The position numbers and the translations under genes are program-made. DNA of 64,000 bases from a virus, in the IMG/VR virus record IMGVR_UViG_3300047586_000066, positions 38,599 to 102,598 of that record; one strand, 5' to 3'. This document shows positions 1 through 64,000 of this stretch, one piece after another (positions within the stretch are counted from its first letter, which is position 1; each line of letters starts with the position of its first letter). The notes under the pieces are model-generated. The model did no database searches. It saw nothing but the letters and a program-made list of their open reading frames with translations, and was not told where the DNA came from.

Positions 1-14
1 AAGGAGAGAAGCCA

Positions 15-464
15 ATGAGACTTTCATACACACGAACGGGTTTAATCACGAACGTTGAAACTGTGATCCACAGACTAGAAACAGCTCGCCAGCTATCCGA
101 GAAGGCGGAAGCTATCGAAGCAAAGCTCAAAGCGAAATACGAGGAGGAACTCCGGAAGTATGCCTCTGACATCTTGGAAATGCATGTCCACAAAAAGGAC
201 ACTTCGATTAAGATCGAAGTCGCCGCCGAGCATTGGAACGGCAACACCAAGATGCTGCATATCTCCCTGAAGCCTGCCGCTGGGATCCCTGTCAAATTCG
301 CCGAGGGGTTCAAAGATAAGAACACTCTGCCCAGCGTGGCCAGCATCGACAAGAAAATTCAGGAAGCCAAGGATATCCTTACCACACTGGTGAAGGCGAA
401 CGACAAGAACGTCATTATCACCACAAACTACGATCTTGAGAAGATGAAACCCTACCTGCAATAA
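15..464 (+). CDS. Hypothetical protein, 149 aa
   Basis: First complete gene of the rightward small-gene block. A strong ribosome binding site (AAGGAGAG) lies just before the ATG. The first half (about residues 15-65) is rich in Glu, Lys and Ala and looks like a helical coiled coil. The rest is mixed, without Cys clusters, membrane segments or a recognised catalytic motif. It precedes other small genes read in the same direction and is followed by two hairpins before the next gene. I do not recognise the family. The reading frame, start signal and composition make it a real gene. Confidence 0.75.
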   Translation: MRLSYTRTGLITNVETVIHRLETARQLSEKAEAIEAKLKAKYEEELRKYASDILEMHVHKKDTSIKIEVAAEHWNGNTKMLHISLKPAAGIPVKFAEGFKDKNTLPSVASIDKKIQEAKDILTTLVKANDKNVIITTNYDLEKMKPYLQ

Positions 465-474
465 GTGGCGAGTC

Positions 475-501
475 CCCGACACGGATGAGACCCGCGTCGG
501 G
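475..501 (+). other. Intergenic stem-loop
   Basis: CCCGAC (475-480) pairs with GTCGGG (496-501). The stem continues through one A-C mismatch into CGG/CCG, leaving a loop of about 7 nt. It lies 10 nt after the stop of the first gene. No T-tract follows, so it is unlikely to be an intrinsic terminator. It may be an RNA-processing or stability element, and it sits just upstream of a second hairpin at 504-523. Confidence 0.4.
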
Positions 502-503
502 AA

Positions 504-540
504 TCCGCTATTTACACAGCGGGGAAAGAGAGAAACGAAA
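504..540 (+). promoter_or_regulatory. Leader hairpin plus ribosome binding site, copy 1
   Basis: TCCGCT (504-509) pairs with AGCGGG (518-523) around an 8-nt loop, using one T-G wobble. It is followed at once by GGGAAAGAGAGAAAC and the ATG at 540. The same arrangement, a 5-8-bp stem, a short loop, then GGGGAAAGAG, recurs before the genes at 2573, 2887 and 4575. This suggests a repeated translational control or mRNA-stability element. Confidence 0.5.
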
Positions 541-1025
541 TGGGAGAATTAACCAGTGGTAGAGAAAAAGCCGCTTATCATCGTGAAGTGGCCGATGCCC
601 AAGCCGATGTTGAGCAGCACCATACGAAGCTCGAAGCCGCTGCGGCCGTCAATAAACTTCGCCAGTTCATTGGCAAGACTCAGATTCGCTGTCTTAGCGA
701 TCTGTGCCGGGGAGAAGAGCGCCAGTATTTCATCGACAAACTGTGCGCCCTGGCCGAGCTGGTCTCCACAATGCCCAAGACATACGAGCAAGACGGCTTA
801 GGGAAAGAGGCTATCGCCTATCTGCATTACTTCACTTCGGGCACCGATCACTATATCACCGAGAAGGACATGGAAGCCGAGCAGCATCAGGCTTTCGGCT
901 CGGCTAACATCGGATACGGTCCTGAGCTGGGATACATTTCAATCGTTGAGCTTCTCTCCTGCGGAGCGGAACTTGATCTGTACTTTGAGCCGAAAACGCT
1001 TGCCACTATCGAAGATAGAAAGTGA
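540..1025 (+). CDS. Hypothetical protein, 161 aa
   Basis: Starts at the ATG directly behind leader element copy 1 (GGGAAAGAGAGAAACGAA). The N-terminal third is charged and probably helical. The remainder is globular with scattered Cys residues (C56, C61, C74) but no clear zinc-binding cluster. No known family is recognised. It is followed 10 nt later by the next gene, consistent with one transcript. Confidence 0.7.
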   Translation: MGELTSGREKAAYHREVADAQADVEQHHTKLEAAAAVNKLRQFIGKTQIRCLSDLCRGEERQYFIDKLCALAELVSTMPKTYEQDGLGKEAIAYLHYFTSGTDHYITEKDMEAEQHQAFGSANIGYGPELGYISIVELLSCGAELDLYFEPKTLATIEDRK

Positions 1026-1035
1026 AGGATTGGCC

Positions 1036-1476
1036 ATGGATGCAGAACAGATTGATAACTGGGGTTCTGAAGCATGGCGACAACCTGAACCTCTGCCAAC
1101 TGACGTGGTTTTATATTCAGAATGCGGACGTAGCTTGAACAATATCGATTTTCGTTCGCATTCCTTTAAGCTGGTCAAGGCTCAGTTCGGCGGATACTTC
1201 GCTTTGGTTCGTCATGGTGGAGGAGACGAGCGTCTCAGCCTTGGATATTCGCATATGGGAATCGAGAGAATGTTTTCACAGCTCGATTCCGATTCGCGCT
1301 ATTTGCTTTTGCATCAGTTTTTCGATATCGCTCACAATGCAAACCGAGCCGCTACTGACAACACAGCGGGTGAGTATCGCAAGGCTTTTGTCGATGGCAG
1401 GCTGAAAAAACGCAAGTTGCCAGCTCAAGGGATATGGAAAATCTGGATTGAACCTAAAACCGAAGGGAGAGCATGA
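1036..1476 (+). CDS. Hypothetical protein, 146 aa
   Basis: The frame is open from 946, but the ATG at 1036 is chosen because GAAGGA lies at the right distance upstream and the earlier region overlaps the previous gene. The product is rich in aromatic and charged residues and has no recognised motif. Its TGA stop overlaps the ATG of the next gene (ATGA at 1473-1476), which indicates translational coupling. Confidence 0.65.
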   Translation: MDAEQIDNWGSEAWRQPEPLPTDVVLYSECGRSLNNIDFRSHSFKLVKAQFGGYFALVRHGGGDERLSLGYSHMGIERMFSQLDSDSRYLLLHQFFDIAHNANRAATDNTAGEYRKAFVDGRLKKRKLPAQGIWKIWIEPKTEGRA

Positions 1477-1823
1477 TGCCAGATATTTCTTTGAAAAAAC
1501 TGCGCGAGGATTGCCCACAAGGCTACAATCTCGCAACCCTCGTACCTTTAGACCAGCCTTCTACGGACTTAACCCCGCTTCTCGAAGCTGTCCCAGTTCT
1601 GAAGGAAGCCTCCGGCGCTTTGGGTGTTCTCCGCTCTATGGACATTCCTGGTAAGCGTCAGGGAATCCAAAAGCAGATAGCCTTGGATGGTAAAGAGTAC
1701 AAACTTTGGCATCTTGTCTTTCTGCCTGAGCCGGTGGATAACGTTTACGCTACCCTTCATGTTTACAACTTCTTTCTTCACAGGGTTACAGAATCAGAAG
1801 CCAGACACAGAGAGGAGACCTAA
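1473..1823 (+). CDS. Hypothetical protein, 116 aa
   Basis: Begins at an ATGA overlap with the previous stop; GAAGGGAGAG precedes it. A second ATG follows immediately (1476), so the true start could be one codon later. The protein is small and globular with no motif I recognise. Its stop lies just before the next ATG at 1825. Confidence 0.65.
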   Translation: MMPDISLKKLREDCPQGYNLATLVPLDQPSTDLTPLLEAVPVLKEASGALGVLRSMDIPGKRQGIQKQIALDGKEYKLWHLVFLPEPVDNVYATLHVYNFFLHRVTESEARHREET

Positions 1824-1824
1824 A

Positions 1825-2244
1825 ATGGAACTGAACGAAGCCGTTGAACTGGTCCTCAAACTTGCGCGGGAGTCAATCTCTTGGGATCTTATTGAAGTCA
1901 GAAAGGGACAGATTGAAGCCTGCAATTTAATCGAGGACTTTGCTGTGAATCACCTGGGACAAGATGACATTGGCGATCAATGCTGTTTTGTCCGTTCTTC
2001 GGGTACCGGGTGGTTTTGTTGGACGCATAAACACTTATGTCCCGGCCCTCTGCCCTACTGCGATCAAGAGCCCTGGGAAACTCCGCTAGGCCCGCGTGAA
2101 ATGCAAGCCGTCCGGACCTTATGGGATGCTCTCAGCGAGATCCTTGAAGACTCCTCGATTGCAACCTATCTGCCTCCAGAGCTACGGGCTAATGGACTGA
2201 AAGCTATCGAAAAAGCTGTAGACGCTTTCCCAGTGGAGGCATAG
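1825..2244 (+). CDS. Hypothetical protein, 139 aa, with a Cys/Trp-rich centre
   Basis: The ATG at 1825 is preceded by AGGAGACC, so the longer open frame from 1687 is not needed. The middle of the protein (about residues 50-85) carries several Cys, Trp and His residues (CCF, FCW, HLC, YCD), which could form a metal site. The C-terminal part is helical. I do not recognise the family. It lies in an unbroken run of small rightward genes. Confidence 0.65.
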   Translation: MELNEAVELVLKLARESISWDLIEVRKGQIEACNLIEDFAVNHLGQDDIGDQCCFVRSSGTGWFCWTHKHLCPGPLPYCDQEPWETPLGPREMQAVRTLWDALSEILEDSSIATYLPPELRANGLKAIEKAVDAFPVEA

Positions 2245-2246
2245 TC

Positions 2247-2489
2247 ATGAAGATCTACACTGGGAAAGCCACAATCAATAATTCAAGATTCGACCGAACC
2301 TACCGATTCCGTGTCTTTGCCACAAGCTATCACATGGCGGCAGCGCGAGCCATCAAGGTCGCAAAGAAGGAATTCAGGCTCAGCCAAGGACGAACTAAAA
2401 TCGCCTATATGGGCATTCCACATATTGAACAGCTTTCTAATCCCGTGATCCCTGCCGAGTGGGTAGATCAGGCATGGCTCATTGTTTGA
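2247..2489 (+). CDS. Hypothetical protein, 80 aa
   Basis: Follows the previous stop by 2 nt. The protein is small and basic, with a pattern of alternating strands and one Ala/Lys-rich helix (about residues 28-42). This resembles small phage proteins that help recycle or bind nucleic acid, but there is no specific motif. Function unknown. Confidence 0.6.
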   Translation: MKIYTGKATINNSRFDRTYRFRVFATSYHMAAARAIKVAKKEFRLSQGRTKIAYMGIPHIEQLSNPVIPAEWVDQAWLIV

Positions 2490-2526
2490 TTCTGGAGGCA
2501 ACGACGCGGGATAGCCCGTGCCATTG

Positions 2527-2560
2527 CTCCTTGGATCACCCAAGGGGAAAGAGGGGAACC
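2527..2560 (+). promoter_or_regulatory. Leader hairpin plus ribosome binding site, copy 2
   Basis: CTCCTTGG (2527-2534) pairs with CCAAGGGG (2540-2547), an 8-bp stem with one T-G wobble and a 5-nt loop. GAAAGAGGGGAACC follows. About 45 nt of this leader closely matches the leader at 2836-2886, including a substitution in the stem that keeps pairing (TA here, TG there). Confidence 0.55.
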
Positions 2561-2572
2561 TTGAAAAGATCA

Positions 2573-2812
2573 ATGCGCGTTATCTCAGCCATTCTGTGGC
2601 TTGCTCTCGCCGGGCTTGCCGCTGACAAGGCAGTTCAGGAACGGCCCAAAGTCCAATGTGCCGGTATCACTAAAGCCGGATTACGCTGCAAGCGCATCGT
2701 GAAACCGCCTGCCATATATTGCTGGCAGCATAAGGCACAGGCTTCGAAGAAAGCCGAATGCCATACCGATGCAGAGTGCGAACGCATGTACGGGAAACTT
2801 TTCCACAACTAG
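2573..2812 (+). CDS. Small exported protein with a Cys/His C-terminal domain
   Basis: Residues 1-19 are a short hydrophobic segment ending in LAA, typical of a signal peptide or N-terminal anchor. The mature part carries CAGITKAGLRCKR...YCWQH, a C-x8-C-x12-C-x2-H arrangement like small zinc-binding proteins found in many phages (DUF5763-like, from memory), then CHTDAEC. A TTG codon at 2561 stands at better spacing from GAGGGG and would add four residues including Lys-Arg, so it may be the true start. Role unknown. Confidence 0.55.
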   Translation: MRVISAILWLALAGLAADKAVQERPKVQCAGITKAGLRCKRIVKPPAIYCWQHKAQASKKAECHTDAECERMYGKLFHN

Positions 2813-2835
2813 ACTCTGGACTTGAAGATGTGGGC

Positions 2836-2886
2836 ACAGCCCATGCCTTCGAGCCTTGGGTTACCCAGGGGGAAAGAGAGAAACCG
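2836..2886 (+). promoter_or_regulatory. Leader hairpin plus ribosome binding site, copy 3
   Basis: CCTTGG (2854-2859) pairs with CCAGGG (2865-2870) with one T-G wobble and a 5-nt loop. GGAAAGAGAGAAACC follows, then the ATG at 2887. The element is a near-repeat of copy 2, starting from a shared GCCCRTGCC upstream. This is more similarity than two unrelated leaders should have, so it is probably a duplicated regulatory leader. Confidence 0.55.
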
Positions 2887-3102
2887 ATGGCCAATTATAA
2901 AGTGTGGGTTCAAATCGAAGTACAGCCCGAAATAAAAGATCCTTACAATGTTGACGAGCCCGTTGACATCATCGAAGTTGATACCCTTCCAAAAGCCCGT
3001 CGCATAGTCAATCAGATCATCGACCTTTTCACCGATGAGGAAACCATTGCCCACTGGAAGAGAACCAAAATCTATCCGTTTGAAAGGAGCAAAAATGTCT
3101 GA
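2887..3102 (+). CDS. Hypothetical protein, 71 aa
   Basis: Starts at the ATG behind leader copy 3; the longer frame from 2758 would begin inside the upstream gene. The product has one beta-rich N-terminal half and one helix (residues 36-60). No motif is recognised. It overlaps the start of the clamp-like gene by 8 nt, suggesting coupled translation. Confidence 0.65.
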   Translation: MANYKVWVQIEVQPEIKDPYNVDEPVDIIEVDTLPKARRIVNQIIDLFTDEETIAHWKRTKIYPFERSKNV

Positions 3103-3982
3103 ATATGTCATTTGGCAGAGGGGTTACTATATCCCTCCTTCTCATCAGCTACCCGCTGGACCGGATGAACCTTTATTGCTCCCTGAGAATTGTGAGACAA
3201 TCATGAACGCTGAAGCGCCGGAAGGATGGCAGAAGATTGACGCGATTGTCGAACGGACTTCTACTGAAGGAGTTCAGGAAGCCCTGGAAGAAGCTGAAGC
3301 CGCGAAGAAACCAAAGCGCCACTGGGTAATGGACTACTTCAGAGGCAATGAGAAGGACGGTTATGTCTGTGTGCCGCCCTGGCTCAATGAACAGAAAGCG
3401 CCAAAGCTCCAGCCTGGTCCGATTGCCCGGATCGACAGGAATTATACCGTGACCGTGAAGCGGCTGACCGATAACATCAAGAACAATCTCAGTCAATACG
3501 AGAAGCATCTCGGCAAGAAGGTCGGCGCTTATGCCTGTGTCGCAACGGACGGACACCGGGCTTTACTGGTCCGCGATGCACTCAAGGATGGCAAACACCG
3601 AAAGAAATGGCCTGTCAACGGTATTCCGAAGCCCACCGATCCCAACTTCGTTATATCTGATCCTGAGATTATAAACGGGCTTCGACGGCTGGGGACTGTC
3701 ACCAAAGGGGAGAAATATCCTTCCTGGGTGACTTTCTCTCTTTCCGCTGAAGAGGGGAGACTCGTTCTCTCCTCTTCAGTTCCCGACATTAAGGGGACGG
3801 AGGTCTACGAATGCCAGAGCACGGCGTCTATCGAGTTCTCCGTGAATACTGAGTTTATGATTGCGGCTTGTGGCTCCTGGCCGCTGATCTGCTATTTCAA
3901 AGACAATGTGAGCCCGTTGATCTTCATGCCCAAAACCAAAGCCCGAGAATTCATGTACGTGGTTATGCCCGTACAGAAATGA
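3095..3982 (+). CDS. DnaN-like sliding clamp, compact and divergent
   Basis: The C-terminal two thirds resemble the bacterial DNA polymerase III beta subunit. It has VATDGHRAL, matching the ATDGHRLA motif of clamp domain II, then a SxEF/L-x-A-type segment near FSVNTEFMIAAC, and it ends in YVVMPVQK like the clamp C-terminus (YVVMPMRL). At 295 aa it is shorter than the ~366-aa bacterial clamp. Only about 120 residues separate TDGHR from the end, against about 190 in E. coli, and the first ~110 residues are not clamp-like. It probably acts as a processivity factor or as a protein that interferes with the host clamp. GAAAGGAG precedes the ATG. It overlaps the previous gene by 8 nt. The homology is inferred from motifs only. 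Confidence 0.5.
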   Translation: MSEYVIWQRGYYIPPSHQLPAGPDEPLLLPENCETIMNAEAPEGWQKIDAIVERTSTEGVQEALEEAEAAKKPKRHWVMDYFRGNEKDGYVCVPPWLNEQKAPKLQPGPIARIDRNYTVTVKRLTDNIKNNLSQYEKHLGKKVGAYACVATDGHRALLVRDALKDGKHRKKWPVNGIPKPTDPNFVISDPEIINGLRRLGTVTKGEKYPSWVTFSLSAEEGRLVLSSSVPDIKGTEVYECQSTASIEFSVNTEFMIAACGSWPLICYFKDNVSPLIFMPKTKAREFMYVVMPVQK

Positions 3983-3987
3983 GGATT

Positions 3988-4188
3988 ATGGCTCTTACCT
4001 TGGAATCAGCTTTGATCGTGGCTCGCAATATTCGAGACATTGACAAGCCCTATCAGCCGGATAGCCCGCTTCCCTCCTGCCAGGAAGCTCTGGAGATTAT
4101 CGAAGATGCTCTTGGCCGCTATGACTTCAACTGGATCACTGGACAGGATGCCCGCGACCTACTCCGAAAGGAGTCTGGCTATGAATAA
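3988..4188 (+). CDS. Hypothetical protein, 66 aa
   Basis: Small helical acidic protein starting 5 nt after the clamp-like gene. An alternative ATG at 3979 overlaps the clamp stop as ATGA and would add three residues. No recognised motif. It overlaps the next gene by 8 nt. Confidence 0.55.
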   Translation: MALTLESALIVARNIRDIDKPYQPDSPLPSCQEALEIIEDALGRYDFNWITGQDARDLLRKESGYE

Positions 4189-4498
4189 AAGTCAATACGT
4201 TAGACCATTTGACAAACTTAACGACATGAAAGAAGACGCGAGGGGATTGCTTGTACGCATCGCCTCACTACACAGTCATTGCAGTCATGCCGAAGAATTT
4301 GGGCTTTATTCCTCCGACCATAGCGCCGTAGCCCATGCCTTTCGTTGTGCGGCAGAGCTTTATGTCGCACTTGAGGATACTGAAGAGAATGCAAGTTTCT
4401 ACCAAGACTTTGATAGATGGGAAAGACGCAGCAAAGAAGAGGCGGCAAAGGCGCTTCGTGATCGTATTCATGACGCCGAGTCAAAATCGAAAGCCTGA
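4181..4498 (+). CDS. Hypothetical protein, 105 aa
   Basis: The ATG at 4181 follows GAAAGGAG and overlaps the preceding stop by 8 nt. The product is mostly helical, with His/Cys in its middle (HSHCSH) and a basic, Glu/Lys/Arg-rich C-terminus. The HSHCSH cluster could bind metal, but the pattern is not diagnostic. Function unknown. It is the last gene before the first GTGCAC dyad. Confidence 0.6.
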   Translation: MNKSQYVRPFDKLNDMKEDARGLLVRIASLHSHCSHAEEFGLYSSDHSAVAHAFRCAAELYVALEDTEENASFYQDFDRWERRSKEEAAKALRDRIHDAESKSKA

Positions 4499-4511
4499 TG
4501 ATCGACCACTT

Positions 4512-4535
4512 GGCTTGTGCACTAGTGCACAAGCC
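4512..4535. repeat. GTGCAC dyad, copy 1, inside a 24-bp palindrome
   Basis: GTGCAC-TA-GTGCAC at 4517-4530 is the core of a perfect 24-bp palindrome at 4512-4535, extended by GGCTT/AAGCC arms. It lies between two rightward genes and just upstream of leader hairpin copy 4. This is the longest symmetric copy of a dyad found six times in the window. It could be a protein-binding site or a strong RNA hairpin. Confidence 0.7.
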
Positions 4536-4541
4536 TGGAGG

Positions 4542-4574
4542 CCGCTGCTATCAGCGGGGAAGGAGAGATTCTCT
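4542..4574 (+). promoter_or_regulatory. Leader hairpin plus ribosome binding site, copy 4
   Basis: CCGCTG (4542-4547) pairs perfectly with CAGCGG (4552-4557) around CTAT. GGAAGGAGAG and the ATG at 4575 follow. Same architecture as the leaders at 504, 2527 and 2836. Confidence 0.5.
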
Positions 4575-4964
4575 ATGGATGAAAAGAAAGAGCCGATGCC
4601 GGACGTGAATCGCAGCCCAATCGGCCAACGGGAATGGCTCGAAGAAGGCAAGCGGCTATTCGGCATGCCTGCAACAAAATGGAAGTTCATGTGTCCTGTC
4701 TGCAAGGGCATTCAGACAATGGACGACTTCATAGTAAGGAACCTCGATCATGACCTAGTGTACCAGGAATGCATCGGAAGACATATTCCCGGCGCTCAGG
4801 ATCGTTTCCTGAAGAGCAAGCGGCAGGTCGGCCCATGTGACTATGCAGCATATGGGCTCATTCATCTTGGTCGAACTGTTAAATACGAGGACAGGAAGGG
4901 AATAAAAATGCCTTCTATCCAGGCTTTCCCGTTTGCTCTCGATTTGAAGGAGGGATTACTATGA
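4575..4964 (+). CDS. Phage zinc-ribbon protein, VVA0879-like
   Basis: Residues 15-45 read REWLEEGKRLFG...KWKFMCPVCKG, then QTMDDF, an ECIGR segment and CDYAAYGLI. This order (EGxRLFG, FxCPxCG, xSC/ECIGR, CxYAxxGL) is characteristic of a small phage protein family annotated as VVA0879, as I remember it. The Cys pairs probably bind zinc. The function of the family is unknown to me. The start follows leader copy 4. The stop overlaps the next ATG (ATGA). Confidence 0.65.
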   Translation: MDEKKEPMPDVNRSPIGQREWLEEGKRLFGMPATKWKFMCPVCKGIQTMDDFIVRNLDHDLVYQECIGRHIPGAQDRFLKSKRQVGPCDYAAYGLIHLGRTVKYEDRKGIKMPSIQAFPFALDLKEGLL

Positions 4965-5200
4965 GATACATAATTCTAAGCTGGGACAATGAGGAGGAGC
5001 AGACCTTTTACGATATTGTCCAAGCCGAAACCACAGAAAAAGCCAGAGAACTCGTCAAGAAAGTCCGGGACAATTATGCTGAAATAATTGCCTCATTTGA
5101 TGCCGAGGATCTCCGCTCTATGGCAGACCGTATCGCAAGAGCGCCTGAAGACGAAGTTATTTCAGCATCCAACTGGAAGAAATTCAAGGAGGCGTCTTGA
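4961..5200 (+). CDS. Hypothetical protein, 79 aa
   Basis: Starts in an ATGA overlap behind AAGGAGGG. The small acidic protein has an N-terminal strand and two helices. It is a typical phage accessory protein without a recognised motif. Its stop overlaps the next ATG by one base (TGATG). Confidence 0.6.
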   Translation: MRYIILSWDNEEEQTFYDIVQAETTEKARELVKKVRDNYAEIIASFDAEDLRSMADRIARAPEDEVISASNWKKFKEAS

Positions 5201-5463
5201 TGGCTAGAACGATCCAATCTCTTACCCTTTCCGAGATGGACTGCAAAGGGCGCAACGGTTATTTCAACCACGGCAGGACTGAGATTTGGTCCTCCGGCAA
5301 TCCCGTTGATGGAATTACGATTTACGTCCAGGTCTACAGCAAGAAGACAGGCCAAAGTCCTCCGCTTCAGTTCCACGGCCCTGTGGCTGTGATCCTCCAA
5401 TACTTCGCCGAGCTGGCACGAAATTGCATGGAAGTATCCCGAGAAGCAGGAGGCAACCAATGA
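5200..5463 (+). CDS. Hypothetical protein, 87 aa
   Basis: ATG at 5200 behind AAGGAGG; an in-frame TTG directly before it is less likely as a start. The product is a small beta-rich protein with no Cys cluster or membrane segment. Unknown function. It overlaps the next start by 4 nt. Confidence 0.6.
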   Translation: MARTIQSLTLSEMDCKGRNGYFNHGRTEIWSSGNPVDGITIYVQVYSKKTGQSPPLQFHGPVAVILQYFAELARNCMEVSREAGGNQ

Positions 5464-5744
5464 AAGAACCCAAAGAAGTCATTTGCCCAATGTGCGGAGG
5501 GAATCGGCTGAAGGTCGGGCAGGTCTCCTACAACACTCAGGTCTATAGCCCAGACTGGGAAAAGAACGGCGACGATGAAGAATGGAGCGCGTCAGATTAC
5601 AGTCTTGACCAAAACCGTTACATTGTCTCGATCTACTGTCAGGATTGCTCCGAGAATTGCGAGGATACCGATCTGACCGATCTTGCCATTGAGGCTGGCT
5701 GGGAGATCTACGATGAAGATTCTTTTAAGCTGAAAACGAAGTAG
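5460..5744 (+). CDS. Small acidic zinc-ribbon protein
   Basis: The 94-aa product has CPMCGG at residues 9-14 and CQDC at about 58-61, the two knuckles of a zinc ribbon, in a strongly acidic context (GDDEEW, ENCEDTD). Such proteins in phages often bind host or phage machinery, but no specific partner is apparent. It is the last gene of the first rightward run. The next gene converges on it from the other strand, with stops 1 nt apart. Confidence 0.6.
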   Translation: MKEPKEVICPMCGGNRLKVGQVSYNTQVYSPDWEKNGDDEEWSASDYSLDQNRYIVSIYCQDCSENCEDTDLTDLAIEAGWEIYDEDSFKLKTK

Positions 5745-5745
5745 C

Positions 5746-6420
5746 TTATTCGTCAGGATCGGGGATGCTTTCGTCTTCAGAATCTTCGAAAACGTCTCCT
5801 TCGGTAGGGGCGACTTCGGTCGCCTCTGCCTCAATCGTCTCGCCTTCGGGCTCAATCGTCTCAGGGAGGGCGACTTGTCTGGATTGCATTTTACTCATAA
5901 CTCGACGCAAAAGATCTTCGCTGCTATTGACGCCGCTGGGCGGCGTTGCCCCTCCTCCGATGCTGAGACTTCTCTGGTCAACGTGGACGTTGATCCCCCC
6001 AGGTTTTTCCTGCATGCCCGTGGCTTCACGGTATTCCTTCATGACGGAATGCGGGCTCAATCCCACGGCGAGATAATCCTTTGCTTCGAGGCTGAGCGCC
6101 GTGTTCAAGAGTTGGCGGTATTTCTTTCCTTCAGTTCTTTGAATCAAAATCCTGTTTCTATCGTTCTCATGGGAAATCAACGTCCGGGTGGGCAGCAACG
6201 ATTGGATGTGCTGAATATCCATCTCGATCTCTTCGAGAGAGCACTCTATCCCTTGAGCATTGAGGAATTTAACAATCTCCTCCTCTGCAAAACCCGAAAT
6301 AAAATGAGTATAAACCGTGGAGGCGCGACCGTGCTGCGCGTAGTCGTCCTTCCCAATCTGTTTTATCTCTGGCGGAGGTCCGCTTTTTGTGACAGCCCAC
6401 TCGAATCCTTGTCGTGCCAT
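5746..6420 (-). CDS. Hypothetical protein, 224 aa, acidic tail
   Basis: The only leftward gene in the first 12.5 kb. Residues 20-110 are helical, including a possible DNA-binding helical part (VYTHFISGFAEEEIVKFL). The centre is Gly-rich (SLSIGGGATPPSG) and the last 45 residues are very acidic. The helical N-terminus, oligomerisation-like middle and acidic tail would suit a small terminase subunit or DNA-binding adaptor, but this is a guess. No strong ribosome binding site precedes the ATG at 6420. It converges on the gene ending at 5744. Confidence 0.5.
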   Translation of the reverse strand: MARQGFEWAVTKSGPPPEIKQIGKDDYAQHGRASTVYTHFISGFAEEEIVKFLNAQGIECSLEEIEMDIQHIQSLLPTRTLISHENDRNRILIQRTEGKKYRQLLNTALSLEAKDYLAVGLSPHSVMKEYREATGMQEKPGGINVHVDQRSLSIGGGATPPSGVNSSEDLLRRVMSKMQSRQVALPETIEPEGETIEAEATEVAPTEGDVFEDSEDESIPDPDE

Positions 6421-6448
6421 GGAGGCATCTTACAACAAAGGAATCAAA

Positions 6449-6559
6449 ATGTTTATTCCAATTTACAAAATCGTCGCTTTGGGGATTGTATTTGTTTTCT
6501 TTTTGATGGTCGCATTTCTCATGGGGTGCCTAGCTGGATTTCACGGCGATGACGATTAG
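6449..6559 (+). CDS. Small single-span membrane protein, 36 aa
   Basis: A short reading frame behind AAAGGA. Residues 3-30 form a hydrophobic segment (IYKIVALGIVFVFFLMVAFL) with a short acidic tail ending HGDDD. This is a one-span membrane peptide with the N-terminus probably inside or very short. The stop is 1 nt before the second GTGCAC dyad. Small membrane peptides of this type in phages include holin accessory and superinfection proteins; none is specifically indicated. Confidence 0.5.
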   Translation: MFIPIYKIVALGIVFVFFLMVAFLMGCLAGFHGDDD

Positions 6560-6560
6560 C

Positions 6561-6575
6561 GTGCACTGGGTGCAC
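6561..6575 (+). repeat. GTGCAC dyad, copy 2, next to a ribosome binding site
   Basis: GTGCAC-TGG-GTGCAC, followed directly by AGAAGGAG and the ATG at 6589. The block from dyad to ribosome binding site is almost identical to the copy at 44351-44365 read on the minus strand. As RNA it forms a 6-bp stem with a 3-nt loop. Confidence 0.65.
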
Positions 6576-6588
6576 AGAAGGAGCAAGA

Positions 6589-6879
6589 ATGGAAATCCTA
6601 ATTAGAAGGCCCAAGCATCAGAATATCCGCTTTAAGGAATCTGACGATATGGAGATTCACACCAGAAAAAGCAACATCCTTGATGATGGAGATCTTCATT
6701 TCACAGCCACAACGGGCCAGGGAGAAGTTTATATCCGAATGAGTCATGCAGAATTCATCATTCTTTCTCATCGCTATAGGCAATATCACAAGATGCACAC
6801 AAAGACCCCTAAGTATCGTGCTCGAATGAAACGTTTGATGAAGAAACTCGACTGTAAATATGGGAGACTCACAGAATGA
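6589..6879 (+). CDS. Hypothetical protein, 96 aa, basic C-terminus
   Basis: ATG behind GAAGGAG and dyad copy 2. The N-terminal half is beta-rich and acidic; residues 60-92 are strongly basic (Lys, Arg, His, Tyr), suggesting nucleic acid contact. No family is recognised. Overlaps the next gene as ATGA. Confidence 0.6.
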   Translation: MEILIRRPKHQNIRFKESDDMEIHTRKSNILDDGDLHFTATTGQGEVYIRMSHAEFIILSHRYRQYHKMHTKTPKYRARMKRLMKKLDCKYGRLTE

Positions 6880-7172
6880 ATAAAATCTTAGCTTTAACGC
6901 GGGCACAAGAAAACATGGCCGAAGCCCTGGCGATTGCGATGCGGTATGGAGGGATCGACGGCGCTCACCATAAAGATTGGGTTATCGATCAAATGGTTCG
7001 CGCTCTCACAGGATGCGCCAGAGTTGAGGTACGAGATAAGGACATCAATGGGAAAGACTATCTCTTCTTGAAATACAACGAATCGGAGACCTATTTGAAG
7101 TTTGTGGCAGCCGCAAAACAAGGTGTGGACAATCCAGAGACTTATGAATGGAATGTGGGGATAGCGCCATGA
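6876..7172 (+). CDS. Conserved phage protein with HHKxWVIDQMVRAL motif
   Basis: Residues 27-47 contain GAHHKDWVIDQMVRALTGC, a motif I associate with small conserved phage proteins of unknown role that end with a YxxW segment, as here (YEWN). The rest is mixed alpha/beta. It overlaps both neighbours by ATGA and precedes the helicase gene, so coupled expression is likely. Confidence 0.55.
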   Translation: MNKILALTRAQENMAEALAIAMRYGGIDGAHHKDWVIDQMVRALTGCARVEVRDKDINGKDYLFLKYNESETYLKFVAAAKQGVDNPETYEWNVGIAP

Positions 7173-8557
7173 AAACTCAAGTCTTTATTTCTGATCGACT
7201 CTACATCAAAGCTCCGGACCAGGAAGCCAGGATGAGCCATCCGCTCTTTCAGCGGGTCAAGCAGGAGCTTACCCACCTGAATCCGCAATATGACACGCTT
7301 CAGCGCCTGGGAAAGTGGACAGGCAACACACCGCGTTACACGATCATGTGGACAAACCACGAACAGACCTCCGAGTATTTCCTGGGCGCTCCACGCGGGT
7401 ACCGGGAAAAGCTCACCCTGGCTGCTGAGTCAACTCGAACGGATCTGGAATGGATCGACAAAACCGTTTGTCCTGAACTGACTGAACCGCTTGCCCATCC
7501 AACTCAGCCGCTCGACGAATTTCAGGATGATGCGCTTGAAGTTCTTCTTGGTTACGACAACGGCTGTATGGAAGCACCGACCGGAGCCGGGAAAACGAAT
7601 ATCCTTATGAGTATGATTCCCTTTCTCCAAACGCCTACGCTGATCCTGGTCCACACGAAAGAGCTGCTTATGCAGACGCATCGACGCCTGGGCGAATGGC
7701 TTGGCATTGAGGCTGGGATTCTCGGAGGAGGCAAGTCAAAGCTCAAGGATGTCACAGTTGGAATGATTCAGACCTTAGCCCGCATGGATATCCGGCAGTC
7801 CGGCGTCGGCGCTCGCTTCGGGGCTGTGATCGTCGATGAGTGCCATCATTCTCCGGCAATGACCTGGGCCGAGATTCTGAACCGGATGCAGGCAAAGTAT
7901 CGCTATGGCTTCACGGCGACTGCCTGGAGGAAAGACAAGCTCGAATTTGTGATCTGGGACGTGATCGGCGAGATCCGATCCAAGGTCAGCCGGCAGGAAG
8001 TCATCGACGCTGGGCGAATTGTGTGGCCGACTGTGGAGCAAGTTCACACGGACTATTCCTATCCAATCGGCGATGATTCGTCGAAGTGGATTGCCATGAT
8101 TTCCGACCTGATCGCCGATGAGGATAGAAACATACTCATCGAAAAGCAGGTCCGAACCCGAATGTGGGCGAACACGAAAGCTCTGATCCTGACAGATCGG
8201 ATCGATCACGCTAACCATCTTGCAAGCCGCCTGACCGACCTCGATCCCGCGCTGCTGACTGGGGAGCTAACGAAACGGGAGCGCGAGGAAACCATGACCC
8301 GCGTCCGAGCTGGCGCAAAGCTGACGGTCGCCACAATCCATCTCCTGGGTGAAGGCGTAGACGTTCCGGGCTGGGATCTTTTGTTCCTGGTCAGTCCTCT
8401 GTCCAAAGGTCCGAGGGTCATGCAGGCTCTTGGACGAATTGCCCGCGTGGCGCCGGGTAAGGATTCCGCCACATTGATCGACTTCGTTGACAGTGAGATT
8501 CCAATGCTTTACGCCGCGGCGAAAGGTCGCATGAGGCTTTACAGGAGGTCAGACTAA
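7169..8557 (+). CDS. SF2 DNA/RNA helicase (DEAD/DEAH type)
   Basis: ATP-dependent helicase or translocase of 462 aa. Walker A (PTGAGKT) is near residues 137-143, the DECH box (VDECHH) near 222-227, motif III as FTATA near 248, and motif VI as QALGRIARV near 419-427. The C-terminal RecA-like domain includes LGEGVDVPGWD. The layout fits phage recombination or transcription-coupled helicases such as T4 UvsW, and also Res-subunit-like proteins; no nuclease domain is seen. ATG at 7169 overlaps the previous stop. It probably acts in recombination-dependent replication or R-loop removal. Confidence 0.85.
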   Translation: MKTQVFISDRLYIKAPDQEARMSHPLFQRVKQELTHLNPQYDTLQRLGKWTGNTPRYTIMWTNHEQTSEYFLGAPRGYREKLTLAAESTRTDLEWIDKTVCPELTEPLAHPTQPLDEFQDDALEVLLGYDNGCMEAPTGAGKTNILMSMIPFLQTPTLILVHTKELLMQTHRRLGEWLGIEAGILGGGKSKLKDVTVGMIQTLARMDIRQSGVGARFGAVIVDECHHSPAMTWAEILNRMQAKYRYGFTATAWRKDKLEFVIWDVIGEIRSKVSRQEVIDAGRIVWPTVEQVHTDYSYPIGDDSSKWIAMISDLIADEDRNILIEKQVRTRMWANTKALILTDRIDHANHLASRLTDLDPALLTGELTKREREETMTRVRAGAKLTVATIHLLGEGVDVPGWDLLFLVSPLSKGPRVMQALGRIARVAPGKDSATLIDFVDSEIPMLYAAAKGRMRLYRRSD

Positions 8558-8794
8558 ATGGCAAAAGAATATCACAAGAAATGGCCTTATCCGAAAGGTA
8601 CGTTGGCAATTCTGAAACCTACCTGGGTGTCGGTTTTCGATAAGATTTTGGTCAAGACCACAACTAAGGCTTCCTTGGCACGGCACGGAGAATGGATAGT
8701 TAAAATACGTCGTGCTGAACCTCCTCGAATAAGTCTGGGAGCTTGGTCCGTTTCTTTTTTGCAGAAAGTTCGAGTAAAGAAAGGAACGATATGA
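8558..8794 (+). CDS. Hypothetical basic protein, 78 aa
   Basis: ATG immediately after the helicase stop, with AGGAGG upstream. The protein is small, basic and rich in Lys, Arg, Trp and Pro. No motif is recognised. The last codons overlap the recombinase start. Confidence 0.5.
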   Translation: MAKEYHKKWPYPKGTLAILKPTWVSVFDKILVKTTTKASLARHGEWIVKIRRAEPPRISLGAWSVSFLQKVRVKKGTI

Positions 8795-9378
8795 GCCGTA
8801 TCTATTTAACTGAAAAGGAAATTCATTTGGTTCTTGGGCTGGCGAAGGATATTAAGCGGGATTATGCCTTGCTGCATCTCATGGCTTCCACGGGGCTGAG
8901 ATCCTCGGACCTGCTTCGCCTGAAGATCAAGGATATGATCGACCAGGATGGAGACATCATCCGTCTGCTTCGTCTCAAAATGAAGAAAACCGGACTGTAT
9001 ATCGAGCATCCCCTCCGCGATGACTGCCGCGAAGCCATCCGCGAATGGCTTGGCAGCCGGGAAGACTCGAACCCCTGGCTATTCTGTTCCCTGAATCCCG
9101 GCTGGGTGAATAAGAACATGCCGCTCAGCCGGGTTCACCATCACAAAATGATGAAGAAGTACCTGGGCGCTATCCGCCATGGGTCCGAGCTGCAAGGAAG
9201 CTCAACGCATACCCTGCGCCGGAGCGTGGCGAAGCTGATCCACAATAAGACTGGCAAGATCGCCGTGGCTCAAAAGTTCCTGGGGCATACGAGTCCCGCG
9301 AACACGTCCCTTTACATTGATCCGGACGAATTAAAGGAAACCGCAAATAAGATTGTCTTGGAGGAATGCCAGTGGTAG
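8791..9378 (+). CDS. Short tyrosine recombinase (integrase family)
   Basis: 195-aa catalytic domain of the phage integrase/Xer family, which breaks and rejoins DNA through a phosphotyrosine. Catalytic residues can be placed: R37 (ASTGLRSSD), a Lys around 66-67, H140 and R143 (HTLRRS), H166 (LGHTSP) and Y175 (TSLYID). It lacks the N-terminal arm-binding and core-binding domains of about 100-170 residues usual in integrases. AAGGAACG precedes the ATG. It could integrate the phage, resolve dimers or invert a segment. The adjacent tRNA gene is a common type of attachment site. Confidence 0.8.
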   Translation: MSRIYLTEKEIHLVLGLAKDIKRDYALLHLMASTGLRSSDLLRLKIKDMIDQDGDIIRLLRLKMKKTGLYIEHPLRDDCREAIREWLGSREDSNPWLFCSLNPGWVNKNMPLSRVHHHKMMKKYLGAIRHGSELQGSSTHTLRRSVAKLIHNKTGKIAVAQKFLGHTSPANTSLYIDPDELKETANKIVLEECQW

Positions 9379-9433
9379 AGTACCGAAAATGTTCAAGGGA
9401 CCCAAATCGGCGCATTCAGAGGGCGGAAAAGTA

Positions 9434-9952
9434 ATGGCCAAACGCCAACGCGAAGCTGCTCTACAGCGATACCTTACTGATCCCAAGATTTGCCAATTTT
9501 GTAATCGAACAATTCTTATGCGTTTGGGTCAGAAGACTTCAGAAGTAAAAGTTAAGAAATTCTGCAACCATTCATGTGCGGCTGCATTTTCCAACAAAAG
9601 TCGCAGAAAAACACGATTCTGTAAATGTGGCTCAATCCTTGAAGGGAAAAGAACTCTTTGCCCCGATTGTCTCCCAGCCCGCAAAGAGGCAGCTTTACTG
9701 AAAACAAAAGCAGAAGTAAGGCGTACCACTCTCCATACACATGCCCGGCGACGTTGCCCTGCTAAGTCTTGCGAATCCTGCGGATATTCCAAATTTACAG
9801 AAGTATGTCATATCCGCAAAGTGGAGGATTTTCCAGATGAAGCCACTCTTGAGGAAATCAACAGCCCAGAAAATATGATTCGCCTTTGTCCTAATTGCCA
9901 TTGGGAGCTGGATCGTGGTATGCTCGACATCTCACGAATTAGAGCGGGCTAG
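9434..9952 (+). CDS. HNH endonuclease with N-terminal zinc fingers
   Basis: 172-aa protein with three Cys pairs sets: C20/C23 with C44/C48, C63/C65 with C76/C79, and the HNH core C113xxC116...C125-H126...N147...C152xxC155-H156. Such stand-alone HNH proteins are often homing or packaging-related nucleases. The ATG at 9434 follows GGGCGGAAAA; an in-frame ATG at 9389 would extend it by 15 residues. The last three codons and the stop lie inside the 5' acceptor and D-arm of the tRNA gene, so the nuclease gene and tRNA overlap by 10 nt. Confidence 0.8.
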   Translation: MAKRQREAALQRYLTDPKICQFCNRTILMRLGQKTSEVKVKKFCNHSCAAAFSNKSRRKTRFCKCGSILEGKRTLCPDCLPARKEAALLKTKAEVRRTTLHTHARRRCPAKSCESCGYSKFTEVCHIRKVEDFPDEATLEEINSPENMIRLCPNCHWELDRGMLDISRIRAG

Positions 9953-10028
9953 AGTATGGGTCACTCGCCGGTCTCATAATCCGGTAGTCGAAAGACATAG
10001 GACGGTTCGAGTCCGTCGCCCGCTCCCA
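9943..10028 (+). tRNA. tRNA with CAU anticodon and long variable arm, CCA encoded
   Basis: Folds by eye as a cloverleaf. Acceptor stem 9943-9949 with 10018-10024 (7 bp). D-arm GAGT/ACTC. Anticodon stem 9968-9972/9980-9984 with loop CTCATAA (anticodon CAT at 9975-9977), four pairs plus a T-T mismatch. T-arm GACGG/CCGTC with loop TTCGAGT. C73 is at 10025 and CCA at 10026-10028. The variable region is 16 nt (9985-10000), with GTC-GAAA-GAC forming a mini-hairpin. Class II variable arms belong to Leu, Ser and bacterial Tyr tRNAs, not to Met or Ile2 with CAU, so the identity is uncertain. The gene overlaps the HNH stop. Confidence 0.75.
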
Positions 10029-10044
10029 AATCTTCCCAATTTAC

Positions 10045-10073
10045 TTGACGATTTCATATACCGATGTTAAATT
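10045..10073 (+). promoter_or_regulatory. Sigma70-type promoter with extended -10
   Basis: -35 TTGACG (10045-10050), 17-bp spacer and -10 TAAATT (10068-10073) preceded by TGT (extended -10). Predicted start near 10080. It lies between the tRNA and a strong terminator and has no good gene start close behind it, which fits a small RNA promoter. Confidence 0.5.
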
Positions 10074-10079
10074 GCTGAT

Positions 10080-10160
10080 GTCCTACCAGTGGCGGCGTGT
10101 CCACTTGGTTTCTCTCTTGGGGCTGCGACTATATCGGAGTTGCAGCCCCATTCCTTTTTT
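10080..10160 (+). ncRNA. Candidate small RNA, about 80 nt
   Basis: Between the promoter at 10045-10073 and a T-tract at 10151-10160. Hairpin 1: ACCAGTGG (10085-10092) with CCACTTGGT (10101-10109), 8 bp with one bulged T. A CT-rich linker follows (TTTCTCTCTT). Hairpin 2: an 11-bp GC-rich stem (10119-10129/10139-10149) that is also the terminator. No convincing ribosome binding site or reading frame fits inside. The layout matches phage regulatory RNAs. The pyrimidine-rich linker is complementary in type to the AAAGAG ribosome binding sites used in this genome, a possible target mode (inference). Confidence 0.45.
10119..10160 (+). terminator. Rho-independent terminator
   Basis: GGGGCTGCGAC (10119-10129) pairs with GTTGCAGCCCC (10139-10149), 11 bp with one G-T wobble and a 9-nt loop. 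ATTCCTTTTTT follows. It would end the tRNA or small-RNA transcript before the glycan-modification genes. Confidence 0.8.
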
Positions 10161-10176
10161 ACTATACTCGACGCCG

Positions 10177-10371
10177 ATGCCAAAACCCTGCAATCATACC
10201 GAACGCTACCGGTGCCAAGCCTGCGGGGAATGCTATCCTTGCTTCCACACGCAGCAATATTTTCACGGGCTCTACTGGTGGAAATGCCGCTTCCAGAATC
10301 GCGTCCACCGGACGGATTATACTGGCAGGATTGTGGAGTGGGTCGGAAACGCTTTCGGAGGAAAGCTATGA
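10177..10371 (+). CDS. Small Cys-rich zinc-finger-like protein, 64 aa
   Basis: Residues 5-22 contain five Cys (C5, C13, C16, C19, C22) in PCNHTERYRCQACGECYPC, a likely zinc site, followed by an aromatic and basic tail. No ribosome binding site precedes the ATG. TATACT at 10163-10168, with TTGCAG 17 bp upstream, would place a transcript start within a few bases of the ATG, so a leaderless mRNA is possible. Overlaps the next gene by 4 nt. Function unknown. Confidence 0.45.
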   Translation: MPKPCNHTERYRCQACGECYPCFHTQQYFHGLYWWKCRFQNRVHRTDYTGRIVEWVGNAFGGKL

Positions 10372-11054
10372 ATAAAATCTGCCTGATCGTTTTTACTGAT
10401 GGCCGAGATGGTCTCTTGGTTGATACCCTGGCGAGCTTCGACCGCAACATGGAGGGGCTCTTCCACTACCAAATCCTTTCCGATGATTCTGGAGATCCCG
10501 CCTGCGCGGACGTGCTGGACAAGTATTACGGCCACAGATTCCACATTATCGACCATCACCCGAAAAGACTGGGGTTCTGTGCCAGTATCAGAGAGACCTG
10601 GAAGAAGGTCCCAGCCGACAATAACCTAATCTTCCATCTTGAGGATGATTTCCTCCTCCTGCGAAAAGTCCGCCTCGACGATCTTGCCCTGGTCATGCAT
10701 CACAATCCCCAGCTCATGGAAATCACTTTGCTGCGGCAGCCCTTGGGACCGGTTGAAAGAGCGGCCGGGGGAATCTGGCAATGCAACGCAGATAGCTATA
10801 CCGAGCGTCACCTGACTTTTCCGGACGGACGCGATCTCACCTGGCTGGAGCATACGCTTGCGCTCTGGAATACGAATCCGAGCTTGTATCGCCAGAGCTT
10901 AACGCTGCTTTCATTTCCCGGTCCTCCATTCTGTGAGCGCGAATTCGGATTCTTGGGGCAACATCTAGGCTGGCACCTGGCGTTTTGGGGAAATAAAAAG
11001 GACGATCCGATTCTCCGGCACATTGGAGAGGAAAGGAAAGGGACAGGATACTGA
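10368..11054 (+). CDS. Glycosyltransferase-like protein (GT-A fold)
   Basis: 228 aa. The N-terminus reads MNKICLIVFTDGRDGLLVDTL, the first strand and loop of GT-A enzymes, followed by a beta strand with SDDSGD. Near residue 90 comes FHLEDDFLL, which fits a DXD-type metal- and nucleotide-sugar-binding motif. The C-terminal half has Trp- and Pro-rich acceptor-like segments. It probably transfers a sugar to a host surface or phage acceptor. GGAGGAAAG precedes the ATG at 10368. Linked with the following methyltransferase and glycosyltransferase genes by ATG spacing of 1 nt and an ATGA overlap. Confidence 0.65.
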   Translation: MNKICLIVFTDGRDGLLVDTLASFDRNMEGLFHYQILSDDSGDPACADVLDKYYGHRFHIIDHHPKRLGFCASIRETWKKVPADNNLIFHLEDDFLLLRKVRLDDLALVMHHNPQLMEITLLRQPLGPVERAAGGIWQCNADSYTERHLTFPDGRDLTWLEHTLALWNTNPSLYRQSLTLLSFPGPPFCEREFGFLGQHLGWHLAFWGNKKDDPILRHIGEERKGTGY

Positions 11055-11055
11055 T

Positions 11056-11709
11056 ATGAAACGATCTCAATCACCCGAGCTGTCAATTTACACCCAATCC
11101 ATGGATGGATACCTGGCTCACTATGATCCTTTTGTGGAGCCATGGGTCAACGAGAAAATAAGGATGTTAGAGCTGGGGATCTGGAGAGGAGAATCCCTTC
11201 TCATGTGGCAAGAATACTTCAAAAACGCCCACATTACCGGAATTGACATTGAACCCGTCCCTGAATTAAATCAGCCACAAATCCGATGTTTTCAGGGCGA
11301 TCAGTCCGATCTTAATTTTCTCATGGACGTTGCGGCAGAAAAGACATGGCCTGGTGGTTTCCATTTCATCATCGACGATGCTTCCCATCTCGGCTGGCAC
11401 ACAAAGCGATCCTTCTGGTATCTCTTTGACAACTGGCTCCTGCCTGGCGGATTGTATGCCATCGAAGACTGGGGAGTCGGATACTGGTGGAACTGGCCTG
11501 ACGGTCGGCAGCTCGAAGAGAAACTCGATGACAAAGTGATCTTCCCGAGTCATCAATGCGGCGTGGTCGGATTTATAAAGCAGCTTGTTGACGAACAGGG
11601 CCGAGGGGATGTCTGCCGGGGAAGCACAGGCAAATACGCTCCACGGAGTTCGAAGTTCAAGAGCATCACCATTGTTCCTGGCATTGTTTTCATCCGGAAG
11701 GCTCTATGA
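11056..11709 (+). CDS. Class I SAM-dependent methyltransferase
   Basis: 217 aa. Motif I is MLELGIWRGESLLMW (about residues 37-51), followed by ITGIDIEP (acidic end of strand 2, SAM ribose contact) and FIIDDASHLGWH with GGLYAIEDW. This order matches the CmcI/TylF-like and Methyltransf_24 group that methylates sugars and small molecules. In this setting it probably methylates a glycan built by the neighbouring glycosyltransferases (inference). AAAGGGACAGG lies upstream. Its stop overlaps the next ATG (ATGA). Confidence 0.75.
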   Translation: MKRSQSPELSIYTQSMDGYLAHYDPFVEPWVNEKIRMLELGIWRGESLLMWQEYFKNAHITGIDIEPVPELNQPQIRCFQGDQSDLNFLMDVAAEKTWPGGFHFIIDDASHLGWHTKRSFWYLFDNWLLPGGLYAIEDWGVGYWWNWPDGRQLEEKLDDKVIFPSHQCGVVGFIKQLVDEQGRGDVCRGSTGKYAPRSSKFKSITIVPGIVFIRKAL

Positions 11710-12521
11710 AAGAAGTCTGGGGAGTGACGATGGTTCGTGACGAAGCCGACATCATCGAGCACACGCTTACCCACATGATCAGCGAGGGGGTTGACGGCAT
11801 CGTGGTCGCCGACAACCTCTCCACAGACGCTACGCCGGACATACTAAGAGCCGTCCAGCGCAATTCTAACGTCCCTGTGTTGATCGTAGAGGACAAAGTT
11901 GTTGCCTATCGGCAAAGTTTGAAGATGACGGCGCTTGTCGAGCTGGCGGCCGCGCATGGGGCTGAATACATCATTCCCTTTGATGCTGATGAGTTCTGGA
12001 CATGTGTCGGCAGGCTACGGCTTGCCGATTGCATTCGTGACCTCGGGCTGGACGTGATCCGGGTTCCCTACTATGACCACTACTGTACGGCTCTCGATCC
12101 CGTGGAATCGAACCCGTTCAAGCGCATGAAGTGGAGAGAGTCGAAATTCTCCTCTTGGAATGGGATTCGCAACCGTAGAATTGCCTTTCGTTGTTATCGG
12201 CATGGCTGCGTTCTCGCCCAGGGGAATCATTACTTGATCCTGGAGAACGGCCGGCAGCTCGACGGGGATGAATCCTATCTCTACATGCATCACTTCCCTT
12301 ACCGATCTGTAGAGCAATTTGTAGTCAAAGTGAAGAATGGGATTGAGGCTTACGAAGCAGCAACCGAGCTGCCCGCCAGCTATGGACATGTCTGGCGGGA
12401 GCACGGAGCGATACTGCGAGCTGAGGGCATCGAAGGAGTCCGGCGCCTCTTCTATTCGAAATGGTTTGTCACTGATCCCAGGTCTCTCGGCCTGGTCCTG
12501 AATCAAACTCTTCCCCTGTAA
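11706..12521 (+). CDS. Family 2 glycosyltransferase
   Basis: 271 aa. Starts VWGVTMVRDEADIIEHTLTH and continues ADNLSTDATPDIL, the nucleotide-sugar-binding half of GT2 enzymes of the Glyco_tranf_2_4 type (MVxNEAD, DxxSTDxT). IPFDADEFW near residue 90 is the DXD-type metal site, typical of this group. It probably adds a sugar to a surface polysaccharide or protein. It ends 19 nt inside the 3' end of a convergent methyltransferase gene. Confidence 0.8.
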   Translation: MKEVWGVTMVRDEADIIEHTLTHMISEGVDGIVVADNLSTDATPDILRAVQRNSNVPVLIVEDKVVAYRQSLKMTALVELAAAHGAEYIIPFDADEFWTCVGRLRLADCIRDLGLDVIRVPYYDHYCTALDPVESNPFKRMKWRESKFSSWNGIRNRRIAFRCYRHGCVLAQGNHYLILENGRQLDGDESYLYMHHFPYRSVEQFVVKVKNGIEAYEAATELPASYGHVWREHGAILRAEGIEGVRRLFYSKWFVTDPRSLGLVLNQTLPL

Positions 12522-13099
12522 CTCGTCCCTCTCATCCGATCCCTTTTGAACCTGATCAAATGAAGGAAAAGCGTGTCGTAGGTGAACGTGAACGAATTCC
12601 ACAGAGGCCAATCAGGACCGAAGATCGCCAGGATGTCATCCTGTGTCAGATCCCACTGATGATAGGGATTGTAGTGAGTGGTTTTCTTCAGGGGGATAGT
12701 GATTATCGCCTCCAGCGCGGCCGAGCGTTTTGCCAGATCTGCGATGTCCCTGGGATCTTTGAGATGTTCTATCGTCTCCAGAGAGACCAGGCAGTCCACC
12801 CGGTCAGGGGCCCAGTTGGCGATTGTGTCGTGAATGAATTTCAGATTCCCAAGGGACCCAAAAACGGACCTGGCAACCTTGATCGATTCTTCGTGATGGT
12901 CGATGCCGATGCAGAGTTTCACATCTGGGTTCTTTGCCATCAAGTAGGTCCCATAGCCCATGCCGCAGGCGGCGTCGAGCACGGTTCCCCATACGTGCTG
13001 ACGAATGATGGAGTATCTTTCAAGATGTCGCCGGACCAGAATGTCGTTTTCCAGAACATCCACTTCCAATCTGTTTAGAGCTATTCTTTCGTTGACCAT
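12503..13099 (-). CDS. Class I SAM-dependent methyltransferase
   Basis: 198 aa from the ATG at 13099, preceded by GAGGAGAA; the longer frame to 13243 lies within the upstream gene. Motif I is VLDAACGMGYGTYLM, followed by CIGIDHHEESI, IANWAPDRVDCLVSLETIEHL (motif IV region) and a C-terminal substrate part with HWQ/YHQW. It is a UbiE/Methyltransf_11-type fold. It overlaps the stop of the methyltransferase-glycosyltransferase fusion upstream by 19 nt and converges with the GT2 gene. Likely a glycan or lipid-linked sugar methyltransferase (inference). Confidence 0.75.
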   Translation of the reverse strand: MVNERIALNRLEVDVLENDILVRRHLERYSIIRQHVWGTVLDAACGMGYGTYLMAKNPDVKLCIGIDHHEESIKVARSVFGSLGNLKFIHDTIANWAPDRVDCLVSLETIEHLKDPRDIADLAKRSAALEAIITIPLKKTTHYNPYHQWDLTQDDILAIFGPDWPLWNSFTFTYDTLFLHLIRFKRDRMRGTSYRGRV

Positions 13100-14979
13100 T
13101 TCTCCTCGTATGGATCTCGTTCTAACGGGGTTATTAGTTCCGGGTGCCTCACGAATGACAGGCTGAAATTGTCCCCAGGCACATTGGAGTCTCCGCCGCG
13201 TCCGTGTGCGACAACAACATCCTTCGTGATCCCCAATTTCCATCCTGCTTCTACAGCTCTCCGGCAGAGGTCGGCGTCATCCTTTCCGTACCGGATGAAT
13301 CTCTCATCCAAGAGACCGATCTGGTCAAGCATCGCTCTCCGGAGATAAACAAACGGGAAACAGATGTAATCCTCTCCGAGCCCCGAGCAATAGACGAGCC
13401 CCTTAGTCGGCCAGTGATGCTTCCACTGAGCCCGCTGCTTCGGATTCCCGACTCCTCCGTCAATCAGTGGACTGATAATCCCGACGTCTGGATTGTCCTG
13501 GGCCACTCTCCACATGGTTGCGAAGGTATTAAATTGCAGGAGGCGAACATCGTCATTGATCAGAATGACGTCTGCCTTCCCAGCGGCTTCAATCCCAACG
13601 TTACATTGCCTGGCAAAGATAAATGGCCAATGATCAGGCGTCGAAACAACCTCGAACCCGTATCCGCGTTCATGTCCATCGGCGACCACGATTATCCTGG
13701 GCTTCGCTTTCTCGAATCCCTCGATGCTGTGAATCAGGGGATTGATGATGTCCTCATATTTATTTGGGATGACAACACAGTAGTTCTTCGTTCGCGAAGG
13801 CTCATTTATAGCGGCGTCGCCTGCTCCCCAGGATCTCACGGGCATATAAACCAGTTCTGTCCCTGGGTCGATGACGCAGGGTGGGCCGCTTTTCTTTAAT
13901 TCTTCAACAAGCAGGCCATCGGCAGCGTGGTACTGGGTATCTTCGAAGCTCCATAGCCTATCTTTGAAGTAAGGCTTGTGGAAGAACTGATTCGTGTCGG
14001 TTTTATTTAGTCCAGGGTCCGGGTTGAAGAACCGTTTCCCGAGCATCTTCATGGGGAACACTCCCCAATCCGGGAAGTTGTTCAGGAAGATGTTCTCCGC
14101 CAGGACCATCAGCGCCCGGGGGCTGTAGAAATTGTCGTCATCCAGGTAAAGGACATACATTCCCGAGGTCTTGGGGATCGCGTTATGTCGGCAGGTTATC
14201 CCGTAATTCTTATGCGCCTGGTCACAAATGATCACTTTGCGCTGCGGGTGAGCTAAATATGTCGGGATAGCAGCGTTCGGCAGATCCACCATGATAATAT
14301 GCTCCCAGTTCGTGTATTTCTGGCGCTCAATACTCCGGCACGCCCGCTCGAGTGACGGCCGCAGGACTGTTGGAGTTATGATCGAGAACTTGAACGGGGG
14401 ATGCGGCCCATTGTATGCGATCGCACTTCGGTAGTGGCCAGGAGGGTAGACCTGGCTGATGGTGATCTTGTCCAAATCTACGCAATGGGTCTTGACTGCC
14501 CGCATGAACACGCCCGGAAAGTCGGGATCTTTCATAATCTCCAGGTTCATGTCCCTAAATATTCTGGAAAAATCTCCGCAAGTGAACCTCCAGTGATCTT
14601 CCGGCTCGGGGTGATACCAGAATCCGTGGGATCTCGTCGTCACAAAGGCGACTCCACCAGGTTTAAGCAGGTTCTTTATGGTTTTAACCGTCTTTCTCCA
14701 GTCGTTTACGTGCTCCAGAACCTCAGCGCACACAATCACGTCAAACCATTCGGGCTCGAATCTGACCTCCAGGTCGTCGATATTCATCTGGATGTCAACG
14801 CCGGGCCCTGACCGCATGTCGATCCCGAAGTAGAGAGCCGGGTTCAATGCCTGGAATATCTCCCGAGCGGAGCCTCGGATTTGATCCGTAATCAGGCTAC
14901 CCATCTCAAGCACCCGTTTGCCCTCGACTTCATCGTGCCGGGCATGCTCCCTCAAAAACCGCATTACTGATTCGTGCAC
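13081..14979 (-). CDS. Three-domain methyltransferase-GT2-GT2 fusion
   Basis: 632 aa. Residues 1-190: SAM methyltransferase (VLEMGSL, YFGIDMRSGPGVD, FDVIVCAEVLEHV, LKPGGVAFVTTR). Residues 195-400: GT2 domain (FSIITPTVLRPSLERACRSI, VLYLDDDNFYSP with the DXD-type triad DDD). Residues 410-632: second GT2 domain (YCVVIPNKYEDIINPLIHSI, ILINDDVRLL, and LLDERFIRYGKDDADLCRRA, typical of rhamnosyl-type GT2 enzymes). The start is GTG with AAAGGAG 7 nt upstream; the GTG is inside GTGCAC dyad copy 3. It probably assembles and methylates a short glycan in one polypeptide. An ATG at 14964 is the alternative start. Confidence 0.8.
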   Translation of the reverse strand: MHESVMRFLREHARHDEVEGKRVLEMGSLITDQIRGSAREIFQALNPALYFGIDMRSGPGVDIQMNIDDLEVRFEPEWFDVIVCAEVLEHVNDWRKTVKTIKNLLKPGGVAFVTTRSHGFWYHPEPEDHWRFTCGDFSRIFRDMNLEIMKDPDFPGVFMRAVKTHCVDLDKITISQVYPPGHYRSAIAYNGPHPPFKFSIITPTVLRPSLERACRSIERQKYTNWEHIIMVDLPNAAIPTYLAHPQRKVIICDQAHKNYGITCRHNAIPKTSGMYVLYLDDDNFYSPRALMVLAENIFLNNFPDWGVFPMKMLGKRFFNPDPGLNKTDTNQFFHKPYFKDRLWSFEDTQYHAADGLLVEELKKSGPPCVIDPGTELVYMPVRSWGAGDAAINEPSRTKNYCVVIPNKYEDIINPLIHSIEGFEKAKPRIIVVADGHERGYGFEVVSTPDHWPFIFARQCNVGIEAAGKADVILINDDVRLLQFNTFATMWRVAQDNPDVGIISPLIDGGVGNPKQRAQWKHHWPTKGLVYCSGLGEDYICFPFVYLRRAMLDQIGLLDERFIRYGKDDADLCRRAVEAGWKLGITKDVVVAHGRGGDSNVPGDNFSLSFVRHPELITPLERDPYEEKWSTKE

Positions 14980-14987
14980 CAGTGCAC
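14974..14987 (-). repeat. GTGCAC dyad, copy 3, overlapping a GTG start codon
   Basis: GTGCAC-TG-GTGCAC on the minus strand. The second GTG (14979-14977) is the start codon of the fusion gene, and the dyad fills the spacer after AAAGGAG. A protein bound here, or the RNA hairpin, would block translation initiation or elongation. The 14-bp core is identical to the copy at 53157 once strand is accounted for. Confidence 0.65.
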
Positions 14988-15039
14988 TCCTTTCTGATTT
15001 CTTCCTTCATAATCTCCCTAGAAGCCCCTAGAATCGTTT

Positions 15040-15053
15040 TCCCCGTCAGGGGG
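15040..15053 (-). other. Short GC hairpin after the resolvase gene
   Basis: On the minus strand, CCCC-TGAC-GGGG lies a few bases after the RusA-like stop and is followed by AAAACG, not a T-tract. A near-repeat TTCTAGGGG/TTCTAGGGA follows. It is too weak for a confident terminator; it may stabilise the 3' end of the replication-operon mRNA. Confidence 0.25.
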
Positions 15054-15060
15054 GTTATCC

Positions 15061-15534
15061 TTAGTCGCCCGCTCCTGTGATCTTGGCTGCTTCCCTGGCT
15101 AGGCAACCGGGAATGCGGCAAACAGGACAGACCCCATCTTCGATTTCGACAATATCCAGATCAAAGCTGTCGTTCTTACCTGGAACACGATAAACATGAA
15201 GTTCCTGGACCTGCCTATCGTTTTTGATCCGGCCTCCGAGCTGTACCCCATCGAGAACAGCTTTGACTGCATCCACGTCGAGTCGGCCGCGCAGCCAGAT
15301 TTCCATTTTCACTGGTTCGAGAGTGTCTTCTGCGAGGATCATCTTTGAATAGAATCCGATCACGTTCTCCGCCTGCTTGACCGCTTTCGAAGGAGAGATC
15401 CAATAAAGCGGCCCTTTGATGTACTTCTTCAAGCCAGCCACGATGTCCCTGACTCCATTCCAGAAAGTGGCATTGAAATGGACCTCGTAGGTGTTCGCCT
15501 TGTTCGGTAGCGCAATAGGGATCGTCGTTCTCAT
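15061..15534 (-). CDS. RusA-like Holliday junction resolvase
   Basis: 157 aa. IWLRGRLDVDAVKAVLDGVQLGGRIKNDRQV (split here: D86, D88, D95, then ND106RQV) matches the RusA core, in which Asp residues bind the metal for cutting four-way junctions (pattern D-x-DN-x3-K-x2-LDAL...DD-x-QV). A small Cys cluster at the C-terminus (CPVCRIPGC, 136-144) is an addition not usual for RusA. It sits at the promoter-distal end of the replication operon, overlapping the helicase gene by 4 nt. Confidence 0.8.
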   Translation of the reverse strand: MRTTIPIALPNKANTYEVHFNATFWNGVRDIVAGLKKYIKGPLYWISPSKAVKQAENVIGFYSKMILAEDTLEPVKMEIWLRGRLDVDAVKAVLDGVQLGGRIKNDRQVQELHVYRVPGKNDSFDLDIVEIEDGVCPVCRIPGCLAREAAKITGAGD

Positions 15535-16865
15535 TCTTGCTCCTGATAGAGATTGCTGAAGGTAGAATAGTGTCTCTCAAACGCCATCGAGAATGAACCG
15601 GTCATGCCGTTCCTTTGTTTCCCGATGATTACATCGGCCAGTCCGGCATTCTCTTCTGTTTCTCGGGCGAGTTCCGGCCGATGCAGGAGGATAACCACGT
15701 CGGCGTCCTGTTCAATCTGCCCAGACTGCCGAAGATCCGAGAGTTTGGGAGTCTGGTCTCGGCGCTTCTCTGTGGACCTGGAGAGCTGGGCGGCGGCGAT
15801 GACTGACGCATTTGTGCTTTTTGCCATGTTCTTTAGGGCAACGGATACGGCGCCGATTTTCTCGACATCGTTCGCCCGCTGAAGATGCTTTGGGGGACTG
15901 ACAAGCTGGAGGTAGTCGATTAGGATCACAGGGATCTCGGTCGGAATCCTTCGAGTCCTGGACCTCATGTCCGACACGGTTAATGCTGAGCTGTCATCAA
16001 TCCAGATCGGCAACGCGGAGAGGTCTCCGGCAGCACGGCTTAGCCTGTTCCAATCCTCTTTGTTCATGAATCCGGTATTCATGCGTGTGAGATCCACGCG
16101 GGACATAGCCGACAGCATTCTCATAATCAGTTCCATTTCAGCCATTTCCAGGGAAAAGATAATAATCGGGGTGCCAATCTTCGCCATTTGGATCGCTATC
16201 CCGAGTAGCATGCTTGTTTTCCCATGCCCTGGTCTGCCGGCAATAATTACGAGATTCTTCCGATGAACGCCTGTGGGGATCATCCGATCCAGCTCGGAGA
16301 ATCCCAGCTTGAAGCCTCCAGAGGTTTTATGGTTGGCAATATTTTCTATGGTTCGGAATGCTTCAGAGACAAGATCGGAGATCTCCCGCGGTCCTTCTTT
16401 CCGCTGCATCTTTGACAGCTCGCCGTCGAGCCGGATGAATGCGTCGTCAATGACATCCTTGAACGGCTGTTCATCGTAGCAGCGGGTCATCAGTTCATTT
16501 CCGGCCTGGACTCCGATCCTAAGCGCCGCCTTCTCTCGAACGATGCTGGCGTAATGCTCTATGTTCATAGCCCTTGGAAGTCCGTCAGTTAAGCTGACCA
16601 GGTAAGCAGCTCCTCCGGTGGCTTCAAGCTCATTCGAACTCTGTAGAGCATTCTTCAGGGTTATCAGATCCAAGCCGCTTCCGGAGTCAATCACTTCGAC
16701 CATCTTAGCGAAGATCCTCCTATGGCTGTCGAGGTAAAAATCGGTCGCCTCGATAGTCCCCAGGGCGACATTGATTGCTTTCTCTTCAAGCAGGATGGCT
16801 CCGAGAATCGATCGCTCAGCCTCAAGGTTATTCGGAAGCATCTTTTCCAAGCTGATGTCTGCCAT
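15531..16865 (-). CDS. Replicative DNA helicase, DnaB-like
   Basis: 444 aa, close to the usual ~450-470 aa. The N-terminal DnaB domain (residues 8-110) contains LPNNLEAERSILGAIL. The RecA-like ATPase has GFSELDRM (188-195), Walker A GRPGHGKTS (210-218), Walker B ILIDYLQLV (314-322) and LSDLRQSGQIEQDADVVILL (375-394), which is the DnaB signature. It unwinds DNA at the fork and should be loaded by the protein encoded immediately upstream. ATG at 16865 follows GGAGGAATA; the longer frame starts inside the loader gene. Confidence 0.93.
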   Translation of the reverse strand: MADISLEKMLPNNLEAERSILGAILLEEKAINVALGTIEATDFYLDSHRRIFAKMVEVIDSGSGLDLITLKNALQSSNELEATGGAAYLVSLTDGLPRAMNIEHYASIVREKAALRIGVQAGNELMTRCYDEQPFKDVIDDAFIRLDGELSKMQRKEGPREISDLVSEAFRTIENIANHKTSGGFKLGFSELDRMIPTGVHRKNLVIIAGRPGHGKTSMLLGIAIQMAKIGTPIIIFSLEMAEMELIMRMLSAMSRVDLTRMNTGFMNKEDWNRLSRAAGDLSALPIWIDDSSALTVSDMRSRTRRIPTEIPVILIDYLQLVSPPKHLQRANDVEKIGAVSVALKNMAKSTNASVIAAAQLSRSTEKRRDQTPKLSDLRQSGQIEQDADVVILLHRPELARETEENAGLADVIIGKQRNGMTGSFSMAFERHYSTFSNLYQEQE

Positions 16866-17698
16866 TATTCCTCCCTTTCGAGAATGATCGCGCCCTTGGT
16901 ACACTCCTGGAATCTCCGCATCGTCGCCGCTCCAAGGATCTCTGATAGTTTTTCTTGGGGTTCATTTGAAGCAAATGACACAGACACCATAGGTATGTTG
17001 CGCCAGCATAGGTCTGACAGCTCGAAGATTTTCCGAATAGAGAAGTCTGTAACTGGCACGATATCCAGCTCATCCAGGAAGACATGGATTTTATTCTTAA
17101 TTTTTTCCGCAAAGAAGATTCCGTCCGGGTGATCGTCACCGAACTGGCTCATCCTCATTCCTTCGACGTATTGGGAAGCGGTCCTGAAGATTACCTCGAT
17201 CCCGGCGTAGGCGCATTCTTGAGCTTGGGCCCACATGAGGAAGCTCTTTCCGACCCCAGTGGAACCATAAAACGCCCAGCCAGCCGTTGGGTCCTGGTAA
17301 AGAGTCTTGAGGATATTCGTTTGAGCTCGGCCATTTACTCCCCGCTTCATGACTACCTTCGAAGGCAGAATGATTTCAGCTTCGAATGTTTCCACGGGGA
17401 ATACGCGGTAATGGTAGTCAGGCATCAGGCGTTTGCCTTCAAGATCTTTCCTGATCTGCGGGGGAGCTTGCTCCAGCGTATGCTGAGCTGCTTTCCGGTA
17501 ATGGCACTCGCAGTATGTTAAGGCATACCCGGATTTGAATTCTCTTTCTACCCATTCGCTGTCCCGGCAGATTCCGCATTTATAGCCGGGCTCTTCAGTC
17601 ATTGAGGATAACGCCTCTTCGCTTTTCGTTCTTAAACGGCTCATGACTTCCTTTATCGCTGAGCCGACTTCTCTTGGTTCCTCCATCCTTTCCTCCAT
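16865..17698 (-). CDS. Helicase loader, DnaC/DnaI-like AAA+ ATPase
   Basis: 277 aa. A zinc cluster C41xxC44...C63xC65 is followed by an AAA+ module: Walker A YGSTGVGKSF (144-153), Walker B IHVFLDELD (204-212) and sensor-like SFASNEP. This is the phage DnaC/DnaI layout. It loads the DnaB-like helicase encoded next, with stop and start sharing one base. The first start codon gives an overlap of 104 nt with the upstream replication gene. Alternatives are ATG at 17686, or 17602, which would give an 8-nt overlap but lose a helical N-terminus probably needed for helicase contact. Confidence 0.85.
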   Translation of the reverse strand: MEERMEEPREVGSAIKEVMSRLRTKSEEALSSMTEEPGYKCGICRDSEWVEREFKSGYALTYCECHYRKAAQHTLEQAPPQIRKDLEGKRLMPDYHYRVFPVETFEAEIILPSKVVMKRGVNGRAQTNILKTLYQDPTAGWAFYGSTGVGKSFLMWAQAQECAYAGIEVIFRTASQYVEGMRMSQFGDDHPDGIFFAEKIKNKIHVFLDELDIVPVTDFSIRKIFELSDLCWRNIPMVSVSFASNEPQEKLSEILGAATMRRFQECTKGAIILEREE

Positions 17699-18554
17699 CT
17701 CTCAGTGGTTTGCTGTAGACACCCCGAAGCAGCTTATTGATTTTATCCAGGTCCTTCGCAAACCAGAGCGGCGAAAGGTAGGCTCTGAAGTCCGGATGAA
17801 CCTGCCGGCATTTCCCTACAAAATCTTTCCAGTATTCTTCTGGGCCCCGGCCGTTCTTTGCATGAAGGTTGAAGTGATCGACCAGGAGCCGTACCTCATG
17901 AAGATCCGGACGGACTTCCATCGGCGCGAGTGGAGCGCACTCAGCATCCCAAATATCCAAGAGGCTTATTGGCGTTAAAAATGTTTGCTTTTCAGCTTGG
18001 GGAGTAAGAGGGGAAACAGAAGATAATTTATTATCTTCTGTTGAAGAGGAAAAGGAAGAGGAAGAGGGGGGATAACCACCCTGGTTAAGCAAATCCTCTA
18101 TCTTCTTTGCCCTCTTATTTTGCAGTAACACTGGATTTCCTCCCAAATGCCCGCAGACACGCCTGATTGATGCGAGTTTGGTTTCACGAACCATGCGCCG
18201 GCAGTATAGGATATTTGTTTTGGGGTCCTCACTGGCCAGACCGTAGTCGAGCAGTTTTTGGATGATTGTTTGAGCTTGGTTTAGAGGCACTCCGAGGATG
18301 TTTGCGATACCTTCCAAGGGTATCGCCTTTCCGTTCAACATCAACCTGCCCCTCTGTTCTGATTCGTTCATGGCAATCATCAGTTCCCACCAGGCGCCTT
18401 TATGAAGTAGGTCTAACGCTTGGTATCCAGCATCCTTTTTTAGGTCTCCCGGGTACACCTGAAATGAGGGCTTGTTTGGGCTATTATATTTTCCTTTACC
18501 TAGCTCTGTCGCCTGGCGCAGTACAGTCCTGATAGGGAGCTTTGTTTTACCCAC
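17595..18554 (-). CDS. Phage replication organiser protein (DnaD/gpO-like)
   Basis: 319 aa from the GTG at 18554, just behind GGGAGGATTT; an upstream TTG at 18566 overlaps that ribosome binding site and is less likely. Residues 30-130 form a winged-helix-like domain with YPGDLKKDAGYQALDLLHKGAWWELM, a polar wing and ILYCRRMVRETK...RVCGHLGGNPVL, matching phage origin-binding or replisome organiser proteins encoded before a helicase loader. A Ser-rich linker (SSSSFSSST) separates a C-terminal DnaD-like part. It probably recruits the loader and helicase. It overlaps the upstream gene by 8 nt. Confidence 0.75.
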   Translation of the reverse strand: MGKTKLPIRTVLRQATELGKGKYNSPNKPSFQVYPGDLKKDAGYQALDLLHKGAWWELMIAMNESEQRGRLMLNGKAIPLEGIANILGVPLNQAQTIIQKLLDYGLASEDPKTNILYCRRMVRETKLASIRRVCGHLGGNPVLLQNKRAKKIEDLLNQGGYPPSSSSFSSSTEDNKLSSVSPLTPQAEKQTFLTPISLLDIWDAECAPLAPMEVRPDLHEVRLLVDHFNLHAKNGRGPEEYWKDFVGKCRQVHPDFRAYLSPLWFAKDLDKINKLLRGVYSKPLRDGGKDGGTKRSRLSDKGSHEPFKNEKRRGVILND

Positions 18555-19611
18555 AAATCCTCCCAATCATTTCTAAAAGTGAAGTATCAGGGTTAAACCA
18601 TTCTCCATCAACGAGTAGGTGCGAAAACAGTTTATGGCAGAATTGCTCTACTTCCTGAGTCCCTTCTATTGATCCCAAGAGTTTGAGCGGCAGGGCATTC
18701 GCAGTTTTAAGTTGCTTTAGCCGGGAGCGGACATCTTCTGACCACCCGATTTTGATGGGCCCATCATTCCCGGCTTGGATAAAATAAATAAATCCCCGAC
18801 TTCTCTCTAATTTAGCTCTCTTGGCGTGGTTATTTTTCCATTGTTTTTTACAGTCACCCTCTGTAATCGACTGAACCATTTCAAGTTGAGCGCATAATTC
18901 TTCATGATCCATTGTTCCTGGCCACATTGGCCAAAGAACTTGTTCATCTGTTACGGAGAGCGGCCATGTCAATCCCACGGGACCATCAGACGAAGGATGG
19001 CACTTTCTACATGGATGGTATTTGTAGCCAGAAATAATTAGCCTGTCAGGCATACCAGCAATCATCAGCTCAATCCCAGTACCACCACATACTGGGCATC
19101 CTTTGGCTGACGGGTCCTGCGTAAGGCTAGAATGGAAACTGGTTTGGATATCTAAAATATGGTTGCGAATTTCTTCATCTTGAGGATTGTCAGTCATTAC
19201 CGTTCCTGACGGTTCACCGGAGCGATCAGCGGAAGGAGCCGGTAAAGTCTCTTTGTCGTCCGAGGTCATGACCCCCGGACTATCCGCTGTCGGTTTTTCG
19301 CTTGTTGGAGAATCCGGAGTTTTTATACTCCGGGCAAAGTAGTTTTTCAACACTCCTTTTGCCCAATCCAGACCTATTTCTTTTTTTGCTTTGAGGGCAG
19401 CGTCGAGAACATATACGCAGGCAGCGCAATCCTGACCGGAGGCCGAGAACAGGTCGCTGATAAACTTCTTCTGTTCACTGTGGGATTTGACTTTGAAGAT
19501 CTTCAGATGTTTTAAGGCTTTATGGAAGCCGCGGTCTAAATCAGCTTTTCCATATTTTGACGGATCCCCAACGTCCCCGGTGGTGTTTCTCCAGTGCTCG
19601 TAGTCCGACAT
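18547..19611 (-). CDS. Zinc-ribbon protein with C-terminal MUG113/GIY-YIG-type domain
   Basis: 354 aa in three parts. Residues 1-100 are helical with two Cys. A zinc knuckle pair, C172xxC175 and C201xxC204, sits in the centre. The C-terminal domain (272-345) reads GFIYFIQ...PIKIGWSEDVRSRLKQL...EQFCHKLF...GEWF, the pattern of the T5orf172/MUG113 branch of GIY-YIG nucleases. FIY replaces GIY, and E and H residues are in place. It probably cuts DNA or RNA in replication or host takeover. Its start lies inside the HNH gene upstream. The combination with a replication-type N-terminus is unusual. Confidence 0.65.
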   Translation of the reverse strand: MSDYEHWRNTTGDVGDPSKYGKADLDRGFHKALKHLKIFKVKSHSEQKKFISDLFSASGQDCAACVYVLDAALKAKKEIGLDWAKGVLKNYFARSIKTPDSPTSEKPTADSPGVMTSDDKETLPAPSADRSGEPSGTVMTDNPQDEEIRNHILDIQTSFHSSLTQDPSAKGCPVCGGTGIELMIAGMPDRLIISGYKYHPCRKCHPSSDGPVGLTWPLSVTDEQVLWPMWPGTMDHEELCAQLEMVQSITEGDCKKQWKNNHAKRAKLERSRGFIYFIQAGNDGPIKIGWSEDVRSRLKQLKTANALPLKLLGSIEGTQEVEQFCHKLFSHLLVDGEWFNPDTSLLEMIGRICG

Positions 19612-19820
19612 GAATCCTGCTTCGGCATATTGTCTTTTTTATTATGACAATCCACGCATAAGGGAGCGGCATTGACGAGCTCATCTCCACCCATCTGGCT
19701 GCGTTTTCGCTTGTGGTCTCTGGTCATGGAACGGCGCCGGCCGCAGGCAGCACATCGATATTCATGTGCTTCAAACAGACTTTCCCGCTGTTTATCGTAC
19801 TCCTCCCGGCTCAGTTTCAC
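19536..19820 (-). CDS. Small HNH endonuclease
   Basis: The GTG at 19820 is preferred; a TTG at 19880 has no ribosome binding site. The 94-aa product reads KLSREEYDKQR...YRCAACGRRR...TRDHKRKRSQMGGDELVNAAPLCVDCHNKKDN. The first CxxC, the DH, a central N and the second CxxCH form the HNH metal site. Similar stand-alone proteins serve in recombination (NinG-like) or packaging. Its 3' end overlaps the MUG113-type gene by 76 nt, a deep out-of-frame overlap. Confidence 0.65.
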   Translation of the reverse strand: MKLSREEYDKQRESLFEAHEYRCAACGRRRSMTRDHKRKRSQMGGDELVNAAPLCVDCHNKKDNMPKQDSCRTTSTGETPPGTLGIRQNMEKLI

Positions 19821-20595
19821 TCTCTTCTTCTTGAAGTTCGGCTCTGGCACCTTCTCTACCTTTCTCAACCCAGGTAGCAAGCTGGGTGATTAGTCGGTCG
19901 TAGACTTCTGGCTTTTTCCGATCCATTTGATCCAGGAGCCTGCCAATGATACTCATGATGAAAGTATTCCTGTCGTAGATCCTTCCTTTGCCGTCATCAC
20001 GATACCCAGAAAGGAAATCCCTGGCCATGATGCAGACAGCCTCGGTCGTTTTATCTGTCTCCCCTTCCATCATGGCGATCTTCAGCGCCTCATTGAAATC
20101 GTAGATCTGTGAACCGGAGAAGGATAGGGTGACGAATGAAACCTCCTCCTTTGGAGCTGGGTTCGAAACCTCCTGATTGTGAACGACCGCCTTAACCCGT
20201 TCCTTGAAAACTACCGAATCCTCTTCCTGGGCGTGGAGGAAGTAATTGTTTGGGACCGTTCCAAACGACTTCTGAACCTTGCAGAGTTCCCGGCACTTTG
20301 CGAACCCGATCTGTTCCAGGAGCTTATGATCGTAATGGTTTAGGTTCTTGGCAATGCGGATGAGATCGTAGTAAAGGCTGCGGGAATTCTTGAAGGTTGC
20401 TTCGATATACTGGGTCTCGTCCTGATAACCGCGGCGGATCCAGTATGCGTTTTGGTAAGCCTCGAGGAGATGATTCGCCAGTGTCATCATCCTCTGTTCG
20501 ACTTTGTTTTGAAGGTCAGACTTCCAGGCTATGATTGCATCAATTTCTTTCAGGATTTGATCGGCGCGTTCGGGGTTTTCGATTACGATGTCCAT
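19792..20595 (-). CDS. Hypothetical helical protein, 267 aa
   Basis: Mostly helical, with LLEAYQNAYWIRRGYQDETQYIEATF (about 43-68, given here in two runs: LLEAYQNAYWIRRGY and DETQYIEATF) and SRSLYYDLIRIAKNL suggesting a DUF3102-like DNA-associated protein. The acidic C-terminus ends EEESETEPGGVR. In the replication block beside SSB; no catalytic motif. Function unknown. Confidence 0.55.
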   Translation of the reverse strand: MDIVIENPERADQILKEIDAIIAWKSDLQNKVEQRMMTLANHLLEAYQNAYWIRRGYQDETQYIEATFKNSRSLYYDLIRIAKNLNHYDHKLLEQIGFAKCRELCKVQKSFGTVPNNYFLHAQEEDSVVFKERVKAVVHNQEVSNPAPKEEVSFVTLSFSGSQIYDFNEALKIAMMEGETDKTTEAVCIMARDFLSGYRDDGKGRIYDRNTFIMSIIGRLLDQMDRKKPEVYDRLITQLATWVEKGREGARAELQEEESETEPGGVR

Positions 20596-20968
20596 TGTCC
20601 AGGGCTTCCCTCGTCAAACGGCTGTAATCGGGAACTGGTAGAGAGTTCCCTTTTACAAAAGTCTCATAAGCCCCAGCGCGTGAAAGATACCCAAAGACCG
20701 GATCCCCCACCCGGCCCCGACACTTCCATAATATGATATGCAGTCTGGCGATTTCACAATCTATTCCCAGTTTTCTGCATGCCTCTCGAAACGCATCATG
20801 TTTGAAGAGTATCCTTTTTGCGCTGAGCCAGTGTGACCAAGGAGTGTCCTTGGCCAGGTAATCTTTCTCTGCCATTCGGATGATGTCAATCAAAATCCGA
20901 AACCTGGCAATTTGATCAGAATGGGATGTCGTCGTCGCTGATTCCTGCGCTTCCGAATCCATCATCAT
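20540..20968 (-). CDS. Hypothetical protein, about 142 aa; start uncertain
   Basis: The frame runs downstream of SSB and is conserved-looking (helical, KDTPWSHWLSAKRILFKHDAF, then basic C-terminus RNRKPRTRRS). Three consecutive ATGs at 20968-20962 overlap the SSB end by about 50 nt and lack a clear ribosome binding site. TTG at 20893 or ATG at 20875 would avoid the overlap. A basic C-terminus suggests DNA contact. Not recognised. Confidence 0.45.
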   Translation of the reverse strand: MMMDSEAQESATTTSHSDQIARFRILIDIIRMAEKDYLAKDTPWSHWLSAKRILFKHDAFREACRKLGIDCEIARLHIILWKCRGRVGDPVFGYLSRAGAYETFVKGNSLPVPDYSRLTREALDNGHRNRKPRTRRSNPERN

Positions 20969-21368
20969 AGGGCTCGGAACGCTCGGTAGGTGCTGGACTT
21001 GGAGCGCGGTTGTCATTCTCTTCCTGCTTCGGGCGCGATGTTCCCGCGGTTCTGAATTTTGATGCGATGATTTCGACGGATGTCTTCTCGGTCCCGTCCC
21101 TGCCGGTATATTTACGAATCGAAAGGGAACCCTTGATATCGACGAACGATCCCTTTTGAAGCAACTTATAACAGAGCTCCGCCAGCTTGTCAAACGCAAC
21201 CACATTCAGCCACAGAGTCTTTTCCTTAAGATCTCCGTCTTTTGTACTATACGATTCGTTTACGGCGATAGAGAAGTTGGTGACTTCCTGACCGCCCTGA
21301 GTGAATTTGTGCTCCGGATCTCGCCCGAGATGACCAGTAAAGTGGCAGTCGTTAAAATCTAAACCCAT
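20916..21368 (-). CDS. ssb: Single-stranded DNA-binding protein
   Basis: 150 aa. OB-fold N-terminus with FTGHLGRDPEHKFTQGGQEV, TNFSIAVN, TLWLNVVAFDKLAE and GSFVDIKGSLSIRKY. A disordered Pro/Ser/Glu linker follows, and the tail DDDIPF is the acidic tip that recruits replication and repair proteins. ATAAGGAGA precedes the ATG at 21368. It protects single strands at forks and during recombination with the SbcC/SbcD-like pair upstream. Confidence 0.95.
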   Translation of the reverse strand: MGLDFNDCHFTGHLGRDPEHKFTQGGQEVTNFSIAVNESYSTKDGDLKEKTLWLNVVAFDKLAELCYKLLQKGSFVDIKGSLSIRKYTGRDGTEKTSVEIIASKFRTAGTSRPKQEENDNRAPSPAPTERSEPYDDGFGSAGISDDDIPF

Positions 21369-21378
21369 TAGAATCTCC

Positions 21379-23577
21379 TTATGAAATAATCTCTGCAATT
21401 CCGTTGTTCAAATTGATTCGTGAATCCGCAAGATCCTGGACTCGGGTTTGATGCGCGATGAAGAACACCTTCAGGAAGTGGCCTATCTCTCTGGCCCGGC
21501 GCAGCATTTGAATATACTTCGGAGCCGCAATGTCATCCAGAGCGCCAGATACTTCGTCGCGCCACAGGCTCTCCCAGGCTATGCCGTTTTTGGATTTGTT
21601 AAAGATTGCGACTGCGAGACCGAGTGCTTCCGAGACAACCACCTTCTCGCCGCCGCTCAACTCAGACACGCTGCCCTCGCGCCCGCGCTCAGTGTCCATA
21701 ACAACGGCGTCGAACTCGTCCTTGTAGCCCGATCCGTCAGCCAAGAGCTTCTGGGTGATCAACTTCAAACTGAACCTGGCGCCGTAGCAGGCGAACAGCA
21801 ATTCATTGGCATAGGCGCTGACCGTGGGACCGGCCGCGTCGATCTCCAGACTTTGAATTCCATTAGGCCCGAACGCAGTTTCGAGTAATGCCCATTGGCG
21901 CCGATCGGTTTCCTTGTTTCGGATCTCTACCAGGAGTCCGGCAAGCTCCTGTTGGGCTTCATCCGCCTGCTTGTAGAGAAGCTCAGCCTGATGGATATTA
22001 TTGAATAGGTTTTCCCGCTGAGTCTTAGTGATCACCAGGTCTCTTTGGGCATTGGAAAGATGCATGACAGCGATCTCGCGCTTGCTGTCTGAATCCTTCG
22101 CGGTCGCCCATTCGGATTCAGCGTCGGTTAAGGATGCGGTCGTACCGATGATGCTTTCGTCAATCGCCTTGATCTGGTTTGCCAGCTCAGCGACCAGAGC
22201 TTCCGCGTATGCGACTCGAGCTCCCCGCGCAGCTATCGGCTCTAGACTTTTACTCTGGAACTCTGCCGTCGATATTGTGGACTCGATGGATTGCATTTGA
22301 GCGTCAAGATTAGCGATGAGTCCTTTGTTCGGCGCAATAAGAGCTTTCTGGTCATCTTGGATTCGGAGCATGGCCTGCTTGTGGTTCAGGATGTCCACTT
22401 CATAGGCTTCCATCTTCTCCTTTTCCTCAACGGCTCTCAGGAGGAACTGGCATTTTGCAAAATCGCCTTCGCCCTTGCAGGGAACCTCTTCCATGAGTGC
22501 GGCAGCTTGCTCAGCGTCAACCTTCAGCTTCTCAGCCGCTTTCATCGCACCCTGTTCTTTAAGCCAGTTCAGCCGCATTTCGGAAACACTCGTATCATAT
22601 CTTTCCTTCTGGCTGGCCGCTTCACGCCGCTGCCCTGTCAACTGGCTCAGAAGTTTGCGCTGCTTCTCGATCTCTCCGCGAAGAATTATGATCTGTTCGC
22701 TGGCATGTTTGATCTTCGGGGCTTCCTCCAAGAGTTTCTGATTGAGCATCTTTCTCGTCGCCAGATCTGTCGTTTGTTTTGTGGCGTAATCCAGCTTTTT
22801 CCGTAGCTCATTTAACCGCTTGACGATCTCCTCGACCATAGAGGCTTTTGCTTTCAGGACCCCGACCTCTTCCTTGAGCTTGTCCATGCGGGCCTCCTGT
22901 TCGAAGATGGAAGCCGAGAACTCTTCGTTTTTCTTTCTCATTGCATCGAGGTCCGGAAGAACCTGCTTTGCTACAGCATCAAGCTGCTGTTCCTTGAATC
23001 TCATTTGTTCGAGAGCATTGTCTGTAGTGAAAACTCCAGCTCCCGCCAGCTTGGAAATCTGTCCGAGCTTCTCCAGGTTAAGCATGCCGAGGAACAGCCG
23101 CTTACGTTCGATCTTCTCCAGGTCCAGGAAGTTTCCCTGCTTGGTCTGAGCCGCAAATGAGCTGGCAAGGACCATAGCCGAATCGCCGAACAGCTTCTCT
23201 ATGACCTTATCGAAATCCTTGTTCTTGCCCGTGATCCCTTTGTATGGCTGAGGCTCCCCATCAAAAGTAAATCCGTACAGGAACGACTCCATCTCCTTTT
23301 GAACTGCATCGATGTTGAGCAGAGTCCGGTACTGCTCCCCGTGCCAATCGAAATCGAATTCGATTTTTGCATCCTTCCCGTGGCATGAGGCATAGATCCC
23401 AGCCGGCCGCGAGGGGAACGTCCGATAGAGCGATGCAAACACCGACTCGATAAGGGATGTCTTTCCCTGGCCATTGAGTCCGGTGACTGCAATGAGATCA
23501 CCGGGAATCTTGTCGAAATCGACTTCAACGTCCTTAAGGACAGTGACGCCCCTAACCTTCAGTTTCTTCGGTATCAT
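21379..23577 (-). CDS. SbcC/Rad50-like recombination ATPase
   Basis: 732 aa. Walker A is GLNGQGKTS (33-41) with a conserved N-terminal domain (LKVRGVTVLKDVEVDF). Long coiled coils span about 190-590, with a Cys pair at the apex (VPCKGEGDFAKC) as zinc hook. The ABC signature is SELSGGEKVVVSEA near 637 and Walker B is near 670-680 (WRDEVSGALDD). With the SbcD-like nuclease it forms a complex that processes DNA ends, like T4 gp46/gp47 or T5 D13/D12. An overlap with the next gene upstream supports co-expression. Confidence 0.9.
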   Translation of the reverse strand: MIPKKLKVRGVTVLKDVEVDFDKIPGDLIAVTGLNGQGKTSLIESVFASLYRTFPSRPAGIYASCHGKDAKIEFDFDWHGEQYRTLLNIDAVQKEMESFLYGFTFDGEPQPYKGITGKNKDFDKVIEKLFGDSAMVLASSFAAQTKQGNFLDLEKIERKRLFLGMLNLEKLGQISKLAGAGVFTTDNALEQMRFKEQQLDAVAKQVLPDLDAMRKKNEEFSASIFEQEARMDKLKEEVGVLKAKASMVEEIVKRLNELRKKLDYATKQTTDLATRKMLNQKLLEEAPKIKHASEQIIILRGEIEKQRKLLSQLTGQRREAASQKERYDTSVSEMRLNWLKEQGAMKAAEKLKVDAEQAAALMEEVPCKGEGDFAKCQFLLRAVEEKEKMEAYEVDILNHKQAMLRIQDDQKALIAPNKGLIANLDAQMQSIESTISTAEFQSKSLEPIAARGARVAYAEALVAELANQIKAIDESIIGTTASLTDAESEWATAKDSDSKREIAVMHLSNAQRDLVITKTQRENLFNNIHQAELLYKQADEAQQELAGLLVEIRNKETDRRQWALLETAFGPNGIQSLEIDAAGPTVSAYANELLFACYGARFSLKLITQKLLADGSGYKDEFDAVVMDTERGREGSVSELSGGEKVVVSEALGLAVAIFNKSKNGIAWESLWRDEVSGALDDIAAPKYIQMLRRAREIGHFLKVFFIAHQTRVQDLADSRINLNNGIAEIIS

Positions 23578-24241
23578 TCGTGCTCTCCATCGGAAGTTCC
23601 GGGTTGCTGTTTTCAGGTATCACTCGCACGATTCGAACGCGATCACCCAGACTCTTAGCTAGGTTTTTGGCCTTCTCCGGCAGCTCATCTTCTTTGTCGG
23701 TGTCGACGACCAACTCAACGCGCTTCGGCCGGAACGATGTGAAGATTCCAGGGACGAATCCTGGCTTAGCTTCCAGGTTTTCAGCCGCGAGAGTATGAAT
23801 AGCTTTCTTATGAGCCAAGTAGACAACAGTCAGACCCACTTCGAAGCCGTGAGGTATGGAAGAAATGCGCTTCGAGATCCCCCTTTCCCGAGCTTCTTTC
23901 ATAAAATCCGCGGTTGAGTAGAACTTCTCTCCCACCCATAGAAGCCCCTGCCTGCCTTCCACTGGGTTACAGACATCACAGGTAAGGCAGCTATGTCCCG
24001 GGGCCGCTTGGGTACAAAGCGGCCAGTTCGCCGGAGCCATAATTATGCTGGGCTCAATCCAGGTGAAGCCACGGGAAAACTTAATCCCCTGGCTGCATGT
24101 CGGACAGCATGCCAGCGGGAATGGTAATCGTTCGCACGATTCGAAGATCCCCTCTCCTATAAAGTAGATTCCAACACCATCTGGTCCTGAATGGCGGAAG
24201 CCGCAACCCCGCGCTTTCTCTCTTACAGTTTCGATCTCCAT
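23552..24241 (-). CDS. Conserved phage protein, Cys-rich, 229 aa
   Basis: Starts REKARGCGFRHSGPDGVGIYF and has CCPTCSQGIKFSRGFTW, CLTCDVC, GLLWVGEKFYSTADFMKEARERGISKRI. This order (CGxR, CPxCGxGIKxSRGxxW, GLLWxGEKFY) occurs in a widespread phage protein family of unknown function. Zinc binding is likely from five or more paired Cys. It sits between the SbcC- and SbcD-like genes, overlapping both, so it may be a third subunit or regulator of that complex (inference). Confidence 0.6.
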   Translation of the reverse strand: MEIETVREKARGCGFRHSGPDGVGIYFIGEGIFESCERLPFPLACCPTCSQGIKFSRGFTWIEPSIIMAPANWPLCTQAAPGHSCLTCDVCNPVEGRQGLLWVGEKFYSTADFMKEARERGISKRISSIPHGFEVGLTVVYLAHKKAIHTLAAENLEAKPGFVPGIFTSFRPKRVELVVDTDKEDELPEKAKNLAKSLGDRVRIVRVIPENSNPELPMESTNDTEETEG

Positions 24242-25380
24242 TGATCCTCCAGTTGTCTCAGTTTCTCTTTCATCCCAGCCTGGTCTTCTTCACTGGGATA
24301 ATTGTTGGTTGCTTTCCAGTAGGCTTCGAGCTTTTGCTCCAGCGTATCCGCCTTCGCAATATCGGCAGCTCGAACCGCTTCTTTTGGCTGTACCTGCGGC
24401 TCGACTTTCGCCTCGAGGGCCCCCAGCTCCATGAGCACTCGCTCGAGTTCGGCTTTGGCGAACCCTATATCATCTCCCTCATCGACTTTCAGGAGGACTC
24501 GGACCCGAGCGCCTTTGATCCTGGCTGGCTCGTAGATTCCTGTTTCAATGAATTCTCCTTTTTTCCAGACGTATTCCATCGAGTATCGATCAACGACATC
24601 CAGCTTGATCCATTCGATGGTACCGGCGTCGGTGTCGAGAACGGAGCAATACTTCTCCGGGTGCTCTCCATAATCGAGCGCAGCAGGGGAACCGTTGTAG
24701 AAATAGGGCCCACATAAATCAGGAAACTGCTGCCTCAGATGAATATGTCCGAAGATGCCAGCGAAGAAGCCAGCTTCCATCAGGTCATACTGCCCGAACT
24801 TCACGCCCTCACCCTTGAATGGCTGGTGATTCTCCAGCGTAGCGCCGTCGATTACAAGATGGCTGACGAGAATGTGTTTGTCGCTTTCCTCGGCACCTGG
24901 TTTTAGCTTTGCCAAGTAGATCGATTGCAACAAGTAATCCATCGCCAGTTTCGAGACTGCCTTGTCGCCATCTTCCTTTGACATTCCTGGATGAGCGGAA
25001 ATCCATGACGACTTTGTGAACCAAGGCAAAATGTGGAGAACGCAATCAGGCCCGAACAGACCAGGGTAGAAGATATGCGGCGATGAAAATACCTTAATCG
25101 GATACTTCGATTTGATTTCTCCAAAGATGTCCAGATCGCCGGGCTCATCGTGGTTTCCGTAACAGATGACAACGGGCGCAACCTCCGCCATGTCGTGCAC
25201 TAGTGCACGGAGGAGATTGCGCCCTTCGGGTGTTGATTTGCGATCGAACAGATCGCCGGGGAGAGCGATCAGGTTTACTTTCCTGACCGCGAAGTGCTGG
25301 ATGATTTGTCGCACAGAAATAGTTATGTCGGCGTCCAGACCGCAGTCCAGATGCCAATCGCCGGATGAGCCTATTAACAA
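24223..25380 (-). CDS. SbcD/Mre11-like exonuclease
   Basis: 385 aa metallophosphoesterase. Motifs are GDWHLD (7-12), GDLFDR, CYGNHDE, SHLVIDGA and FGHIHLR, the five metal-ligand motifs of Mre11/SbcD/T4 gp47. The C-terminal part has a helical capping region and a basic end. It acts with the SbcC-like ATPase on DNA ends. GTGCAC dyad copy 4 lies inside the coding region (25195-25208). GGAGACTCC upstream includes a weak ribosome binding site. Confidence 0.9.
   Translation of the reverse strand: MLIGSSGDWHLDCGLDADITISVRQIIQHFAVRKVNLIALPGDLFDRKSTPEGRNLLRALVHDMAEVAPVVICYGNHDEPGDLDIFGEIKSKYPIKVFSSPHIFYPGLFGPDCVLHILPWFTKSSWISAHPGMSKEDGDKAVSKLAMDYLLQSIYLAKLKPGAEESDKHILVSHLVIDGATLENHQPFKGEGVKFGQYDLMEAGFFAGIFGHIHLRQQFPDLCGPYFYNGSPAALDYGEHPEKYCSVLDTDAGTIEWIKLDVVDRYSMEYVWKKGEFIETGIYEPARIKGARVRVLLKVDEGDDIGFAKAELERVLMELGALEAKVEPQVQPKEAVRAADIAKADTLEQKLEAYWKATNNYPSEEDQAGMKEKLRQLEDQWRSKL
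25195..25208. repeat. GTGCAC dyad, copy 4, inside the SbcD-like gene
   Basis: GTGCAC-TA-GTGCAC with the same spacer as the palindrome at 4517. It lies inside an otherwise ordinary coding region, about 172 nt from the start codon. It therefore cannot serve as a leader for that gene, which favours a DNA-level role. Confidence 0.65.
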
Positions 25381-25395
25381 GAGGGAGTCTCCTTT

Positions 25396-25608
25396 CTAAT
25401 TTTCATTGTACCTATAGTTCCAGTTTTTCAGAGCACGTTTGCGAGTCGATCCGCATACTGAGGGAGTGACAAGGCAAATCTCACTCTCACAAGAAACCAT
25501 TCGTTTTAATGGTCCGCCTCCATGCCACGGCTGGATGACAGGCTGTGAGCCGCAGAATGGACACGGCTTAGCCTCACAGGTACTCAAAACCTTCATATTA
25601 GATTGCAT
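25396..25608 (-). CDS. Lar-like protein (restriction alleviation family)
   Basis: 70 aa with [15 protein letters not shown], then [14 protein letters not shown], an R-rich turn and NWNYRYN. This is the Lar pattern: KPCPFCG, C-x-C, T or R-x-A-L-x-x-WN-x-R. Rac-prophage Lar reduces EcoKI restriction; small zinc relatives are widespread in phages, and the role of most is unproved. It sits between the recombination nucleases and the annealing-like gene and starts on TAATG at the preceding stop. Confidence 0.65.
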
Positions 25609-26684
25609 TATAGGATGTCCTTTTTCTGAAGATCCGGCAGCGCCGACAGAGCTTTCTCGATCTCGGTAAGGTCGGAATCGTTAAGCCCTGTGAGCGGCGG
25701 TTTCGTCGGACTCAGTATCTCTCTTGTGGTTCCCTTCTTTGCAAGATAGAGAACTTCGATGCTTTTGACCAGGGCTTCTCTCTCTGCCCAATACTTCTTC
25801 TGTTCTATTTCGTCCGGATCTTCATATTCCCCTGTTACCGGATCTACAACACCGGGAAGATCGACGGGCCCCGAGACTGGCGGCAGAGCGGCCGGAGGCT
25901 CGGTGATCGATTCCGTGAGGCGTCTCATCGACTCTGCCTCGACCTGCATCAGTCCGAAGAGTTCCTTCTCGATGCCCATCTGCTTCGCGGCCATGATGGT
26001 ATCGAGTTTCTTTTTAATCTCCGGATCGATCTTGTCGATGTTGAACTGCATCTTGAGAACGATGAACGGCTTCTCGAGGTCGGCGATCGTGTAAGAGGAC
26101 TGGATCCCCAAGAGCGACCGGAGAACTCTCAGCTTGCATTTGGTGATAGTGAGCTGCTCGATGTTCTGTCGGACTTTCGGGAGTTCCTTTTCCGTCTTCG
26201 CCAATGCTTGCGGACTTCCGTCTCTCAGGTCATATCCAAAGCCATCGCTGGCGCTTCGGATCTGGCCATCGATATCACGGATGTACCCCGTTGCCTGATA
26301 GCGGCAGACGTACATATCCTTGCCGTCATCAGTTCGGCGTACCGTAGAAACTCCTGTGCGCGGATCTTCCCATGTAACGCCGGCAAGCTGCTCAAGCCTC
26401 CAGAGCCCGATCTTGGTCAGAGCGAGTCTCGGGGTTCCTTGGATGTTGTAGACCTCCTGATCGGGATAAATGGTGTATCCCTTGGCATCCTTCTCGGAGC
26501 GCGTGGAGATCTTGTATTGATGGAAGTAAACGTCCCAGCCGTTTGGGATCATTGGGACATTGGACCTGGCGAATGGCGTCAGAATGTGGGCTTTGTCTCT
26601 GACCTCTACCAGGAATTTTTGAACTATTGCTAAATCGTGGGCAACTACTGTGCGGAGCGCAATGGCTTGACTGTTGTCAGGCAT
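25608..26684 (-). CDS. Candidate single-strand annealing/recombination protein
   Basis: 358 aa from the ATG at 26684, with GGAGGGTTGC upstream. The middle has [20 protein letters not shown], a segment like the LTKxGLxxLAxxAGI part of several phage annealing-type and DNA-binding proteins, followed by [17 protein letters not shown] and FGYDLRDG. A Pro-rich acidic linker and a Lys-rich helical end follow. No unambiguous RecT, Beta or Erf signature is visible. First gene behind the operon promoter and in a recombination block, which supports a role in recombination. Confidence 0.45.
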
Positions 26685-26754
26685 GCAACCCTCCAATGAA
26701 CGAAAACGTTAGGTACTTCCGTAAGTGACAGAGGGTCTCTTACTAGATGATTTT

Positions 26755-26783
26755 ACTCTACAATCGAAGGAAATTGTTGTCAA
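26755..26783 (-). promoter_or_regulatory. Promoter for the leftward replication operon
   Basis: On the minus strand TTGACA (26783-26778), a 17-bp spacer and TAGAGT (26760-26755), a consensus -35 and 4/6 -10. The start would fall near 26748, giving a leader of about 64 nt to the first gene. It drives recombination and replication genes down to about 12.5-15 kb. This is probably an early promoter. Confidence 0.75.
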
Positions 26784-26788
26784 GAGAA

Positions 26789-26831
26789 AATATTCTGCCG
26801 CACCAGATTTTCCCCAATGCGGCAAAATATT
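26789..26831 (-). terminator. Terminator-like inverted repeat
   Basis: Arms AATATT-x-TGCCGCA (26789-26802) and TGCGGCA-x-AATATT (26818-26831) pair over 14 positions with one mismatch and a 15-nt loop. On the minus strand it follows the late-region stop codon and ends ATTTTCT. It would separate the late transcript from the promoter at 26755-26783. The AT arms make it almost symmetrical. Confidence 0.6.
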
Positions 26832-26832
26832 G

Positions 26833-27138
26833 CTAAGGCAGAACCTTTAAGAGAACGCTTTTGATCTTGGAGAGCTTCGTTACCTTCGCGTGGGCGTCGG
26901 TCGAGTCACCCTTTGCTCCAACGACGTTTGTAATCGAGGTTACCGATCCCGAGACAGTTGCAAATCGGCCGCTGAATTCAACGGTGTCCAGCGCGAAGAT
27001 AAGGACCCTGGTTTTCCCATTCACCTGATTCGTTGAGAGGCTCTTGTGAACAGACGGATCGATCTGAACAGAAACCCCAGGATCGATATCAAATTGCAAG
27101 GTCGATACCGGAGGGCTGACGTACAGGAATGTAGCCAT
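26833..27138 (-). CDS. Hypothetical protein, 101 aa
   Basis: The ATG at 27138 follows GGGGGTACTC; an earlier ATG at 27153 lacks a ribosome binding site. The product is beta-rich with a small hydrophobic N-terminus (FLYVSPP) and a basic C-terminus (SKIKSVLLKVLP). No motif recognised. Last gene of the late region, after Fn3 and dockerin genes, so it may be exported or a virion component. Confidence 0.5.
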   Translation of the reverse strand: MATFLYVSPPVSTLQFDIDPGVSVQIDPSVHKSLSTNQVNGKTRVLIFALDTVEFSGRFATVSGSVTSITNVVGAKGDSTDAHAKVTKLSKIKSVLLKVLP

Positions 27139-27160
27139 GAGTACCCCCGCCATCAAAAGG

Positions 27161-27439
27161 TTAAGCAATGGTGATGCTGATCGACACATTGATGACCTTC
27201 CCGCAGACTGGAGGCGTGGAGGCTGGATCCGACACCGGCCCTGGACCCCAGATATTAGACGCCTGGACCGTGTAAGCATGGACTCCGGGCGTGACATTCG
27301 GAATGGAAGCGGACTCGCTTGTGGCCCCCGCGGTCGGGTTGACGGTCGCAGCAAGAACGCCATCCTGGAAGACGTCGTACTTGGTGACTTGTTCATCGGC
27401 CGGTGCGGCCGGGAAGGTGACATTTACGGTTGCTGACAT
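27161..27439 (-). CDS. Single fibronectin type III (Fn3)-like domain protein
   Basis: 92 aa with the Fn3 strand order: VTKYDVFQDG, ATVNPTAG, IPNVTPGVHAYTVQASN (G strand motif) and VSDPAST. It lacks a signal peptide and contains only one domain, with a C-terminal strand rich in Ile/Ser. Fn3 domains in phages often sit on virions and bind sugar or protein surfaces. Next to another Fn3 gene with a signal peptide. Confidence 0.65.
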   Translation of the reverse strand: MSATVNVTFPAAPADEQVTKYDVFQDGVLAATVNPTAGATSESASIPNVTPGVHAYTVQASNIWGPGPVSDPASTPPVCGKVINVSISITIA

Positions 27440-27448
27440 GTGAAACTC

Positions 27449-27922
27449 CTACGGACATTGTGCGATTCCCAGAATCACGTTTGCTTCAAGCTGCAAATCC
27501 AGAACATCGGTCCTGGAGTCGTTATTCAGGTCCCCATTGGTGATAGGCTTGATCCCGAGAATCGCGTTGGCGAGGGCCTGAAGGTCAAGAACGTTTACGG
27601 ATCCATCTCCGTTAATATCGCATTTGGACCCATAGCCGATGATTTGAGAAACTTCATTGGAGAAATCGCTTTCATTCCCGGCGACATCGAAGGCTGTCAC
27701 GGCAAAATAATAGGTGTTCGGCCCCAATCCCATAACGGTATAGGTCGTTTGATTTCCGATTGTGATCGGAGAGCCGTAGGTCCTGCTTGCATTGCCAACG
27801 TAGACTTTGTAACCCGCAATATTCGGAGAGATGCTCGGATCCCAGGCGAGGCTGACATCAGCGGGGAAAAGATTAACTGCCGCAACGAGCCAGACCAAGA
27901 GTAAAAATCCTCTTGAGCGCAC
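27449..27922 (-). CDS. Exported Fn3-dockerin protein
   Basis: 157 aa from GTG at 27922, behind GGGAGGG. Residues 1-26 are a signal peptide (MRSRGFLLLVWLVAAVNLF, then ADVSLA). Residues 27-95 form an Fn3 domain (AGYKVYVGNASRTYG, TYTVMGLGPNTYYFAVTAFD). Residues 98-157 form a type I dockerin: two calcium-binding repeats, CDINGDGSVNVLDLQALANA and DLNNDSRTDVLDLQLEANV, each with Asp/Asn at loop positions 1, 3, 5, 12, and paired Cys. Dockerins dock onto cohesins in cellulosomes and on cell surfaces. A phage-encoded dockerin with export signal is unusual. It overlaps the upstream spanin-like gene by 50 nt. Confidence 0.75.
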   Translation of the reverse strand: MRSRGFLLLVWLVAAVNLFPADVSLAWDPSISPNIAGYKVYVGNASRTYGSPITIGNQTTYTVMGLGPNTYYFAVTAFDVAGNESDFSNEVSQIIGYGSKCDINGDGSVNVLDLQALANAILGIKPITNGDLNNDSRTDVLDLQLEANVILGIAQCP

Positions 27923-28274
27923 AGCCGATCCCTCCCTTTTTCGCCTTTGCTGCATTATAAAGGCTCAGGTACAAATCTGCCTTTTCTTTTTCCATGTCCC
28001 GCTCTTTTTCTGCCAGAGCGGTTGCTTGCTTTTCGAGATCTAAAGATCTCTGCCAGTTGTCATGCTCCTTCTGGGAGAGGTCCGTTTCTCTTTGGATGAA
28101 TTGATCATAGGCAAGGATCTGGCTGCGAGACGATTGGAGTTCATAGAGTTGGTTGAGGACCTGCCTCTTGTCCCCTTCAGTGAGCGGGGGAGGGGCTGGA
28201 TTTGGCGAGCTCGTTTGAGAGATCGCGGATTGCCCCATCGAGCATAGAAGCAGGGATAGAATTAACTTGAACAC
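27873..28274 (-). CDS. Signal-peptide coiled-coil protein, candidate outer spanin
   Basis: 133 aa from GTG at 28274, behind AGGAGGG. The N-terminus is a signal peptide (FKLILSLLLCSMGQSAIS), followed by a Pro-rich stretch (SSPNPAPPP) and a long charged coiled coil (about 33-115). The signal, Pro-rich linker and its start nested inside the 3' part of the preceding membrane-coiled-coil gene match Rz/Rz1-type spanin pairs. Rz1 proteins are usually lipoproteins of 60-70 aa; this one is longer and lacks a clear lipobox, so the role is tentative. Confidence 0.45.
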   Translation of the reverse strand: MFKLILSLLLCSMGQSAISQTSSPNPAPPPLTEGDKRQVLNQLYELQSSRSQILAYDQFIQRETDLSQKEHDNWQRSLDLEKQATALAEKERDMEKEKADLYLSLYNAAKAKKGGIGCALKRIFTLGLARCGS

Positions 28275-28632
28275 GACGGCCCTCCTGAGTTGTTCGAGCC
28301 TGAGTGAGACTTGTCGCCAGCCTGGCGACAATGTTCTCTCTGGATTTTGCAAGCTGGTCACTCGCTACCTTGGCCGCGTCGATCTGCTTCTGAAGATCAA
28401 CCTTATCGGCTTTGAGCGTATCTGTCTCCAGCTTCCATTTCGCTTCTTCCTGTTTTAATACCTGGTCAGTAGTCTGAGTCCGTGTCTCGGCCGCGATCCT
28501 GTTATCATGGCCATTGAGCCAGAAGACTTTGAAGCCCCATAGGACCAGCGCGACAATGCCAACGTATTCGATGATCTTCTGAAAGGGACCCGGAATGAGT
28601 CCCCATTTTCCGGCAATCCAAGCAAACCACAT
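28177..28632 (-). CDS. Membrane-anchored coiled-coil protein, candidate inner spanin (Rz-like)
   Basis: 151 aa. One membrane span (about 23-42: IEYVGIVALVLWGFKVFWL) near the N-terminus, then a coiled coil (50-140) with heptad-like Lys/Glu/Leu, ending LDGAIRDLSNEL. Inner spanins such as lambda Rz have this plan, spanning the periplasm to fuse membranes in lysis. Its 3' end overlaps the candidate outer spanin by 98 nt. GAGGAACC lies before the ATG. Confidence 0.5.
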   Translation of the reverse strand: MWFAWIAGKWGLIPGPFQKIIEYVGIVALVLWGFKVFWLNGHDNRIAAETRTQTTDQVLKQEEAKWKLETDTLKADKVDLQKQIDAAKVASDQLAKSRENIVARLATSLTQARTTQEGRRVQVNSIPASMLDGAIRDLSNELAKSSPSPAH

Positions 28633-28659
28633 GGTTCCTCCGTTAGATGATAAGCCAGA

Positions 28660-29061
28660 TCATGACTTGTCGCCTCCGGTCCCAAGTACATTTCCCTGAT
28701 TCGCAAAGGGAATTTTACTACAAAGCCACTTTGCCAGGGCCGGAACAGTCATTTCGGCCAATGCTCCCATCAAGAAAGCGAAGGGCGGCGCCGTGGGCAT
28801 GTCGAGCAAAACTCCGCCAAATATCCACTGGGTTCCTACCTTGTCGATGAAGGCAGCCCCGATCGCCCAGACGATCCCTATCGTGACAGCCCAGGACATC
28901 TGCGATCCCACCGTAACCAATTCGAACCAATTCTTGGAGGCTGTCCAAAAAGGAATACCCGTTCCCTTGGACTGATAGCAGAACCGTTGCCACTTCCAGA
29001 CCAACGTCATCAAAGCGCCGATCAGATACCATATCCATTGAACGTGATTAGAGAAATTCAT
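28660..29061 (-). CDS. Multi-span membrane protein, holin candidate
   Basis: 133 aa from the ATG at 29061 (ATGAGGAAAATATG; the GAGG is the ribosome binding site). Hydrophobic segments are near 8-24 (WIWYLIGALMTLVW), 58-75 (WAVTIGIVWAIGAAFI) and 84-118. Three spans and position between a DUF5675-type lysis gene and the spanin-like pair suit a holin, but no holin family motif is recognised. Confidence 0.45.
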   Translation of the reverse strand: MNFSNHVQWIWYLIGALMTLVWKWQRFCYQSKGTGIPFWTASKNWFELVTVGSQMSWAVTIGIVWAIGAAFIDKVGTQWIFGGVLLDMPTAPPFAFLMGALAEMTVPALAKWLCSKIPFANQGNVLGTGGDKS

Positions 29062-29068
29062 ATTTTCC

Positions 29069-29473
29069 TCATCCATGGGTGACAGTGATCCAGCACTCCT
29101 CGCCGGCATTCAGCGCAGCCTGGAGCTGGTCAAAGAACGGATGGAAAGCAGTCTCGCAATCCCAAATCCTGTCGACGCCTTTATCATGCCCGAGAAGGAT
29201 ACAGCCTTCCGTGTTCTGGTCGGTATTTCCTTTGTGTATCCGGACTCCGATAAAATTCTGGACATTAAGGATATGCGGCATCAGGCGTTTGAACCTGGTC
29301 GACATGTCGATAATGACCTGGTAGCGCCCTTCCGCGATTGCCGTGGCGCCGGGAACCTTCGGCCCTGTTCTCACGCAGTCTTCGAGCGTGTAAGAATGGA
29401 ATTCTCCGTTAATCAGGAAATCACCGATAGTGCTTTTCCCGGTGAGCACTTTTCGGAGGACTGTGAGTTCCAT
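29069..29473 (-). CDS. DUF5675-family protein, lysis block
   Basis: 134 aa. Pattern SYTLEDCVRTG...KVPGATAIAEGRYQVIIDMSTRF...MPHILNVQNFIGVRIHKGNTDQNTEGCILLG is diagnostic of DUF5675: TLED...R, G-TAIPxGxYxV, GIRIHxGN and TEGCIxxG. The latter His and Cys resemble an YkuD-like or amidase-like active site, so a peptidoglycan enzyme is possible but unproved. ATG at 29473 follows GAGGGG. Gene neighbours (holin-like, coiled-coil) support a lysis role. Confidence 0.65.
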   Translation of the reverse strand: MELTVLRKVLTGKSTIGDFLINGEFHSYTLEDCVRTGPKVPGATAIAEGRYQVIIDMSTRFKRLMPHILNVQNFIGVRIHKGNTDQNTEGCILLGHDKGVDRIWDCETAFHPFFDQLQAALNAGEECWITVTHG

Positions 29474-29769
29474 CATTCCCCTCGTTTCGCTACGGTTCCC
29501 AGACAAGTTGCAATCTCATCCACCCGTTCCCGAATGTATTTGAGATCCTCTTTTAAGATAGCCTGAGCTGTCTCGAGCGCGGAGATCCTCTCCCCTCTTA
29601 CGGACAAGCGTAACGACTCCTGCTGACAATTTGACTGGATTGAGGCCAGGACTGCGGCATGAGTTGTTTCGACCTTTGAAATATCGCCTGCCAACTTACG
29701 CATGTAGGCGCCTCCGATCAAAATCACCAGAGACAACAGGCCGCTGAGTATCCACATAAGTACCTGCAT
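29473..29769 (-). CDS. Small membrane protein with coiled coil (XhlA-like)
   Basis: 98 aa. Residues 3-26 form a membrane span (VLMWILSGLLSLVILIGGAY), followed by an acidic coiled-coil tail with two Cys. XhlA-like hemolysin and holin-accessory proteins have this plan. ATG at 29769 follows AAGGAGAAACC; an upstream in-frame ATG encloses that ribosome binding site. Stop and next start share one base. Confidence 0.5.
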   Translation of the reverse strand: MQVLMWILSGLLSLVILIGGAYMRKLAGDISKVETTHAAVLASIQSNCQQESLRLSVRGERISALETAQAILKEDLKYIRERVDEIATCLGTVAKRGE

Positions 29770-29849
29770 GGTTTCTCCTTGCATTCGTAACCTCTCGAAA
29801 ACAGGAACCTGCCCGCATGTTAGCAGTCTGATGTCAATATCAACTTCGT

Positions 29850-32800
29850 TTAAGGCGATGGCGGCGGAGGGAGGGATGCCGACGCCGACTTTCGAGCGGG
29901 TGCATTGACTTTACCTGAGAGAATTTGGTCAATCACTCCGCGTTCCTTCTTTGGACTCGCTTTGACGACACGTCCCTTATTCGGGCCAGAGGTTATCACG
30001 CGAGCTCCTTTAGGAACTTCATGAGTTGCTCTGATCGCCATGAGGGTCTCCATAATGTACTCAGGGATAGAATACCTTTGATCCCCTCGAGTTAACATAC
30101 TAATTAAATTGGTTACCGAGAAGGGTATCGGCGTAATGCCTCCGGCAATATGCAGGAGTCCTCTGATTGACGCGGCTGGCTCCGGCATTCCCTTCTGGGC
30201 GATGGCTCTTCCTGCCCAGTCCTCATTCTTCAAAGCCTCCATCCCGGTTCGTGAGAGCGGGCTCATTTTGTTGGCTATCGACCGAAGTAGACCTTGAACC
30301 AATCCATAATCTTGGACGTTATCCCATGCCTGAATCAAATCGGAAGGTCCGCCAGCAAAGAAAGTCTTCTTATAGAAAACATCCTTCCCATCCTTATCCT
30401 TGCCAGCGTACACGGCTGTCGGATGCCTTGAGAACTTTCCGGTGAGCATCAGGCTTGTGAATTCCGACAGGAGGATTCCAAACACAAAGGCTCGGAACCA
30501 GAACCACCTTGCAGCTCGCCCGGCCGGCGTGCTCTCGATAAGTCTTCCCATAGGATTATCAGGAGGCGGCGGCAGCCCGGCGCCAGGTGGTTGGTTCGGC
30601 GGACCTCCGCCAGGAGGAGTCCCACCCGGAGGAGGAGCCCCACCGGCCGGAGGAGGAGCCCCACCGGCCGGAGGAGGAGCCATTTCAAAAGCATATTTTA
30701 GCTGTATGACATTGGAGAATGTCCAGTCGGGCGCCAGGAAGAACAGCCGAGCAGCTCCAACCAGCATCTTATTAAGGCCCATGACCTCCCAATTCAATCC
30801 ACCATAGGCCGAGTTGACCTCTTTGGCGATCGATCTCCTGGCTTCAGCGAGTCTGTTGGGATTCTGGGCTTCCACTGGATGTTTTGCTATCCACGCCGCA
30901 TCCTTCAGCATGAAGTCGTGAACCTTAAAGATGCGCTGCATATGATCGAACATGAAGCGGGTCAGCCCGCGTGCGGCTTCGTCGATCTGTTTGATCCCGG
31001 GGACAGTCCTTAGCTTGTCCGCCAGAGGAGATTCTTCGGCCCTGATCCCGCGGTAGGCTTCGATCGCCTTTCCCGCCATGCTGGTTACTAGGCCATACCG
31101 AGCGCCGAGCACTTCCCCAGCTTTGAACGTCGGGGTATCGCTGAATCCTTTTTCAAAGATTGTCTTGATCTCTTTGGGACCCATGTTTGCGATTGCGGTC
31201 GCCGTCAGAGCTTTCATGTGGAAGAAGGATAGCCCGAGTTCCACGGATTTCAACATTGCCTGGTAAACCCGGATAGCGGTATAGCCCTTGAGATGACGGA
31301 GATAATCCGGATCCGTGATCGCTCTTAGGGCTTCGACGATCGGCTTTGGTCCGAAAGCTCTTCGGTATGCGGTCCTGGGTTCTCCGGTATCTTTGTCATC
31401 ATAGGCGAAGTGATAATCCCAGAGCGCGTTCTCTCCACGGGTATATGGAACCCAGTCTTTAAGATCCGGATCTCCGCGGGTGCCATATTTAAGGACACCA
31501 TTATTTTTAAGCAATCCGATCAGTTTAACGGTGGCGGCCACTTTCGCCCAGCGATCGCCGTAGATCGTCATAGCGTCCAGGGCGTTGAATGTCGCGGGCC
31601 GGGCCCCAGTCTCACCGCTGAATGCAAGAGCCGTCAGCAAGTCTGGGAATGTTCGTTTGCTGGCGAACTCGAAATTTCTGGGCATTGGATGACCTTTGAT
31701 GTTCGTTGGAGCCGCATTGCCACTGGATGGTTCCTGATCGAAGGTCAAGATATGGACGAGATAGTCCTCCGGCAGAATGTTGCTTTGCAGGAAGCCAAGC
31801 AATCTCCCTTCATACAGCCGGCGCCGGAAGTAGGCTGTCTGCAAATCGGCGACCTGCTGCATCTCTGGAGACGGATTCATCGCTCGCTCGATTACCGGCC
31901 GCAGCTCTCGCACGGCTTTTATCGCTCTCAACCTGGCATCCGTGACCTCCTGGGGCGTTGCCTTCGGATTCTTCTGCGCGAAGTACCGAGCAACCTTATT
32001 GAATATCGGATGAGTCCCATCCATAAATTCTTGCAGCTCGCCCGGCCGGTTTCCAAATTCACGAAGCAGGCTTACCGCTTGCTGATCCAGGACAGAAGGG
32101 ATCATCTGCCGGCACATTTCTCTGAGCTGGTTGGTTTCAACAATGGACGGGTCTCGATCGCCAACAAAGAATGATCGGAGGGCTTCTTCGAGTTGGCGCC
32201 TCTCCTGGCCCATGGCTGTCTGAAGATCTGCCAGGACCTCTTCAGGAGAACGACCTCCGATGCCGGCCGTATAGCCGAGGGTCCTGGCTACTGCGCCAAG
32301 GATTTGTTGCGTCGACGGACCACCTGAATACATGTAATGAGGCCCCTTATTGTCGGGCTCTGGCTCATTCGCCGCATCTTTGGGTTCTGTTTCCTCGTCC
32401 GGCTGTGCGACTTTGGATTCAGGCAGCGGCGTCAGGCGATTATTTATGCGTTCGTCGAGCTGTCTCTGAGCGTCGAGAACCTGATCAGAAAGCTGGTTGT
32501 AAAGTTCGAAGTCTCCTTGATTGCCGGCCTCGTCTCGCTGCTTCGTCAAATCCTTGACTCTGGTATCGAGGGCGTCGACGTCCATGTCCGGAGGTTTCAG
32601 TCCGCCCGGAGGTCCGGGAAGTCCTCCGGCTGGAGGCTTGGCCACTTTTCTTTTAACTGTTGGGACTGCCTTCTTTAACTGGAGGCCACTGAGGAACTTT
32701 CTCGGAGCCGAGGAGGCTATCCCCGCTTCCGCATCCACTTCCTCAACCGATTTACCAGATCTCTTTGCCTGCTCATAAAGAACAACATAGGCTTCGGCTT

Positions 32801-35800
32801 TGGAATATTCCTCACCAAGGCTCTCAATCCGATCGCGCCACTTCGCAATTTCGTCCTGGTAATTCTTAACCCGACTCTGAGCATCCGAAACGTTATTGCG
32901 TAGGCTCTCCAAGAGCTGTTCATAATATGCCGAGCCATTTCCTTCGCGGATATCCTTTTCATAGTCGGTAATCCTGTCCTGCCAGCTCTTGATTCTGTTT
33001 TCGTGGTTTACAACGGCATGTTCGGATTGCTGGATATCCTTTTCCAGTTCAGCGATGCCAGCCTGAGCAAGCGTCGAGGCGTGTTTGGCGCGATAGTAAT
33101 CTAGGGTCGATTGCGGGATCGCCGCGGAGTCGGCCAGCTCTTGGAAGTTCCGTCCATCCGAATCGAAGTCCGTAACTTCATCGGCGTCACCCATCCAGAG
33201 CTCTTTATTCCAGCGATCTTTTCTGGCCAGTATGTCATACAGCTTTGCGTCGGAAGTTCCCTTGACCAGGTACCGGTGAATCCTGACAACATCATTCGTG
33301 TTGCCTTGGCGCAATCCTCGGCCGCCGCGCTGTTCAAGTCCGGCTGGATTCCATGGAACATCGTAATTATGGATATCAGTCGTGTAGGTTTGGAGGTTCA
33401 TGCCCTCACCCATTGATTGGGTTGTTCCAATCAGAAACCGGTTCTTTCCTTCGGCGTTCTCCTGCTGAACCTTAAACTTTGCCTTGGCTCCAGAATTGCT
33501 CTGCTGGTTTATGATCTCGATCTGAGACTCTGGGATCCCGGCTTCTATCAGCTTCGCTTTAATGTGCTTGTGGATATTGAGGAGCTCTACGAATTTCCCT
33601 TTTTTCTGCTTTGAGGCTTCTGGATCTTCGTCGTCTTCTCCTCCTTGGCTGATCTTCTGATTTTCAAGATCGTCCCCTTCCTCTTCATGGTAGCCGCCAC
33701 GGTAAAGATCGCAGAAGATTAACTGGCAGTTGTCGCCAGTGTCGAGATTGATAACGTTGTTTATCAGGCTGTCGAGCTTAGAACCAGGTCCGCCGAGAGA
33801 ATCGCCATACTTTACTGGGTCAAAGATTGCAGGGTCAGCCGCAACCTTCCTGGCTTCAGTCAAAACTGTGAGATGATTGATTCCCAGCTCTGCCGCATGC
33901 CGGAAGTCTTCTTTGACGAATTCATCGAGCCATGCAATATAGCCGGCTGCTTCGGTGACTGCTTCCGTTGGCTCCAGTTTGTGATCCTGATACTCAGCGG
34001 CAGGACGCTGGACAGGCAACATTTCAATCGGACGGAAATCGACATAGCGCCGGAAGATCGAGCGGAGCTCCTTCAGGTTTTTATATCCGGTCCAGACTGT
34101 CTTAGAAGTAGGAACGCCTGTGGCTCCTTTGACTTCAACGGTGTCTATCACTCCGAACTGTTCGATGAAGTCACCGGCGTTCATGATCCCTCGGCTTGTC
34201 CATTCTTCCGGAGCTACATACTGCATCATCGCGTAGATTTCAGAAGGATGGTTAGGCGTCGGGGTTGCCGTCAGACCAAAAACATTGGCGCCTTTCTTCC
34301 CGCCTCGGCGCTCATGAATGTATCTGGTTTTGTAAACCATGTCGGCCGCCCGCTGGGCCGGCTTACCCTCATGAACGTATTCAGCCATGTCTCCGTATGA
34401 ACGCGGAGAATTTTTGTAATTGTGAGCCTCGTCAATAATTATCCCGTCGACGCCGAGGTCCTCGAACCAAACCGTCTTTGTCTTCTTGAAGGCTTGGAGC
34501 TGCGCCAACCGTTCCTCGAGGCGCATGACAGCATTCTGGATATCTTGCTCTCTCTTTTTTCTCTGGGCATCACTCTTACCACCGGCCGCCATAGTCGCAT
34601 GGAGTCTGTCTTCGAACAGTCGGATATCTTCTCGGATGTATTCTTCCGATTTCTGGAGGGGAATCTCCTTCATACTCTCAAAGCTGATAAGAATATAGTC
34701 AGCATCACTGGCCGCAACTCTCTGGAGCATCCGGTATCGGTTGTCGGCATCCATCCCAGAAAGGTCTGCAATCTTGGCATCAGGCAATACCTGAGAGATT
34801 TCATAGGCCCAGTTTTTAACCACCTTGGCCGGAGCTACAATCATCGGCTTTGTAACCTTGCCGGTAGCTTTAAGGTGAGCTGCCAAGAGGATTCCAACGA
34901 GCGTCTTGCCGCCGCCGACACCGTAGGAAACAATCCCGGCGCCCATATGAGCCTGCCGGCCGACCCCTTCCCATTGATGAGACTGGATCTCTAAAGGCTT
35001 CCCTTTGAAAGTGGAAGCCAACCCAGGGATGTTGAGCTGCTTCGGAGAATAGAATCTCTCCCTGAACGATCGGAACATGCGGTTATAAATCGGCGTGAGG
35101 TCCTCAAAATAGGAGCGATTCCCTCTGGCCCATGTCTGGAAGTAATCCGTCAGCTTCTTGTAGGTTCGCTCTCCGACTTCCGAGAAGATTGTCTTCATCT
35201 TCTCCCGGCCTTTGGCATCACGCTGCCCGGTTGGGATCTGCTTTGTAGGTCTCCTGTGATTCAGGTAATTCTCTACGACCTCTTCATCGAGGACGACCTG
35301 GGTAGGAAGAGGAACACCATTTGCATCCTTTATCTCTCCGGCGACTTCCATCTGGAGTCTGAAATGTCCAGAGACGTGCCAGGCAAACTTCCCACGTTCC
35401 GGATCAAATTCTTTTTCAACGGTCCATGTTCCCGGGAATTGATTCTGAACCCATGTCTTTACAATCCGGTCCTGCATGTAAGAAGAGAACGGATCTGATC
35501 GCCGAATAACTTCGTCCGTATCGGCTTGTTCAGGTAGGGCATTTTGAAGTTTCTCGAGCTGCTTCGAGAGGACCTCAAGGATCTTCGCTTTATCCGTGCT
35601 GTCCTCATGTGTCGACTCAATCTCATTGTAGAGAGTGTTCGTCTCATCAATTTTGGGATAGATATCTCCGAAGAGATATTCATCATCGATTTGGAGGACT
35701 GGCAGAGCATTGGCGTCGAGGGCCTCAATGCTGAAATCCGGATGTCCGACAAGATCATTCTGGTCTCCGGGCCCAGTATAGAGAGACTTAAACCGATCCC

Positions 35801-38800
35801 AATCCATAACAGAGGTTTCTTCGTAAACAAACTTAGCTGTGTCTACAGCGTCGGTCGGATCGAAACTCCGCGGGACTGGAGCGGGACGATACATCGTATT
35901 CTTTGTGAAGATGTCAGACGGATCCCCTTTTCTGTCGGTCAGTCCGGCCAAACGCCAGACTCTTGGATCAGCAAATGGGAAGGGGTTCGATGCAGGCCCG
36001 CCATTCAGATACTTCCAAAGCGCAGGATCGGTCCCGGGTGCCCCTGAAGGATTAGATTTTGCAGTTGCATAATCCTTCTTATACTTCTCGAGCGTCGGAC
36101 GGATCAATTCACGAAGCTGGTCGGCACGGTCGATATCATTCTCTCTCAGTGCGGAATACAGCTCATCCGTCAACTCCATCAATCTCAGGCCCCGCTGGAC
36201 TCGATTAAAGGTCTTGTTCTTATCTTCGCCACCCTTTCGCTTCCTGGGCATCTCAGAGGCTTCGTAGATATTTCCATCCTTGGCGGCGTAGCCGAACTTC
36301 TCCTTTTCGGCATCCCAGACGATCGTCCCGGTCTTCATTCCTTCCGGACGTTCGCCGAGGATAGGACGCTCCGACTCTTCTTTGTCTTCCCGAGTTGAGG
36401 CTGTTATCTTTACGGGCACGTAGCGGATCTCATCCTTCAGAGCTCCGTGCATAACCCTGTCATATCGAGCTGCGTCTCGTTTCCCGTCAGCTCCTTTGAA
36501 ATGCTCTACGCCGACCTGTTCCTCATACAACCCCAGTCCTGATTTTAGAGTCCCCCATGCCTTTTCAGGATGCTTGACATACCAGGACGACAGTTTCCCT
36601 TTCGTTGGGTTGCCTTCGTCTTTGGGATTCAGGGCATGGATGAATTCCTCCTGATACATTGTATCGGTCCAGTTCGCCATTTCCTCTGGAGTCCGTTTGC
36701 GGAAGAAGATGACGTCAGTGCTTCCTTCGTAATGGGTGTTTTTCGAGAATTCCCCATTCGGAGTTCGATACGCCCCGAGGAATTCGCCGCGACGGTTCAT
36801 CTCTTTCCTGGTCTCGACCTTATCGACGCCGGTGCCATCCATGGTCCCGATGCTCGTAAAGTAAGCAACCATGCCATTCGGCCGCGCCATGTCCAGAGAC
36901 TTCATAAAGAAGAAGTCATGTAGAGCTTTAATATCTTCGTATTCCTTTGCTTCGTCTGAATACTTCAGGGCTCCACGGTGAGCGTTGAAAGGAACGTTCG
37001 AGATGAACAAATCGATATCGCGGCGAGGAGCGTATTCCTCAAAAGGCAAGTTTGAGACTTTGGCATCGGGGTAGAGTAACCGGGCTACCTTAACGGCGAT
37101 CTCATCAATTTCTGTCCCAAAGATCTGAACCGATGGATGCGCGAAACCTCCGAAGTTTCCTATGCCGAAGGCCGGATCCATCATCTTTATATCTTCAACG
37201 GGGAATCCCATTGCGCGGAGTTTGTCCCAGGTCCACTCCACCATGCGATAGGATGTATAGTGCTCGTAGAGTAAACCGCGCTCTTTCTCGGTATCTCCGA
37301 GACCTCCGGATCCGGTGTATTTGCGAAGGAGATCTTTTTCTTCGTCTGTGAGGGGATCACCTGGTTGTTTGGTTTGGACAAGATCGATGACCCGGGCATT
37401 GATATCCCGGCGCTCTTGCTTGGACAGGACTATTGGATCTCGTCCTCGGAGGCTGTAGCGGCTTCCTTTGCTGAGCTCCCCAATATCTGGCTTTTTAACT
37501 GGTCTTGGAGCTGGTCGCTCGGCAGGCTGCTCAGTAGGAACTGCTGTGTCAGGTCCTCCACTAGGTTCTGCCTCCCGTACTTCTCCACTAACTCCGGCGG
37601 GAGTTGGTCCACCAGCTTCTCCGCTGACTCCTCCGCTTGGTATATTCTTTGCAGTTCGGTCGCGCTGTTCACTGGGCTTCCTCTCTTTCCGTGGAGGAAC
37701 AACCTCAATATCTTCTGGAGGAGGTTGCGGTAATCCTTCACGTTCGGCAATGGTGCCGGCGGCGATGCTTTCCGCTGGGCCCGTTACTATTCTAGCATTT
37801 TGGTCATCAAACTGATCCTGAAATTCCTCTGTTTGGGCTTCCTGGTTCCCCGGACTCACGATCGCGGTCGCCGCTTCAGTCCAGCCGCCGTTCTGTTTTG
37901 GAACCTCAGCCCGGACTCCTACAGTGGTCATTTCAGACTTGGGCTCCAGGATTCCCATTAGGGAGAAGTCGGTATTGTTTTGGGCTGCCGTTCGAATATC
38001 CTCGGCGCTAATCGCTTTGGGATCGTACAGATATCGGCCTTTCCCCTCGATATCAATGGCTCCGATGGTGTCCGGATCAACTCCAGACCGATCGATGATC
38101 GATTGGCTGAAATTATCGATGTCTACAGTCGGGTCATTCGGGATGAAAACTACTCTACGCCGTCCTTTGTTAAGAGCCTTGAGCTGGGTGGAGAAGGTTG
38201 CCTGCTCTTCTGGAACCGTGACCTCTGGAGGCGGAGGGATCCCATGAGTTGGAACCGGTGCCCGGCCGCCAGATCTCTCGAGGTTTTTCCCGATCGTGTT
38301 TATTTCATCGTTGCTCAGGCCATCAAACGGTTTCCCATATAGTCTTCGAGCAATGTGATCCAGATCTTGATGCTGTCGTTGCGCCATTCCCCTGATACGC
38401 AAGCGGCTGAATCCCGAAGTCTTTCCCGGAGGTTCAGGAAGCGACTCGCGTTTAATCGCCGTTCTGGCACCTGGTATTTTAGGGATATGGGCTGCGTCCG
38501 CGAACAGGTGATTCATCCATTTCTGGGCTTCATCAAGAACGCGCTGGGAAGGTCCGAGACCTGCCTCTGAACTCATGGCAAGCTGAATCTTCGGTTCGTC
38601 AGCCGTGCCGGCGATCTTTGCGCGGATGGAGAAGGCTGTTTGCGGTGGATCCCCCAGCTTCTCAGACAGGTGATGAACGATTTCGTTGGCGAGCTGGCCG
38701 ACTCCTTTCCACGCTTCAGGGGAGGCATCTGTTCGCAGCGACGTCGGGATATCTGCCTGGGTAATCTTGCGGGCAAACTTCATTCGCTCTGCCTGATCCG

Positions 38801-41800
38801 GGATCAGAGGCTCAAGTTTGTTCGATGTTTCTTGAACGAACTGTTCAGTCTCGGCATTCTCGAACGCATACCGGCGCTGATACAGCCCCTCGAGGATGCT
38901 ACTTTCTTCCCGGGTGAATGGGGATTTCTCATGAGGCATGAGAGTCAAGGAGGCTTCTCCATACTTCGAAGCTAATTGATCTTCGTAAGCATCGACCGCT
39001 TTTTGGGCATCATCGTAGCTCTGCGGTTCGGGACCCAGTTTACTTGACAGGCCGGTGTCCGCCTGAGCTGGCGTCAGATCTGGAGGAGGAGCCGGAAGCT
39101 CACTGGTAGGCTGAGCCGGTGCCGCGGCCGCTCCTATCTCCGGGATTCCTTCATTCCAGTTGGTCGCGCCGTGGCGAATGAAATAGACTCCCGGCCGCAA
39201 TGGAGCATCGTTCTCCGGATGGGTGCCAACGCGCTCCATCTTCAGTCCGTCCGGAGTGAAGCCTAACCAGTAAACGGATCCGGGCTCGCCATCCTTCTTC
39301 TGCATCTCGCCTTTGTCGATGTCGAGAGTCTCGCCGTTGGCTCCTGCTTTGATCCACGCCTCGAGGAGCTTTGCGTTTCTGAATGAGCCTACAACCGCAA
39401 ATTTCTTTTCCGGATTATCGTGAGCTGTGCCCAATACGATTTGCATATAGCCCAGAAACCTGTTTTTGAAATCGTTGAAGCTCTCTCCGGGCTTGGTTGA
39501 ACTGGGTCCCTGGCCAGGTACGGGCTCATCGGGACGATTGAGCATGTAGTCATGGAGTTTGTCGATAACGAGAGAAGTCTGCTGTCCCTCAAATCCACCA
39601 GACCTCCAAGGCTGAAGATCTTCGCTCATGTCAAGGATCGGAGCATTAGTGGCATCCGACAAGATCGTCGCTGTCTGTGCCGTCCGCTGGAGATCGCTGG
39701 AGAAGATTCCATCCAGCCCGCCATTGCGGTGGAAGTAATCTCCGATATCTGTAGCCTGGCCGATCCCGTTCTGATTCAGAGGCAGCGGATCAGAGCTTCC
39801 GCGGAGAAGTTCCTCTGACTGAGCAGGCGATACCCCTTCCGGTTCTCCTTCAGGAGGAGCTTTATCGAGAACTCCGCCCGACTCTCCACCCGGAACGGCC
39901 GCAGGAGTCTCTTCTGTCGGAGGAGCTTTTAATTCTCCGCTCTTGGGCTCGACCTGGGTCTCAATCTGGGTCTGGGCCTCAGTTCCATAAGCATTTTGTT
40001 CGACAGTGGCTTGTTCGATCGGCGTGAGCGGACGTCCGAGCCGTTGTTCTTCCTGAGCCTTCAGGGCGTCGACGTCGACAGAACCGAGTCCGGCTCTGCC
40101 CTGGGCTGCCGTGATTCGGTCCATATTGAACTTCTGCCGGATCGCGTTGACCTCATCAGAGCTGAGCGGAGCGCCCTTCTTGGACTCAGCGGCATCAAGC
40201 CGGTCCTGCAACTCCGGTATTCCGCTCTTCGCCGAACTTATTTTCCCCGCGGCAGCCGGTCTTGGTTTCCCAGCATTGATCTGAGCCTTCGTCACCCGGT
40301 CCAGGTTGAATTGACCGCGAATCTTATCGATCTCTTCCGGAGAGAGCGGAGCACCCTTTTTGGACTCGGCAGACGCCAGGCGTTCCTTGAATGTCGCATC
40401 TGTATCCGGCAAATCTCCTCCAGGAGGCGCCGGAGTCCCAGGCTCAGGGATAGACGCAGGCTCGCCTCCGGATCCAGTCGGACCAGGCGGAAGAGCTTTC
40501 TTGTCAAGGTCAGCCGACGTTCCTGCTTGCGCTGGCGGAGTAGGACCCTTGCCTGCTTCGTTCACCTTCTTGGCATTCTCAAACCGAGAGGTCTGAGCTG
40601 TCTTCTTGCCGGCCACGTAATCTTTTATGATCCCCATCCATTCCGAGGTTGTCTTGATCCCTCCGGCAAGGATGGCCGAGCCGAAGGTCGCATTGGCCAG
40701 AGCCTTCGTGACTGCATTCCCGAGACCTTCGTAATCGCCCTTCTTTGCGGCATCCCAGGCTTCCTGAGAGTCTTGAATCGCACCATAGAGCATTGGAACG
40801 CTCAGACCAAACGAAGCCGCAATTTTGAGAAACGGCGCCATGGGAATCTTTCTCAAGGCAACCATGAGAACGATATTCTTGGGCGTGGTCATCTGCTCGG
40901 CGAGTTCTCCCATGGCTTTCACGCCGCCGACAATGAAAGGTGGAGGCGGCGGCGCGGTGTAAACCACACCATTCAAACCAACGACCTGTCGAGGTCCTCG
41001 CGCAACGTCGGCATCGACTATTTTCGATACAGCGCCGGAGATCTTCAGGAAAGGATGATCGTACCAGGCCGTGTCATTCGCGACATGGGGATCCTTGTTC
41101 TCGTATCCTGGAATCTTCCCTGATGCGTAATCATCATGCAAAGTCTGGGCGTAGGACGTCGCCGACTGCGGAGAATCGAAGATGCCGAGATGCCGGCCCG
41201 TTCGCTTATAAGCGTCGACGGCTTCCTCGTTCGTCATGATATGGCCGTCATCGCTCACTGTTGGAATCAGAATCTCTTCTCCATTGATTCCGACGCTGAT
41301 CGAACGAACGGTACTCCGGGTGCCATCGGGATTGGTGACGACCGGCCGCTTTGTCAGATCGATATTCCCAGGTTCAAGAAGGCCAGGGACTTCCTTGTCG
41401 ACCAGACTCGTAGGCAAGGTTTGAGGAGTGCTCTTATCTGACTGGAGTTGAGCCGCAATGAGGCGCTGAGGTAACTGCTGTCCGGCCTGCAAGGCATCCC
41501 AAACCGACGCATATCTCTTGTCTCCACTTTTGGGATCGTACTTCTGGGCGTTCTCTCCGATGTAGAGCAACAGATCTTTGTCCTTCAGTCCCATCGCCAC
41601 GCCGGCATCGTAGACAGGCTTGATGTATTCCAGGGATTTCGGGATCACGTAGTCCGGATCATAGGCCAACTGATCAGGGACATCTTTGCCATACCCGGAG
41701 CCATTCCATTGGTAGAGACCTCGGGAATATTGCTTGTTGGAATCCATGACTTTGGCGTGGGAGTTTCCGCCCGACTCCGACATGATAATCGCCCGATTGA

Positions 41801-42275
41801 TCGCGGGATCGACGCCATAGATGTTGGCGTATCGATCGGCCTTCGTCCACAGGCTTTCAGTCTCATTTGGATCCGGAATGGCACCCGGAAGATTTTTTGG
41901 CAACTTCGCCGGCGTGAACTTTGTCGTCTGGTCCGGTGGAGGAGGAGGCAGACCCCCGCCATATGCCTGCTGGGCCAGTTCTCCTATTCTTCCAACGGCC
42001 GCTTTCGTAGCTCCCCAGGTCCTTTCCATGAGACCTGGTTCTCGGAACTCATTGACCCACTGATCATAAGGACGATGGATGATGTAGTCCTGGGATTCCT
42101 TGTCAGCGCCGGCAAAGCCTTTATCGATCTGGGAGAGCACAATTCGACGAGCTTCTGGCACTAAAGCATGGAATTTGGGGTCAAGAACTGTGTCCTTAAG
42201 AGTGGGTAGAGGTTGAGCCCCCATCCCCCCCGGAGTCGGTTCCTGTGGCGTCTGCCCTTGGGGATCTTCTGCCAT
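29850..42275 (-). CDS. Giant polyvalent protein: transglycosylase, phosphatase-like, N6-MTase, SNF2 helicase
   Basis: 4141 aa. Domains by residue: lytic transglycosylase SLT-like (140-260; Glu in MSESGGNSHAK); LIPTVSDDG...GRHLGIFDSP phage domain (330-385); hydrophobic helices (465-500); repeats AESKKGAPLS (about 627 and 690); histidine phosphatase-like with circular permutation (825-1040); DarB-like N6-adenine MTase (1600-1860; MDPAFGIGNFGG, ISNVPFN); SNF2-type helicase (2400-3030; VGGGKTL, IIDEAHNYKN, LTATPTPN, QRGGRGLRQG); coiled coil (3065-3170); large C-terminal polyvalent-associated region (about 3325-3850); Pro/Gly repeats (3861-3905); membrane-like helix (3918-3948). Polyvalent proteins are delivered with the DNA and protect it from restriction (Iyer and colleagues). 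Phage P1 DarB is a relative. The start has only AAAGG upstream. Confidence 0.85.
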   Translation of the reverse strand: MAEDPQGQTPQEPTPGGMGAQPLPTLKDTVLDPKFHALVPEARRIVLSQIDKGFAGADKESQDYIIHRPYDQWVNEFREPGLMERTWGATKAAVGRIGELAQQAYGGGLPPPPPDQTTKFTPAKLPKNLPGAIPDPNETESLWTKADRYANIYGVDPAINRAIIMSESGGNSHAKVMDSNKQYSRGLYQWNGSGYGKDVPDQLAYDPDYVIPKSLEYIKPVYDAGVAMGLKDKDLLLYIGENAQKYDPKSGDKRYASVWDALQAGQQLPQRLIAAQLQSDKSTPQTLPTSLVDKEVPGLLEPGNIDLTKRPVVTNPDGTRSTVRSISVGINGEEILIPTVSDDGHIMTNEEAVDAYKRTGRHLGIFDSPQSATSYAQTLHDDYASGKIPGYENKDPHVANDTAWYDHPFLKISGAVSKIVDADVARGPRQVVGLNGVVYTAPPPPPFIVGGVKAMGELAEQMTTPKNIVLMVALRKIPMAPFLKIAASFGLSVPMLYGAIQDSQEAWDAAKKGDYEGLGNAVTKALANATFGSAILAGGIKTTSEWMGIIKDYVAGKKTAQTSRFENAKKVNEAGKGPTPPAQAGTSADLDKKALPPGPTGSGGEPASIPEPGTPAPPGGDLPDTDATFKERLASAESKKGAPLSPEEIDKIRGQFNLDRVTKAQINAGKPRPAAAGKISSAKSGIPELQDRLDAAESKKGAPLSSDEVNAIRQKFNMDRITAAQGRAGLGSVDVDALKAQEEQRLGRPLTPIEQATVEQNAYGTEAQTQIETQVEPKSGELKAPPTEETPAAVPGGESGGVLDKAPPEGEPEGVSPAQSEELLRGSSDPLPLNQNGIGQATDIGDYFHRNGGLDGIFSSDLQRTAQTATILSDATNAPILDMSEDLQPWRSGGFEGQQTSLVIDKLHDYMLNRPDEPVPGQGPSSTKPGESFNDFKNRFLGYMQIVLGTAHDNPEKKFAVVGSFRNAKLLEAWIKAGANGETLDIDKGEMQKKDGEPGSVYWLGFTPDGLKMERVGTHPENDAPLRPGVYFIRHGATNWNEGIPEIGAAAAPAQPTSELPAPPPDLTPAQADTGLSSKLGPEPQSYDDAQKAVDAYEDQLASKYGEASLTLMPHEKSPFTREESSILEGLYQRRYAFENAETEQFVQETSNKLEPLIPDQAERMKFARKITQADIPTSLRTDASPEAWKGVGQLANEIVHHLSEKLGDPPQTAFSIRAKIAGTADEPKIQLAMSSEAGLGPSQRVLDEAQKWMNHLFADAAHIPKIPGARTAIKRESLPEPPGKTSGFSRLRIRGMAQRQHQDLDHIARRLYGKPFDGLSNDEINTIGKNLERSGGRAPVPTHGIPPPPEVTVPEEQATFSTQLKALNKGRRRVVFIPNDPTVDIDNFSQSIIDRSGVDPDTIGAIDIEGKGRYLYDPKAISAEDIRTAAQNNTDFSLMGILEPKSEMTTVGVRAEVPKQNGGWTEAATAIVSPGNQEAQTEEFQDQFDDQNARIVTGPAESIAAGTIAEREGLPQPPPEDIEVVPPRKERKPSEQRDRTAKNIPSGGVSGEAGGPTPAGVSGEVREAEPSGGPDTAVPTEQPAERPAPRPVKKPDIGELSKGSRYSLRGRDPIVLSKQERRDINARVIDLVQTKQPGDPLTDEEKDLLRKYTGSGGLGDTEKERGLLYEHYTSYRMVEWTWDKLRAMGFPVEDIKMMDPAFGIGNFGGFAHPSVQIFGTEIDEIAVKVARLLYPDAKVSNLPFEEYAPRRDIDLFISNVPFNAHRGALKYSDEAKEYEDIKALHDFFFMKSLDMARPNGMVAYFTSIGTMDGTGVDKVETRKEMNRRGEFLGAYRTPNGEFSKNTHYEGSTDVIFFRKRTPEEMANWTDTMYQEEFIHALNPKDEGNPTKGKLSSWYVKHPEKAWGTLKSGLGLYEEQVGVEHFKGADGKRDAARYDRVMHGALKDEIRYVPVKITASTREDKEESERPILGERPEGMKTGTIVWDAEKEKFGYAAKDGNIYEASEMPRKRKGGEDKNKTFNRVQRGLRLMELTDELYSALRENDIDRADQLRELIRPTLEKYKKDYATAKSNPSGAPGTDPALWKYLNGGPASNPFPFADPRVWRLAGLTDRKGDPSDIFTKNTMYRPAPVPRSFDPTDAVDTAKFVYEETSVMDWDRFKSLYTGPGDQNDLVGHPDFSIEALDANALPVLQIDDEYLFGDIYPKIDETNTLYNEIESTHEDSTDKAKILEVLSKQLEKLQNALPEQADTDEVIRRSDPFSSYMQDRIVKTWVQNQFPGTWTVEKEFDPERGKFAWHVSGHFRLQMEVAGEIKDANGVPLPTQVVLDEEVVENYLNHRRPTKQIPTGQRDAKGREKMKTIFSEVGERTYKKLTDYFQTWARGNRSYFEDLTPIYNRMFRSFRERFYSPKQLNIPGLASTFKGKPLEIQSHQWEGVGRQAHMGAGIVSYGVGGGKTLVGILLAAHLKATGKVTKPMIVAPAKVVKNWAYEISQVLPDAKIADLSGMDADNRYRMLQRVAASDADYILISFESMKEIPLQKSEEYIREDIRLFEDRLHATMAAGGKSDAQRKKREQDIQNAVMRLEERLAQLQAFKKTKTVWFEDLGVDGIIIDEAHNYKNSPRSYGDMAEYVHEGKPAQRAADMVYKTRYIHERRGGKKGANVFGLTATPTPNHPSEIYAMMQYVAPEEWTSRGIMNAGDFIEQFGVIDTVEVKGATGVPTSKTVWTGYKNLKELRSIFRRYVDFRPIEMLPVQRPAAEYQDHKLEPTEAVTEAAGYIAWLDEFVKEDFRHAAELGINHLTVLTEARKVAADPAIFDPVKYGDSLGGPGSKLDSLINNVINLDTGDNCQLIFCDLYRGGYHEEEGDDLENQKISQGGEDDEDPEASKQKKGKFVELLNIHKHIKAKLIEAGIPESQIEIINQQSNSGAKAKFKVQQENAEGKNRFLIGTTQSMGEGMNLQTYTTDIHNYDVPWNPAGLEQRGGRGLRQGNTNDVVRIHRYLVKGTSDAKLYDILARKDRWNKELWMGDADEVTDFDSDGRNFQELADSAAIPQSTLDYYRAKHASTLAQAGIAELEKDIQQSEHAVVNHENRIKSWQDRITDYEKDIREGNGSAYYEQLLESLRNNVSDAQSRVKNYQDEIAKWRDRIESLGEEYSKAEAYVVLYEQAKRSGKSVEEVDAEAGIASSAPRKFLSGLQLKKAVPTVKRKVAKPPAGGLPGPPGGLKPPDMDVDALDTRVKDLTKQRDEAGNQGDFELYNQLSDQVLDAQRQLDERINNRLTPLPESKVAQPDEETEPKDAANEPEPDNKGPHYMYSGGPSTQQILGAVARTLGYTAGIGGRSPEEVLADLQTAMGQERRQLEEALRSFFVGDRDPSIVETNQLREMCRQMIPSVLDQQAVSLLREFGNRPGELQEFMDGTHPIFNKVARYFAQKNPKATPQEVTDARLRAIKAVRELRPVIERAMNPSPEMQQVADLQTAYFRRRLYEGRLLGFLQSNILPEDYLVHILTFDQEPSSGNAAPTNIKGHPMPRNFEFASKRTFPDLLTALAFSGETGARPATFNALDAMTIYGDRWAKVAATVKLIGLLKNNGVLKYGTRGDPDLKDWVPYTRGENALWDYHFAYDDKDTGEPRTAYRRAFGPKPIVEALRAITDPDYLRHLKGYTAIRVYQAMLKSVELGLSFFHMKALTATAIANMGPKEIKTIFEKGFSDTPTFKAGEVLGARYGLVTSMAGKAIEAYRGIRAEESPLADKLRTVPGIKQIDEAARGLTRFMFDHMQRIFKVHDFMLKDAAWIAKHPVEAQNPNRLAEARRSIAKEVNSAYGGLNWEVMGLNKMLVGAARLFFLAPDWTFSNVIQLKYAFEMAPPPAGGAPPPAGGAPPPGGTPPGGGPPNQPPGAGLPPPPDNPMGRLIESTPAGRAARWFWFRAFVFGILLSEFTSLMLTGKFSRHPTAVYAGKDKDGKDVFYKKTFFAGGPSDLIQAWDNVQDYGLVQGLLRSIANKMSPLSRTGMEALKNEDWAGRAIAQKGMPEPAASIRGLLHIAGGITPIPFSVTNLISMLTRGDQRYSIPEYIMETLMAIRATHEVPKGARVITSGPNKGRVVKASPKKERGVIDQILSGKVNAPARKSASASLPPPPSP
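30628..30681 (-). repeat. 21-bp tandem repeat inside the polyvalent gene
   Basis: Two full copies (30628-30648, 30649-30669) and a partial third of a GGAGGAGGAG-CCCCACCGGCC unit encode PPPAGGA repeats in the C-terminal Pro/Gly linker of the giant protein. The length is a multiple of three, so copy number can change without a frameshift. Confidence 0.75.
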
Positions 42276-42278
42276 GAC

Positions 42279-43973
42279 TTAACCTTTTGCTTTTTTGATG
42301 ATCGATTGAGCTCCAGCGGGGACCGCTCCGGTTTTCTGACCGCCTTTATTCAAATACTTGCTGGCCGCATCCTGGGCCGAAGTATCCGGAGCAGGCGTTG
42401 TAGCAGGCGTTCCGGGAGGAGGCGTCAATCCTTTCTGTGATTTGGTCGATTCTCCCATTTCGGTCATAACGGTATCGTAATCGACACCGCTGTCTGCCAA
42501 CACCATTTTCAAAACATCCTGGTAGGTGCGCGTGTCATCCGGAGCCAAGACTATCTTATTCGCGATCTGTCGGGCCTGAGTCAGAAGAGCCGAAGCAGCC
42601 TTACCCTGAGCGGCTGTATTCCCCTTGCGGAGGGCGTCCAATCGAGCTTGTCTGAGCGGAGCAATCAGCTCTCGTCCGGTGTTGAGTAATTTCTGTCCCG
42701 CGACTCCGAGCCTGGCTTTCTCATAGGCCAGATCTCCCATCTTTCCTTTAAGGGCTCGATAAGCATCCAAAGCCTCATCGTCAGTCCAGTTCTTCTCCGG
42801 GTGCGCGGCTTTCATCCAGCCGGCTTCGCGCATTTCTTTGTCGCTGGCTGTCATCTGTCCAGCGGTGACTCCAGAAGGCAGGGCGTTCACAGGCTCGCCA
42901 TAGCGGTCATGATAGACGTCGTAGAATTTTCCGGGCTGTCCGACGAACTTACCGTTAGTCGCGTCCGCGAGATCTTCTCCCTTGACTCTTCTGCTTGCCG
43001 ATCCTGAGACCACGCCAGCGTAATTTACCGGTAGGCTGACCGGCTTCCCTGTTTTAAGTTCCGTCTTTAGCGCAGCAGCCTGTGTCTTGGAGAGTCCCTC
43101 AAACAATCCCTGGTCAGTTGCCCACTGGACGCGTTTGTCTCCGAATTCTTCCTGCTGCTTCTCGAGCGCAGCGGCCTTTTCGACGTCCACTGGGATCATT
43201 GACCTTGCCCTCGCCTGCTCGATCGCGGTCTGGGCCGAGACTGCTGGGTTCATCGCATAGCCAGGAGGCAATGCCAATCCTGGTACTGCCGCAGCTCCGG
43301 TAGCGTCTGCCACTGGAGTCTTAGGAGGAGCTGCTGGAGGTTTAGCCAGTGATGGTTTGGCGACGTCAGCCGGAGCTGCTGTCGCGGCCTGACCAGGAGG
43401 AGGAGGGATCGGGAGCCCCATGGATCCCATTTCCCCCATCGTTTGCGTATAGCCCGCTTCCGGAACTGGAGGCGCCGCTTCCGCTGGCGCTGGAGCGGGT
43501 GCGCTTACCGGTGGAGCCGCTGTTACCTGTTCCTGAGCTGTCGGAGCTGGCGCAGAAGTCCCCGCCGCTTGACTTAATAGATCTCCAGTAGCCGGTCCTT
43601 GGCTTGCTCCCGCAGGTTTGGCCGCACCGTTTCCGCCGCCGCCCATGCCCTTAAACATTCCAACGAGCTTGGCTATGCCGCCGATCTTTTGATTCATGGC
43701 CTTTTCGGCCTGCATCACAGCGTCTTGGGCTTGTTGATTGGCCTGATCCATTACAGTTTTGGCAGACTGGACTACCCTGTCGTGATCTGGGCCCCAGACA
43801 GTCTTCGCATTTTCGGCTTCAATAATTTGACGCTGGCGCTCTGCGACCTGTTGATGCTGGTTGGCAAGGCTCATCAGATCGTGGAATTGCTCCTGCTTTT
43901 GGGCATGACGGGTAGCAATGGTATCTGAATATCCCTTCATGAATGCCCCAAATCCGGTTCCGAAGCCTCCCAT
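42279..43973 (-). CDS. Virion-associated protein, Ala/Pro-rich, 564 aa
   Basis: An N-terminal Gly-rich stretch and a long coiled coil (10-110) are followed by a low-complexity Ala/Pro linker (about 110-220) and a helical C-terminal half with KKLxxLxx-like segments. The region between an internal-type small protein and the polyvalent gene suggests an internal virion or injected protein. It contains the peptide GDLLSQAA (about residues 131-138), which recurs in the neighbouring 120-aa protein. AGGAGGTAAT precedes the ATG. Confidence 0.55.
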   Translation of the reverse strand: MGGFGTGFGAFMKGYSDTIATRHAQKQEQFHDLMSLANQHQQVAERQRQIIEAENAKTVWGPDHDRVVQSAKTVMDQANQQAQDAVMQAEKAMNQKIGGIAKLVGMFKGMGGGGNGAAKPAGASQGPATGDLLSQAAGTSAPAPTAQEQVTAAPPVSAPAPAPAEAAPPVPEAGYTQTMGEMGSMGLPIPPPPGQAATAAPADVAKPSLAKPPAAPPKTPVADATGAAAVPGLALPPGYAMNPAVSAQTAIEQARARSMIPVDVEKAAALEKQQEEFGDKRVQWATDQGLFEGLSKTQAAALKTELKTGKPVSLPVNYAGVVSGSASRRVKGEDLADATNGKFVGQPGKFYDVYHDRYGEPVNALPSGVTAGQMTASDKEMREAGWMKAAHPEKNWTDDEALDAYRALKGKMGDLAYEKARLGVAGQKLLNTGRELIAPLRQARLDALRKGNTAAQGKAASALLTQARQIANKIVLAPDDTRTYQDVLKMVLADSGVDYDTVMTEMGESTKSQKGLTPPPGTPATTPAPDTSAQDAASKYLNKGGQKTGAVPAGAQSIIKKAKG

Positions 43974-43974
43974 A

Positions 43975-44337
43975 TTACCTCCTGGATCCTGTTCGGCTTG
44001 CCTTACGGGCTTTCTTGCGAGGGGTTCTTGCAGCTTTCTCTGCTGCCTTTACAACGTGGACCGGAACAACAATCTCGTCTTTATGCATTCGGTAGATCCC
44101 GGTCCTTTTGACCCGTCCACCTTTTTTCATGCTTCCAGCGGTTTCGCCTGCCGTGGCAGCCTGGCTCAAGAGGTCACCCTTAGCCGGTTCAGAACTTGAA
44201 CCCGCTGCGGTCTCGCTCCGGCTCAGCTTTTTCCCGATCCACCGACTTAGAGGAGATTCGCTGTTATCGTCCTTCGCTTTTAGACTGCCAGCAACCCCGC
44301 TTGCAAATCCGCCGATTGCATCACCGACTCCAGCCAT
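43975..44337 (-). CDS. Small basic virion protein with KKGGRVKRTG motif
   Basis: 120 aa. KKGGRVKRTGIYRMHKDEIVVPV (residues 70-92, with Lys/Arg cluster) resembles a short motif seen in small podovirus proteins near internal or ejection proteins. The C-terminus is highly basic (KAARTPRKKARKASRTGSRR), probably contacting DNA. It shares GDLLSQAA with the 564-aa protein next to it. A GTGCAC dyad and AAAAGGAG precede the ATG. Confidence 0.55.
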   Translation of the reverse strand: MAGVGDAIGGFASGVAGSLKAKDDNSESPLSRWIGKKLSRSETAAGSSSEPAKGDLLSQAATAGETAGSMKKGGRVKRTGIYRMHKDEIVVPVHVVKAAEKAARTPRKKARKASRTGSRR

Positions 44338-44350
44338 AACGACTCCTTTT

Positions 44351-44365
44351 GTGCACCCAGTGCAC
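44351..44365 (-). repeat. GTGCAC dyad, copy 5, next to a ribosome binding site
   Basis: On the minus strand GTGCAC-TGG-GTGCAC, followed by AAAAGGAG and the ATG at 44337. Near-identical in sequence and position to the copy at 6561 on the opposite strand. Its last base coincides with the end of the preceding stop codon. Confidence 0.65.
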
Positions 44366-44880
44366 TAAATCATACCGACAAGAGACCCGACGCCGCTCAT
44401 CATACTGCCAAGCGATTGTGCCCCCATTTGGGCCAGATTCGTGTAAGTGCCGGACGCTCCGCCCAAGGCTTGACTTCCTGTGCTCATGCTACTTATCCCT
44501 GCCTGAGTTCCAAGATTTGCCTGGTTTGCCAGTCGGGTGACAGCATCGCTGACACCCCCGGAATAGATCCCGGTTTTCGCCCCGGCTTCTGAGGTATCAA
44601 GGTTCCTCATTGAGATGTCCCTCAATCCTCCAGGAGGCAATTCCTTGGCAGCTTTACGAGCCAGTGAGAATTGTTGGCTGGCCGCGTTGATCTGTGGAGC
44701 TACGGCCTGCTGAAGTTGCGGGCCACCCTTGATGATATTTGACCAGAAGTCTCCAGTCTGCTTTCGATAAGGAGCCGCCTCTCCCCACATTTGCTTGGAG
44801 AAGTCGATCATTTGCTTGCCAATATCGGCTTGAGATTTTGCTGCATCCCTCGCTGACGACTGATCGCCTTTACCACCCAT
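44365..44880 (-). CDS. Putative internal virion protein, 171 aa
   Basis: Ala/Gly/Ser-rich helical protein (GDQSSARDAAKSQADIGKQM, a hydrophobic Met/Gly-rich end SLGSMMSGVGSLVGMI). The amphipathic or membrane-active C-terminus and small size resemble P22/T7-type ejection or internal proteins. GGAGTAATT precedes the ATG. Role tentative. Confidence 0.5.
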   Translation of the reverse strand: MGGKGDQSSARDAAKSQADIGKQMIDFSKQMWGEAAPYRKQTGDFWSNIIKGGPQLQQAVAPQINAASQQFSLARKAAKELPPGGLRDISMRNLDTSEAGAKTGIYSGGVSDAVTRLANQANLGTQAGISSMSTGSQALGGASGTYTNLAQMGAQSLGSMMSGVGSLVGMI

Positions 44881-44882
44881 AA

Positions 44883-45485
44883 TTACTCCAGTCTACTGGC
44901 GTGATACGACTCTTTGGACATCCAGGAGACGATCCCGTCACATTTCTGACCTTCATAAGTTGTGTAATCGGGGATCCGGCATAGCTCCTTGAGCCCAAGA
45001 CGCTTCACAAATATTGAAGCTGCCCGATTCAGGGAAGGAGTCAACCCTACCAACGTATCCAAATTGAGAACATCAAACCAGTAATCGAAGATAAGATCTC
45101 TGAATGGATCAGTGTAGGCCGGCTTCTGATAATCAGCGAAGAACAGGAAGTTGCCAACCGCCTTCACGAGAATTCCGCCGCTGCATGATGCCATGTCGGC
45201 CAACCATGCCATGCCACAGATATCTACCACCTTGTCCTCGGACATGATCGCAAGGATCTGGAGCAGGGTTTTTGAGCCAGAAAAGAAATTCATGAATTCC
45301 AGGAGTGAGATATCCGGATTCTCATGGAACACAACCGAGTCCAACTTCTCTGCTTTCAACCTGAAAAACAGATCAATCAAAGCCTGATGCTGGTCCGTGC
45401 CGTTCTGTGGGCAGTACGGAATCATCAGATAAGGTCCGCGGCGAGGTTCAAATTTAGCCGTTGCTTCAGTAATCGTTTCTTGCAT
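44883..45485 (-). CDS. GNAT-like acetyltransferase-fold virion protein
   Basis: 200 aa. The middle and C-terminal part contain DPFRDLIFDYWFDVLNL, LTPSLNRAASIFVKRLGL and YEGQKCDGIVSWMSKESY. The order NxxAxxFxxKLGF...Y-x-G...D...M is the acetyl-CoA half of GNAT enzymes and of the DUF2824 phage protein group found in podovirus structural operons. Whether it is catalytic is unknown. GGGAGAG precedes the ATG. Confidence 0.55.
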   Translation of the reverse strand: MQETITEATAKFEPRRGPYLMIPYCPQNGTDQHQALIDLFFRLKAEKLDSVVFHENPDISLLEFMNFFSGSKTLLQILAIMSEDKVVDICGMAWLADMASCSGGILVKAVGNFLFFADYQKPAYTDPFRDLIFDYWFDVLNLDTLVGLTPSLNRAASIFVKRLGLKELCRIPDYTTYEGQKCDGIVSWMSKESYHASRLE

Positions 45486-45526
45486 AAGGCTCTCCCGAAT
45501 TCAGTCTATCATTGCGCTGTCAAGTC

Positions 45527-45901
45527 CTAGCTAATGTAGGCGATCACGTCCCCAGGACCGACGATTGATCCGGGCTGGTTTGTTGCCGATGCCGGGTAAA
45601 ACGGTTCAACGTCATAGGTGTAAGCCTCGAAATCGCCTAGAATCGTATTTGGGCTCGGAACGGCGTCAAGCCAAGCGTAATTGTTGACTCCGATGGACTT
45701 GGTAACATGATATAAGGCTTCAAAAAAGGCCGCCTTCCTCAAATTGAAAGATTCGAAATCGGAATATTCAGCGTCAGTCATCAAGGCCAGGGCATCAACT
45801 TCTATGGTGTCCGGGGTAGGAACAGTGTCTACCTCTTCGATTTTTGTAAACCCAGTATTGATGTGTTTGAACTCGTCTATCTTGTAAATTCCCAGAGTCA
45901 T
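45527..45901 (-). CDS. Hypothetical structural protein, 124 aa
   Basis: Acidic, beta-rich, with two matching segments PTPDTIEVD and PSPNTILGD. Weak ribosome binding site. Between two large paralogous proteins and the GNAT-like protein. Not recognised. Confidence 0.5.
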   Translation of the reverse strand: MTLGIYKIDEFKHINTGFTKIEEVDTVPTPDTIEVDALALMTDAEYSDFESFNLRKAAFFEALYHVTKSIGVNNYAWLDAVPSPNTILGDFEAYTYDVEPFYPASATNQPGSIVGPGDVIAYIS

Positions 45902-45903
45902 AA

Positions 45904-46728
45904 CTATGGTACCCTGACGTAAATTGCCGCTCCGATTGCGCTGGTCATGCCAAGAACCTGTCTAAAATCTCCGGTAGCTCCTACGTCTATGGGGATGGTA
46001 ATTTTCCCTGACTCACCAGTTAAACCAGACGGCCCCATGAAGCATTGATAGCGCCTGCCGGCCAGTTTGTTGCCCCCCGCTATCGCCGTGTTGATGTGTA
46101 TGATCGGCTTGAATATGTTACTCCCGGACTGCGAGAGCACCGGAGTGTTGCTTGTGTTTTGAGCGTTGCAATAGCTGAGCACCCTGGCTGCCAAAGTCGC
46201 CGTCACATTATCGACCATAGCCGCATATTGCCAGGTATTGCTACTCAAAGCGTCTGCCGTACTTCTTGATCCTCCACCAAAACAATAATGTGTGTGTGAA
46301 TTTTGAGCCTCCGGCGACAGGTCGAGGATTCCACCAAACACGCATTCTGGGGCAACGGAAACAATCTCTATGTCTACATAAAGATGGAATTGGCCTGAGT
46401 AGATCCTGACAATCCAGTTGTTGGATGCCGTTCCATTTATTCTTCTGGTGCACAGTGTTACTCCGTTTTGATTCCTTACCCTGCATTCCAATTTCAGGTC
46501 GCTGGCTCCAGCTACATTGGTCAGGAGAATATCGAAGAATCGCCCCGAAGCATCGACAGGAGAAGTCAGAAGGACTGCCGGGGTGCCCGGTCTAAGATCT
46601 GAGGTAGTCCAGGCTGGGCTGTTGGCTGCAACTTGGGCAAGGGCGTCGGACAGAACGGTGTCCATGCTACTGACGCCCTGGCGTTCGAAGTAATAAAAAT
46701 TTGAGCCCAAAAAAGTCGGAACTGACAT
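45904..46728 (-). CDS. Structural protein paralogue A, 274 aa
   Basis: Starts MSVPTFLGSNFYYFERQGV and, with the upstream 273-aa protein, shares the plan VPxFLxxNFxYxE, SxSPVDASGRFF / SPVRSDGLFF, a central FGGILDL / CGLLDVYP, and a GGGSRSTADAL / SAGPRTTAGAL segment. Beta-rich, probably a tail or capsid decoration protein. Adjacent duplication gives two diverged copies 1 nt apart. Confidence 0.6.
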   Translation of the reverse strand: MSVPTFLGSNFYYFERQGVSSMDTVLSDALAQVAANSPAWTTSDLRPGTPAVLLTSPVDASGRFFDILLTNVAGASDLKLECRVRNQNGVTLCTRRINGTASNNWIVRIYSGQFHLYVDIEIVSVAPECVFGGILDLSPEAQNSHTHYCFGGGSRSTADALSSNTWQYAAMVDNVTATLAARVLSYCNAQNTSNTPVLSQSGSNIFKPIIHINTAIAGGNKLAGRRYQCFMGPSGLTGESGKITIPIDVGATGDFRQVLGMTSAIGAAIYVRVP

Positions 46729-46729
46729 A

Positions 46730-47551
46730 TCAGGATTTCCTATAAGCTAATTTCATTGTTGTGTTTGGAGAGGCACCCGCAGTAAACCCAACCACCTTGA
46801 ATACACCAGTCACGCCCGTATCAATAGGAACGGTCAACTCCGCCGCGTTGGCCTGCCCTGAATCCACATGTAAGGCTTGGTTCTTTCTTCCAAACAGATA
46901 GTTGCCCGTTGCTCCCATTTCAGATGGGAAGAATACGAGAGCCCCCGTCATGGACACCAACGCAGGAGTCGCGTATCCGCCCGACAGGGATCTTCCATAC
47001 ACATAGGGAGCAACACTGTAAGCAGTCGCTCCGTTCGCAAGCAACCACACATTATCAGACCCCTGGGATGCCAGGGCTCCGGCGGTAGTTCGCGGTCCCG
47101 CCGATGCAAAGTAATATCCCCTTGGGATTCCGATCGTGTCGGGATACACGTCCAGCAATCCACAATCAAAAGCCTCCGGTGTGGCCCTCTCCGAGGAGAC
47201 GCAAATCCCGTATTGGTTTGTGTAATAATGGATTGTAGTTCCACCAGCATCGACGTCCTGTCGAACATCGGTTAAATTGTTTATCAGGAGGCCCGTGTGA
47301 TCATTGATAATCCAGGCTATCCTGGTAGCTGAAATCCTGGTCATATTGACTGTAAAGAAAAGACCATCGGATCGGACGGGCGACTTGATGGTCGTAGGAG
47401 TGACCCCGGTTCCACCAAGAATTGTGGTCCACGCCGGGTTGCCGTTTGTGACGCATTCCGCTACCAGATCGTCGATGATCGACTGAACGTCAGTGACGGC
47501 CAAATGCTCCAGATATCGGAAATTGCAGCTCAGGAAATTTGGTACTGTCAT
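46730..47551 (-). CDS. Structural protein paralogue B, 273 aa
   Basis: Paralogue of the 274-aa neighbour, sharing the N-terminal VPNFLSCNFRYLE and several internal anchors. GGAGTAAC precedes the ATG. Upstream is a tail-fibre-like protein, so a tail or receptor-associated role is likely but not proved. Confidence 0.6.
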   Translation of the reverse strand: MTVPNFLSCNFRYLEHLAVTDVQSIIDDLVAECVTNGNPAWTTILGGTGVTPTTIKSPVRSDGLFFTVNMTRISATRIAWIINDHTGLLINNLTDVRQDVDAGGTTIHYYTNQYGICVSSERATPEAFDCGLLDVYPDTIGIPRGYYFASAGPRTTAGALASQGSDNVWLLANGATAYSVAPYVYGRSLSGGYATPALVSMTGALVFFPSEMGATGNYLFGRKNQALHVDSGQANAAELTVPIDTGVTGVFKVVGFTAGASPNTTMKLAYRKS

Positions 47552-47558
47552 GTTACTC

Positions 47559-48437
47559 CTATGCGTAATCCTGTAAGAACCCGGTAATGATCACTTTATC
47601 CAGGATCGAATTGTAGATTCCCGCCAAAAGACTCCATCGATTTGGTGTCAGTGTCAGGATGACTGGGGGTACGTTATTCGGGACCACAAATTTTGAATCC
47701 AAGGTGATCGTTCGGTTCCCGCTGCCATCCTGCAAAAACTCCCAGATAAAACGCTGTCCATCGACTGGGGTGGTGACATTCCCGAGCGTCCGATTTCCCC
47801 CAAGAGTTACCCTGAAGTGATTCCCGAGGGACGCGTCGGTGACAATCGTCGCCGCATCGGCCAAGTTTGCTACCGCTGGAAGAATTGATCCGGCAGTAGC
47901 CTTAATCTGACCCTGTACTTCCAATTTATAAGCTGGAGCTCCCGGAGTCCCGAGCCCAATTTTGCCGGCGGCTTCCTTGATAACAGAATCGCCGATCGTT
48001 CCGGCAGCGGTAAATTTGGGTAGAGTCCCAATCGTCCCGCTTCCTCCAACCTTGGCATTAAAGATTACCCAGTCTGTGGCTGAGATATATCCGTCGACTG
48101 CGGCTGTGGCCTTGAGGATGGAGATCGTAATGGGTGGGACTCCGCCTCCGGTGAGTGGCGCCGCTGTGCTGACAGATCCGCCGCCGACGCCGCCCGCGCC
48201 GGCTAGACTCTTTACCAGGGCGATCGTTGCGAAGTCCGTTCCAGGTTCTTTACTTTGATTGGCGGGCCCGTTGATGATCGGGTATCCGCCCATGTCGAGC
48301 GGTCCTGTGAACTTTACTCCGCCTTTGGCTGAGTCGACAGAATCAAGGCGCTTGAAGATCTGGCGCAAAACGAAGTTGAGTTTTTCTTTCCAGGATTTTT
48401 CGTCCAGACCCGGGTCTAATTGATAGAAGTCCGCCAC
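47559..48437 (-). CDS. Tail-fibre-like protein, 292 aa
   Basis: GTG start at 48437 with AGGAGGT upstream. An N-terminal helical part of about 40 residues (KLNFVLRQIFKRLDS) may attach to the virion. Repetitive beta strands follow, with fibre-type sequences STAAPLTGGGVPP and LPKFTAAGTIGDSVIKEAAGKIGLG, typical of trimeric phage fibres. The C-terminus is globular. It probably contacts the host surface or other tail parts. Confidence 0.65.
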   Translation of the reverse strand: MADFYQLDPGLDEKSWKEKLNFVLRQIFKRLDSVDSAKGGVKFTGPLDMGGYPIINGPANQSKEPGTDFATIALVKSLAGAGGVGGGSVSTAAPLTGGGVPPITISILKATAAVDGYISATDWVIFNAKVGGSGTIGTLPKFTAAGTIGDSVIKEAAGKIGLGTPGAPAYKLEVQGQIKATAGSILPAVANLADAATIVTDASLGNHFRVTLGGNRTLGNVTTPVDGQRFIWEFLQDGSGNRTITLDSKFVVPNNVPPVILTLTPNRWSLLAGIYNSILDKVIITGFLQDYA

Positions 48438-48447
48438 GTAGGACCTC

Positions 48448-51400
48448 CTATAGGGTCTGAGGCGGCGAGAGCTTCACTCTACCGTAACCGTCCTCGGGGT
48501 TGGTGCCTTTCATCTCTACTTCACTTTTTTCCCAATAGAGCTGAAAGGCAAAGGGAGAGCTGAACAAAATCCGGAATAACCGACCTTCGATATTGCTCTC
48601 AAGGTCGATTCTCCTCTTGTTGTGTCCGGTGACCCTGCGATCGATTGAGATTGTTTTCGTCGACGCCAGAACATCATCGGCATAGAGTTGCATCGTCACC
48701 GCGGAATCTGGATTCTTCATTGCAAGCCACAGGCGCCGGATAACCTTAGTCCGATCATAAGAGAAGAGTTGCTCGTAGGTGTCCGAGAAGGTGACGTCAG
48801 CCGGGTCTTTGTCGATGACGAACCGGATAGAATAGACGCGCACTCCCTGGGGCAAGCAGCAGAACGGATCCAGGAAAGTTTCATTCACCGTTACCCGGCC
48901 GAGTTTCCCGAACAGGTCTTTGTCCAAAGACTTGGTAACGAGGGCCCTGCCATCCGTTCGGATATCAAAACTCTGTTTGATCTTACCATCGACCCAGAAA
49001 TCGAAGCCGATCGCCGTGTTGTTGGTATCGATGTCGAAAATGATTTCCTTCCAGAGTTTCGGATAAGGCCATTGTTCCTCAGACCAAGGCACCTGATAAC
49101 TGTTGATCTGCGGCGGCTCGGGCAAAGTCTGGATGCTATGGTCGTAGAGTTTTACTTCGTTCTCTCCCTGGGGAACAATCTTTAGCCGTGCCAGCGTCCC
49201 ACGGAGATCCGGAGGCAGCCCATAAAAGAATTTAGTGCGGCCGTTGGCTGTCGTGTTTGCTTTGATGGTCGCGCCCAATGCCTGATCGATTTGGACCTCA
49301 ATTCTGTCGAGAGGGAAACCGAAGGTATCAAGTTCAATCCAAAGTTCTCTGAAGAATTTAGGGTTCGGAGATCCATAATCATACCATTCCGTAACGAACG
49401 TCCGGTGCTTCATCGGTTCCAGCAGGACCCGATGTATTACCTTGAAAAGTTTTGTCGACCTGATAGCTGTGACGCTCTGTCTGGAAATAACCCGGATCGA
49501 ACTGCGACGAGCCAGGAAACCTTCGCCTTCCCCCATAGGACATGGAAGGATAAACTGGTCTCTTCGAGTGGTGCGAACGTCTCCAAGAATCTGCTTATCC
49601 CAGCCGTCGAAAGTAACCTCGAATCTGACCGGATAGCCCAGGGTGTCTACGTCGAAAACGTAATCGATGAACCGCTTTTCCTGGTCCGGATATCCGAGAT
49701 CGAATTCCTTTGTGTCCATCGCATAGAAGATTCCTCGGTTCCCGGACTCGCATTGATCGAAGAAACCGTTTTCCATCTGCATGACCCAGGCGCCGCTGAA
49801 GGCGAAATCCAAAGGAACGCCGTTAATGAGCGCGTCCCACTGAGTCACGTTGGAACCGGCAAGGAGTTTGGTTTCCGGCTCAAAGAACAATCCCTGACAG
49901 CCGTAGAGGTAGTAATGCCACCGGCTATATATGATGTCCCAAACCAGCATGTTGTCATTCTTGACCGTGATATCTGGCAATCTGGGATAGCTGAAATAGA
50001 GTTTGGAATTCCAGAACGCCATCGCAATTTCATGCTCGCGGCCCTTCTGAATTGCCGGCGCTTCGTTCACCGTTTCATTGAAGAAGATCGGATTGATCAG
50101 CTCGCTTATCTTGGTGCCGGACGGGAATTCATAAACCCCATCATAGCAGTACATGAAGATTTGTCGATCGCCGCGACACACTCCGAAAGGACTCATCAGA
50201 CCTTTGTTGATCGCGGTCGAGGGAGCCTGGTAGGAGTTGAGATCCGCTCCGGTGACACGATAGACCCTGGTGAGCGTAAAGACGAAGAGTTCTCCGTCAT
50301 TCTCCATAACTCGCTGAATCGCTTCTGACCCGGTTCCGACATAGATATAGTTCTCTGCGGGAAACAGTTCGACCCTGGTTCTCTTGGAAAATCTCAACCG
50401 GTTAGGAGGCTCGTTTACCACAGTCCCGGTCGAATCGGTTATCGATCCTCCCCATGTCCACAGGCGATTATCCGAGAACTCCAGACCGGCAACGTTATCC
50501 GGAGGAAGCTGATTGTCTGTCTCAAGCACATCTCCGAGAGCCGAGTCTGGAGTGCTATCTGTATAGACCGGGGGTATGGCTCCAGGTGTGTATGGGATTT
50601 CATCCACAAGCTGGAACTGGGTTATTGTCGCCCCCATCCTGTAAATCCTAATTTTATCAGGATCAGCCATGGGCGGAGTCGTCAGCGGGCACGGAGGGAA
50701 AGTGAGGTCGAACACTCCGTACTCTATTACCCCAGATGTAGGACCGGCAATCGTGTCCGCGTAATCGCTTTCCGTGTCTGTCTTCGAATTGTAATAAGTG
50801 AAAGTGTACTTGAGATCCGGGGCTGTCGTGCTGACTCCCGTTGCAACCTGACCGGTCTTATTGAGAGACATCTGGTCCCAATACACATTGCAAGGGGTGA
50901 GAGCTCCAGCGATCGGTGTAACTATCAGATTGATGGCTGTGACGTTGGCCCAGGTAAGCGAAGGGTCTGGTCCGGAGAACTGGAACGTGTTCTTTGGGAT
51001 CTGGACTAGGTTCCAAACTCCTGCGACTAAGCCGACTGTCGGCACGTCACACCACATTATGTTTTCGAACGTGACATCACTTGGAGTCAGGCTCAGTCCG
51101 AACTGGATAGTCGCTACTCCAAAAGCGTCGATGTCGTCCTGGCTTGGGAACATCATGTAAACCTGGATCGACTGAGTAAGATCGCTTTGGTTTAGATCGA
51201 TAGTCGTAGCAGCAACCGGCTTATGACATGATCCTGTCGTATCGGGTGGGCTGACCAACGTGCTCATGGCCTTTGTTCCCACTATTCCAGTGACATCGGC
51301 CAGAGTCATACTCGCGTCAGGAGTCCAGGTAGCTTTGCTCTCAAAGTCTTCAATTCCAGTGGTCGCTGCGGTTCCAATCGCTATATTTGTGATCGGAGAG

Positions 51401-51870
51401 AGAGGTCGAGGGATGCCCACACGACGAGCTGCATTGGAGCCGCCTGAATGTTTCAGAAGCGCCTTCCCATCCGTGAAAAACATAAAAGGCTTCAGCTCCG
51501 AACCTGTGAGCGTATAGCTCCCAAAGAACGCTCTCGGGTCATCAGCGATTGACAGGTTGCTTCCACCTGTTACTTGAGTGAATGCTCCCGGATTTGGGCT
51601 GACCTGGGCAATATAGAGCTGGGCAGCGCAGATAGCGTATCTCCAGACCACGCCGTCATAATCTCTGATGATAAATGACGAGTGAGGAGTCGCGGGAAGA
51701 CCGTCATTGAACCTGGAAAATCCTTTGCGGACGGAGATCGAGTTCTCCTGGTCGGTGAACATATTGACCAAGAGTTTGTAGGCAGTAATCGGAATCTCAT
51801 CCGGAGTGGACTTGAGGACCATTCCAGTGTTTGCGAAAGTGATCGGAATGGATTTCGTTGTCTCTGGCAT
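48448..51870 (-). CDS. Large tail protein, nozzle/stabilisation-like, 1140 aa
   Basis: Beta-rich with short repeated blocks such as FFTDGKALLKHSGG, GTGSEAIQRVMENDGELFVFTLTRVYRV and CYDGVYEFPSG. This pattern, where a value is read into a strand and followed by DG..F..T..., resembles the beta-propeller of P22 gp10 and T7 gp12 tail tube/nozzle proteins. At 1140 residues it is longer than both, with an Ig-like C-terminal part. Position next to adaptor-like proteins supports a tail role. Tentative. Confidence 0.5.
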   Translation of the reverse strand: MPETTKSIPITFANTGMVLKSTPDEIPITAYKLLVNMFTDQENSISVRKGFSRFNDGLPATPHSSFIIRDYDGVVWRYAICAAQLYIAQVSPNPGAFTQVTGGSNLSIADDPRAFFGSYTLTGSELKPFMFFTDGKALLKHSGGSNAARRVGIPRPLSPITNIAIGTAATTGIEDFESKATWTPDASMTLADVTGIVGTKAMSTLVSPPDTTGSCHKPVAATTIDLNQSDLTQSIQVYMMFPSQDDIDAFGVATIQFGLSLTPSDVTFENIMWCDVPTVGLVAGVWNLVQIPKNTFQFSGPDPSLTWANVTAINLIVTPIAGALTPCNVYWDQMSLNKTGQVATGVSTTAPDLKYTFTYYNSKTDTESDYADTIAGPTSGVIEYGVFDLTFPPCPLTTPPMADPDKIRIYRMGATITQFQLVDEIPYTPGAIPPVYTDSTPDSALGDVLETDNQLPPDNVAGLEFSDNRLWTWGGSITDSTGTVVNEPPNRLRFSKRTRVELFPAENYIYVGTGSEAIQRVMENDGELFVFTLTRVYRVTGADLNSYQAPSTAINKGLMSPFGVCRGDRQIFMYCYDGVYEFPSGTKISELINPIFFNETVNEAPAIQKGREHEIAMAFWNSKLYFSYPRLPDITVKNDNMLVWDIIYSRWHYYLYGCQGLFFEPETKLLAGSNVTQWDALINGVPLDFAFSGAWVMQMENGFFDQCESGNRGIFYAMDTKEFDLGYPDQEKRFIDYVFDVDTLGYPVRFEVTFDGWDKQILGDVRTTRRDQFILPCPMGEGEGFLARRSSIRVISRQSVTAIRSTKLFKVIHRVLLEPMKHRTFVTEWYDYGSPNPKFFRELWIELDTFGFPLDRIEVQIDQALGATIKANTTANGRTKFFYGLPPDLRGTLARLKIVPQGENEVKLYDHSIQTLPEPPQINSYQVPWSEEQWPYPKLWKEIIFDIDTNNTAIGFDFWVDGKIKQSFDIRTDGRALVTKSLDKDLFGKLGRVTVNETFLDPFCCLPQGVRVYSIRFVIDKDPADVTFSDTYEQLFSYDRTKVIRRLWLAMKNPDSAVTMQLYADDVLASTKTISIDRRVTGHNKRRIDLESNIEGRLFRILFSSPFAFQLYWEKSEVEMKGTNPEDGYGRVKLSPPQTL

Positions 51871-51873
51871 ATC

Positions 51874-52545
51874 TTATCCTGCCTGTGTGGCCATCGGGTT
51901 TGCCGGTAATGCGCTTCCCTGAACTAATCGTTTCGCCAGTGATACTCCCAGCATGTATCTTTGATGGCAATACCCGCTTCGCTTCACGTCCTGGTAATCC
52001 CCATCCTTGCCCAAAGCCAGAGCGAGGACATCCCACCGGATGTATGGCTCCCAGGCATCGATCACGTTAAGATTCTCGGCGTAGCCGGCTGGGTAGGCCG
52101 CATGAACAGTGGGGACCATAGTCACGAAGAAACGGAATGCGCCTCCGGCAACCGGCCTTCGGTTGACTTCGAAATTGTTTACGCCCAAGTGATCTTCATG
52201 CCAATACTTGGGCTGACCTGGGGCACTGTTCCTCCAGTTTGGATTCTGCCTTGTTAAGTCCCAGGTAGACTGGCGCCTCATTCTCTTTTTATTAAAGCTC
52301 AGTCTTTCAATATCCATAGCTCCTACCGGCTTGGTGAATCCGATAGTATTGCCGGCTGGCATGGCTTGGCTGATGTCGAATATTTTGATTCCAGTCTGGC
52401 GAAACCAATCCTTCTCCACGTAATTCACGTAGCCGATCATTTCATCTGGATTCCAATAAGGAGCCTCGGCACCCAGCTTAAAGGTGTTATCCTTCTGGTG
52501 GAGATCTCGGGCAACCCTCGTTAGCGTATTCCCGACAGTCGTCAT
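51874..52545 (-). CDS. Adaptor-like head-tail connector, 223 aa
   Basis: N-terminal helical domain with GYVNYVEKDWFRQTGIKI, the ADAPTOR pattern of phage SU10-like and T7 gp11-like connectors (helix, Asn, aromatic, then beta part). The rest is beta-rich with many aromatic residues. Overlaps the next gene by ATGA (coupled). It probably joins portal and nozzle. Confidence 0.5.
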   Translation of the reverse strand: MTTVGNTLTRVARDLHQKDNTFKLGAEAPYWNPDEMIGYVNYVEKDWFRQTGIKIFDISQAMPAGNTIGFTKPVGAMDIERLSFNKKRMRRQSTWDLTRQNPNWRNSAPGQPKYWHEDHLGVNNFEVNRRPVAGGAFRFFVTMVPTVHAAYPAGYAENLNVIDAWEPYIRWDVLALALGKDGDYQDVKRSGYCHQRYMLGVSLAKRLVQGSALPANPMATQAG

Positions 52546-53231
52546 TGCTTACCTCCGGGTTCGAGTCCTGCCGGATAAGTCGTTTCCGATGTTTTGGTCT
52601 CCGGCTCAATGTCCCAAGCCGGATAGCGGCGGATGACGTTGCGCCCGCTCAACTGCTGAACTGCATCGAGGAACCTGGCATAGAAAGGCTCCATCTGATC
52701 CAGCTCTGGCCCACCCTCACGGAACATCGCACGATGAACCATGTAGTCCTCGATGGCAGTTTCGTACTCCGGCCTGATGCTTAGAAAGAAAGTCGGATCA
52801 TCGATGATCGTCGGATGCATGGCCATTTCTTCCACTTGCATCGAGGTAGGCTGGATTAACGGACGAGGCCAAATAATAAAAGACTGGAGACCCATGGGCG
52901 ACCAAACTCGAATATTCAGACGTTTTTGGTTGTCTTCTTCCCAGTCCACTTTATTGTCCAGTTCATTTACTGGCTCTCGCTGGAGATAATAGCCGTTGAC
53001 CCTGACAGCCATGGGAGCGATCGCCGTAGCACCAAGCGAATAGGCATTCACATTGTTGACCGTGCTTACGGTCTCTGTGGTTTGGATTTCAGCCGCAATA
53101 AGATTGAGTTCGTTGACAGCCTCAGTGAGGTAGTCGAGCAACTCCGCTCTCGTCCAGTGCACTGGTGCACTCGTACTCAGCTCGGAAAGTCTTCGGATTG
53201 CTTGGTCTATGATCTGCGCTGTCGATGCCAT
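52542..53231 (-). CDS. Adaptor-like head-tail connector, 229 aa
   Basis: Residues 5-55 contain AQIIDQAIRRLSELST, ELLDYLTEAVNELNLI, the start of adaptor-type proteins. A beta part follows with MAVRVNGYYLQREPVNELD and IRPEYETAIEDYMVHRAMF, a helical tail. Adjacent to another adaptor-like gene. GTGCAC dyad copy 6 lies inside the coding region. GAGAGACA precedes the ATG. Confidence 0.5.
   Translation of the reverse strand: MASTAQIIDQAIRRLSELSTSAPVHWTRAELLDYLTEAVNELNLIAAEIQTTETVSTVNNVNAYSLGATAIAPMAVRVNGYYLQREPVNELDNKVDWEEDNQKRLNIRVWSPMGLQSFIIWPRPLIQPTSMQVEEMAMHPTIIDDPTFFLSIRPEYETAIEDYMVHRAMFREGGPELDQMEPFYARFLDAVQQLSGRNVIRRYPAWDIEPETKTSETTYPAGLEPGGKQ
53157..53170. repeat. GTGCAC dyad, copy 6, inside an adaptor-like gene
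   Basis: GTGCAC-TG-GTGCAC, the same spacer as copy 3. It lies inside the coding region about 60 nt from the start codon. It includes CCAGTGCACTGG, itself a 12-bp palindrome. Confidence 0.65.
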
Positions 53232-53245
53232 TGTCTCTCACAGGG

Positions 53246-53602
53246 TTATGTCGTTTTCGTGACGTCCGGGAGGATAATCAGGTTCCCGCTGTTTACGGTA
53301 TAAATGTTTCCCGAGGCATCTTTGACCTGGCAATCCCACAGAAGCATGACCTTTGTGTCTGGCTCCCCGGAAGTGTCTGCGTTAGCGATCGTCACTTGGC
53401 ACAGACCGTTCGGAGCGTCGGTGATTGTGATCCCGCCATTCGTAGTTGATTTCTGAAATACCGACTGATTGTCAGGATCCGAGTATTGATTCTTCACCGT
53501 GAACCAGACGGTACAGCCAGTGAGGTTAAACACAGCCCCTCCAGCCGTGACAGCCACGTTCAGTTTGACGGTATCACCGCGGTAGATCGTTAAGTCTGTC
53601 AT
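53246..53602 (-). CDS. Structural protein with BppU-like N-terminal domain
   Basis: 118 aa. IYRGDTVKLNVAVTAGGAVFNLTGCTVWFTVK and ITITDAPNGLCQVTI, DCQVKDASGNIYTVNSGNLII, split here at natural points, follow the pattern of BppU/DUF2479-type baseplate domains (RGDT, DLTGxTVxFxxK, G...TxxxGxLxI). Beta-sandwich. GAGGAGAAT precedes the ATG. It may be a tail decoration or fibre-attachment domain. Confidence 0.55.
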   Translation of the reverse strand: MTDLTIYRGDTVKLNVAVTAGGAVFNLTGCTVWFTVKNQYSDPDNQSVFQKSTTNGGITITDAPNGLCQVTIANADTSGEPDTKVMLLWDCQVKDASGNIYTVNSGNLIILPDVTKTT

Positions 53603-53609
53603 ATTCTCC

Positions 53610-53924
53610 TCACTGAGCGCATCTCACTGTAGCTGTGGGTCTTGTTTCAATAATCACCGTGGCCTGTGGAACACAATAAAGATTGGTGTTCGGTGAACAC
53701 TGGATCACCGAGACCCCTCCTCCAGGCTGAGGCTGAGTATTGATCTGAGTGATGATCCTCTGCATGATGAATCCGGCGCTATACAGAGTTTCGATCGTCG
53801 TCGAAGATCCGGCGCCAATTATAAACGGCAAGGGAGCATCCCTGCCGGTCTGACCGTGCGCCGTTGGATCGACCGGGAAGACTCGAGTAGGAGCTGGGAT
53901 TGGAAAGATTCTTCCGATTGTCAT
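53610..53924 (-). CDS. Hypothetical structural protein, 104 aa
   Basis: Pro-rich N-terminus (IFPIPAPTRVFPVDP) and beta-rich C-terminus with three Cys. Overlaps the first tail paralogue by ATGA. Not recognised. Confidence 0.5.
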   Translation of the reverse strand: MTIGRIFPIPAPTRVFPVDPTAHGQTGRDAPLPFIIGAGSSTTIETLYSAGFIMQRIITQINTQPQPGGGVSVIQCSPNTNLYCVPQATVIIETRPTATVRCAQ

Positions 53925-56152
53925 TTAGGCCCCTCTCCCACGATTATCCCCTTGGTCACTGTGATCGCACTCAAGGTCGAAGTGTCTCCAGCTATGCCAT
54001 GCTGCTGATGAACCAAAGGCATAATCCGGTAACCCTCAACCCCTTGGATATGGGTTGGCCGACCCATCGTTGCTTGGGTGAGGGTATTGAAGCCTGCCCC
54101 ATTGATCTGGTACTCGAGTAAATACCATCCGACAAACTTCTCAGCCGGAGACTCCTGAATCGTAACGCGAAGATCGCAGGCAAATCCCGGCGCCGGCATT
54201 GCGATGTCTACTGGAGTTGGAAGCGCATATTCTACGGGACCGTTCTTGGTAACCATCGTCCAGGAGGCAAGAGCAAGACGCAGTTTTCTTGCAGCAGCCG
54301 CGTAGACGCTTCTTGCGCTCAATGCCCAAAGCATTTGGGAATTCAATCCAGGAACCGGCTCCTGGTTTCCCATCCAAAGCGCCAGCATAAGCGATTGAGA
54401 AGGATAATTATGGCCGGCATCATCGCTAAACGTCACAGCCGTCCAACTCGACATTACCTGGATCTGTCCATCAAGCCCAGGCATGATATAGGCTCGATTG
54501 ACAACTCCTGCTATGCCCGAATTGTTTGTTCCAGCGTGAGCCTCTGCCACTGTGACAGTCCCATTGGCGTTGATCGTCAGCGATACTCGATCGCCGCCTA
54601 TAATAGGAATCCACCAATTCGGATCGTCGAATCGATTCCAGGTATATGCTCCCAGGATTCGATCTCCCCCGATATATCCCGTGCTGTGCGTGTTCGCGTT
54701 ATCAGCCCGGCTGTAGCCATTCTCAAACCACACGCGAGCCTCGACGTTTGTAAGTCCTGCTGGGATCGGGATGGGATCGCTGACGAACTCTCTTGTAGCG
54801 AGATCGTTCACAAATGACTCAGGAATGAAACCCTCGGACCCAGAAGTAAAGAATCCACCATTAGGCTGAGCTCCAAGGAATCCTTCTGAGATCCAATTCC
54901 AGGGTGGTTTGACGATCTTCAACCGTACCTGGTCGTAGACCGGACCCGTCTTATGCGCGGACGTCAACGGTCTCCAGCGGCCATGAATGACCATGGCGGT
55001 CCCGTTGAGAGACTTCACTGTAGCCCACTGGCAGTTTGCCAGGGTCCAGGAACCAGCTCCCTGAACATCAATCAGAACAAGGTCTCCTACTGAGGCCGTG
55101 CCCCAGGTTCCCGGAGTGATGAATGTCAGAGTCGCTGGATCAAATTGATGATTGGCCCCGGAGCCATCATACTCAGTGACCGCAGCTCCGGCATTTGCAT
55201 CGAGTTCTCGCCAGCTTCCTGTTGAGGCATCTTTGACCTGAACCATCCAGTAAAGGATATTCACGCCGTTTGTAGCCGGCCTTGTGGCATGAACAATTAC
55301 CGTATTGGCGATCGGACCATTCTCGACACTGACCGACCATCCGGAAGGTGGGCCGCTATCATAGGTCGTGTTGGTATTCACCCGCTGAGTGACAGCCATG
55401 GGCGTGATGTTTCCATCCGACCAGTTGGACCAGCCGAAACTGTTATGCAGCCTCCAGGCAAAGTACCAGGTTCCCTGAGCCGCGCTCGTCCAGATGTACT
55501 GAGCTCCTTCTGAATTAGCCACGATGCCTGTTATGATGAGCTGCGTTGTACCATTGTGCGCGAAGGATCCGCCCTCGCCGGCTGTTCTAAGATCTTCCAA
55601 AACCGGTAAAGTCGCTCCTGCCGCAACCAAGATAGCTCTAAATTCAGCCTGGTCGATAGCCGGGGCGTTCTTTGCAGCGAAGACTCCGGACGTGACATCG
55701 AGTCCATTCGCATAAGCACTGGCCTTTAATCCGTCCGGGACACCGACCACATTGGTGCTGAACTCTGAGAGAGCGTAAGTGATCTTGATATCGTAGGTTT
55801 TGTTTGAAACGTCATTGTTCTGGATCCGGCAATACATACTCAGCGCCGACAAGGCATCATAGTATCTACCGACAAATCCTTCGTTGCGCTCGGCAAACGA
55901 GCCCGCATTGTCTTCAACCGGATCATAAAACTTTGTTCCGCTCCAAATCCCGGAATTGTATAGCACTTGCCCGGCCGCTCTGGCTGAATTGGAGTGAATC
56001 CAGAACTGCGCCGTTCCGGCAACAACCGCCGGAGTGATCTCGATCTTCACGATATCCACGAAGTTATTGGGCAGGCTTCGAGAGAAATCCAGTATTCCGC
56101 CGTTGGCGAGAACAGATGCGGTCGTGAAGGAGTCAGTCGTATATCTGGACAT
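53921..56152 (-). CDS. Tail protein paralogue 1 of 3, 743 aa
   Basis: First of three consecutive similar genes (743, 762, 738 aa). Shared blocks: RYTTDSFTTASV at the start, a CRIQNNDVSNKTYDI-type strand, an Fn3-like block (AAQGTWYFAWRLHNSFGWSNW, about 225-250), IVHATRPATNGVNILYWMV and KPPWNWISEGFLGA. They are fibre- or receptor-binding-type proteins, probably each with an Fn3 core. Gene boundaries are TAATG or ATGA overlaps. Confidence 0.6.
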   Translation of the reverse strand: MSRYTTDSFTTASVLANGGILDFSRSLPNNFVDIVKIEITPAVVAGTAQFWIHSNSARAAGQVLYNSGIWSGTKFYDPVEDNAGSFAERNEGFVGRYYDALSALSMYCRIQNNDVSNKTYDIKITYALSEFSTNVVGVPDGLKASAYANGLDVTSGVFAAKNAPAIDQAEFRAILVAAGATLPVLEDLRTAGEGGSFAHNGTTQLIITGIVANSEGAQYIWTSAAQGTWYFAWRLHNSFGWSNWSDGNITPMAVTQRVNTNTTYDSGPPSGWSVSVENGPIANTVIVHATRPATNGVNILYWMVQVKDASTGSWRELDANAGAAVTEYDGSGANHQFDPATLTFITPGTWGTASVGDLVLIDVQGAGSWTLANCQWATVKSLNGTAMVIHGRWRPLTSAHKTGPVYDQVRLKIVKPPWNWISEGFLGAQPNGGFFTSGSEGFIPESFVNDLATREFVSDPIPIPAGLTNVEARVWFENGYSRADNANTHSTGYIGGDRILGAYTWNRFDDPNWWIPIIGGDRVSLTINANGTVTVAEAHAGTNNSGIAGVVNRAYIMPGLDGQIQVMSSWTAVTFSDDAGHNYPSQSLMLALWMGNQEPVPGLNSQMLWALSARSVYAAAARKLRLALASWTMVTKNGPVEYALPTPVDIAMPAPGFACDLRVTIQESPAEKFVGWYLLEYQINGAGFNTLTQATMGRPTHIQGVEGYRIMPLVHQQHGIAGDTSTLSAITVTKGIIVGEGPK

Positions 56153-58440
56153 TAAATGATCTCTCCCAGCCCATTTGTGATTTCAAATTCGGTCAAAGTT
56201 GCTGTGGCACCATTCAGCCGGCAATTCCCAATCCAGCCAACAAACGGAACCATCCCGCGGAAGTATCCGTGTCCGACTCGCCCGGAGGCCGTGCTCGTAT
56301 AATATACGTAGGCTCCGCCTCCGCCACTCCGATAGCCTTCATTTGCGAGACCAAAATTCTTCTTAAAGGTTGCATCACCCCATTGCGCGAGGATTTCTAT
56401 AGTCGCTCCGTCTGTCGGTTTCCCTTTCTGGACAGAATCAAAGTCGTATCCAGCCGCGAAAACATCGGCCCCGTAAGTTGCGATCAGACCTTGATAGATC
56501 TTCAAAGCAACGCCGGCCGCACCAAAGTTCACATGAGCCGAATCCGAGCCTTTCATTTCTATCATGGAACCGGTCATCTGGCCGTACATCTGCATGCCCT
56601 GAAAGAACCAGACCCCAAGCGCAAGCCGGTCGCCCGCGTTCAGCCCAGCAGGGAAGATTACATTTGTCCATTTTGCCCGGACGATGACGAGAAAGTTGTC
56701 GTCGCCAAGTATTTTGAATCTTCCACGAACTCCGACGGCCCCAGCGTGAGCGGTCTCAGAAGTTCCTGCCACGGCACTGACCACGCTGCCATCGGCATTG
56801 AAGATCAGCGTTCCAAAATTGGCGTCCGGGATGACTGGAAGCCACAGACCGCGATTATTGAAGTCCTTCAACAGCCGGGGCCCAAAGGTCCCACCGGATC
56901 CAACAATCCCAGAACTATGGCGAAGACCGTCATCGCTGAACGAATAAAGGCTATTGAACCATACTCTGACCTCCGGATTGGTGACAGTAGCGGGAATAGG
57001 AATAGGAGTTGTGATGAACTCCTGGCTCACATGATCATTGTAAATGAAGTTTATCCCTAGTCCCGAACCTTCTCCGGGACCTGGCCAAATTCCACTATTG
57101 GGTTCCAAACCAAGATATCCTTCGGTCACCCAGGCCCAGGGTGGTTTGACGATCTTGATTCGAACATCAGTGAAGGAATCCGGATGCATAAATCCATAAC
57201 ACTGAAGAGTGTTGGCTCCTATCCCACCAGGAACAATCCATGTCCAATTACAATAGGCGAGTCCGAAATTGGAACCTCTCCGGTCCCAAAGAACTAAATC
57301 ACCTTCTACTGCCGTGCCCCATCCAGCAGCGACCTTGCTGATTGTGGTCCCATCCGCGGAAATCGTATGAGAAACGGCCGAGCCATCATAATGAGTCTCA
57401 GCGGCGCCGGCGTTCGCATCGACTTCTCTCCATGATCCCGTATCTGCATCTTTAACCTGGACCAGCCAATAGAGAAGGTTGGTTCCATTTGTTCTCGGCC
57501 TGGTAGCGTGGGCTATAACCGTATTCGGCGTAGGTCCTGGCTCGAGCCATACTTCCCAATCGGCAGGCGGACCAGAATCGACCGTGGAGGCATCTTTGGT
57601 GTCCGTGTATTGCGTCACGTTTGAAGGCGTCACATTGCCATCGGTCCAGAGAGACCAGCCGACTGAGTTCTTGAGTCTCATGGCAAAGAACCATCTTCCT
57701 TGAGCGGCAGACGTATATTTGTACTGAGCTCCGATGTTGGTCGCCGCTATCCCGGTGATAATTCTTTGAGTCGTTCCGTTATCAACAAACGATCCGCCCT
57801 CGGCAGCCGTCCGCATGTCAACGGACGTTCCATAGACGCCGGAGGCAAAGTAGGCCATTCGGAGCTCCGCCTCTATCGTGGTATCCATGAATTTGGTTCC
57901 GGTCACGCCGAAAATAATACTCAAACCATTTACGGTTGCGATGGCGTAAACCCCTGAAGATCCCTGAGTGCCGGTCTGGGTACTGGGCTGAGTGTCGGGC
58001 TGGGTGGCCTGGACCGAATTTACGCCTTCTGGAACCCCAAGAACTGCGGAAGGAGATGACTGCCCAACTTCATATTCGATGGTAACGTCATAGGTTTTCG
58101 TCGCGCTGTGGTTATTGATGATCCGCAAATGGAGTTTGAGGCCCTCATCGGCATCATAGTATGGGCAAACTGAGGCTTCATTCAGTTCTGCTCCGCCACT
58201 GTCTGGCGGGTCGACATACAAAGTACCCGTAAAAGGCTTCGTAGTAAGCAGGAGGTCCGCAACTGCGCGAGCTGCCTTTTTGTGAATCTGGAGAACGTTT
58301 GTGTTGGTCCCATCGCTCGGAACGACCTTGATTTTTGAAATGTCCAGGTTATTGCCTGTGAGGGTGCGCTCGATGTCAAGATGCCCTCCATTGGCCGGGA
58401 CTGCTGCGCTGGTGAATGCGTCTGTCGTGTACCTGGACAT
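56152..58440 (-). CDS. Tail protein paralogue 2 of 3, 762 aa
   Basis: Paralogue of its neighbours: RYTTDAFTSAAV start, LRIINNHSATKTYDVTI, SAAQGRWFFAMRLKNSVGWSLW, AHATRPRTNGTNLLYWLV, KPPWAWVTEGYLGLEPN. Contains a Gln/Thr-rich stretch near 150-165 (QATQPDTQPSTQTGTQGSS) not present in the others. Also rich in Gly near the end. Start shares one base with the previous stop. Confidence 0.6.
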   Translation of the reverse strand: MSRYTTDAFTSAAVPANGGHLDIERTLTGNNLDISKIKVVPSDGTNTNVLQIHKKAARAVADLLLTTKPFTGTLYVDPPDSGGAELNEASVCPYYDADEGLKLHLRIINNHSATKTYDVTIEYEVGQSSPSAVLGVPEGVNSVQATQPDTQPSTQTGTQGSSGVYAIATVNGLSIIFGVTGTKFMDTTIEAELRMAYFASGVYGTSVDMRTAAEGGSFVDNGTTQRIITGIAATNIGAQYKYTSAAQGRWFFAMRLKNSVGWSLWTDGNVTPSNVTQYTDTKDASTVDSGPPADWEVWLEPGPTPNTVIAHATRPRTNGTNLLYWLVQVKDADTGSWREVDANAGAAETHYDGSAVSHTISADGTTISKVAAGWGTAVEGDLVLWDRRGSNFGLAYCNWTWIVPGGIGANTLQCYGFMHPDSFTDVRIKIVKPPWAWVTEGYLGLEPNSGIWPGPGEGSGLGINFIYNDHVSQEFITTPIPIPATVTNPEVRVWFNSLYSFSDDGLRHSSGIVGSGGTFGPRLLKDFNNRGLWLPVIPDANFGTLIFNADGSVVSAVAGTSETAHAGAVGVRGRFKILGDDNFLVIVRAKWTNVIFPAGLNAGDRLALGVWFFQGMQMYGQMTGSMIEMKGSDSAHVNFGAAGVALKIYQGLIATYGADVFAAGYDFDSVQKGKPTDGATIEILAQWGDATFKKNFGLANEGYRSGGGGAYVYYTSTASGRVGHGYFRGMVPFVGWIGNCRLNGATATLTEFEITNGLGEII

Positions 58441-60656
58441 TATCTCACCTGTTGAATTCTGTTCTGGACGATCGTTCCTTGGACCACTTCAATCTCGTCA
58501 AGGGTCGCTCCCCAAATACATGAAGCCGTGGCTCCGTTGGTAGGAATGACTATTCCTGCAACAAATTCGAACCCTGTTGCCGGAGTAAAAGGAAGCACTT
58601 TAGTATCGACCGAAGCAGGAGGCGTCCATGAACCGCCATTCAATCTGTATTCAGCCGTGACATTGCCGAACGTATAATTTTGAGTTGAATCCTGGGCATA
58701 GCCCATCAAGAGTTCGAGAGTGTATCCCGAGGCTGGCCTGGTGACATCCAGGTGATTTGTCCCAGCGATATATATGAGATTCCCATCGGAATCGTTTGGA
58801 AAGAAGTTCTCAAACCTGACATCTGCGTTGGCCTGGTAGTTCCCCCATCGTATAGCTGAAAGGAATGGTCCGACTCCAGTCCAGGTATTGGGATGGATAG
58901 CTCCAATGAAGATGCTTTCATAGCTCTGCGTACCTAGACCAGCGGGGATCGAGACATTCGAAAATTGAGCTCTGATCTTTATGACGCCGGTCGAATCCGG
59001 GTAGACGTGGAAGTGGCTTTTTATCCCCCAGATGTACCCTTGAGGCAGGGTGATTATGGACTGGGGATTGGTCGCCACCATGACCACCTTGCCAGCGGCG
59101 TCCATGACCGCGCTTCCAAATACCTGACTACCGTGTACCGGAACCAGCCATCGACGATCGGAAAGATTTATCCACTTCCTGGCAGTAGGCAACCCTCCCA
59201 AACCAACAGAATGCGTAAGGTTGTTGTCGGCCCTCGAGAAAAGATTATCGAACCATACGCGAGCCTGTGGATTGGTGACGGTGCTTGGGATTTTAATTGC
59301 CGAAGTCACGAACTCCGTTGTCTGAGTGTCTCCGATAAACGCATTCGGATCGTCATTCTGTTGAGGATACATGCCACGGTTCGCTGTGGCTCCGAGATAT
59401 CCATTCGTTGACCACTCCCAGGGTGGTTTCACAATTATCAGGCGAAGATCAGAAGTCACTTGAGGACGAAGGAACCCGTTTATCGTCAGAGTCGTTGCAG
59501 TCACAGAGTAGACAGTCGCCCACTGAACATTTTGTTCATTCCATACGCCGCCGCGCACGTCGACGAGAACCAGATCGCCGGCGGCCGCCGTACCGAATCC
59601 CCCGGCGCCGGCATCGGTAAGTTGTGTCCGATCTGCGCTAAGACTGTAGCTGACCAGCCGGCCATCCCATTTCATGTGACCCGCATCCGATCCAGCGAAC
59701 AAAGTTTTCCAAGTTCCGGTGTCGGCGTCTAAAATCTGGACGGTGAAGCCCATAATGATAGCGCCGTTTATATTTGGTCGGGTAGCGCGGCAGACCACTG
59801 TATTGGAGCTGGGACCTCTCTCGAGCGTGACAAGCCAGTCGGACGGAGCACCCGTATCAACCAGGTCCGAGCCAGTAGTTTTGATGTTTTCCGTGACATT
59901 GCTGGGATTGACATTCCCGTCAGTCCAGTTGGACCAGCCGATGCTATTATGCAGTCTCCAAGCGTAATACCAATATCCATCTGCGGCTGAAGTGAACTGA
60001 TATTGAGCTCCAGCCGAAACTGCTTTGATGCCAGTAATAATTTTCTGGGTCGTCCCATTGTCGACGAAGGTTCCACCTTCGGCAACTGATCGAAGATCGT
60101 ATGCTTGCAGGGGCGAATCTCCTGCGGGAATGAAAATCATTCTCAGCTCGGCCTGGTCGATTGTCGAGGCATTTACCCTGGCGGCAACTGCCAATAGGAT
60201 CGTGCGATAAGAAGCGACTGCCCGATCAAACAGACCGGAAGGAACGCCAAGCACGAGGCCGGAGCTTCCGGTCAGATTGGCATCGTACTCAACGGTGACA
60301 TTATAGGTGCACGGTGCGCCGCTATTGTTCTTGATTTTGAAGTACATCATGTTCGCGCTCTGCTTATCTTCGAACGCGCACACAAAACCCTCATTCCTTT
60401 CAAGAACGCTCGAGCCGTTATCCTCAATCGGGTCAATCAGATTACCGGTGTAGGCTTTGGTCGCATAGGCCCGATCGGCGTCAGCATAAGTGCTGTCCTT
60501 ATAAATGAAGAACTCCGTCGAAGCGGAAAGGACCGTAGGAATACACTTCAGCTTAACGACATTGCAGGCGTTCACCGAGATTGACTGACTGAAAGTATCA
60601 GAGATGCTGGCGCCCACAGTTCGAGAAAACGTAAGTGTCGTATATCGGTTCGCCAT
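58440..60656 (-). CDS. Tail protein paralogue 3 of 3, 738 aa
   Basis: Paralogue: NRYTTLTFSRTV start, MYFKIKNNSGAPCTYNVTV, SAADGYWYYAWRLHNSIGWSNW, CRATRPNINGAIIMGFTV, KPPWEWSTNGYLGATANRG. The N-terminus differs more than in the other two. First of the three genes in transcription order. It may be the version closest to the original fibre. Confidence 0.6.
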   Translation of the reverse strand: MANRYTTLTFSRTVGASISDTFSQSISVNACNVVKLKCIPTVLSASTEFFIYKDSTYADADRAYATKAYTGNLIDPIEDNGSSVLERNEGFVCAFEDKQSANMMYFKIKNNSGAPCTYNVTVEYDANLTGSSGLVLGVPSGLFDRAVASYRTILLAVAARVNASTIDQAELRMIFIPAGDSPLQAYDLRSVAEGGTFVDNGTTQKIITGIKAVSAGAQYQFTSAADGYWYYAWRLHNSIGWSNWTDGNVNPSNVTENIKTTGSDLVDTGAPSDWLVTLERGPSSNTVVCRATRPNINGAIIMGFTVQILDADTGTWKTLFAGSDAGHMKWDGRLVSYSLSADRTQLTDAGAGGFGTAAAGDLVLVDVRGGVWNEQNVQWATVYSVTATTLTINGFLRPQVTSDLRLIIVKPPWEWSTNGYLGATANRGMYPQQNDDPNAFIGDTQTTEFVTSAIKIPSTVTNPQARVWFDNLFSRADNNLTHSVGLGGLPTARKWINLSDRRWLVPVHGSQVFGSAVMDAAGKVVMVATNPQSIITLPQGYIWGIKSHFHVYPDSTGVIKIRAQFSNVSIPAGLGTQSYESIFIGAIHPNTWTGVGPFLSAIRWGNYQANADVRFENFFPNDSDGNLIYIAGTNHLDVTRPASGYTLELLMGYAQDSTQNYTFGNVTAEYRLNGGSWTPPASVDTKVLPFTPATGFEFVAGIVIPTNGATASCIWGATLDEIEVVQGTIVQNRIQQVR

Positions 60657-61046
60657 TTACAGGCACCTTGCCTCTTGAAGTTTGAACACGAAATTCAGCA
60701 TTGCTCCGATCGCCAGGTTATAGGCCGGGCTGACATCCTCATGTACCAAAAGATTTCCCGCATTTGCGGCATCGAACAGACCCCAGTTGGTGATGGCGAG
60801 CACGGCTCCAGCCGTCAGAGCTCCGGAAACCTGCCAGGTGTCATTCGCAATCAGAGTCGTGATGATCGAACTGACTCCGACCGCTCGAGCGTATCCTCCT
60901 GTTGTGTCTTCCGTGAACAGAACGGTATCCCCTACGGCTGCCACACCCGCTCCGGTTCCCCATCCGACGTAAACAGGTTCGGTCCCCTGCCCTTTGATCC
61001 GCTTGGCCAGGATAGCCAGGCCGGCATTCGTAATCACGAAAGCCAT
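60657..61046 (-). CDS. Virion protein, 129 aa, tail-fibre-attachment type
   Basis: ATNAGLAILAKRIKGQG...VYVGWGTGAGVAAVGDTVLFTE and DAANAGNLLVHEDVSPAYNLA match a common phage structural protein pattern: VTNxGxxxL..R, the GTGxG turn and DxxxxG. These accompany tail fibre genes. AAAGGAGGCGTC precedes the ATG. Confidence 0.6.
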   Translation of the reverse strand: MAFVITNAGLAILAKRIKGQGTEPVYVGWGTGAGVAAVGDTVLFTEDTTGGYARAVGVSSIITTLIANDTWQVSGALTAGAVLAITNWGLFDAANAGNLLVHEDVSPAYNLAIGAMLNFVFKLQEARCL

Positions 61047-61056
61047 GACGCCTCCT

Positions 61057-61359
61057 TTAGAACTCTTCGAGGACTATGTTCACGCCTTCACCCTGGGTCC
61101 CCGTGATATACCAATCATGGAGTTCAAGGCAGTTCTGTCCGCTCGCTTGGATTGCGATCGCGGGAAGCTGAACACCGGCAGCCGGCGCTACCAACTCCAG
61201 ACCTTTTCCTGATGCAAGAGTGGAGCTTGGACCTATCTGACATAGGTTGCTATTTCCCCTTTTGGCCTGAACGATCGCCGACGCTCCGGTTTTGCTTGTA
61301 GCCGTGAGCGGCTCCGGCCCCGCGCCGGCTAATACTTTTTCAATCAGTACGAATCCCAT
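61057..61359 (-). CDS. Hypothetical structural protein, 100 aa
   Basis: Small beta-rich protein (GFVLIEKVLAGAGPE start, GQNCLELHDWYITGTQGEG near the end) with one Cys pair. AAGGAGCGGCC precedes the ATG. Unrecognised; neighbours suggest a virion component. Confidence 0.5.
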   Translation of the reverse strand: MGFVLIEKVLAGAGPEPLTATSKTGASAIVQAKRGNSNLCQIGPSSTLASGKGLELVAPAAGVQLPAIAIQASGQNCLELHDWYITGTQGEGVNIVLEEF

Positions 61360-61368
61360 GGCCGCTCC

Positions 61369-61602
61369 TTAGTATCCCTGACGGGTTTTTGAATCATTGT
61401 CCGTAGGCAGATCTTCTTCATCCAGGACAAATGGCGTGGAAAACTGACCACCGGCTTTCACTCCACAGTCATGGACCTTGAAGGCCATGCCCGGATCGTC
61501 GGCGGATCGGCCATCGGGAATCTTGTGCCCGGTTGGCACCTGGTTAAATGTTGGATCCGGCCGGCATGATTCCTCCGGAATCTCTTTTCGATCGTGTGAC
61601 AT
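61369..61602 (-). CDS. Hypothetical hydrophilic protein, 77 aa
   Basis: ATG at 61602 with GGGAGGAAAT upstream. Very polar, low in large hydrophobics, probably disordered. Between structural genes and a glycosyltransferase. Function unknown. Confidence 0.5.
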   Translation of the reverse strand: MSHDRKEIPEESCRPDPTFNQVPTGHKIPDGRSADDPGMAFKVHDCGVKAGGQFSTPFVLDEEDLPTDNDSKTRQGY

Positions 61603-61624
61603 ATTTCCTCCCATTCACAGTTTA

Positions 61625-62281
61625 TCAATGTGTTGTCAACCCCACGCCAGAGTACCGGAGAAAGTCTTCTTCTCCGACTGGCCGAGCATTCCCCATCTGT
61701 TTTATGATGAGCGAAGTATCGCACCAAACCTTGAATCCTTTACGGATAGCCCGAAGGCAGAAATCCAGGTCCATTGTTATGCTTGAACGCTCAGGGAAAT
61801 AAAACCACGGATCTCCCAATGCTTCTAATACTTCACGTTTTATCAGCATCATTCCCGTTCCGACTCCGCCCGTAACCTCGAACAGAGTGTTTTTGGGATA
61901 ATCCAGAATCGGATGCGGTTCGCCATCACCGTTAAGGTGAAAGACCAGAGGATCGAAATTATCATCCGATCTGAAGAATAAAGGCGAAACGATGTCCTTA
62001 TCATGGGCAAGCAGACGCTCGAAGATATCCTCTGGCTCGAGGATCATGTCATCGTCTATAAAAGCCAAGTGGCTCGCTCCGCCATCGAGAGCTGCCTTGC
62101 ATGATATGTTCCGAACTTTCTGGATTTTGACCTTGGGTCCGCCTACCAGCCATTTAACCGAATACTTGCCGGCAGTTCTGGCTCGGCCGGTTTCTTGGCA
62201 GACATTCAAGAAATGCATGAACGGAAGAGGATCAACCGCGTGATAGACCGGTATGGCAGCCAGAATTCGTTTGTCGAGCAT
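61625..62281 (-). CDS. Glycosyltransferase-like protein inside the structural block
   Basis: 218 aa. ILAAIPVYHAVDPLPFMHFL is the start of a GT-A fold, followed by VRNISCKAALDGGASHLAFIDDDMILEPEDIFERLL with the DDD metal site, a VTGGVGTGMMLIKREVL segment typical of GT2, and a DLDFCLRAIRKGFKV acceptor-side motif. Located between virion genes and not with the glycan cluster at 10-15 kb. It may glycosylate a virion protein or surface receptor. GAGGCGCT precedes the ATG. Confidence 0.65.
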   Translation of the reverse strand: MLDKRILAAIPVYHAVDPLPFMHFLNVCQETGRARTAGKYSVKWLVGGPKVKIQKVRNISCKAALDGGASHLAFIDDDMILEPEDIFERLLAHDKDIVSPLFFRSDDNFDPLVFHLNGDGEPHPILDYPKNTLFEVTGGVGTGMMLIKREVLEALGDPWFYFPERSSITMDLDFCLRAIRKGFKVWCDTSLIIKQMGNARPVGEEDFLRYSGVGLTTH

Positions 62282-62287
62282 AGCGCC

Positions 62288-63505
62288 TCATACGTAACCG
62301 AAGACGCTATCCACGTCATGAGATTGCCAGTAGTTTGCGCCGTGTTGAGTGAACGGATATCGGCTGTAGGCCCATTGCAGATTTTGCATGTAAATTGAGT
62401 CATCTGCCAACATCGCAGCCTGGAGATCCCGTTCGAAATCAGTTTCGAACTTCCTCGAGGTCGACGGATCGTAATATGGGCTCTTGGGATTGTAGACCAG
62501 AACGTCAGCAATGGCGCCGGCTACCAGCACATGGCTGGGGATCGCCGGAGGAGGCGTATCTTCATCCTCGACCAGGTTCACCACTGTTCGGTAAGCCAGG
62601 TAGGGGAAGCCCTGCTGCATGGACGGAGAAGGATAAAGTTCGTACTGGAATCTTCCGATCTCGTCTGGAACCCAATCGGCCATCATATAACAGAATCCGG
62701 TTGTCTGACGCCAGGCATCGTAAGTATTTAGGACTTCCTGGGGCATATTCAGTTTCAGGCGCCAGCCCTGTTTATTGTTGACGACAGACCAGATCATCCT
62801 CAGATTTTGTTCGAGCGAGACATAGGCGCTCATGATTTGGTAGGCCGAAGTGAGAAAATCTGCATGAGACCAAACCAGGTCGAGCTTCAGCCAGGGGACA
62901 ATCGGATTACCGGGCAGGACCGTCGACGCCTGATTGAACACTCCAATGATCCCATAAAAGGATGTTGTCGTGCCGACACGGAACTGTCGGCGCACCAATG
63001 AGCTCTTGGTGACCGATTCTCCGGCTGAGTGAGTCAACGTCGGCTTCGCCTTGAAACTCGAGGTCCCAACGCTGATAACCAACATGAATTCGAGCTGGGG
63101 CCCCTGGTCGTTTAGAGTTATCCAGTCTCCAGCATTGATTCCCACCATGGAATTCGGGAAGACATCTTGGTACTCGTTCGGGATGGTGATTGGCTGCGCC
63201 AGGGTCGTGTTTACAAGATCGTTGAAAGGGAAAGAGGTATTGATCCCCTCTACCGAATCGGAGCCCTGCAAAACGTTCACAGAGCCAGTAGTGAAGACGC
63301 CAGGGATGACGATCTGACCGCGCACAAGAAGACCTGCCCACATGCGGCGATCAAGAATACCGCGTAGACGGGTATTGAGTCTTCGTTCTGCGAGCTGAGG
63401 CGGACAATCCGGGTTGTAGGTCAGAACGTGATCGACCATGCCCCGGAAGTTCTCCTGTACCGCTCCACCCCCAGCATAGGGCTGGATAGGGCCGACAATG
63501 GGCAT
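62288..63505 (-). CDS. Structural protein, 405 aa
   Basis: Beta-rich middle with Gly/Thr runs, and an N-terminal LNTRLRGILDRRMWAGLL helix. Near the C-terminus, IPSHVLVAGAIADVLVYNPKSPYYD is an adaptor- or connector-like helix motif seen in phage head-tail proteins. GGAGGTTGCC precedes the ATG. A head-tail role is likely, exact function unknown. Confidence 0.5.
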   Translation of the reverse strand: MPIVGPIQPYAGGGAVQENFRGMVDHVLTYNPDCPPQLAERRLNTRLRGILDRRMWAGLLVRGQIVIPGVFTTGSVNVLQGSDSVEGINTSFPFNDLVNTTLAQPITIPNEYQDVFPNSMVGINAGDWITLNDQGPQLEFMLVISVGTSSFKAKPTLTHSAGESVTKSSLVRRQFRVGTTTSFYGIIGVFNQASTVLPGNPIVPWLKLDLVWSHADFLTSAYQIMSAYVSLEQNLRMIWSVVNNKQGWRLKLNMPQEVLNTYDAWRQTTGFCYMMADWVPDEIGRFQYELYPSPSMQQGFPYLAYRTVVNLVEDEDTPPPAIPSHVLVAGAIADVLVYNPKSPYYDPSTSRKFETDFERDLQAAMLADDSIYMQNLQWAYSRYPFTQHGANYWQSHDVDSVFGYV

Positions 63506-63564
63506 GGCAACCTCCGAGATGAGCTCCCGGGGCCGTGTAAATCACACGGCCCCTTCGTAGCAGC

Positions 63565-63819
63565 TTAGGTTCCGATCGCCAGAACCATCACGTTGGTCGC
63601 CGGACCCCCGCCGACAGCGAAGGTGACAGTCCCTCCGCTATACGTTGCCCCGATCGTGAAACCGGAAGCTCCGGGAGTACAGAAAACCATCTCGACCTTG
63701 CCGAGACCTGTGACCCAGGTGTCTCCATCCGTGATGGACGTGAACTTGGCTTCAACGTGATCCCGATTCCCCATGTTTAGGAGGATCTTGGTCCCGCTGA
63801 TTGGAGTTATCGCACCCAT
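63565..63819 (-). CDS. Small beta-rich virion protein, 84 aa
   Basis: Gly-, Thr- and Val-rich with short strands (TWVTGLGKVEMVFC, FTIGATYSGGTVTFAVGGG). AAAGGAGTTATTT precedes the ATG. Resembles small head-decoration or tail proteins; not identified. Confidence 0.5.
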   Translation of the reverse strand: MGAITPISGTKILLNMGNRDHVEAKFTSITDGDTWVTGLGKVEMVFCTPGASGFTIGATYSGGTVTFAVGGGPATNVMVLAIGT

Positions 63820-63832
63820 AAATAACTCCTTT

Positions 63833-64000
63833 CTACCAGATCAAATTCTGGAGAAGAACCGAGTTTGTTCCATCGGTGCCATTCCGCGCACCCAGAGCAA
63901 CACCGAAATTCACGTTGACCTGAGATCCGGCCGCCATCCGACCGAAGGTTTTGTCAGTGCCGTAAGACACCATGTCTCCGGCCACGGTTGAGGCCGCGGT
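63833..64000 (-). CDS. Structural protein, C-terminal fragment, cut by the window edge
   Basis: The last 55 residues of a minus-strand gene are visible, Gly-, Asn- and Thr-rich (VNFGVALGARNGTDGTNSV, ending QNLIW). It ends 14 nt upstream of the next gene. The rest lies beyond the right edge. Not identified. Confidence 0.6.
   Translation of the reverse strand, partial: TAASTVAGDMVSYGTDKTFGRMAAGSQVNVNFGVALGARNGTDGTNSVLLQNLIW

What the first reader, a model, noticed from the sequence alone, without database searches (positions are those of the whole stretch)
29850..42275. 12.4-kb polyvalent gene combining at least five enzyme-like domains
4141 residues join a transglycosylase, a histidine phosphatase-like domain, an N6-adenine DNA methyltransferase, an SNF2 helicase, coiled coil and membrane-like parts. 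Polyvalent proteins are known, but this order with a phosphatase-like domain is, as far as I recall, unusual. It takes almost one fifth of the window and probably enters the cell with DNA to degrade peptidoglycan and counter restriction.
Basis: partly seen in the sequence, partly recalled or inferred. Interest (0 to 1): 0.7.

Follow-up and report, generated by a model that had tools for sequence, protein, structure and literature searches.

The report
Phage giant protein with rearranged phosphatase
A virus of bacteria makes one giant protein, probably injected into the cell with its DNA, that joins a cell-wall-cutting domain, a DNA-methylating and DNA-walking module of known type, and a phosphatase domain whose chain has been cut and rejoined at a new point, an arrangement I could not find described for that enzyme family.

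Summary
The 4141-residue ORF is real (minus strand, 42275-29850). It is a DarB-like polyvalent protein: weak but motif-consistent lytic transglycosylase, histidine-phosphatase (HP) domain, LPD36-like/N6-adenine methyltransferase, SNF2 ATPase, coiled coil and a helical C-terminal module. Transglycosylase+methyltransferase+SNF2 giants are known (Bcep22-like phages, CSP3). The new part is the HP domain. It is circularly permuted: the RHG strand that opens every canonical HP lies C-terminal to the rest. Support: Pfam positions 13-190 then 1-14 in chain order; a gain to 83.4 bits over 1-190 when rejoined in canonical order; AlphaFold2 (pLDDT 88, pTM 0.87) plus Foldseek hits to HP structures; and ten further viral contigs with the same rearrangement. 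Nine permuted members form one clade (99/98) among phage HPs in canonical order, some fused to portal or prohead-protease proteins. In this protein and one other methyltransferase-SNF2 fusion (L071), the second catalytic histidine is replaced (Ser, Asn); the other eight alignable permuted domains keep it. The HP may therefore be impaired or only bind ligand here and be active elsewhere. Entry with DNA, antirestriction and the HP's target are inferred. Membrane segments were not confirmed.

The parts
29850..42275 (-). 4141-aa DarB-like polyvalent protein gene
   Evidence: open ORF, translation P0001, families
41496..41858 (-). lytic-transglycosylase-like domain, residues ~140-260, catalytic Glu in MSESGGN (res 165-)
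   Evidence: SLT_3 E 7.5e-4 on fragment, MltE 2y8p E 0.006
41124..41534 (-). module of unknown function, residues 248-384, shared with L071
   Evidence: blastp 33% identity, 1.4e-16
39153..39815 (-). circularly permuted histidine phosphatase domain, residues 821-1041
   Evidence: PF00300 13-190 followed by 1-14; AF2 pLDDT 88.4; Foldseek to HP structures
39219..39815 (-). HP core (profile positions 13-190), residues 821-1019
39153..39191 (-). displaced first strand with the nucleophile motif, YFIRHGATNWN, residues 1029-1041
39384..39386 (-). position of the second catalytic His, here Ser964 (VVGSFRN)
   Evidence: alignment of 10 permuted domains
37638..38276 (-). domain of unknown function, residues 1334-1546; in L074 and L072 its homologue precedes the HP
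   Evidence: blastp to L074 5.7e-7 and L074-L072 alignment
36657..37424 (-). LPD36-like segment (GSGGLG) and N6-adenine DNA methyltransferase, residues 1618-1873, motif IV NVPF at 1760
   Evidence: phrog_1685; Eco57I weak here, stronger but still under the cut-off in relative L071; NVPF in relatives
33303..34946 (-). SNF2/SWI2 ATPase, residues 2444-2991 (GGGKT, DEAH, LTATP, QRGGR)
   Evidence: PF00176, PF00271, phrog_10089, motifs
32751..33101 (-). probable coiled coil, residues ~3059-3175
   Evidence: crude heptad score
29886..32222 (-). C-terminal helical module, residues 3352-4130, shared with other phage proteins of about 1,100-1,600 aa (L074, L098, L099, L101-L103)
   Evidence: AF2 low confidence, mostly helical

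Best explanation
This is a DarB-like polyvalent protein of a tailed phage. I think it is packaged in the virion and ejected with the DNA. It is built like a modular cassette: a helical C-terminal module that also occurs in smaller phage proteins, plus exchangeable enzyme modules. The transglycosylase would open the peptidoglycan; the LPD36-methyltransferase-SNF2 unit would travel on and methylate incoming DNA against restriction, as for P1 DarB. Between them sits a histidine-phosphatase domain that is circularly permuted: beta-strand 1 with the nucleophile (RHG) has moved to the C-terminal end, so the fold and active site are rebuilt in a new chain order. The permuted form arose once as a phage-specific clade. 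Relatives place it in head genes or beside 2H-phosphoesterase or ADP-ribosyltransferase domains, so I infer it acts on a phosphorylated host molecule (nucleotide, ADP-ribose or protein) early in infection. Here the second catalytic His is Ser, so this copy most likely has reduced or altered activity, or only binds its phosphorylated ligand. Shown by computation: ORF, domains, permutation, single clade, loss of the second His. Inferred: virion location, ejection, antirestriction, HP target and activity.
For: PF00300 matches 13-190 in the native chain (73.1 bits); an independent search gives 13-190 then 1-14 downstream; rejoined in canonical order it gives 83.4 bits over 1-190. A profile of the permuted domains matches PhoE 1ebb in two pieces, 215-227 to chain 4-16 and 11-164 to chain 19-163, E 3.1e-17. 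AF2 pLDDT 88.4, pTM 0.87; Foldseek hits are HP structures at probability 1.00. Same order in L069-L074, L076, L080, L082, L104. One clade 99/98, 98/96 with the moved strand and clade-specific insert columns removed. Head context: L069 HP gene between portal and virion structural genes; canonical-order relatives fused to portal (L083) and to NUDIX plus prohead protease (L079). Modules exchanged between phages. DarB class and precedents.
Against: No proteomics; virion location rests on homology, and the window's own neighbours are barely recognisable (internal virion protein phrog_511 E 5e-5 at 48448-51870; most others no match). The nearest methyltransferase-SNF2 relative, L003, has no HP, so the HP is not needed for the shared function. 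The transglycosylase match is below Pfam's cut-off. The HP target is a guess from fusion partners in relatives.
Confidence: 0.72

Rival explanations
1. The HP domain is a fully active phosphatase here too: nucleophile His1035, Arg1034 and Arg864 suffice, and the second His is dispensable or replaced by a nearby residue.
For: Nucleophile His and the helix Arg are kept in 10 of 10 permuted domains, including this one; the domain is still under enough selection to score above the Pfam cut-off.
Against: The second His is a core residue of the superfamily (established knowledge) and is kept in 8 of 10 permuted relatives; it is lost only in the two methyltransferase-SNF2 fusions (window, L071). Flea acid-phosphatase-like proteins that lost catalytic His residues, in their case two, are inactive binders (PMC10728186).
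Confidence: 0.25
2. The HP domain is mainly structural: a head- or portal-associated module used in assembly or for packing the giant protein in the capsid, without an enzymatic role in the host.
For: HP relatives sit in head gene blocks and on portal and prohead-protease proteins; degenerate RHG in L076 and RHF in L073; Ser or Asn at the second His.
Against: The catalytic residues are kept in most members of the clade, which a purely structural role would not require; the neighbouring fusion partners are enzymes (2H phosphoesterase, ART, NUDIX).
Confidence: 0.22
3. The protein is made inside the cell early in infection and is not packaged; its domains act on host and phage DNA after synthesis.
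For: No virion data; the neighbouring genes are mostly unrecognised.
Against: A transglycosylase-like domain only makes sense at entry or lysis; DarB itself is a virion head component (stated in PMC5512222); gene order shared with L071 includes the internal-virion-like gene 48448-51870.
Confidence: 0.13
4. The permutation is an illusion: an ordinary HP with a lost first strand, followed by a chance RHG motif.
For: The displaced piece is short, about 13 residues.
Against: The same strand and motif recur at the same distance (198-218 residues) in nine alignable domains and in L104; no RHG lies upstream of the HP in this ORF; the structure model has this segment as a strand, E217-222, in a high-confidence region.
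Confidence: 0.02

Closest known systems
DarB of phage P1 and DarB-like antirestriction proteins
   Same: LPD36-like segment, N6-adenine methyltransferase and SNF2 ATPase in this order (phrog_10089; architecture as described in PMC5512222)
   Different: adds a transglycosylase-like domain, a permuted histidine phosphatase and an unrelated C-terminal helical module; DarB function not tested here
Bcep22/BcepIL02/DC1/CSP3 multidomain transglycosylase-helicase-methylase proteins
   Same: giant gene taking about a fifth of the genome or window, transglycosylase plus SNF2 plus methylase
   Different: about 27-28% identity in the shared core only; no phosphatase found in their records by tblastn with this domain
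Histidine phosphatase superfamily branch 1 (PF00300; PhoE 1h2e, CobC, TIGAR)
   Same: sequence profile, fold, nucleophile His and two Arg
   Different: circularly permuted; clade-specific PGxGxxSTxPGES insert; second His replaced by Ser
Canonical-order phage HPs fused to head proteins (L083 portal-HP, L079 HP-NUDIX-prohead protease)
   Same: nearest relatives found by sequence; LRPWxxGxLEG and GES motifs
   Different: RHG strand at the N-terminus as usual, second His kept
L071 (IMGVR_UViG_3300047444_000783) polyvalent protein, 4182 aa ORF
   Same: permuted HP followed by methyltransferase and SNF2, 44% identity over 1654 aa; second His also lost
   Different: no match to the window's C-terminal module; no transglycosylase match at the threshold used

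Membership tests
Polyvalent proteins (Iyer et al. 2017) | several domains of disparate activity in one polypeptide of a mobile element | tested here: met
   HP, methyltransferase, SNF2, weak transglycosylase in one ORF
Polyvalent proteins (Iyer et al. 2017) | encoded near virion genes | tested here: inconclusive
   internal-virion-like gene at 48448-51870 E 5e-5 and weak tail-like genes; TerL lies elsewhere in the record; relatives L069 and L076 are next to portal or terminase genes
Polyvalent proteins (Iyer et al. 2017) | packaged and injected with DNA | not testable with these tools
   needs virion proteomics and ejection assays
DarB-like antirestriction proteins | LPD36 + adenine methyltransferase + SNF2 ATPase in this order | tested here: met
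   phrog_10089 1.1e-127, phrog_11801 3.8e-174; GSGGLG and NVPF motifs
DarB-like antirestriction proteins | protects phage DNA in cis from type I restriction | not testable with these tools
   needs plating tests
Histidine phosphatase superfamily branch 1 | profile match over the curated cut-off | tested here: met
   62.4 bits in the whole ORF, cut-off 21.7
Histidine phosphatase superfamily branch 1 | HP fold | tested here: met
   AF2 model and Foldseek
Histidine phosphatase superfamily branch 1 | RHG strand at the start of the domain (canonical chain order) | tested here: not met
   strand is C-terminal, circular permutation
Histidine phosphatase superfamily branch 1 | catalytic core of nucleophile His, two Arg and second His | tested here: not met
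   three of four kept; second His is Ser964; a homologue, but not filed as a proven phosphatase
Lytic transglycosylases (SLT) | profile match over cut-off | tested here: inconclusive
   SLT_3 20.3 bits against a cut-off of 27; catalytic motifs aligned to MltE

The most novel reading that the evidence does not exclude
Phages have evolved a circularly permuted histidine-phosphatase family as a virion-delivered effector module that removes or traps a phosphorylated immune signal (nucleotide or ADP-ribose derived) at entry; in the DarB-type giants, loss of the second His has turned it into a ligand-trapping domain, and the linker before the RHG strand lets whole enzymes be inserted inside the fold, as with the ADP-ribosyltransferase in L080.
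Probability: 0.2. Interest if true: 0.78.

Novelty: new variant of a known kind. Interest (0 to 1): 0.6.

Why it matters
I found no paper in the open library on a circularly permuted histidine phosphatase, and the enzyme family is very widespread. A phage clade that has permuted it once, places it in head genes or giant injected proteins, combines it with known counter-signalling or host-modifying enzyme types, and has lost a catalytic residue in the two methyltransferase-SNF2 fusions points to a virion-delivered phosphatase-derived effector with a testable target. It also shows how these giant proteins are assembled from exchangeable modules: L003, L071 and L074 each share a different subset with the window's protein.

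Tried and rejected
Single-sequence search of viral contigs with the HP domain gave no relatives; the pattern scan for RHG[A/E/D]TxWN and alignment-based searches did. No relatives in 84,980 bacterial and archaeal genomes with two alignment queries; exact-pattern prefilters limit this result. In plasmids only two weak partial hits, one annotated as an ordinary histidine phosphatase. PDB phmmer with the single domain gave no hit in native or rejoined order; the family profile did. The weak Pertussis_S1 hit in residues ~3341-3405 (E 0.11) was judged chance. The C-terminal module could not be modelled well (pLDDT 55), so no fold search was run on it. The Pseudomonas phage PseuP_222 HP sits near the repressor and replication genes and is not informative. 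Chance RHG motif and membrane anchors were considered and rejected.

Full report
WHAT IS THERE. The window is the last 64 kb of a 102,598-base uncultivated virus record. The ORF at 29850-42275 is on the minus strand, starts with ATG and has 4141 residues without interruption. Pfam finds a histidine phosphatase (PF00300, 5.9e-17) and an SNF2 ATPase with its helicase C domain. PHROGs finds DNA methyltransferase and DarB-like families at E 1e-127 to 4e-174. The methyltransferase has the LPD36-like GSGGLG segment described by Iyer et al. (PMC5512222) and motif IV as NVPF, the usual form in this subfamily (24 of the 25 relatives that matched the motif pattern). A transglycosylase-like domain lies at residues about 140-260, below Pfam's cut-off but aligned with MltE through ESGGN and GL.Q. 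A coiled coil at 3059-3175 is plausible. No segment reaches a usual transmembrane threshold.

KNOWN PART. Giants with transglycosylase, methylase and SNF2 helicase are already annotated in Bcep22-like Burkholderia phages and others. In CSP3 such a gene takes 22.3% of the genome (PMC10269572). P1 DarB is the archetype of the methylase-helicase dyad and is a virion component that protects DNA in cis (as reviewed in PMC5512222). The main text of the polyvalent-protein survey never uses the word phosphatase, and 50,697 phage records contain no close match to this domain.

THE PHOSPHATASE IS CIRCULARLY PERMUTED. In canonical histidine phosphatases the chain starts with a strand that ends in RHG, the nucleophile motif. 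Here the Pfam match starts at profile position 13 and runs to 190, and the missing start, YFIRHGATNWN, lies after it, at residues 1029-1041. A six-frame search of the whole record reports both pieces in this order, 13-190 and then 1-14 downstream. Joining the pieces in canonical order gives one match over 1-190 with 83.4 bits, against 73.1 for the native fragment. A profile built from eight permuted domains matches the phosphatase PhoE (1ebb, E 3.1e-17) in two pieces whose order is swapped. AlphaFold2 with those eight sequences gives pLDDT 88.4 and pTM 0.87, with the displaced segment as a strand. Foldseek returns only histidine phosphatases at the top, with TM about 0.6-0.68, as expected if a sequential alignment must leave out or misplace the moved strand.

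A FAMILY, NOT AN ACCIDENT. A DNA pattern scan for RHG[A/E/D]TxWN and alignment-based searches found the same arrangement in ten other viral contigs: L069, L070, L071, L072, L073, L074, L076, L080, L082 and L104. The distance from the start of the core to the RHG strand is 198-218 residues in the nine domains measured; in L080 an ADP-ribosyltransferase domain sits in between. The permuted domains share an insert, PGxGxxSTxPGES, that canonical-order relatives mostly lack. In a maximum-likelihood tree of 24 domains the nine permuted ones form one clade with support 99/98, and 98/96 when the moved strand and the insert columns are removed. The nearest canonical-order phage domains include one fused to a portal protein (L083) and one fused to NUDIX and a prohead protease (L079). 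L091 shows the halves in yet another order, C-half, RHG, N-half, which suggests a second permutation.

ACTIVE SITE. The nucleophile His and the helix Arg are present in all ten aligned permuted domains; the second His is present in eight. It is Ser964 in the window and Asn in L071, the two proteins that also carry methyltransferase and SNF2. By the usual criteria this copy is therefore not a proven phosphatase. Homologues of the wider superfamily that lost catalytic His residues have become ligand binders (flea acid-phosphatase-like proteins, PMC10728186). I consider reduced activity or ligand binding most likely here, and true phosphatase activity likely in L069-type members.

CONTEXT AND MODULARITY. 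The stand-alone permuted gene in L069 lies between a portal gene and a virion structural gene, overlapping the portal frame. In L076 the HP protein also carries a 2H phosphoesterase domain and lies downstream of terminase and portal genes; L072 also has a 2H domain with an Acb1-like match. The window's protein shares different parts with different phages: methyltransferase-SNF2 with L003 (56%, no HP) and L071 (44%, with HP), and the weakly hydrophobic-to-HP segment plus the whole C-terminal module with L074 (34% in the C-terminal module, no methyltransferase-SNF2). The same C-terminal module occurs in five further phage proteins of about 1,100-1,500 residues, without HP. The giant thus looks like a smaller phage protein into which enzyme modules were inserted. 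The model of this module is mostly helical and of low confidence.

MECHANISM. Inferred, not shown: the protein is packaged, ejected with the DNA, cuts peptidoglycan, and methylates DNA while translocating, to escape restriction. The HP module would act on a phosphorylated host molecule early in infection. The association with 2H phosphoesterase, ADP-ribosyltransferase and NUDIX domains in relatives suggests a nucleotide or ADP-ribose derivative, but a protein substrate or a structural role is not excluded.

LIMITS. All relatives with the permuted domain are metagenomic contigs; some are fragments. The searches of genome contigs use exact-pattern prefilters, so absence there is weak. The literature search covers open-licence papers only. 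Coordinates of the AlphaFold model could not be inspected, so the geometry of the active site was not measured. The tree is poorly resolved inside the permuted clade, so whether the two losses of the second His are one event or two is open.

Noticed in passing
L091:9845-15751 (ORF), residues 53-235: Histidine phosphatase halves in a different order (C-half, RHG strand, N-half): a second circular permutation point, in a 1969-aa phage protein.
   Followed up: partly
L080:3-3770: An ADP-ribosyltransferase domain (PF03496, 3.2e-10) sits between the histidine-phosphatase core and its RHG strand, an enzyme nested inside the permuted domain.
   Followed up: partly
L083:7964-10648: Portal protein (Phage_portal_2, 5e-38) with a canonical histidine phosphatase fused at its C-terminus.
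   Followed up: no
L079:9917-11890: Histidine phosphatase, NUDIX and prohead protease (Peptidase_S78_2) fused in one ORF.
   Followed up: no
L072:8507-16111 and L076:9674-12787: Permuted histidine phosphatase plus a 2H phosphoesterase domain (with an Acb1-like match in L072) in one protein.
   Followed up: no
L095:15903-17225 (same virus record, outside the window): Adenylosuccinate-synthetase-like gene (phrog_1211, 8.8e-70, named for a 2-amino-adenine type reaction); the active-site Asp of GDEGKG is kept. Possible modified-base DNA.
   Followed up: partly
window 13081-14979 (-): Methyltransferase and glycosyltransferase domains in one protein.
   Followed up: no
window 21379-25380 (-): SbcC- and SbcD-like nuclease genes; the SbcD-like one has a 46% identical counterpart in L003.
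   Followed up: no
window 53921-60656 (-): Three consecutive genes of 738-762 aa with no family match in Pfam or PHROGs.
   Followed up: partly
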